Below are positions 1-24,163 of a stretch of 24,163 bases of DNA, piece by piece. Made by a program: the position numbers and the translations under genes. Below the pieces are notes generated by a model. The model made no database searches. It saw nothing but the letters and a program-made list of their open reading frames with translations, and was not told the origin of the DNA. The DNA is from a virus: positions 1 through 24,163 of IMG/VR virus record IMGVR_UViG_3300014819_000068; one strand, given 5' to 3'. Numbering within the stretch: the first letter of the stretch is position 1; every line of letters starts with the position of its first letter.

Positions 1-664
1 ACCATGTGGTTGCATTAGCTCTAGTTAGAGTTGACCTAGGTAGGTTTCTATTTGTGATAGAAAGATCACCAAGTCTAACGGACAGCTCATCATCTCCCCC
101 ACCTCCATAAACCCTGGAAAGCTCACATGCAGTTGCGGCCTTTATATACTCCAAAGCAGTAAATGAAAGATTGCTTCCATCATCGTCATCAAGTAAAGAA
201 AAAATTTGTTTTATTTCTAAAGAATAAATATGAATAAATTCCCCTATTTCCAAGAGGGGTGCATCAGGGAAGTAAGGAATTAACTCTTCTGGGTCTACAT
301 ATAGAGGGTGAATATCCGGAGCAAACGCAATAACCTCATCTTCCCTAAGAAAGATAGTTGGATTATAGTCTTCATCTGGCGTACTAACGTATACCTGTTG
401 ATTTACAGTTATGGATCTATTATCTTCTAAAGTCCCTATAAATGTTATTTTATAAGTACCTGCATTTGCAAAAGTATATTCATAATAAAACTCCGAAGTT
501 GATATAGACTCAAGATTGCTATCCGATAAAATCAAATTATTATTAGAATCGTATAGTTTAAAAAGCACTGAGACTGGGGAAACCTCTATCTGATTACCGC
601 CAGAATCAATATCTACGAATTTGACCCTAAATCGAACTGCGTCATTTACTAAAATTGAAGACAT
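1..664 (-). CDS. Partial virion structural protein, head-tail connector-like
   Basis: An open frame runs from an ATG at 664 off the left edge, so at least 221 residues are visible and the C-terminus is missing. It begins MSSILVNDAVRFRVKF. Residues 1-100 look like a beta-sandwich (FANAGTYKITFIG), as in Ig-like domains of virion proteins. The second part is helical and acidic, with LEYIKAATACELSRVY followed by a Gly/Asp loop and LGDLSITNR. That pattern recalls gp6-type head-tail connector proteins, where a helical bundle is followed by a 'GDLxIT' segment, but this is resemblance only. There is no strong Shine-Dalgarno; GGGTG lies about 9 nt upstream. It follows the 94-residue gene at 725 and is probably co-transcribed with it or driven by the TATAAATA element at 692. 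Confidence 0.7.
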   Translation of the reverse strand, partial: MSSILVNDAVRFRVKFVDIDSGGNQIEVSPVSVLFKLYDSNNNLILSDSNLESISTSEFYYEYTFANAGTYKITFIGTLEDNRSITVNQQVYVSTPDEDYNPTIFLREDEVIAFAPDIHPLYVDPEELIPYFPDAPLLEIGEFIHIYSLEIKQIFSLLDDDDGSNLSFTALEYIKAATACELSRVYGGGGDDELSVRLGDLSITNRNLPRSTLTRANATTW

Positions 665-691
665 AAAATTATCACCCGTTGGTTTGACTAA

Positions 692-699
692 TATTTATA
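692..699 (-). promoter_or_regulatory. TATAAATA element upstream of the leftmost gene
   Basis: The minus strand reads TATAAATA in the intergenic gap, 27 nt before the ATG at 664. This equals the T4 late-promoter core and would also serve as a -10 box. The same octamer occurs by chance inside AT-rich genes here, so position is the main support. Confidence 0.35.
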
Positions 700-724
700 G
701 TACCCTAGAAAACCGCTTATAGAA

Positions 725-1009
725 CTAACCTAAGCCAATAACATTCCCGTCATATATTGTAATTGCCTCTACCGAAGTAAGAGCTGATAAGTTTTCCTTA
801 ACTGTTTCAATTGTTATAACTCCGCTAGGATTTACATCTATACTTAAAACAGCTACAGTTGTTAGGTTTGAATAATCCTGTAAGCCAGCAAAAGAGATTC
901 TTATATTATTTAAAATAATTGGATTAGAGATCCCCGGCACCTTGATTACCAGGGCTCCTATGTAGCTGATTCCAGCGTTATTGTACTCTAAGCCTGTGTT
1001 ATATTGCAT
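725..1009 (-). CDS. Small phage protein of unknown function
   Basis: This encodes 94 residues with no recognised family. The sequence is rich in beta-branched residues (GALVIKVPGISNPIILNN, then VAVLSIDVNPSGVITIETV), which suggests an all-beta fold, and it has no Cys, signal peptide or membrane segment. A small virion component such as a decoration or connector protein is possible but unproven. It lies between the oxygenase block and the connector-like gene. No Shine-Dalgarno precedes the ATG at 1009; instead TACTAT ends exactly 6 nt before it, so a leaderless transcript is plausible. Confidence 0.65.
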   Translation of the reverse strand: MQYNTGLEYNNAGISYIGALVIKVPGISNPIILNNIRISFAGLQDYSNLTTVAVLSIDVNPSGVITIETVKENLSALTSVEAITIYDGNVIGLG

Positions 1010-1015
1010 GGCTCT

Positions 1016-1021
1016 ATAGTA
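1016..1021 (-). promoter_or_regulatory. -10 box (TACTAT) 6 nt before an ATG, possible leaderless start
   Basis: The minus strand reads TACTAT, then AGAGCC, then the ATG at 1009. The six-base gap would place the transcription start on the A of the ATG. The gene has no Shine-Dalgarno, which fits leaderless translation. There is no clear -35. Confidence 0.35.
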
Positions 1022-1035
1022 ATTCTTAAACTAAT

Positions 1036-1815
1036 TTAATACTGTCTAGTGTAAAAACCGGAGTCTTTTTTTAAATTAGTCATCCATATTCTGCCATCAT
1101 TGGGGACCGCATTTTGCGGAGTGCCATATAAAAATGATCCCAAATAAGCTATGCGCATACCGTGGGTTACTGGAGTTACTTCATGAGTACCAACAAAGTT
1201 TGCGGGATAAATAACAGCAGTCCCCATTTTGGGTTTATGGGTGTATTTTGCGTGTCTGAACTTTATCCATCCACCCATAAAATTTGTCCCGTTTAACTCC
1301 TCTTCCTTTTCTACACAGTCATTAAGATAAATATTTATGCTTACCTTAGCGTGTTTTGGATATTCATTTGTTATGCCAAAACTATCATCATGCGGGATTT
1401 GATCATCGCAGTGTGGACCTATTCTTTGGCCATTGCTATAGGTTGCAAAATGCCCAGCGGATCTCCACCAGCATACTGTCGCAGCATCGGGGTATATTTT
1501 GCAATATTCTACTAGTACTTTATACAAAAGATCTTCAAGAAAAACAACTAGATTTTTTTGCTCTTCTGTTGGCTTCTGGTCAAACCCCTTGCATAGAGGG
1601 TCGGTAAATCTTTCTGGGGCTATATTAACAGAATCCATATCAAATTTAAATCCTGTTTTATTTATTGCATATTTTTTACCATTTTCTTCTATGTAAGTAA
1701 AAGTGCCCTGTTCCATTTGTCTAAGGAATGATAAGTAATCAATAATATCTTGAGGATTAAAATCAAACAAATTTTCGGCCAAACATAGACCACTACCAAT
1801 ATCTGTCATCTTCAT
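1036..1815 (-). CDS. 2OG-Fe(II) oxygenase, prolyl-4-hydroxylase-like (paralogue 1)
   Basis: This 259-residue protein is a 2-oxoglutarate/Fe(II) dioxygenase of the prolyl-4-hydroxylase-like type. The double-stranded beta-helix shows the iron ligands H135 and D137 (RIGPHCDDQ), the distal H211 (FVGTHEV) and the 2OG-binding R221 (GMRIAYLG). The block CWWRSAGHFATYSNGQRIG, before the first His, is shared with the three genes upstream, so these are tandem paralogues. Its ATG overlaps the stop of the upstream gene by one base (TAATG), which indicates translational coupling; an ATG two codons later (1809) is an alternative. All catalytic residues are present, so it is probably active. The substrate (protein prolyl, free amino acid or small molecule) cannot be read from the sequence. 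Confidence 0.9.
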   Translation of the reverse strand: MKMTDIGSGLCLAENLFDFNPQDIIDYLSFLRQMEQGTFTYIEENGKKYAINKTGFKFDMDSVNIAPERFTDPLCKGFDQKPTEEQKNLVVFLEDLLYKVLVEYCKIYPDAATVCWWRSAGHFATYSNGQRIGPHCDDQIPHDDSFGITNEYPKHAKVSINIYLNDCVEKEEELNGTNFMGGWIKFRHAKYTHKPKMGTAVIYPANFVGTHEVTPVTHGMRIAYLGSFLYGTPQNAVPNDGRIWMTNLKKDSGFYTRQY

Positions 1816-2690
1816 TATGATCTCACAATCCTAAAATGTTCTGAATGTTCTGAATAACCATTTTGTTTTAAGAAATTTTTGTAATCATCCATCAGTGTCG
1901 GCATGTAGAGATTTGTAGAAGTTTTTGCCATCTCTGACTCTTTGATTGGATCCGTTACGGATTCTCCAACCTCTTTATTTGGAGTACCGTGACTATACCA
2001 ACCTAAATATGAGTATCTTTCTCCAGAAATCACTGGTTTAACTTCATGCGCTGCCATATAATTGGAGGGGAAAAATAATATATCACCTTTTGATGGTTTA
2101 AAATCTATATCTAAATAGTTAAAATAGTGATGTCCACCAGTAAAATTACTGTCATTTAACTCTTCTTCTGTTTCAACACAGTCGTTTAAATAAAAAACGG
2201 TACTCACTGTATTTCTTGTTGCGAGTTGATCGACTGGCGTCCACACTCCATATACGTAATCTGCGCTGACGTCCGAATGCGACCCTAGGTAAACTCCACT
2301 TTTATACTGGACAATGTGACCTTTAACTTTCCACCAAACACACTTAACAGCTAAAGGAAATAGTTCAAAGTATTTTAATAGATATTTATCTTTTGATTCT
2401 TCTATAAAATCAAATATTGACTTGAATTTGTCATCAGCATATCTGTGAATAGCAGATCCTCTTCCTGGCATTTGATCTATTGAATCTTTGCGAAAAAAAT
2501 ATCCGCTTTTATTAATATAGCATTCTTCGCCAGTTTCTGGGTTGACAGCTGGCTTGTACATTTCATTTTTTTCTTTATTAATTGAATTCCTTGCAAAATC
2601 TAAGATATAGTTCCAATCGAGTTCTAAGGCTGAGCGAAATACAACTACTCCACCTCCCAAATGTTCTGCTTTTACATTGTTATCAATCAT
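1815..2690 (-). CDS. 2OG-Fe(II) oxygenase, prolyl-4-hydroxylase-like (paralogue 2)
   Basis: This encodes 291 residues. The catalytic set is complete: H138 and D140 in YLGSHSDVSADY, H215 in YMAAHEVKP and R225 in GERYSYLG. The N-terminal part (GGGVVVFRSALELD) resembles paralogue 4, and VWWKVKGHIVQY matches the block shared by all four. An extra C-terminal tail of about 50 residues after the beta-helix ends in EHSEHFRIVRS. The ATG at 2690 overlaps the upstream gene by 8 nt, with AAAGG about 7 nt before it. Its stop overlaps the ATG of paralogue 1. The fold and iron chemistry are well supported; the substrate is unknown. Confidence 0.9.
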   Translation of the reverse strand: MIDNNVKAEHLGGGVVVFRSALELDWNYILDFARNSINKEKNEMYKPAVNPETGEECYINKSGYFFRKDSIDQMPGRGSAIHRYADDKFKSIFDFIEESKDKYLLKYFELFPLAVKCVWWKVKGHIVQYKSGVYLGSHSDVSADYVYGVWTPVDQLATRNTVSTVFYLNDCVETEEELNDSNFTGGHHYFNYLDIDFKPSKGDILFFPSNYMAAHEVKPVISGERYSYLGWYSHGTPNKEVGESVTDPIKESEMAKTSTNLYMPTLMDDYKNFLKQNGYSEHSEHFRIVRS

Positions 2691-3594
2691 TATTCAACCT
2701 TTTGTGTGGTAAGTTTTTTTCTGTTCCTGAACTATTATACCTTCTTATTGTACCCCTGAGCAATGCGAGAGTATCTGGATCCGTTAAAGACGATAATGTA
2801 TCTATACTGTATTTATTTTTTATATATTCAATATAGTCTTCTCGTAAATTTTTAATCCAAACCTGACCCTGTTTACCTATTGGAGGAGTCATGCTTGTTA
2901 TATGAACCCCTCTTTCTGGATGAGAAGACCCCTGGGCAAAGTACCCTATATACGCATACCTACTGCCATTTTGGCACGGATTAATTTCGTGAGTACCCAA
3001 ATAATTTGAAGGAAACATTAAAACATCTCCAGCTTTAGGTGAATAAGCTACATTTGCATAAGGAAAAACAATTTCCCCATTATTGTATTCATACTTTTTT
3101 ATATCTTCTTTTGAAGATACAGAAGAATTTAAATATATTATTATACCAACAACATTTCTTGTAGCCAGTTGCAAGTCGGGCTCAAAACCCACCTGGTAAT
3201 TCACATCATTATCGTTGTGTATTCCCATTCTACTGTTTGGCCCATATGCTAAAACGTGCCCCAATGTTCTCCACCAGATATTCGGAAGAATCATTGGAAA
3301 TATTTCTATATACCTTAAAAGAGAGTGATAGAATGTTTTTTCGCATTCTTCAAAAAAGTTTATTAATTCTTTGGGGCTACTTTCGTCAATAAAATTCATT
3401 ATATGACTAGCATTTATGTGTATATCCTCTAATGAATATCTATGACCGCTTCTATTTATTGCATAAGTATTTCCATCTGGTTCATTCACTATATTATAAT
3501 CTTCTTCTATGGCTTTTTGCTTTAAAGAAGCCAAATAGGGGATTACCAGATCTTGATTGACTTCTATTGCTCCAGGGAAGCACACAATCCCCAT
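2683..3594 (-). CDS. 2OG-Fe(II) oxygenase, prolyl-4-hydroxylase-like (paralogue 3)
   Basis: This encodes 303 residues with H126 and D128 (RMGIHNDNDVNY), H202 (YLGTHEINP) and R212 (GSRYAYIGYF), all in the expected order and spacing. IWWRTLGHVLAYG is the family block shared with its neighbours. The protein extends about 85 residues past the core with HPERGVHITSMTPP, then a basic C-terminus (IRRYNSSGTEKNLPHKRLNND). The ATG at 3594 has no good Shine-Dalgarno. A TAAATT box lies 6 nt upstream inside a perfect inverted repeat (3596-3610), so it may have its own start signal. It forms an operon with paralogues 1, 2 and 4. The substrate is unknown. Confidence 0.9.
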   Translation of the reverse strand: MGIVCFPGAIEVNQDLVIPYLASLKQKAIEEDYNIVNEPDGNTYAINRSGHRYSLEDIHINASHIMNFIDESSPKELINFFEECEKTFYHSLLRYIEIFPMILPNIWWRTLGHVLAYGPNSRMGIHNDNDVNYQVGFEPDLQLATRNVVGIIIYLNSSVSSKEDIKKYEYNNGEIVFPYANVAYSPKAGDVLMFPSNYLGTHEINPCQNGSRYAYIGYFAQGSSHPERGVHITSMTPPIGKQGQVWIKNLREDYIEYIKNKYSIDTLSSLTDPDTLALLRGTIRRYNSSGTEKNLPHKRLNND

Positions 3595-3595
3595 T

Positions 3596-3610
3596 CCGAT
3601 AATTTATCGG
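3596..3610. repeat. Perfect 7-bp inverted repeat overlapping a possible -10 box
   Basis: CCGATAA, one T, then TTATCGG lie directly upstream of the ATG at 3594, in the 39-bp gap between two oxygenase genes. On the minus strand the repeat contains TAAATT (3606-3601), spaced 6 nt from the ATG. It could be an operator, a small RNA hairpin or a leaderless promoter element. Confidence 0.4.
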
Positions 3611-3633
3611 GTCTGGAAGACTATTGCCATTCA

Positions 3634-4785
3634 CTAGCTAATTTCCTGTGGCGTTGTATTGCACGGACCGGCGCCTTCGATCTTTTCCGCCGCATTTTTT
3701 CTAGCGTTTTCTGCTGCAGTTACTTCTGACATATCTGGATCCGGAGCGGTACCGACTTGAACGGTATCATGAGTCGTGTTGTACTGGGCAACCTCTCTAC
3801 CTTGATAAACCGGATTCCAACCAGGTTCTACGTTAGATTTTGAAACATCAAAATATATAGAATGCGGAGACTTGCAGTAGAGTTCATAATCATCATAGAT
3901 ATTGTCAAACCAAACTGGTGGACACCACTTCTTGCTCTTTTTTTCTTCGACAACGACTATACCTGCTTTAATGTCATTGTCTCCTTGCCCAAAAAATGTT
4001 AGATAACTATACCTAACACCTTTACCCATAGACTCTACGTCATGTGACGCAACGTAGTTTGTTGGGAAAAAGATGATATCCCCCTTTTGTGGCTTGTATG
4101 ATATACCAAGGTGAACAAAACGCAAATTGCCGCCAGTAAAGTTTTTACCATTTAGCTCTTGCTGTGTTTCAACATGATCATTAAAATACACTAGGGCGCC
4201 ACAGGTTTGACGTGATGCAACCATTCCCTTTGGCATGTATCTTACGCCTTTTGTGACCTTATAGTTAGTATCATTATCAGCGTGGCAACCTAATCTGCCC
4301 CCATCTCCATATCTTAAAATGTGTCCTCGAGTTTTCCACCAAATGCTACCGATCATCAATGGATAATGGTCTATATACTTTAATAGACATTTGTAAATTT
4401 GATCTTCAAGATAAAAAAAGAAATTTGCTATCTCTTCGGGAGTTTGTGAGTTGACGGGATCTAGCAGTCTTACTGGCGTTGCTGGCACTTCGTCAATTGC
4501 ATATCTGAAACCATCTTCATTTATGCCATATTTTTTGCCCTCTATTTCAACATACTTCCATCTGCCCTGATGTGCTTCATCAGCTTTTTCATCAATATAT
4601 TTTAATACTAAATTTTGATCTATGTTAAAAGCGTTTCTAAAAACAACAACACCAGGACCAAGAATCTCGCATTGAATTTTGCCAATTTCCTCTATTACCT
4701 CTTCCGTTATCTTAGGAGATACAGGAAAAGATGGGAGATTTTCATAATCTAATTGTTCGTTTACAGGACTATTGCCATAAGACAT
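3634..4785 (-). CDS. 2OG-Fe(II) oxygenase, prolyl-4-hydroxylase-like (paralogue 4, with C-terminal extension)
   Basis: This encodes 383 residues from the ATG at 4785, the longest of the four paralogues. I prefer that start because TTGGGG lies about 8 nt upstream and it clears the upstream stop by 4 nt; a TTG at 4809 would add eight residues and overlap. Catalytic residues are H168 and D170 (RLGCHADNDTNY), H248 (YVASHDVES) and R258 (GVRYSYLTFF). IWWKTRGHILRYG is the shared block. After the beta-helix, roughly residues 275-383 form a unique tail with KKWCPPVWFDNIYDDYELY, then a low-complexity polar end (AENARKNAAEK). The tail may bind a partner or substrate. It lies in one operon with the peroxidase-fold gene upstream. 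Confidence 0.9.
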   Translation of the reverse strand: MSYGNSPVNEQLDYENLPSFPVSPKITEEVIEEIGKIQCEILGPGVVVFRNAFNIDQNLVLKYIDEKADEAHQGRWKYVEIEGKKYGINEDGFRYAIDEVPATPVRLLDPVNSQTPEEIANFFFYLEDQIYKCLLKYIDHYPLMIGSIWWKTRGHILRYGDGGRLGCHADNDTNYKVTKGVRYMPKGMVASRQTCGALVYFNDHVETQQELNGKNFTGGNLRFVHLGISYKPQKGDIIFFPTNYVASHDVESMGKGVRYSYLTFFGQGDNDIKAGIVVVEEKKSKKWCPPVWFDNIYDDYELYCKSPHSIYFDVSKSNVEPGWNPVYQGREVAQYNTTHDTVQVGTAPDPDMSEVTAAENARKNAAEKIEGAGPCNTTPQEIS

Positions 4786-4789
4786 TTTA

Positions 4790-5407
4790 TTACCCCAATA
4801 CTTCGTCAATTGCTTCTCTTATTGTCCAACCAGCTCCCATAACCCTTGGTTCTTCATCCAAGGGCATATCTTGCCAATTGAATCTAGAAATCACTACCCC
4901 ATTTCTACTGATTAAAAATTTTTCATAACTATGGGGTATTCTTGCTATTGCTTGACCAGCTAAATTTTGTCCTTCTACAGCTGCAGTCGTTCCATCTGCA
5001 GTTGTATCAGAATATGCTCGTCTTTCTTTTCCTTTAAGGAAAGAATAAACTTCATGTTCATTTTTGCCGTTTACTTCAACTTTTTCAGCTATTGGAAAAT
5101 TCACAAATGGATAGTTTGTTTTTATAAACTGACTTATCTCCTCATTTGAGCCCGGTTCCATTTTACCAAACTGATTACACGGAAAAGCAACAACTGAAAA
5201 TCCCCTGTCTTTAAATTCATCATGGACTGCTTGCAGTTCCCATAAATTCCTACTGGTTCTCACATATGACCACAGCGGACTGCATTGTGGCTTATACCCA
5301 AATTTGCTTGATATATTTACAATTAAAGTAATTTTTCCTTTAAATTGATCAAGAAAATTTTCTTGTCCATCGAGACCTTTAACATCTATATCGTAAACAT
5401 TATTCAT
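4790..5407 (-). CDS. Glutathione-peroxidase-fold protein lacking the catalytic tetrad
   Basis: This 205-residue protein has the thioredoxin-like GPx fold: LIVNISSKFGYKPQ at 28-41, then FSVVAFPCNQFG at 70-81 with EPGSNEEI, and YEKFLISRNGVVISRF near 161-176. In normal GPx the first segment carries the peroxidatic Cys/Sec (SKCGY or SLUGT), but here it is F36. The partner Gln after NQFG is M83, and the Trp-Asn pair before the EKFL segment is H159-S160. All four tetrad positions are therefore changed. About ten extra residues (SPLWSYVRTSRN) follow Q41-C42. C42 and C77 are the remaining cysteines. It is therefore unlikely to be a classical peroxidase and may be a binding protein or have altered chemistry. 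The stop lies 4 nt before paralogue 4, and the ATG at 5407 overlaps the upstream gene by 8 nt. Confidence 0.85.
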   Translation of the reverse strand: MNNVYDIDVKGLDGQENFLDQFKGKITLIVNISSKFGYKPQCSPLWSYVRTSRNLWELQAVHDEFKDRGFSVVAFPCNQFGKMEPGSNEEISQFIKTNYPFVNFPIAEKVEVNGKNEHEVYSFLKGKERRAYSDTTADGTTAAVEGQNLAGQAIARIPHSYEKFLISRNGVVISRFNWQDMPLDEEPRVMGAGWTIREAIDEVLG

Positions 5408-5696
5408 TTTTTATTCCCTTAAAATCGACCATACAATACTCGTTTATCTTAATTGTTCCAAAAATTACCTTATCCTCGAGTCTACCATTCATAACTATGG
5501 TAGATTTTGTTGGAGTTTCTGTTTTACCAATTAACTGAAAAGTATTTGAAACAAATTGCACATCATGAAACTCCATGCTACCCCTTGCCTCAGAAAGCAT
5601 TGCATTAAGTGAAGGAGAGATTGCCAAAGTATAGTAATCAACACCCAGGGGAGAAGATACTTGAATTTTCCAAGATCCTACAAATTGCTCTTGCAC
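5400..5696 (-). CDS. Small beta-barrel protein of the 'GTWxLxxxTPxG' type
   Basis: This encodes 98 residues starting at a GTG (5696) whose G overlaps the upstream stop (TAGTG). It begins QEQFVGSWKIQVSSPLGVDY and continues with alternating strands (FQLIGKTETPTKSTIVMNG, then DKVIFGTIKINEYCMVDFKG). The pattern 'GxWxxxxxxPxGxxxxTLxI ... GxIxxxxxxxFxG' resembles a small beta-barrel domain often appended to bacterial enzymes, written GTWTLTxDTPMG in typical members. It has no obvious catalytic residues. Its position between the DUF6065-like and GPx-fold genes suggests an accessory or ligand-binding part of the oxygenase block. The assignment is by pattern memory only. Confidence 0.7.
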   Translation of the reverse strand: MQEQFVGSWKIQVSSPLGVDYYTLAISPSLNAMLSEARGSMEFHDVQFVSNTFQLIGKTETPTKSTIVMNGRLEDKVIFGTIKINEYCMVDFKGIKNE

Positions 5697-6397
5697 TATT
5701 GTGGCTCCTTTAATGATGGTAAGCCCTCAAATGGAGGTCCTATTTTTTCTCCTTTTTCATTTAAGCCGGTTTTTATACCTTTCATCCAGGTCCAAGGTTG
5801 TTCCTGTAATTTCTTCATTTTTGCATTACCGTAACTCATTCTCTGATTCATTAAGTCTGGTTTATCCCATAGATTTTCTATTTTAAATTCTACGTTTTCT
5901 GCGAGGTTGTTTGGATATATAGTAAAGTGCATAAAAGGCATTCCGGCTGGGAAGATAACCGGTTCTCCGACTTTAGTTATTTTCCAATTCATATTAAATT
6001 CATCTGGCCACCAATAACTTGGAATTGACGCGGTAAGTGGAACAGCTCCATCGACAAAATAATTGGGCGATCCACCAATCCATGTAGAATAGTTATCTTC
6101 TGTTTGAAATGTCCATCCTGTGGAAAAAGACATTATTCCTATAATACTTGGAATAACTATAGACCTTCCGTCAAGGGTCTCTCCTTGTAAAACTTTTGGA
6201 ACCGTATTTCCACCATCCCATTGCACTACTACATCTTGCTGCAAAATTAATTCCCATCCAGTAACATTTGCCACAGTTAACGGCAAGCATTGATATGCGT
6301 GCTTGTTATAGGTATCGTCCATCCAGTCTCTTTTTATTCTTGACTGTTTTATTAATGGCGGATTTTGATGTGTTTTGGTTAACGTAACTAAGCTCAT
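5696..6397 (-). CDS. DUF6065-like protein
   Basis: This encodes 233 residues. The pattern RDWMDDTYNKHAYQCLPLT, then VANVTGWELIL, PSIIGIMSFSTGWTFQT, the block around SIPSYWWPDEFNMNWK and EPVIFPAGMPFMHF matches my recollection of DUF6065, an all-beta family of unknown function found in bacteria and phages. Its C-terminal tail has NQRMSYGNAKMKKLQEQPW. MSYGN also opens paralogue 4, so these phage proteins may share a short linker. The ATG at 6397 has no Shine-Dalgarno, but an extended -10 (TGGTATACT) ends 6 nt upstream, so the transcript may be leaderless and may start the operon 6397-1036. Other genes of this type often neighbour 2OG oxygenases (established loosely; not verified here). Confidence 0.75.
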   Translation of the reverse strand: MSLVTLTKTHQNPPLIKQSRIKRDWMDDTYNKHAYQCLPLTVANVTGWELILQQDVVVQWDGGNTVPKVLQGETLDGRSIVIPSIIGIMSFSTGWTFQTEDNYSTWIGGSPNYFVDGAVPLTASIPSYWWPDEFNMNWKITKVGEPVIFPAGMPFMHFTIYPNNLAENVEFKIENLWDKPDLMNQRMSYGNAKMKKLQEQPWTWMKGIKTGLNEKGEKIGPPFEGLPSLKEPQ

Positions 6398-6403
6398 GAT
6401 ATT

Positions 6404-6412
6404 AGTATACCA
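6404..6412 (-). promoter_or_regulatory. Extended -10 promoter (TGGTATACT) spaced for a leaderless mRNA
   Basis: The minus strand reads TGG-TATACT, then six bases, then the ATG at 6397. It lies in the 60-bp gap after the gene at 6458. It matches the TGnTATAAT extended -10 consensus with one change and would begin transcription at the ATG itself. Confidence 0.45.
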
Positions 6413-6457
6413 TATAATGAGAAACTTTTTAACGCCAAAAACGTACTACGCAGTATA

Positions 6458-7168
6458 CTACGAAAGAGTTGCGTAGTTTGGCTGAGTAGTTTTTTGCGGA
6501 ATTCCTTTTGTTTGGTCTGCTTTTGAACCATCATTCGCGTACCCCATGCCGTACTTATGGTTATTGTCGTTATAGTCAAACATAGTAACGGCAGAGTATT
6601 TGACTCCGCTTTTAACTTTTAGCGATGCGTGCGCATAGATGTAGGTAGAAGGAAATAGCACTACGTCGCCGGCCTGTGGTTTAAGAGTTATATCCAAATA
6701 TGGAAACCATAGCTCCCCACCTTCATATTCATCATTTAGATACACTACTGAGGACACGGTACATGTATAAGAAAATCCATGGTCAGTGTGAACTGCAAAA
6801 TGTTGACCAGGCTTATAGCGCACAAAATTAATTGCTTCCATAAATTCCATTTTAAAATTGTACATAGATTCATAATGATTCAAACATTTTTTTAATCTAT
6901 TATCTACGTCATCGTAGCATTTCTTTACTTCTTCAAACTCAGGAGTAAGATACGGCCAATGTATTGGGCTCATTTTTAAATCAACACAATCTCTATACTC
7001 TGACATCTTAACATTGTATCCAACGACAGCATCTGACCATTTAAATAAATCGTGAGTACTATTTCCAATAGTGGCTTCCAATCTTTCAGGAATATTGAGT
7101 TCCCTTTCTATGGCGTTTCTATATAGAAATATGCCAAACTTTGGATCGCTAACATGGTAGAATTCCAT
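6458..7168 (-). CDS. 2OG-Fe(II) oxygenase (phage P4H-like type)
   Basis: This encodes 236 residues from the ATG at 7168, which has TAAGGAG 5 nt upstream; a GTG at 7174 would sit inside that Shine-Dalgarno. It is a different subfamily from the four tandem paralogues: the core INFVRYKPGQHFAVHTDHG carries H127 and D129, followed by VVYLNDEYEGGELWFPYLDI, H180 in YIYAHASLKV and K190 (SGVKYSAVTM) in place of the usual 2OG-binding Arg. A Lys at this site is known in some members of the superfamily, so activity is still likely. The N-terminal 110 residues are helical. It is transcribed divergently from the oxygenase at 7272. The target is unknown. Confidence 0.9.
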   Translation of the reverse strand: MEFYHVSDPKFGIFLYRNAIERELNIPERLEATIGNSTHDLFKWSDAVVGYNVKMSEYRDCVDLKMSPIHWPYLTPEFEEVKKCYDDVDNRLKKCLNHYESMYNFKMEFMEAINFVRYKPGQHFAVHTDHGFSYTCTVSSVVYLNDEYEGGELWFPYLDITLKPQAGDVVLFPSTYIYAHASLKVKSGVKYSAVTMFDYNDNNHKYGMGYANDGSKADQTKGIPQKTTQPNYATLS

Positions 7169-7173
7169 TTTCA

Positions 7174-7180
7174 CTCCTTA
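7174..7180 (-). promoter_or_regulatory. Shine-Dalgarno (TAAGGAG) fixing the start at 7168
   Basis: The minus strand reads TAAGGAG-TGAAA-ATG. The strong site places the start at the ATG of 7168 rather than the GTG three bases into the site. Confidence 0.7.
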
Positions 7181-7198
7181 ATAAAAATCAGATGATAT

Positions 7199-7207
7199 AA
7201 TATACCA
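7199..7207 (-). promoter_or_regulatory. Extended -10 promoter (TGGTATATT) for the oxygenase at 7168
   Basis: The minus strand reads TGG-TATATT, about 30 nt before the ATG, with the Shine-Dalgarno between them. It lies in the 103-bp divergent region. There is no convincing -35, as expected for an extended -10 site. Confidence 0.4.
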
Positions 7208-7236
7208 CTTACATACAAAGAAATCAAAGCATCGAG

Positions 7237-7247
7237 TAGAATAAATA
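7237..7247 (+). promoter_or_regulatory. Possible promoter core (TAGAAT / AATAAATA) for the plus-strand oxygenase
   Basis: TAGAAT at 7237-7242 overlaps AATAAATA at 7240-7247, 25-35 nt before the ATG at 7272. Either a sigma70-type -10 or a T4-late-like element would fit the position. No -35 is visible. Confidence 0.35.
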
Positions 7248-7260
7248 CTTTTGATCACTA

Positions 7261-7265
7261 AAGGA
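7261..7265 (+). promoter_or_regulatory. Shine-Dalgarno (AAGGA) fixing the start at 7272
   Basis: AAGGA lies 6 nt before the ATG at 7272. An in-frame TTG at 7251 lies upstream of it and is therefore not the likely start. Confidence 0.65.
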
Positions 7266-7271
7266 ATAAAT

Positions 7272-7892
7272 ATGGAAAAATCATTAGTCCTTCCAGGACA
7301 TTTTGGAAATTCGTCTAATAATATTAAAATAATAAAAAATTTTATTGAATTAGATGATCTAAAAACAATACAGAAATTTCTTCCCACAATAAATGAGTGG
7401 ATGGATGCTGGGGAAAACCAATACGCTGAAGACGGCACATGTATCTACGATTCGTCTTATTGGCAGAATAGACAATGTAGTTACGATATTTTATCGAGGA
7501 TAAATCTTGATATCTATAATCTAATTGATAAATATATTATAAAAATGCAGTGGTTTTTAGAAAATCAATTTAAAGTTCGCTTAACTGTTAGACCCCCAGT
7601 CATAATTAGATGGTTTCCCGGCTTAGAGCAACGACCACACGCCGATAAACAGTTAAATGACGGATCTCCGAATCCGTTTCCAACTTATGATTTAAATTCA
7701 CTTCTTTATTACAATGACGACTTTGAAGGTGGCGAATTATATTATCCACAACATGATATAGTCGTAAAACCAAAACCAGGACTGGCTGTAGCTCATCCGG
7801 GAGATGTAAATTATCTTCACGGAGTAAAAATGGTTACCAAAGGAGAAAGATTTACTACACCATCTTTTTATACGATAACGGAATTGTTATAG
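7272..7892 (+). CDS. 2OG-Fe(II) oxygenase on the plus strand
   Basis: This encodes 206 residues. It is another P4H-like dioxygenase: RWFPGLEQRPHADKQ gives H123 and D125, SLLYYNDDFEGGELYYPQ is the strand pair after the motif, and YLHGVKMVTKGERFTTPSF gives H183 and the 2OG-binding R193. The subfamily differs from both the tandem paralogues and the gene at 6458. It is one of only two plus-strand genes. It is read from its own promoter, and only 4 bp separate its stop from the convergent stop of the gene at 7897, with no obvious terminator between. The substrate is unknown. Confidence 0.9.
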   Translation: MEKSLVLPGHFGNSSNNIKIIKNFIELDDLKTIQKFLPTINEWMDAGENQYAEDGTCIYDSSYWQNRQCSYDILSRINLDIYNLIDKYIIKMQWFLENQFKVRLTVRPPVIIRWFPGLEQRPHADKQLNDGSPNPFPTYDLNSLLYYNDDFEGGELYYPQHDIVVKPKPGLAVAHPGDVNYLHGVKMVTKGERFTTPSFYTITELL

Positions 7893-7896
7893 ACTT

Positions 7897-8331
7897 TTAA
7901 TTTGGTGGAAAAAAATTCTGTCCGTCAAATGTCCAGTTTTTTTTGGGAGGATTTTCTAGATTTGTTACATCAATAATAACTGGATTCTTTTTTAAATTTT
8001 CTAAAAACATCAATGAATCTGGTTCATCTTTTGGAAACATAATCCAAGAAGTTACAATGCCATCTGAAGTGAGGGCATACTTGTAGTTGTTTCCTATATC
8101 TTTTGCTTCACACAAATTAGTATTATTATTAGGTGGAAAAAAATTCTGTCCGTCAAATTTCCAGTTTTTTGTTATCATAGAAGCTTCTGGGAGATCGGTG
8201 CATTCTATGAATATTGGATTTCTAGAATAGGAATCACATGTTGATTCAAATGAGGGCTGATCATCAGAAATTTTGTGCACAAAGAAAACTTTTTGTTCTG
8301 CGCAAAAAGCAAATAATTTGTAGTTTGACAT
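7897..8331 (-). CDS. Protein of two tandem repeats ending in 'NWxFDGQNFFPPN'
   Basis: This encodes 144 residues made of two units of about 65 residues. Unit 1 (about 4-68) starts YKLFAFCAEQKVFFVH and ends NWKFDGQNFFPPN. Unit 2 (about 82-144) starts YKYALTSDGIVTSWIM and ends NWTFDGQNFFPPN. A 'W-x-(F/Y)DGxxFxPP' motif at the end of a module is common in phage fibre and virion proteins. The units have drifted apart except for the last 13 residues, which are almost identical at DNA level (see the repeat). AAGGA lies about 8 nt before the ATG at 8331. I do not recognise a family; a small virion or fibre-associated protein is the best guess. Confidence 0.75.
   Translation of the reverse strand: MSNYKLFAFCAEQKVFFVHKISDDQPSFESTCDSYSRNPIFIECTDLPEASMITKNWKFDGQNFFPPNNNTNLCEAKDIGNNYKYALTSDGIVTSWIMFPKDEPDSLMFLENLKKNPVIIDVTNLENPPKKNWTFDGQNFFPPN
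7904..7942. repeat. 39-bp direct repeat, copy 1
   Basis: This copy matches 8132-8170 with one mismatch (7931), at an offset of 228 bp (76 codons). It encodes the 'NWxFDGQNFFPPN' end of each unit of the host gene. Confidence 0.8.
8132..8170. repeat. 39-bp direct repeat, copy 2
   Basis: This is the second copy of the 39-bp repeat at 7904-7942, in the same frame of the same gene. The DNA between the two copies has diverged strongly. Confidence 0.8.
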
Positions 8332-8362
8332 TTTAAATCCTTATATTGTGTACTATTTATCC

Positions 8363-8371
8363 ATTATAACA
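8363..8371 (-). promoter_or_regulatory. Consensus extended -10 promoter (TGTTATAAT)
   Basis: The minus strand reads TGT-TATAAT, a perfect extended -10, ending 31 nt before the ATG at 8331 with AAGGA between. A GATAAATA element lies just downstream (8354-8361). It overlaps the stop of the sulfotransferase gene. Confidence 0.5.
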
Positions 8372-9221
8372 CATAATGTACATATTCCCATAGTTGCATA
8401 TCAAGTTGATTATTTTCTTCAATTTTTTTTATATCTTTTTTTGACAACATTTGTTTTAATTCATTTGTTGTAAAAATATTATCATTTATTTTCACACTAG
8501 ATTTATTATATTTAATATTTTTTTTAATGTCATCTCTTATGTCATTAAAAATGGTATTTGGATTATTTTTTTTAAATAGACTAATAACGTCCTCTGTAAA
8601 TTGGTAAACTTTATCTACAACTCCTATAATTTTTAATTTATCTATTTGGTCTTTAGCTTTTGTCCAACTTGTGTCATCATTTGGTATATACCAATTTTGA
8701 CTTTTATTAAGATAATTCATTTCGTTTTTATGATCTTTAATCATTAGTTTTTCATTTAAATTCATACAAGTATGATTATATTTGTAATTAAAGATATAAT
8801 CTGGTATACCATTACAAAGATGTCTTGACTGCAAATTTCTGTGTTCTGCATAAAAAATGTCTTCAAAAAGATAGTACTTTATCTTTTTTTGAATTGAATC
8901 AAGTTTTGTATAGGCGTCTATGGTTTCAAAAACTTTATTAGTAGCCAGGTAAGCAAAATTGCTTATGCTTCTATCTACTGGATTTCTTGCTAAAAAAACA
9001 GTATCTACATTTTTTACTTTTAAAATTGGATAATTGCCAAAATGACCTTGTATTATTTTATATTCATTTAAATCAATTTTTTTATCAAATATAGTTTGAC
9101 CATAAAATGCCAGAGTGTCATATTCGCTAATACATTTTTTTAAATTAATGGATACTGTTGTTCCTCCACATTTTGGAACATGTAAAACATAGATAGTTTT
9201 ATTATTTATATGTAATCCATT
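8364..9221 (-). CDS. Sulfotransferase (PAPS-dependent type), start codon unresolved
   Basis: A continuous open frame of about 285 codons runs from 9221 to the stop at 8364. Near the N-terminus is NNKTIYVLHVPKCGGTTVSI, the 5'-phosphosulfate-binding loop (H-x-PKCGGTT) of Sulfotransfer_2-type enzymes, and about 75 residues later VFLARNPVDRSISNFAYL, the 3'-phosphate-binding motif (R-x-P-V-x-R-x-x-S). The C-terminal half is very Lys/Asn-rich. No ATG, GTG or TTG exists in frame before a TTG at 8834, which would delete both motifs. An ATG at 9220 is out of frame by one base and meets a stop after four codons. So either a rare start codon, a frameshift or an indel is involved. The enzyme would transfer sulfate from PAPS to a carbohydrate or protein hydroxyl; the target is unknown. 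Confidence 0.75.
   Translation of the reverse strand, partial: NGLHINNKTIYVLHVPKCGGTTVSINLKKCISEYDTLAFYGQTIFDKKIDLNEYKIIQGHFGNYPILKVKNVDTVFLARNPVDRSISNFAYLATNKVFETIDAYTKLDSIQKKIKYYLFEDIFYAEHRNLQSRHLCNGIPDYIFNYKYNHTCMNLNEKLMIKDHKNEMNYLNKSQNWYIPNDDTSWTKAKDQIDKLKIIGVVDKVYQFTEDVISLFKKNNPNTIFNDIRDDIKKNIKYNKSSVKINDNIFTTNELKQMLSKKDIKKIEENNQLDMQLWEYVHYVL
9203..9210 (-). promoter_or_regulatory. TATAAATA element at the 5' end of the sulfotransferase frame
   Basis: TATAAATA occurs on the minus strand where the N-terminus of the sulfotransferase seems to be encoded. If it were a functional promoter, the start would have to lie downstream, but no standard codon exists there. It may be chance in AT-rich DNA. 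Confidence 0.2.
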
Positions 9222-9234
9222 TTATTTTAAAGAA

Positions 9235-9651
9235 TTATGTATTATTCCAACCCAAGAAGTTGCCACAACTGTCACGTACTTCAGGACCATAGAAAAAGAC
9301 GCCAAAGCATGGTGGGAAATATGGTGGGAAGAACGGTGGGAAAAACGGTGGGAAGAACGGTGGGAAAAACGGTGGGAAGAATGGTGGGAAAAACGGTGGG
9401 AAAAACGGTGGGAAAAACGGCGGAAAGAATGGCGGAAAGAACGGCGGGAAATATGGTGGAAAATATGGTGGGAAGAAGGGGCTATGAATAGTGTAATTGA
9501 TTGGTGTACCCAATGGAGTCACTGTTGTATCGGTTACGGCGTTTTTAACCTTATCAAGATCTCCAGAAACTGCGGTTGATTCTGCGGTTACGTTACCTAC
9601 AGTAAAACCCGCATTGGTAATAGTTGTATTAGCGGTTGCTTTTGCTGTTCC
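9235..9651 (-). CDS. PASTA-like domain plus (FFPP)14 repeat protein, 3' part after +1 shift
   Basis: This frame opens with Gly (GGA, 9651) and gives about 138 residues. Joined to the 24 residues encoded before the CGG at 9652, it forms a 162-residue protein. Residues about 20-80 look like a PASTA unit: KPTIAA-GTAKATANTTITNAGF, then TVGNVTAESTAVSGD and VTPLGTPINYTI, including the Gly just after the shift. Then come 14 four-residue units FFPP or YFPP (9310-9477), and a tail CFGVFFYGPEVRDSCGNFL with GWNNT at the end. PASTA units bind cell-wall or glycan ligands in bacteria, so a virion adhesin is plausible. The proline-rich tract is a candidate target of the P4H-like oxygenases (inference). The only in-frame standard start is a GTG at 9522, which would lose most of the PASTA unit. 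Confidence 0.7.
   Translation of the reverse strand, partial: GTAKATANTTITNAGFTVGNVTAESTAVSGDLDKVKNAVTDTTVTPLGTPINYTIHSPFFPPYFPPYFPPFFPPFFPPFFPPFFPPFFPPFFPPFFPPFFPPFFPPFFPPYFPPCFGVFFYGPEVRDSCGNFLGWNNT
9310..9477. repeat. 12-bp tandem repeat encoding 14 FFPP/YFPP units
   Basis: There are fourteen in-register 12-bp units, about GGTGGGAARAAC on the plus strand with scattered synonymous changes. On the minus strand they encode Phe/Tyr-Phe-Pro-Pro. Slippage or recombination could alter copy number without breaking the frame. Confidence 0.85.
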
Positions 9652-9724
9652 GTGCTGCTATGGTTGGTTTAGCGGCTTTTCTTTTACTACCTTTACCAGG
9701 CTCTGGTGTCTTATTAGCGCTCAT
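9629..9724 (-). CDS. 5' part of the PASTA/FFPP gene, ends soon after CGG
   Basis: This 31-codon frame starts at the ATG of 9724, just after the stop of the upstream fibre gene (TAATATG). It reads MSANKTPEPGKGSKRKAAKP, then TIAA, then CGG (codon 25) and six more codons to a stop. The basic, Lys-rich N-terminus joins smoothly to the PASTA-like frame if the C at 9652 is skipped. It is unlikely to be a gene of its own. Confidence 0.6.
   Translation of the reverse strand: MSANKTPEPGKGSKRKAAKPTIAARNSKSNR
9649..9652 (-). other. +1 shift site 2: CGGA
   Basis: The minus strand reads GCA-GCA-C-GGA-ACA. In frame 0 it gives CGG and a stop six codons later. Skipping the C at 9652 yields Ala-Ala-Gly-Thr and restores the PASTA-like consensus Gly. 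Confidence 0.7.
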
Positions 9725-9725
9725 A

Positions 9726-11438
9726 TTATGCTGCCAAGTCTCCTAGTGCTACCCATGTATCGGTAGCTCTCTTTATAAGTGTAGCAGATGACCATTGTGC
9801 GCGCAACTTAAGCCCTGGTGTGGCATTAATCGTTACGCCTGATTGGCCAGCTATAGTTGTTTGACCTGCTCCGGTCTGCAGTACTGTTATCGTAGTTCCA
9901 ACCGGGAAGGCTACGTTTGCGTTGGTGGGGACGGTTAGGTTATGACCAGAAGCCACGCTCATTTCAACCATCTTTGACCTGTCTGCAAGAACAAGGGTAT
10001 AAGCGGCTGTTTGGGCATTTGTTAGTGTGTCACCCACAATTCTTTCATACTTTGTTCCGTCATTTGTAAACTCCCAACAGTCGTCTGTTTCATTCCATCT
10101 AACCAGAACATTTGTTGATGTACCGCGCTCTACTTCAATGCCAGCATTTTCTGATGGTGATCCAGTAACATCGTTATTTAAAACGATAATATTATCTGAA
10201 ACATTCAAAGTTGCGGTATTAATTGTTGTGGTTGTTCCGTTTACTGTTAGGTCTCCAGAAACAGTGAGGTTTCCGGCGACTGTGGGATTTGATGTATTTA
10301 TCCAAGCTGATCCGTTATATAGAAGAACCTGGTTTGCAACGGCAGATGTAATTGTAACATCGCCAACATCGTCTAGGGCATTAATTGTTGGTATCGATGC
10401 ATTAACCCAAGCGCTACCATTGTATTTAAGATACTGATTTGTAGCGTTGCCTGTTATTGTTACATCGCCAACATCATCAAGATTATTAATCGTTGGAATG
10501 TCAGCCCACTGTAAACCGCTTGCAGTTGAGCTATTCGCTTTAAGGAATTGACCATTTGTTCCTGCAGCCAGTCTACCAACAGTGTCTGCTGCGGAAGCAA
10601 CAATAAGGTCACCTTTTGCATCAACAATTGAATTTGCGATATACGTATTAGCGGCAGTCGCAGTTGTAAGATAAGTGCTAGAGGCGGTTGCGGTTGTAAG
10701 ATAGGTGCTAGAGGCGGTTGCGGTTGTAAGATAGGTGTTAGCTGCCTCTGTGCTCAATAAGCGCAACCCAATCGCCGTATTAACTCCGGATAGATCAACT
10801 TGTGAAGACTCTTTGTCAGTAACCCTTCCGTATTGATCAACCGTTATTGAACTTATAAAATTAAGAGTATTTGCGCCATTGACATTGTTAACGTTGACAC
10901 TTGCTAAGTCGATGTTATCTGCATTGACGACTATTCTTGCAGAATTTGCTGTTTGCACATTAAAGTAACTTCCATCAAGAACTAAACCAGTTCCAGCTAA
11001 AAATGAACCAGCGGAGCTAAACTGAACTACGTTTATAGCGTCCGTTCCAACAACAAATGTATCTGGATTTGATACTGTCAGCACGAATCCTTTTCCAGCA
11101 GATGTTCCGTTGGTGACAAAGATATAGGCGCCTGGTATTTCACTAGCCTCATTGCACAAACCGCACCTAGTCAAAACCCAGGGAGTTGATCCATCACCAA
11201 CAGTTGTGACAACATATCTACCATTTTGGGCTGCTGTAGTTTGATTTTTTACCAAAATTCCTTGATTGACAGAAAATCCAGACAATGAGTCAACTGTAAG
11301 TGCGCCGTTTGAATTAGCTGTTAATGTTGCGCCAACTCCGTTTGTTCCATTATTGTACGTTGCATCAAGATTGGCTATTGTAGCTACCCTTGCGGAAGGT
11401 TTTGCTTTAATCCCGCTTGCAATTTCGTCAACATAACC
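9726..11438 (-). CDS. Modular tail-fibre/adhesin protein, 3' part after +1 shift
   Basis: This gives 570 residues from the Gly codon at 11438. Joined to the 71 residues before the CGG at 11439, the protein has about 641. After the junction it reads GYVDEIASGIKAKPSARVAT, normal for phage fibre proteins in which 'ATK-x-YVDE' starts a helical neck. Further on come three 10-residue units (TYLTTATASS), two 'LDDVGDVTIT' segments, and the module with VSDNIIVLNNDVTGSPSENA that recurs in the other fibre genes. The C-terminus has a beta-rich tip (TTITVLQTGAGQTTIAGQSG). It is a probable trimeric fibre or receptor-binding structural protein. Without the shift, the only start is a TTG at 11486 with out-of-context residues. 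Confidence 0.8.
   Translation of the reverse strand, partial: GYVDEIASGIKAKPSARVATIANLDATYNNGTNGVGATLTANSNGALTVDSLSGFSVNQGILVKNQTTAAQNGRYVVTTVGDGSTPWVLTRCGLCNEASEIPGAYIFVTNGTSAGKGFVLTVSNPDTFVVGTDAINVVQFSSAGSFLAGTGLVLDGSYFNVQTANSARIVVNADNIDLASVNVNNVNGANTLNFISSITVDQYGRVTDKESSQVDLSGVNTAIGLRLLSTEAANTYLTTATASSTYLTTATASSTYLTTATAANTYIANSIVDAKGDLIVASAADTVGRLAAGTNGQFLKANSSTASGLQWADIPTINNLDDVGDVTITGNATNQYLKYNGSAWVNASIPTINALDDVGDVTITSAVANQVLLYNGSAWINTSNPTVAGNLTVSGDLTVNGTTTTINTATLNVSDNIIVLNNDVTGSPSENAGIEVERGTSTNVLVRWNETDDCWEFTNDGTKYERIVGDTLTNAQTAAYTLVLADRSKMVEMSVASGHNLTVPTNANVAFPVGTTITVLQTGAGQTTIAGQSGVTINATPGLKLRAQWSSATLIKRATDTWVALGDLAA
10651..10740. repeat. Three 30-bp tandem repeats
   Basis: The second and third copies (10681-10710 and 10711-10740) differ at one base; the first (10651-10680) is more diverged. 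They encode TYLTTATASS-type decapeptides in the neck of the fibre protein. Confidence 0.8.
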
Positions 11439-11652
11439 GTTTTGTCGCCAAAGACGTTGAGGTGCTTCCCGCATTAGATGCAACAACTGAAGTTACATTT
11501 AAAATTCCAGTAGCAGAAATGTTTGCAACAACATTGCCATCAGTGCCCTTAAATTCAACCAATGGAGCAGTAGCGCCATTGGCGGCCTTAAATACGACTG
11601 CTTCATCATTAACTGTTATTTCTGGTGCTGTTTCAAATCTTAAACGGGCCAT
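11428..11652 (-). CDS. 5' part of the 9726 fibre gene, ends after CGG
   Basis: The ATG at 11652 has an AGGAG Shine-Dalgarno 4 nt upstream, so translation clearly starts here. The 74 codons read MARLRFETAPEITVNDEAVV, then FEVKGTDG-like beta segments (VEFKGTDGNVVANISATG) and SVVASNAGSTSTSLATK. Codon 72 is CGG, then Leu-Cys-stop. The truncated product would be only the N-terminal virion-attachment part of the fibre. This head has no obvious separate function. Confidence 0.7.
   Translation of the reverse strand: MARLRFETAPEITVNDEAVVFKAANGATAPLVEFKGTDGNVVANISATGILNVTSVVASNAGSTSTSLATKRLC
11436..11439 (-). other. +1 shift site 3: CGGT
   Basis: The minus strand reads ACA-AAA-C-GGT-TAT-GTT. Frame 0 gives Thr-Lys-Arg-Leu-Cys-stop. 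Skipping the C at 11439 gives Thr-Lys-Gly-Tyr-Val-Asp-Glu, the usual neck sequence of such fibres. Confidence 0.75.
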
Positions 11653-11723
11653 GGTTCTCCTATAAGCTTAGTTATTGGTATAATCAAATGCTCGTTGAAT
11701 ATAGTAATGGCTTATTCATAAAA

Positions 11724-12530
11724 TTATTGTGTTATTCTCTTTAAATATTCTAACATTTTACCGTGGTATTTTATGCGCCCAAAGTGGGTTAAGTTAATGG
11801 TTGGGTCTACCCAAACTTTTCCACCCATTTTCTGCCAATATCTACAAAATCCATAGTCTTCAGAAAGGAATCTGCCATCTTCGTCTACGTATGAATTAAA
11901 AAGAGCATAACCGTATTCTTTTTCGATATCATGCAATGCGCCAGTATCGTCATTGTATTTTAATTTTTTATATTTTTTAAACATTTTTTCAAATACTTGT
12001 CGCTTTATTAACATAAAGCCTGTTCCAGCTTCGTAGCATTCTATGGCACCATTTTCTATATTAAGCTGGACTTCGCCAGGCTTAGTAAGATGCACCACAT
12101 ATCTTGTTGCGTATTCCATCAGATCTTTTGAATCAAGATCTTTAAGAGCTCCATCTTTAACTCTTTCCCAGTTTATTTCTTTGATCGGATAAGAAGCCGT
12201 CATAACGTCCTTATCGTGCCATAGCATCTTGAGAACCGCTTCTTTGTCAAATTGAAGATCTGTATCTATAAACATAAAGTGAGTAGATGTCTCACTGCCC
12301 ATAAATTTAGCTACTAAATTATTTCTAGCTCGATTAATTAAAGAATCTGATATTGTACAGACTGAGTACTTAAGACCAATTTCTTTAAAATACAAACATG
12401 CCTGCATAAAACTCATCATGAACGGTTCTGTTACATGAGAGTCGTAACACGGAAGAGCAAAGAAAACATTCCATTCTTGAATTTTTTCTTTTGGGATTGT
12501 TATATTAATATTTTGTTGTTCTATAGACAT
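11724..12530 (-). CDS. Glycosyltransferase, GT-A fold
   Basis: This encodes 268 residues from the ATG at 12530. NVFFALPCYDSHVTEPFMMS starts the nucleotide-binding half, SDSLINRARNNLVAKF follows, and THFMFIDTDLQF carries the metal-binding DxD (D89, D91). The C-terminal part has GTGFMLIKRQVF and RFLSEDYGFCRYWQKMGGKV, typical of GT2-like or Anp1-like phage transferases, with the acceptor-side ED pair. It probably adds a sugar to a virion protein, host surface glycan or DNA base; the position among fibre genes favours virion decoration (inference). A perfect TATAAT lies 7 nt before this ATG. A second ATG three codons upstream (12539) lacks a ribosome site, so I prefer 12530. Confidence 0.88.
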   Translation of the reverse strand: MSIEQQNINITIPKEKIQEWNVFFALPCYDSHVTEPFMMSFMQACLYFKEIGLKYSVCTISDSLINRARNNLVAKFMGSETSTHFMFIDTDLQFDKEAVLKMLWHDKDVMTASYPIKEINWERVKDGALKDLDSKDLMEYATRYVVHLTKPGEVQLNIENGAIECYEAGTGFMLIKRQVFEKMFKKYKKLKYNDDTGALHDIEKEYGYALFNSYVDEDGRFLSEDYGFCRYWQKMGGKVWVDPTINLTHFGRIKYHGKMLEYLKRITQ

Positions 12531-12537
12531 AATTCCC

Positions 12538-12543
12538 ATTATA
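12538..12543 (-). promoter_or_regulatory. Consensus -10 (TATAAT) 7 nt before the glycosyltransferase ATG
   Basis: The minus strand reads TATAAT-GGGAATT-ATG, placing the transcription start at or next to the ATG of 12530. GGGA could alternatively act as a weak Shine-Dalgarno on a longer transcript. Confidence 0.45.
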
Positions 12544-12551
12544 GCATAATG

Positions 12552-13544
12552 CTACCAGGTTGACAAAGAAAATCTCTTCCATGTGTTTTCGTCAACACAT
12601 ATATAAATATAATTTTCATCATAAGCTATGTCTCCCTTTTGACCATCTGAGGATGATGTTGTGGGGGCTGCTACTGTAATGTCGTTAAAAGAAGGTGGAG
12701 TTACTTTTCCGCCAACACCTTTAAATACCGTTATTTCTTTAGAAGAAGATTCTGGCGCTACCTCGAAAGCAACTGAAACCGCATTTGCTGTAGTAGCTTC
12801 CCAATATGGCTTTACGAATCCATAAGGAGCTTCTGTATCTCTGACTATTATTGCAACATCTCTTGAATTTAAATTATGGTTTATTTCAAATACAGAACTA
12901 GAACCATCTCCAACTATTTTAGAATAACTAAACCCTTCTAGTGGAAGAAAAACAGAAGCTACAATAGAGTTTGCCAATGGAGCTGCGCTAAAATCTAATG
13001 TAACTTTATTTGAAGATGTTGCAAAAGTGGCTGCTTCAACAAAGTCGTAGTCGGCGTTAGCATTTCTTAAGGTTACAACCACATCTCTTGAACCAAGTCC
13101 ATGATTAATTTCAAAGCTTGAGTTTGATCCGTTACCTATTGTTTGGCTGTGGTAATCGTACTCCCCTGCAGAACTTATGAATACTCTTCTTGAGTTTGAC
13201 GAAACTGGAGCAGAGAAATCTAACATTACAGTGTTGGCAGTTGTAGCTTCACTTCTTACAAAAATTGCATCGTATGGACTTGCTGCATCGAGTACTGAAA
13301 CAACCACATTTCTGCTATCCAAGTTATGCGTGACAACATAAGAAGAACTTGATCCATCCCCAATTGTTGTGGCATAGACCGAGGGTTGGCCGTCTACTTC
13401 ATCACTAGCCGGAGCAAATTTGCTACCATCAAATTTAAGTATTTGACCAGAGGTGGCATTTGAAAGATCTAACTGTACGCCAGATACCGTAATCGTATCA
13501 CCGACTACGAGCCCATTCTTAACTACGAAATCTTTGTCTGCCAC
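12552..13544 (-). CDS. Tail-fibre-like protein with three 'IGDG...HNLxSRDV' repeats
   Basis: This encodes 330 residues from a GTG at 13544; a GGGA lies 12 nt upstream and no ATG is available. The N-terminus reads DKDFVVKNGLVVGDTITVSG, common at the start of phage fibre proteins. Three beta modules of about 65 residues follow, each starting (I/V)G(D/N)GSxSxxxxxH and containing (N/D)SRxVxVxxxxxxxxY; single copies occur in the genes at 13609 and 18992. The C-terminus (DIAYDENYIYICVDENTWKR) is a tip seen in many phage structural proteins. It is likely a virion fibre or tail appendage. A TATAAATA element lies 57 nt upstream. Confidence 0.85.
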   Translation of the reverse strand: MADKDFVVKNGLVVGDTITVSGVQLDLSNATSGQILKFDGSKFAPASDEVDGQPSVYATTIGDGSSSSYVVTHNLDSRNVVVSVLDAASPYDAIFVRSEATTANTVMLDFSAPVSSNSRRVFISSAGEYDYHSQTIGNGSNSSFEINHGLGSRDVVVTLRNANADYDFVEAATFATSSNKVTLDFSAAPLANSIVASVFLPLEGFSYSKIVGDGSSSVFEINHNLNSRDVAIIVRDTEAPYGFVKPYWEATTANAVSVAFEVAPESSSKEITVFKGVGGKVTPPSFNDITVAAPTTSSSDGQKGDIAYDENYIYICVDENTWKRFSLSTW

Positions 13545-13600
13545 TAAAGTTCACTGTCCCTCTAGTTTAAAAACTATTAAATTGTTGAGGTATTTCTACC

Positions 13601-13608
13601 TATTTATA
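13601..13608 (-). promoter_or_regulatory. TATAAATA element upstream of the gene at 12552
   Basis: The minus strand TATAAATA lies between two fibre genes, touching the stop of the upstream one and 57 nt before the GTG at 13544. It matches the T4 late-promoter core and could equally act as a -10 box. Confidence 0.4.
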
Positions 13609-16600
13609 TTACACCGCTATTAGTGTTCTTGCAACTTTGACAGTGGCATTTGTGCTTGCTGCATCGGTTATTGTAACTCTGAGGAGAACGTTACCCGAAG
13701 ATATCGAAGTTGAAACAGACAAGGGGATTCTTGATGCACCAAGTTCGATTATTGCATATTCCGAGAGGTAGGAATCTGTACCATCATGAACAAGCAGTAC
13801 TTCTGAACTTGTATACTTAGAACCTTGGGTTACCTGGATTAGGTATTTGGCTGTTCTATAAGCCGTCTTATCAAAGCTATCAACTGTTGTTATTGTATTT
13901 ACAGAAACAGCTTGAGTTGATGTATTGAGTTCACCAGTCGAGTCGATTGTGAATGCACCAGCTGAAACCGTATTTGTTACTGTCGCATTAGCAAACGACA
14001 CTGAGTCACCAGTTCCAACTGACTGACCAATTGCGAATGTCGGATTTGCACCCTCGCCTCCGGCATTTGTGATTGTTACACCAGTACCTGCAGTAACATT
14101 AGCCACAAATGATCCAGATGCTATATTTGAATAATTGCTCGAATCAGAACTTATCTGCCATGTATCTGTAGCTTCATTCCAGCGGAATTCTGCATCTGAA
14201 GATGTACCACGCTCGATCTTGATTCCGGCATTGAGCGATGGAGCTGCGGTAACTCCGCTGTTGAGGACTATTATATTGTCCTCAACTGACAGGGTCTCTG
14301 TATTCAGAGTGGTAGTATTACCATTAACAGTGAGGTTGCCCGAAACTGTTAAGTCTTGTCCAATCGTCACATTTGATGGCAAGCCAACTGTAATCGCACC
14401 AGCAGAAGCGGAAACTTCAATTTCATTTGCAGTCCCAGTAAGTGAAGTTACGGCATTTGATGAAAGATCGCTTACTTGCGATGCAAGAATGGATATCATT
14501 GAGTTGGTTGCATTTGTCAAGCGACCCTGAGCATCAACTGTTATTATCGAAACAGAATCAGCGGCACCGTAAGTATTGGCCACTACGGTTGTATTTGCCA
14601 AGCTTACTGTTACGTTGCCTGAAGAGCCACCACCACTAAGACCTGTTCCAGCAGTAACCGACTCAATGTCGCCAGCGTCGTTTGTGAAGCTGATTACACC
14701 AGTGCTGCTATTGTAGGAAAGGTCTCCAGATACGCTTATAGCTGCTCTAGCGTTTGAAGTAAAGTCTGTAACTTGCGATGCAGTGATCGATATTGTTGAG
14801 TTGCCTGCTGTTGTCAAACGACCTTGTGCGTCGACAGTGAAGGTGGATACTGTGTTTGCAGCACCGTACGATCCTGCTGTAACGGCAGTATTACCTAAGG
14901 TAACTGTTACATTAGAACCTTCTCCACCTGCTCCAGAAAGCGTTATTCCTGTTCCGGCTGTCAAGTTTGCAACATAGTCACCAACGGTGTCTGTACCAAG
15001 ATCAATTGCATCATTTACCCAGGCTGTACCATTCCACTTGAGGAAATCTCCACTTGCAGCAGAGGTAATGTTTACGTCACCAATATCATTAAGTGCGGTA
15101 ATCGAAACTGCAGCAACGTCGTTTGTTGTTGCTACGTTGGCATAGGTTGTGCCATCCGAGCTTATTTGCCACTTATCGTCTGTTTCGTTCCACTTAAAGA
15201 CTGCGTTATTAGAAGTTCCTCTTTCAACTTCGATTCCGGCATCAAGTGTTGGCGATCCAGTCACTGTGCTATTGAGAACTATTATATTATCTTCAACATT
15301 AATAGTTTCTGTATTAAGGGTGGTTGTGTTACCCTGAACAGTAAGGTTTCCGGTTACAGTAAGATCCTGGCCAATTGTTACATAAGATGGAAGGCCAACG
15401 GTTACTGCCCCATTAGAAGCCGAGACTTCTACCTCGTTTGCTGTTCCAGTTAAGGATGTCACCGCAACAGATGCAAGGTCAGAGACCTGTGAACCAGTTA
15501 TCGAGATAGTTGAATTACCAGCTGCTGTTAGGCGACCTTGTGCATCGACTGTGAATGTTGCAACTGTATTTGCTGATCCATATGATGCTGCAGTTACGGT
15601 AGTGTTAGCTAGGTCTATAGTGACATTGCCCGAAGAACCGCCACCACTAAGGCCAGTGCCAGCTGTTACAGATTCGATATCACCAGCGTCGTTTGTAAAA
15701 CTTATTACACCAGTGCTTGAGTTATAGCTTAAATCACCAGAAACGCTTATTGCTGCTCTGGCGTTGGAGGTAAAGTCGCTAACTTGAGATGCGACAATTG
15801 ATATTGTGGAATTACCGGCTGCGGTGAGGCGACCTTGTGCATCAACGGTGAATGTTGCAACTGTATTGGATCCACCGTAGCTACCAGATGTAACCGACGT
15901 ATCATCTAGGTTTACGGTAATTGTATCAGTTGCACTTGCAACCGTTGAAAGTCCAGTTCCACCAGCAATCGTAAGCGTGTCTGAACCCGATGTTATTGTT
16001 TGGTTTGAACCAGAGTCGCCTGCTACTGCAAAAGATGTTGCTATATTAGCGATTGTATTATTTACATTAGAAATAGCATTATCGGTGTATGAAGTTGCAT
16101 TTGAATACGCTGTGTCTACATCGGAATTGCTTGCAATATTGTAATAATTTGTTCCATCATTTGTAAAATCCCACTTGTCACTTGTTTCATTCCAACGGAT
16201 CATTACATCGGCTGATGTACCGCGTTCAATTTGGACACCAGCGTTTTGAGATGGCGCTCCAGTCACATCGTGGTTGAGAACTATTATATTGTCAGAAACA
16301 TGTAGCTCTTCGGTATCTACCGTTGTTGTATTACCACGAACAATAAGGTTTCCAGTCACAGTAAGGTCTGAACCAACCGAAAGAGTATTGCTTATTGTAA
16401 CGTTTGCGGGAAGCCCGACAGTTACTGCTCCGTTAGAAGCCGAAACCTCTACTTCGTTTGCTGTTCCACTGAGTGACGTTACAGCAGCTGTTGAGAAGTC
16501 TGTTACCTGAGAAGCTGTTATTGCAATTGTTGTGTTGCTAGCTGAGGTTAAACGGCCTTGAGCATCTACGTTAAATGCTGCGACTGAGTTTGCGCTACCA

Positions 16601-17532
16601 TAGTTTCCAGCTGTAACTGATGTATTGTCAAGATTAACTGTAACCGTATCTGTATTGGAGGTTACGGTGCTGAGGCCAGTTCCTCCAGCAATTGTTAGCG
16701 TATCTGTTCCTGATGTAATTGTTTTGCTAGCACCAGCGTCTGCGGCAACTTCAAACGAGGTAGCAACATTAGCGATTGCGTTGTCTGTGTAAGATGTTGC
16801 GTTAGCATAGGCGTTAGATGCTTCGCCATAGGCGTCATATGTGTTTGCTGTAACGGCTATTGTTGGATTAGAGCCTTCTCCTCCCGCATTTGTAATAGTT
16901 ATGCCAGTTCCTGCGGTAACGTTAGAAACATAATTGCCAACTGTATCTGTAGAAAGATTAACGGGATCATTGATCCAAGCTGAACCATTATAACGGAGGA
17001 AGTCTCCATTAGCAGCGCCGCTAATTGAAACATCGCCAAGATCGTCTATTGAGCTAATGGTTATCGTTGAACCTGCAACGGCTGCGTATACGCCAACTCT
17101 TACGGAATTGCTTGAGGGGGCAGTTGAAAAGTCAAGTGTAACGGTTCCAGTTGTTGTTGCTTCCCATCTAACTTCAATAACCTCGTATGGGCTTGCTGCA
17201 TTTCTTGCGACAACTACAACGTCACGAGTACCAAGGTTGTGTGTTATTGTGAACGTTGTTGCCGAACCATTGCCAATTGTTTCAACGTGAACAGTACCAG
17301 CCAAACCAGTGTCCGAACCAGGAACAAAACTATTGCCATCAAATTTAAGAACCTGATTTGTTGTTGCACCAGTAGGATCAATTGTAACCCCATTAATGCT
17401 AAGACTGTTTGCAGAAACATTGCCAACATTAAGAGTTTCTGGTAGCGAGAGTGTATAAACACCGCTTGTTGCGTTCGAGGAAACAGATACCTGATTTGCG
17501 GTTCCAACAACATTAGATATTAAGTTAACACC
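13609..17532 (-). CDS. Giant modular tail-fibre protein, 3' part after +1 shift
   Basis: This gives 1,307 residues from the Gly codon at 17532, and about 1,361 when joined to the 54 residues before the CGG at 17533. It is a chain of beta modules: one 'IGNGSATTFTITHNLGTRDV' unit, then repeats with GQxxLTVTGNL...NTTTxNTE, DNIIVLN and FKWNETDDKW (three copies), VTVNLDxTSVTAG / VDAQGRLT (several copies), and two copies of a segment containing AISVSGDLSYNSSTGVISF. The C-terminus (TAYRTAKYLIQVTQGSKYTS) is the tip domain of many T4-like and cyanophage structural proteins. It is probably a long trimeric fibre. Between 17535 and 17304 there is no start codon although the residues are clearly fibre-like, which supports an upstream start. 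Confidence 0.85.
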   Translation of the reverse strand, partial: GVNLISNVVGTANQVSVSSNATSGVYTLSLPETLNVGNVSANSLSINGVTIDPTGATTNQVLKFDGNSFVPGSDTGLAGTVHVETIGNGSATTFTITHNLGTRDVVVVARNAASPYEVIEVRWEATTTGTVTLDFSTAPSSNSVRVGVYAAVAGSTITISSIDDLGDVSISGAANGDFLRYNGSAWINDPVNLSTDTVGNYVSNVTAGTGITITNAGGEGSNPTIAVTANTYDAYGEASNAYANATSYTDNAIANVATSFEVAADAGASKTITSGTDTLTIAGGTGLSTVTSNTDTVTVNLDNTSVTAGNYGSANSVAAFNVDAQGRLTSASNTTIAITASQVTDFSTAAVTSLSGTANEVEVSASNGAVTVGLPANVTISNTLSVGSDLTVTGNLIVRGNTTTVDTEELHVSDNIIVLNHDVTGAPSQNAGVQIERGTSADVMIRWNETSDKWDFTNDGTNYYNIASNSDVDTAYSNATSYTDNAISNVNNTIANIATSFAVAGDSGSNQTITSGSDTLTIAGGTGLSTVASATDTITVNLDDTSVTSGSYGGSNTVATFTVDAQGRLTAAGNSTISIVASQVSDFTSNARAAISVSGDLSYNSSTGVISFTNDAGDIESVTAGTGLSGGGSSGNVTIDLANTTVTAASYGSANTVATFTVDAQGRLTAAGNSTISITGSQVSDLASVAVTSLTGTANEVEVSASNGAVTVGLPSYVTIGQDLTVTGNLTVQGNTTTLNTETINVEDNIIVLNSTVTGSPTLDAGIEVERGTSNNAVFKWNETDDKWQISSDGTTYANVATTNDVAAVSITALNDIGDVNITSAASGDFLKWNGTAWVNDAIDLGTDTVGDYVANLTAGTGITLSGAGGEGSNVTVTLGNTAVTAGSYGAANTVSTFTVDAQGRLTTAGNSTISITASQVTDFTSNARAAISVSGDLSYNSSTGVISFTNDAGDIESVTAGTGLSGGGSSGNVTVSLANTTVVANTYGAADSVSIITVDAQGRLTNATNSMISILASQVSDLSSNAVTSLTGTANEIEVSASAGAITVGLPSNVTIGQDLTVSGNLTVNGNTTTLNTETLSVEDNIIVLNSGVTAAPSLNAGIKIERGTSSDAEFRWNEATDTWQISSDSSNYSNIASGSFVANVTAGTGVTITNAGGEGANPTFAIGQSVGTGDSVSFANATVTNTVSAGAFTIDSTGELNTSTQAVSVNTITTVDSFDKTAYRTAKYLIQVTQGSKYTSSEVLLVHDGTDSYLSEYAIIELGASRIPLSVSTSISSGNVLLRVTITDAASTNATVKVARTLIAV

Positions 17533-17695
17533 GTATTATGGCGTTAGCAGTGCTGTTTTTATAAAATAATTTACCATCAGCTACGTTAAGTGCCAATTCT
17601 CCGAGCATCAACGAACTAGGAGCATTGTTTGCTTCGTCGGATCTCTTTAAAAGGAGTGTATTGTTAACCGCAAATATAGAACCACTAAATGGCAT
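17525..17695 (-). CDS. 5' part of the giant fibre gene, ends after CGG
   Basis: This 56-codon frame from the ATG at 17695 has AGAGG 5 nt upstream. It reads MPFSGSIFAVNNTLLLKRSD, then APSSLMLGELALNVADGKLF, the typical first residues of phage fibre proteins; compare SSLENAELAFNEVDDVLYYG in the gene at 20700. Codon 55 is CGG, then Cys and stop. It is the start of the giant fibre, not a separate gene. Confidence 0.7.
   Translation of the reverse strand: MPFSGSIFAVNNTLLLKRSDEANNAPSSLMLGELALNVADGKLFYKNSTANAIIRC
17530..17533 (-). other. +1 shift site 1: CGGT
   Basis: The minus strand reads ATA-ATA-C-GGT-GTT-AAC. Frame 0 gives Ile-Ile-Arg-Cys-stop. Skipping the C at 17533 gives Ile-Ile-Gly-Val-Asn-Leu and runs on through the 1,307-residue frame. 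Confidence 0.75.
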
Positions 17696-17700
17696 AGTTA

Positions 17701-17707
17701 CCTCTCT
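17701..17707 (-). promoter_or_regulatory. Shine-Dalgarno (AGAGAGG) of the giant fibre gene
   Basis: The minus strand reads AGAGAGG-TAACT-ATG. The strong site shows that translation begins at 17695, so the frame break at 17533 lies inside a translated gene. Confidence 0.7.
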
Positions 17708-17715
17708 GATTATTG

Positions 17716-17743
17716 TTGACTAGGGCATTATCTATGATAGAAT
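17716..17743 (+). promoter_or_regulatory. sigma70-type promoter for the plus-strand gene at 17801
   Basis: TTGACT (17716-17721), a 16-bp spacer, then TAGAAT (17738-17743). Each box matches the consensus at five of six bases. It points at the ATG of 17801 and overlaps the minus-strand promoter. Confidence 0.55.
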
Positions 17744-17755
17744 AGTAATGATCAA
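17727..17755 (-). promoter_or_regulatory. sigma70-type promoter for the giant fibre gene
   Basis: The minus strand has TTGATC (17755-17750), a 17-bp spacer and GATAAT (17732-17727), about 32 nt before the ATG at 17695. It is interleaved with the divergent promoter, so the two probably compete. Confidence 0.45.
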
Positions 17756-17800
17756 ATATCAAATAGTATGAAATAATTTATAATTTATAAATGGAGTTTT

Positions 17801-18088
17801 ATGAAAGTTGAGCGCGGAATCGAATACAGGGGCGTTGTTGCTGAATCAAGTCCAAAGGATAGTTGGGCAGATCAGGTTATTCCGCAGGCTTTAGAAAAAA
17901 AATACTATATATCAGGAAGAACTGGTGCAGAAGCCATGATTGCTTTTTGGCAGGATGTTTCTGAAGGAAAGTATATGGCTCTATGTGATGAATTCCAGAT
18001 ACCCAATCACCTAGGACTGGTTCACTCTGCTAGTACCTGGGCTAAAGAGCTTATCGTTTCTGGCAGGATACTACTCAGGAAAGATTAA
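17801..18088 (+). CDS. Small plus-strand protein of unknown function
   Basis: This encodes 95 residues with no recognised family. It opens MKVERGIEYRGVVAESSPKD and has a helical centre (AEAMIAFWQDVSEGKYMALC) and a basic end (SGRILLRKD). There is no signal peptide or membrane segment. The ATG at 17801 has GGAG 4 nt upstream and its own sigma70-type promoter, unlike its minus-strand neighbours. Its stop overlaps the end of the convergent gene at 18075 by 14 bp. Independent, probably early or host-polymerase expression suggests a regulatory or host-takeover role, but that is inference. Confidence 0.7.
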   Translation: MKVERGIEYRGVVAESSPKDSWADQVIPQALEKKYYISGRTGAEAMIAFWQDVSEGKYMALCDEFQIPNHLGLVHSASTWAKELIVSGRILLRKD

Positions 18089-18641
18089 GTCTTCTGTAGG
18101 TTTTTGCCGGTGTTGTTACAACACTTGGATCCCAATAATCACCTTTAAACAAATTATAAATAACATTATTTATATCATTAAATAATAATATTTTAGTTTT
18201 GTTTAAATTTATTTTCTTTTCATCCACATTTGGTGGCCAGCCATATATTGCGCCATCGACATAGTGAAATGATTTGTTTTCGGACATACGATATAGTTCT
18301 TGTTCTGATTCTCTGCCAAAAAGAGTGTTTAAATCCAAATAAATATTTTTATATTTATATTTAACTGCTAACTGCAAAGAGTCCTTAGCTATTCCGCTTG
18401 TTCCAATACAGATGAATATATCTATATTATCAAATAATTCCTCAAGACAAGAGACAACTTGTATGTTACACCTTTTTGCATTTTCTATGGTCTTGGATGA
18501 TCTTCCATCTAAAAAAGTATAAAATACTCCTTTTTCAGACAAAGTTCTAGCTATGCTAGAACCCATTTTCCCAGCAGAAAGAATACCTATTTTATATTTA
18601 TTACTGATTGAACCAGGGGCCACTTGGGGATGTGTTTGCAT
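18075..18641 (-). CDS. Truncated NAD(P)-binding beta-hydroxyacid-dehydrogenase-like protein
   Basis: This encodes 188 residues from the ATG at 18641; an ATG at 18662 is an alternative, and neither has a good Shine-Dalgarno. KYKIGILSAGKMGSSIARTL is the Rossmann dinucleotide loop (G-x-x-x-A-G-K-M-G). FICIGTSGIAKDSL, YLDLNTLFG and FHYVDGAIYGWPPN match strands 4-6 of the 6-phosphogluconate / 3-hydroxyisobutyrate dehydrogenase superfamily. Those enzymes have about 290 residues; here the C-terminal helical domain, which carries the catalytic Lys, is absent. It may act as a nucleotide-binding protein or need a partner. Its start overlaps the end of the gene at 18601 by 41 nt, so translation is probably coupled. 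The rest of the family logic does not reveal a substrate. Confidence 0.75.
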   Translation of the reverse strand: MQTHPQVAPGSISNKYKIGILSAGKMGSSIARTLSEKGVFYTFLDGRSSKTIENAKRCNIQVVSCLEELFDNIDIFICIGTSGIAKDSLQLAVKYKYKNIYLDLNTLFGRESEQELYRMSENKSFHYVDGAIYGWPPNVDEKKINLNKTKILLFNDINNVIYNLFKGDYWDPSVVTTPAKTYRRLNLS

Positions 18642-18936
18642 CGGAAAGACCAGAAGCCTCATATTTTGACTTTACCCAATCAGAGCAGAACAAAAACCAA
18701 TCAGATTGAGCTTGATTTTCTCCAGAGTATTCTGCGCCTCTTTTAAGATATTCAATTAAACCAAGAATAATACTTTTTTCGTCCGTTGGAACCACAGAAG
18801 CTTGCGATACTTGCGTAGCCTGTTGCTTTGATTCCTGTTGTGTCAAAGAAGATGTTGGCTGCGAACCATCTGGATATTCAACATGAGTAGAATGAGTGTC
18901 TGAACTTACTGGTGTTAACAATGAATCATTTGACAT
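18601..18936 (-). CDS. Hydrophilic protein of unknown function
   Basis: This encodes 111 residues. The N-terminal 50 are Ser/Thr/Gln-rich and probably disordered (SSLTQQESKQQATQVSQASV). The C-terminal half looks folded and helical (EKSIILGLIEYLKRGAEY, then SDWFLFCSDWVKSKYEAS). I do not recognise a family. The ATG at 18936 has AAGGAG 8 nt upstream and a perfect extended -10 (18962-18970), so this is the first gene of a short unit with the Rossmann protein at 18075. Confidence 0.75.
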   Translation of the reverse strand: MSNDSLLTPVSSDTHSTHVEYPDGSQPTSSLTQQESKQQATQVSQASVVPTDEKSIILGLIEYLKRGAEYSGENQAQSDWFLFCSDWVKSKYEASGLSDANTSPSGPWFNQ

Positions 18937-18961
18937 TTTATAAACTCCTTTTTCTTCACTA

Positions 18962-18970
18962 ATTATAGCA
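18962..18970 (-). promoter_or_regulatory. Consensus extended -10 promoter (TGCTATAAT)
   Basis: The minus strand reads TGC-TATAAT with a predicted start about 19 nt before the ATG at 18936; the AAGGAG lies between. It is the best promoter match in the window and lies in the gap after the fibre gene at 18992. Confidence 0.6.
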
Positions 18971-18991
18971 GGAGATTATTCTACCAGCAAC

Positions 18992-20299
18992 TTATCCAGT
19001 AACAACAACTCTGCGAGAAGAAGAATCTGGTGGAGTGGCAAATGTAACTTCAATTGAGTTTAAATTGCTCCTTCTTACAGCTGCATAGACGGTTTCGTAA
19101 TAGCCCGTTTCGTATATTTCAACCAATACGTCTCTAGTGCCCAAACCATGGGTTACGGTAAATGTGGTATTTGCTCCATCGCCAATAGTTGCGGAGTACT
19201 TACTTACCGTACCAAGGCCGTCTTCTGCGGTGTCTTCATCTGGAATAAATTTAACACCGTTAAACTTTAATACTTGACCAAAAACAGCTCCAGTTGTATC
19301 TATTTCAATACCATCAACAATTAAATGTTCTGCCGTAACGGTGTTAAAAGACGGATCGTCCGAAACAGATATTTCCGGACTAAGTGCACCAACTCCTATT
19401 TCTCCGATTATTTCTATATTATTTCCTGAAAGTAGTGTTTCTACAAAACCAAAATCTATTTTGTCAGATGTTACACTGCCGTTAGCTATCGTTAGAGTTA
19501 GGGTTGCATTTGCTAAATTGGATATTAAAACAGATCCGTCTACATCTCCATTGGCTGTAAGAGTAAACTCTGAATTTATCGATATAACAGGATTGGAGCC
19601 TTCTCCTCCAGAGTTAGAAATTATAATTCCTGTACCTGCAGATATATTAGCAAGGTAGTCTCCGACGGTATCTGTAGCTAAGTTAACTGGATCATTGATC
19701 CAAGAACTTCCGTTATATCTAAGAAAATCTCCATTAGCTACGTTAGCGATACTGACATCAAATAAGTCATTTATTGTTCTTGTATCTATATATGAAACCG
19801 AGTTTGAATACGCCGTATTTGCTACTGTATTCGCATATGCTACTGCGTTTGCTTCTGCGGTCGAAGCTGCGCCGTACTCGTCATAAGTACCAGCTGTAAC
19901 CGAAATAACCGGAGTCATTCCCTCTCCTGAGTTATCGGTTATAGTTATTCCGGTGCCTGCAACAACATTTGCCATGTAACTACCAGTAGTATCAGTACCC
20001 AGGGTAACAGAATTCGGCTGTATTAATGTATTGATAGTTACATCTTGTGTTCCGTCAATAAAAACATTGCCAGCAACATCGCCACTAAGTATAATATTTC
20101 TTGCGGTAGTCCAGGAATTTGCAGAATTTGCTGTTCCGCTTAGATTTCCAGTTACGTTTCCATTTACGTTTCCATTTACGTTTCCACTAAGATTTCCAGT
20201 TACATTGCCAGTTAAATTACCATTTACATTACCGGTTACATTTGCGGTTATTGTTGTTGATGTAAGAACAACCGTATTGTTAACTTTTATAGATTTACC
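18992..20299 (-). CDS. Modular tail-fibre protein, 3' part after +1 shift
   Basis: This gives 435 residues from the Gly codon at 20299; with the 124 residues before the CGG at 20300 the protein has about 559. The junction LAS-GKSIKVNNTVVLTS matches LAS-GKTYNISGVTVLSN of the intact neighbour at 20700. Next come Gly-Asn repeats (GNVTGNL, GNVNGN; 20141-20246), likely a beta-helix, then DVAGNVFIDGTQDVTINTL, VTAGTYDEYGAAS, a DxVSIANVANGDFLRYNGSSW-type module and a final 'IGDGANTTFTVTHGLGTRDV' unit ending RRVVVTG. It is a probable fibre component. The first in-frame start (ATG 19975) would discard over 100 clearly related residues. Confidence 0.82.
   Translation of the reverse strand, partial: GKSIKVNNTVVLTSTTITANVTGNVNGNLTGNVTGNLSGNVNGNVNGNVTGNLSGTANSANSWTTARNIILSGDVAGNVFIDGTQDVTINTLIQPNSVTLGTDTTGSYMANVVAGTGITITDNSGEGMTPVISVTAGTYDEYGAASTAEANAVAYANTVANTAYSNSVSYIDTRTINDLFDVSIANVANGDFLRYNGSSWINDPVNLATDTVGDYLANISAGTGIIISNSGGEGSNPVISINSEFTLTANGDVDGSVLISNLANATLTLTIANGSVTSDKIDFGFVETLLSGNNIEIIGEIGVGALSPEISVSDDPSFNTVTAEHLIVDGIEIDTTGAVFGQVLKFNGVKFIPDEDTAEDGLGTVSKYSATIGDGANTTFTVTHGLGTRDVLVEIYETGYYETVYAAVRRSNLNSIEVTFATPPDSSSRRVVVTG
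20141..20246. repeat. 12-bp imperfect tandem repeats (Gly-Asn repeats)
   Basis: Roughly nine 12-bp units such as TTTCCATTTACG on the plus strand encode GN(V/L)(T/N/S) tetrapeptides on the minus strand. The units vary mainly at synonymous positions. Confidence 0.75.
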
Positions 20300-20672
20300 G
20301 AGAAGCTAAATTAATATCCTCAGAAGATTCCCAAGATTGTGTTGAATTAGACCAAAGAAATGTTTTATCAGTAGTTCCTTTTAGGACTATTCCACCACCA
20401 TCTGCGGTAGTATTACTTGGAGAAGAAACAGTTCCAAGTTCAATATTTACATCCTCTACACTAAGTGTTTCAGTGCTAATTGTAACAACATTGCCACTTA
20501 CGACAAGGTTACCAGATATAGACAGCCCATCTTCAGTACTAATTAATGTATTAGATGATTGAAGTAAATTTAAAGAAGAAGCTACTAGTGTATTAGCGTT
20601 GTTTCGGTAGTAAAAGATTCCATTAGTTGGATCGATTGCTATTTGATCACTGGTTATATTAGGTATTGGCAT
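20295..20672 (-). CDS. 5' part of the 18992 fibre gene, ends after CGG
   Basis: This 125-codon frame runs from the ATG at 20672; only a weak GAAAGA precedes it. It reads MPIPNITSDQIAIDPTNGIF, then a module with ISGNLVVSGNVVTISTETLS, GGIVLKGTTDKTFLW and SSEDINLAS, closely parallel to the gene at 20700. Codon 125 is CGG and codon 126 is TAA. As a stand-alone protein it would stop in the middle of a conserved module, so it is read as the first part of the fibre. Confidence 0.75.
   Translation of the reverse strand: MPIPNITSDQIAIDPTNGIFYYRNNANTLVASSLNLLQSSNTLISTEDGLSISGNLVVSGNVVTISTETLSVEDVNIELGTVSSPSNTTADGGGIVLKGTTDKTFLWSNSTQSWESSEDINLASR
20297..20300 (-). other. +1 shift site 4: CGGT, verified by an internal paralogue
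   Basis: The minus strand reads GCT-TCT-C-GGT-AAA. Frame 0 gives Ala-Ser-Arg-stop. Skipping the C at 20300 gives Ala-Ser-Gly-Lys, exactly as in the intact paralogue at 20700. Confidence 0.85.
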
Positions 20673-20699
20673 GGTGATCTTTCTTTATGTTAAAACTAT

Positions 20700-22418
20700 T
20701 TAGAATGTTCCGCCATCAATCACCGTGTTGCTAATAGTTACATCACTTAAAGAACCACCAGTAATATTAACATCATCTGCGTCTTGAACAGATATAGTTC
20801 CCAATCCCAAGGTTGTTCTAGCTATTGATGCACTTGCGCTAGATATTAAACTTCTTGCATAAGAAGTTAAATCAGCTAACGCTGCGGTTCCTGAACCGGT
20901 AAAGTATGGCAATTTATCGGCTGCGGAAGTAAGTCCAGCGAGTGCGGCTAGTTCTGCATCATAGGCTTGAACATCTGTTCCAATCGCTAAACCAAGATTT
21001 GTTCTTGCTTGAGGGGCGCTAGTTGCGCCAGTACCACCATAGGATATTGATACGGTAGAACCATTCCAAGTTCCAGAACTTATTGTTCCAACTGAAGTCA
21101 AGCTAGAGTTAACAACACTAGAACCAAGAGTCGTATTTGAAAGGACAGTTACTCCAGATATGTTGTACGTTTTACCAGAAGCTAAATCCATGTTTTCCGA
21201 AGAAGTCCAAGAATCTGTTCCATCTATCCAGTTAAACGTTTTATCTGTTGAGCCCTTAACTGTTATTCCTGCTCCATCAGCCGAACCATCAGTAGGAGAA
21301 GAAGTGTTTGCCAAAAGTATGTTTTTGTCTTCAACTGCCAAAGTCGCAGTATTTAATGTTGTAGTATTGCCCTGGACCAAGAGGTCGCCAGTAACCGTCA
21401 AATTATTTGGTATCGTGACATCATTGGCTAAGGAAAAGGTGACGTTTCCATTTGCCGCAGAAACTTGTACTTGATTTGCTGTTCCGGTGGCTGACAATAC
21501 ACCTTCATTGTTTACCGTAAATGTTCCGCCCTCAACTGCCGTATTTGTTACGGAAATACCAGTTCCTGCAGAAACAGATGCTACATAATTACCGGTGGTG
21601 TCAGTTCCAAGTGCAACAGAGTCAGCAACTATTGAAGCTGTCAGTGTTGCGTTAGCAAGATCTGTTACTGTGACACTACCACTAAGATCGCCAGCAAGTG
21701 TAATGGTGAAGTCAGCAACGTCTAAATTTACTTTAGAGTTATTATCATCATAAGAAGCAGAAATTCCACTATGTGTACCATTTGTAAGTAAAGCGGCTGC
21801 GGCGTCTTGGGCGTCTTCGGTAAAACCAGTTATTTGACCAGCATTAATATTGATTAGCGTTGTTCCAGCAGCTGTAAGTCGACCTTGTGCATCTACGGTA
21901 AAGGTAGTTACACTATTGGCTAGACCATAAGAGGCTGCAGTAACAGTTGTATTATCTAGATTGATGGTTACCGTGTCGCCAGAAATTGCAGAACTTAGGC
22001 CAACTCCACCAGCAATTGTAAGAGTGTCGGTTCCAGAAGTAATGCTGGAATTACTTCCACTATCTGCTGCTAGGTTAAAGGAAGTTGCGACTGCATTAAT
22101 TTCCGAATTAACGTTTGCTATAAGTTCGTCTACATAAAGCTTTGTTACTGCGTGAGTATTTGAGGACGGCGTTGGCACAACTACTGTGCCAGTAAATGTT
22201 TTGTTCCCAGAAATTGTTTGTGCACTAGAAAGCGTCGTAAAAGCACCTGGTCCAGCAATGGCTATTACACTTGTTGCACTTCCGCCTAAACCGCCGGTTC
22301 CTTCACCGTAGTAAAGAACATCATCGACTTCGTTAAATGCTAGTTCGGCGTTTTCTAGACTAGATGGGGCACCAGATGCGCCAGAAGACCTTCTTTTGAT
22401 TCTTAGTGTATTAGCCAT
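20700..22418 (-). CDS. Modular tail-fibre protein, intact
   Basis: This encodes 572 residues from the ATG at 22418; a GGAGG lies 12 nt upstream within the previous gene's end. MANTLRIKRRSSGASGAPSS followed by ENAELAFNEVDDVLYYGEG is a typical fibre N-terminus. It then has AVTKLYVDELIANVNSE, the VDAQGRLTAAG module, and VTGDLLVQGNTTTLNTATL with SSENMDLASGKTYNISG. The segment YDAELAALAGLTSAADKLPY, followed by TTLGLGTI, is a repeat of phage side-tail fibres. The protein ends NTVIDGGTF, resembling the end of the gene at 22421. It is the only large fibre gene in the 9726-22418 block, apart from 12552, without a CGG break, and so serves as an internal reference. Confidence 0.88.
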   Translation of the reverse strand: MANTLRIKRRSSGASGAPSSLENAELAFNEVDDVLYYGEGTGGLGGSATSVIAIAGPGAFTTLSSAQTISGNKTFTGTVVVPTPSSNTHAVTKLYVDELIANVNSEINAVATSFNLAADSGSNSSITSGTDTLTIAGGVGLSSAISGDTVTINLDNTTVTAASYGLANSVTTFTVDAQGRLTAAGTTLININAGQITGFTEDAQDAAAALLTNGTHSGISASYDDNNSKVNLDVADFTITLAGDLSGSVTVTDLANATLTASIVADSVALGTDTTGNYVASVSAGTGISVTNTAVEGGTFTVNNEGVLSATGTANQVQVSAANGNVTFSLANDVTIPNNLTVTGDLLVQGNTTTLNTATLAVEDKNILLANTSSPTDGSADGAGITVKGSTDKTFNWIDGTDSWTSSENMDLASGKTYNISGVTVLSNTTLGSSVVNSSLTSVGTISSGTWNGSTVSISYGGTGATSAPQARTNLGLAIGTDVQAYDAELAALAGLTSAADKLPYFTGSGTAALADLTSYARSLISSASASIARTTLGLGTISVQDADDVNITGGSLSDVTISNTVIDGGTF

Positions 22419-22420
22419 TT

Positions 22421-22759
22421 TTAAAAATTACCTCCATCTACAAGATTTTCTTCTGCATAGTTGACCCATGCAGAACCGTTATAACGTAAAATCTGACCAG
22501 TAGCTACCGAATTTATAGTAACATCATTTAATCCATTTAAAACTGATTGTTCTTGAATTAATGATTCTGCATTTATTATTCTATCTTTTACGGTCAAGTA
22601 ACTTCCAGCTGGATTTAATCCCAGGACTGTTTGTATTGCCTCTATTGCATCATTCGCGTCAGCATGCTGTTTTGCATGGGGGACGGTAACAGAATTAAGT
22701 GGATCAGACGCCGTTGGATTTACCAAAACATCTAGTTGACTTGGGTAATTTGATGCCAT
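22421..22759 (-). CDS. Small tail-fibre-associated structural protein
   Basis: This encodes 112 residues. YPSQLDVLVNPTASDPLNSV, then HAKQHADANDAIEAIQTVLG and GSYLTVKDRI form a pattern common in phage structural proteins ('QHADANDAIEAIQ'), thought to lie at fibre bases. A module fragment (LNDVTINSVATGQILRYNGS) follows, and it ends NLVDGGNF. AGGGA lies about 11 nt before the ATG at 22759. Its stop is two bases before the ATG of the fibre gene at 22418. The recurrent fibre module suggests it is part of the same appendage. Confidence 0.82.
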   Translation of the reverse strand: MASNYPSQLDVLVNPTASDPLNSVTVPHAKQHADANDAIEAIQTVLGLNPAGSYLTVKDRIINAESLIQEQSVLNGLNDVTINSVATGQILRYNGSAWVNYAEENLVDGGNF

Positions 22760-22772
22760 TTTGTGTGATTCC

Positions 22773-23186
22773 CTATAGGTTTAAAATTCTTCCTGAATTA
22801 TTATTCCACTGCAGCGTTAATAGTAAGGATTCTCCAGTCCCAGTAAACGGTAATCCTTCAGATTCATCAATAAAGAAAAATAATAAAGAACTTGCATCCG
22901 AAGCTCCAACTTGGTATACGATGATTGCATCAAAACTAGTTCCAGGAAAGCTAGATTCAAGAACGTCGTCGGCATCAAGTATTCCAGAGCTGCCGTCTAA
23001 TCCAGTTAAATTAGAGCTTCTAAATACAATTGCAGAAGACGGAATATCTGATACAAATTGATTAGTTAAAAAATTAGGAGTATATAATGATTTATTAACA
23101 AAAAGAACTTTAAAATTTTTTGTTAAAATATCAATTTTTCCTTCTAAAAGAGCTTGTTTTGCTTTTGTATAAAATGTATTTGCCAT
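22773..23186 (-). CDS. Phage virion structural protein
   Basis: This encodes 137 residues. MANTFYTKAKQALLEGKIDI, then NFKVLFVNKSLYTPNFLTNQ and FDAIIVYQVGASDASSLLFF match a widespread phage protein type ('MANxFYxxAKxAxLxGxIDLxxDxxKVxLV') annotated as virion or structural without a defined role. AGGT lies about 7 nt before the ATG at 23186, which directly abuts the upstream stop. It is co-transcribed with the genes on both sides. Confidence 0.8.
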   Translation of the reverse strand: MANTFYTKAKQALLEGKIDILTKNFKVLFVNKSLYTPNFLTNQFVSDIPSSAIVFRSSNLTGLDGSSGILDADDVLESSFPGTSFDAIIVYQVGASDASSLLFFFIDESEGLPFTGTGESLLLTLQWNNNSGRILNL

Positions 23187-23957
23187 TTAAATACCTATAT
23201 CTTTTGAAACAATAATTCTATATTTATATCCAGTCTCAAAATAGGTTTTATCTTCTGTGTAATAAGCTGGGGTAGCGTCATTGGAAGGAAAATCTACGTA
23301 GACCTCCGGTTTCCAAGAGTGCATTTGTATTTTTGCATCTACGGATTCCCATCTAGATGGAGTTCTTTGAATTTTTTTTCTTTGTATCTTAAAATACTGT
23401 GAGGTTAAAAAGTTTGTTGCTGGTCTAGCGTTGAACGCTATTGTTACTCTACCATTATTGTGAGAATTATCTATATAAAAATCTCCGTTATCAGGATCAA
23501 CATCTTTTATATAGAACTCTGGATTTTTTGCTATTATTTGATACGAAGTATATGCTTCGTTAAGTACTGATTTATCTTCAATATATATTTCTTCTACAGT
23601 TGGAACTGTAATGGAAGAAACCCCAGATGGTGTGGCCGCATCCTGTTTTGTAAAGACGATATATTCTTCTGGAACAACTTCGTTTGCGGCATCAAGTAAT
23701 CCAACTAACCTAATTGCATACTCTTGACCAGAAACAAGTGTTTTATTCCAATATAGGGTAAGTGTTCTTGATATAGTGTTATAATCCGCTAATGTATTAA
23801 TTACCTTAAACGGATTCTCTACCTGGCTAGGCGTTGCAGCGCAGGTTTGAGCAATAAATTTATCATTTGTTATAGAAGCAATCTTGATAGTTCTGCCAAA
23901 TTTAATTTTAACTCTGTCCAAGTTTACTGCTGCGTAATCAATTAAATTCAGCGGCAC
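23187..23957 (-). CDS. Virion structural protein, beta-rich
   Basis: This encodes 256 residues from a GTG at 23957 with AGGAG 6 nt upstream; no ATG is nearby. PLNLIDYAAVNLDRVKIKFG and SRTLTLYWNKTLVSGQEYAI look like adhesion-type beta domains of phage baseplate or fibre proteins. The middle has YQIIAKNPEFYIKDVDPDNG, and the C-terminus ends in a positively charged beta segment (YKYRIIVSKDIGI). I do not recognise a family. It is the first gene after the terminator and may begin the fibre operon. Confidence 0.75.
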   Translation of the reverse strand: MPLNLIDYAAVNLDRVKIKFGRTIKIASITNDKFIAQTCAATPSQVENPFKVINTLADYNTISRTLTLYWNKTLVSGQEYAIRLVGLLDAANEVVPEEYIVFTKQDAATPSGVSSITVPTVEEIYIEDKSVLNEAYTSYQIIAKNPEFYIKDVDPDNGDFYIDNSHNNGRVTIAFNARPATNFLTSQYFKIQRKKIQRTPSRWESVDAKIQMHSWKPEVYVDFPSNDATPAYYTEDKTYFETGYKYRIIVSKDIGI

Positions 23958-24020
23958 GGTTTGCTCCTACGTTGTATATACAGATATTTAATTAGTAACT
24001 AAAAACGGACAAAAAGATAA

Positions 24021-24040
24021 GGGGTGGCTTTCGCCACCCC
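24021..24040 (-). terminator. Intrinsic terminator
   Basis: A perfect 8-bp stem GGGGTGGC/GCCACCCC with a TTTC loop. On the minus strand it is followed by TTATCTTTTTGTCC, a U-rich run. It terminates the gene ending at 24089 and separates it from the operon starting at 23957. Confidence 0.85.
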
Positions 24041-24049
24041 TGATCCCTT

Positions 24050-24081
24050 CTTAGGATTCCGTAACTATAACGGCCCTAAGG
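24050..24081. other. 23S rRNA helix-69-like element in a 3' UTR
   Basis: On the plus strand, 24059-24081 matches 22 of 23 bases of the highly conserved bacterial 23S segment around helix 69, which also contains the I-CeuI site (TAACTATAACGG-T-CCTAAGG). The single change is T to C at 24074; I compared it with the rRNA from memory. It forms a hairpin CCGT/ACGG (24059-24062 with 24070-24073) inside an outer stem CTTAGG/CCTAAG (24050-24055 with 24075-24080). It lies between the stops of the right-hand gene and its terminator. The minus-strand mRNA therefore carries the antisense of this rRNA segment. Confidence 0.6.
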
Positions 24082-24088
24082 ACTGTTA

Positions 24089-24163
24089 TTAGAGCGATAC
24101 CTGGTTTGTAACCGAAACTTCGTAGTTACGGGTCAGGCGTACGTTCTTAGCAACTGTGATACA
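24089..24163 (-). CDS. C-terminal end of a structural gene, partial
   Basis: A short open frame enters from the right edge and ends with two tandem stops (24089 and 24086). The visible residues read ITVAKNVRLTRNYEVSVTNQ, then VSL. This is too little for a family call. The strong terminator and tandem stops fit a highly expressed virion gene such as a capsid or tail protein, which is inference. Confidence 0.6.
   Translation of the reverse strand, partial: CITVAKNVRLTRNYEVSVTNQVSL

Follow-up and report, generated by a model that had tools for sequence, protein, structure and literature searches.

A short element antisense to helices H69-H70 of 23S rRNA, conserved in the 3' UTR of a phage capsid gene and recurrent in unrelated phages

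The 3' untranslated region (UTR) of a major capsid protein gene, located at the right end of the 24,163-nt stretch of viral DNA analyzed here (the window), carries a short element complementary to helix 69 (H69) of 23S rRNA and to the adjoining strand of H70. The element is conserved, the arms of its hairpin co-vary, its complementarity is specific, and it recurs, usually in single copy, in other phages. Judging from these sequence patterns, its RNA very probably pairs with 23S rRNA in cells, and the best explanation, in which we place middling confidence, is an abundant phage RNA that binds H69-H70 by base pairing while 50S subunits are free or still immature.

The initial annotation had described a near-perfect copy of H69 in the 3' UTR of a phage gene, and this copy is real: CCGTAACTATAACGGCCCTAAGG, at positions 24059-24081 of the plus strand, is one base off 23S rRNA. 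The minus (mRNA) strand pairs at 23 of 23 contiguous positions with nt 1908-1930 of the E. coli 23S rRNA, including one G·U pair that corresponds to the sole base difference, and the capsid mRNA thus contains a stretch antisense to H69 and to the strand entering H70. The second-best pairing run of the 91-nt mRNA segment against the complete 23S and 16S rRNAs was 12, and the chance expectation for a 22/23 match against 23S, both strands counted, was estimated at ~1e-4 per 24-kb window. The features at this end of the window are:

24089-24163, minus strand: 3' end of the major capsid protein gene (stop codon at 24089-24091; the remainder lies beyond the window end)
24059-24081, minus strand: anti-23S segment CCUUAGGGCCGUUAUAGUUACGG, target nt 1908-1930 of 23S (H69 and the 5' strand of H70)
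24050-24080, minus strand: hairpin presenting the antisense loop (outer stem CUUAGG/CCUAAG, inner stem CCGU/ACGG, loop UAUAGUU)
24010-24041, minus strand: intrinsic terminator (stem-loop at 24020-24041 plus U-rich tail; terminator scan, 9 pairs)
23187-23957, minus strand: next downstream gene (256 aa, no family match), which bounds the 3' UTR

Along the minus strand, the last codons and the TAA are followed by CCTTAGGGCCGTTATAGTTACGGAATCCTAAG, the terminator GGGGTGGCGAAAGCCACCCC and the U-rich tail, with the element starting 7 nt after the stop codon and its hairpin preceding the terminator, which would close either the capsid mRNA or an RNA generated from its 3' UTR. The hairpin has a fold energy of −12.2 kcal/mol, and the 91-nt 3' region folds with z = −4.2. 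Bacterial 3'-UTR-derived small RNAs likewise lie between a stop codon and an intrinsic terminator and have a conserved seed, but their known targets are mRNAs, proteins and other small RNAs, whereas the candidate target of the element is rRNA. A fragment of an rRNA gene or contamination was considered and rejected, as the match stops at 23 nt and the flanks are the capsid gene and the terminator; in the Rfam check, no covariance model (GOLLD, ROOL and rRNA included) matched the window above its gathering score.

Other parts of the window have peculiarities of their own. Several 2OG-Fe(II) oxygenase-like genes and a glutathione peroxidase gene (4790-5407) are found at 1036-7892, an unusual density for one phage region. 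A predicted protein of near-identical FPPFFPPF repeats, arising from a short tandem DNA repeat, is present at 9235-9522 (an ORF only, possibly no gene), and large repetitive fibre-like proteins with common modules (e.g., NLTVNGNTTT), which suggest module duplication, occupy 9726-22418.

The phage gene upstream of the element could now be identified as encoding the major capsid protein. The full protein (353 aa, HK97-type) was read from a 73-kb contig of the same phage (L001), nearly identical to the window over the common stretch, and from a close relative that also carries this stretch (L002), and it matches the phrog_3922 major head protein (E = 1.4e-26). Relatives (family 1) were gathered by capsid-protein similarity, the motif not being used. 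The element is kept in all 33 distinct family-1 capsid-gene 3' UTRs, scoring 15-19 of 19 (shuffled maximum 14), and begins 0-11 nt past the stop codon in 32 of them and at 23 nt in one. Absence from close relatives with this gene, which the initial annotation had named as counter-evidence, is therefore not what is seen. Its constant parts are CCTTAGG (antisense to 1924-1930) and GTTATAGTTAC (antisense to 1910-1920), separated by a spacer of 2-4 nt; in many members the spacer opposite 1921-1923 serves the hairpin and not 23S, so that pairing with 23S is there often bipartite. The hairpin arms co-vary while the loop antisense to H69 stays nearly constant: own-arm pairing averages −9.6 kcal/mol as compared with −7.5 kcal/mol when the partners are permuted, and none of 5000 permutations did as well; this also holds when one sequence per left-arm type is used. 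The joint change of the arms makes it an RNA element. Among 12 kinds of substitution in family 1, four keep the pairing with 23S and eight break it, a less clean pattern due in part to the left arm having to pair within the hairpin as well. The outer stem noticed by the initial annotation thus stands, and relatives conserve the antisense sequence inside it; the retained H69 stem is present here, but the H69-type inner stem (CCGT/ACGG) is limited to the phage of the window and its closest relatives and is not a conserved trait. The closest named capsid relatives (KLEB27-3, MTATph1 and ME3) have no element after the capsid gene, and the family-1 capsid protein had no match in 84,980 prokaryote species genomes.

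A second capsid gene family (family 2, phrog_1623), with no BLASTP similarity to family 1 (E = 0.4), has the element 0-5 nt past the stop codon in 19 of 46 distinct UTRs. Here, 22 of 23 substitution cells preserve the pairing with 23S through G·U, the pairing-keeping changes being T for C across from G1930 or G1910 and G for A across from U1917. The substitution counts rest on the capsid-anchored UTR set, which was relied on because a position-wise wobble table is biased by the search pattern. As it is missing from over half of family 2, the element is not essential; the UTRs without it (L208, L211, L217 and relatives) have a different short stretch, rich in A+T (e.g., TAATTAGTAATTAGAAATTTGTGATTGGGG), ahead of a similar terminator.

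Pattern scans covered 2.9 million viral contigs. The first, unbiased one gave 116 parsed hits, of which 106 lie downstream of the family-1 capsid gene and a few elsewhere, five of these few following the family-2 capsid gene; no hit was in rRNA. A second pattern, TTRGGACCGTTRTRGTTR, had 80 hits in viral contigs, with a single real 23S (L003), and because such a pattern also arises by chance its reverse was scanned as a control. The 80 hits represent 39 distinct contexts, 35 of them clear of any ORF of ≥ 80 aa. A companion segment, CGCTAY (antisense to 1929-1935), accompanies 30 of the 39, directly upstream or ≤ 130 nt downstream, and frequently occupies a terminator-hairpin loop. The reversed pattern gave 25 hits, with 17 of 18 distinct contexts inside ORFs and the companion segment in none of the 18; the second scan must therefore include chance hits, such as L324 and L357 (in ORFs) and probably L315. 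In the family of the window this second segment (UCGCUAC in a downstream loop) is absent, only the first being present. Genuine rRNA was set aside, i.e., L003, L286 and short INPHARED records annotated as or matching 23S; L286 (MZ092003.1, Paenibacillus phage Pd_22F, annotated as a complete genome) holds full 23S and 5S genes that are probably host sequence.

In an independent test, the core was removed and the sequence downstream of it in 50 clusters was searched for 7-nt complements across the whole 23S rRNA; a cluster here is a set of similar flanks and does not count evolutionary gains. Complementarity peaked at 1930-1937, adjoining the target of the core, in 18 of the 50 clusters (≤ 13 in shuffles) and in 15 of the 26 clusters with the spacer ACC (≤ 11 in shuffles). 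The longest 23S run fell at H69-H70 in 41 of 50 cluster representatives, and it reaches 29-31 contiguous paired nt in the L296, L297, L293 and L352 groups. Gene neighbours vary, including ribonucleotide reductase (L292), spanin (L303), tRNA clusters (L298, L312, L364) and capsid genes. In a search of 25 genomes or records, the element is single copy where present, save for weaker 3-mismatch matches. The 84,980 prokaryote species genomes had no match to a strict pattern of the stand-alone form, and BLAST of four stand-alone RNAs against INPHARED gave no match. Separately, CCTTAGG-N-GTTATAGTTAC occurs 62 nt before a small lipoprotein gene in L121, L135, L139 and L180 (family 3), a single related group and hence possibly a chance match.

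The conservation, the G·U-preserving changes, the recurrence and the second adjacent antisense segment together point to pairing with 23S, which supports the earlier proposal that the mRNA strand carries an antisense able to pair with host 23S or to kiss the H69 loop. The other proposal, that the opposite strand mimics H69, did not hold up: the inner H69-like stem is too restricted for mimicry to be the conserved trait, and the order of the two antisense segments is swapped in many phages, whose complement is consequently no contiguous rRNA copy.

A form of the RNA ~110 nt long and with both antisense segments is common to the Vibrio phages PWH3a-P1, qdvp001, R16F, 10AMN, P018-4 and IBT_VpB-34, with more diverged copies in VnaP, 11895-B1 and VmeM-32 (nine phages in all). 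The flanking genes differ between phages, and in the PWH3a-type copies both departures from perfect antisense keep the pairing via G·U. The best match of a covariance model of this RNA was in ICP1 (26.5 bits, E = 0.009, weak alone), at the 5' end of a 1,011-nt ORF-less interval between ORF139 and ORF140 (L403, 598-1608, minus strand), where the first segment is degenerate (CACCTTACGACCGTTATGTTAAGG) and the second intact (CTCGCTACC). ICP1 is known to produce an ~800-nt non-coding RNA that is its most abundant transcript and for which no target or function has been published (PMC7567579); it is made throughout infection from a locus conserved in related phages, and a review calls its function open (PMC9040626). 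This long RNA probably, though not provenly, carries a diverged copy of the anti-H69 element at its 5' end. The similarities are that its 5' end fits the Vibrio model, the UCGCUACC segment is kept, and it is ORF-less, abundant and phage-borne, while it differs from the short element in the capsid 3' UTR of the window by its length and its degenerate first segment. The same ICP1 interval contains GCTACC (antisense to 23S 1929-1934) four times, with ~0.25 expected.

Phage T4 offers a lead of a different kind. Its rnaD (L402, 1554-1672, minus strand) forms a hairpin, ACCGGGTCGCTACCGGT, with the loop TCGCTACC antisense to 23S 1929-1936, an 8-nt match with a chance of ~0.2% in that length, and GTAGCG (sense) is present twice in T4 RNA C. 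As T4 had no match to the Vibrio RNA covariance model, the link to RNA D is only a lead.

H69 is exposed on free 50S subunits, where it forms the main bridge to the 30S subunit, and H69-H71 fold among the last parts of the 50S. In our proposed mechanism, the element would be the ribosome-recognition part of a phage RNA antisense to H69-H70, this RNA being, in the phage of the window, the terminator-closed 3' UTR of the capsid gene, which in phages generally is among the most strongly expressed late genes. It may act within the capsid mRNA or as a small RNA derived from the 3' UTR. Contact would start with a kissing interaction between the hairpin loop UAUAGUUAC and the exposed H69 loop (nt 1911-1919), after which pairing would extend through CCUUAGG into nt 1924-1930; such a kiss-then-spread antisense hairpin is the simplest model. 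In other phage groups, stand-alone RNAs would supply a further antisense loop, UCGCUACC, directed at nt 1929-1937. Since H69 is the main inter-subunit contact, with H70 beside it, the bound RNA should sit on free or late-assembling 50S subunits, and it would hinder 30S joining or final maturation. An RNA with so abundant a target has to match it in amount, and both the location in the capsid mRNA and the high level of the ICP1 transcript agree with this. Action mainly in trans seems more likely than not, and inhibition of subunit joining or assembly is put forward only tentatively. Synthetic PNA oligomers, which like the element are antisense to H69 but are not natural RNA, inhibit the growth of E. 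coli (Kulik et al. 2017, in the form in which PMC7038079 cites it).

Other readings have to be set against this one. Plain inhibition is not obviously useful to a phage that itself needs ribosomes, a problem that disappears if pairing at H69-H70, a functional hot spot, guards ribosomes from a host nuclease or a ribosome-inactivating abortive-infection toxin and so spares translation for the phage. MazF-type toxins cutting 23S near nt 1940 are indeed known, but a candidate nuclease in the hosts is hypothetical and the pairing itself should block subunit joining, which makes such protection unlikely. Slightly better placed, albeit still rather unlikely, is an action in cis, by which the 3' UTR would tether the 50S subunit to the capsid mRNA via H69 for more translation or for protection from 3' decay. 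Two unrelated capsid families have the element within about a dozen nt of the stop codon, an adjacency that is also compatible with a cis role, and plant viruses provide an analogy: BTE-type 3' translation enhancers are 3' UTR stretches that pair with eukaryotic 18S rRNA and act in cis. They share with the element the viral 3' UTR and the complementarity to rRNA, but the element targets bacterial 23S and has single-copy stand-alone versions. Elsewhere the antisense comes after a ribonucleotide reductase gene, after a spanin gene, or within RNAs that have no ORF and lie close to tRNA genes, usually as one copy per genome, and the only consistent partner is 23S. It is because gene contexts vary in this way that blocked joining or maturation is favoured over shielding or tethering.

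Destruction of host 23S, with the RNA-23S duplex recruiting RNase III or a similar enzyme and ribosomes being recycled late in infection, we regard as improbable. A pairing of ~20-31 nt is a plausible substrate and a capsid 3' UTR would be made late; however, in many copies the pairing is interrupted and includes G·U pairs, and the ICP1 relative is made at all stages of infection (PMC9040626). By far the least probable is a feature of the DNA, i.e., a homing-endonuclease target or a relic of recombination with an rRNA operon, both of which had been suggested for the window. Homing endonucleases are common in phages, and the I-CeuI site overlaps the H69-H70 stretch of 23S. Nevertheless, the constraint lies at the RNA level, as seen in the hairpin covariation, and no insertion or endonuclease gene was found at the site in the window or at the capsid-family loci. 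A relic is contradicted by flanks that are not rRNA and by recurrence in many unrelated contexts, and both variants by the swapped segment order and by the largely intergenic contexts, often before terminators.

Pairing with H69-H70 on the 50S subunit remains our preferred reading. Large phage RNAs of unknown function, often near tRNA genes, are represented by GOLLD and ROOL (PMC7567579), and none of the loci scanned had an Rfam match to either. Searches of an open-access library found no earlier report of a phage RNA acting via rRNA pairing, and no Rfam family was found for the element. To our knowledge, no natural phage RNA is known to act in this way.

On balance, we consider it reasonably probable that many tailed-phage lineages independently carry a dedicated, abundant RNA that pairs with H69-H70 of host 23S to control ribosomes, with the capsid 3'-UTR element and the ICP1 RNA as two members of this unrecognised class. 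That unrelated phages repeatedly target one 23S hot spot suggests a general RNA strategy of ribosome control and points to a natural counterpart of the anti-H69 antisense inhibitors. For the most abundant ICP1 transcript, so far unexplained, it supplies a target that can be tested, and it may bear on the long-unexplained stable RNA D of T4.
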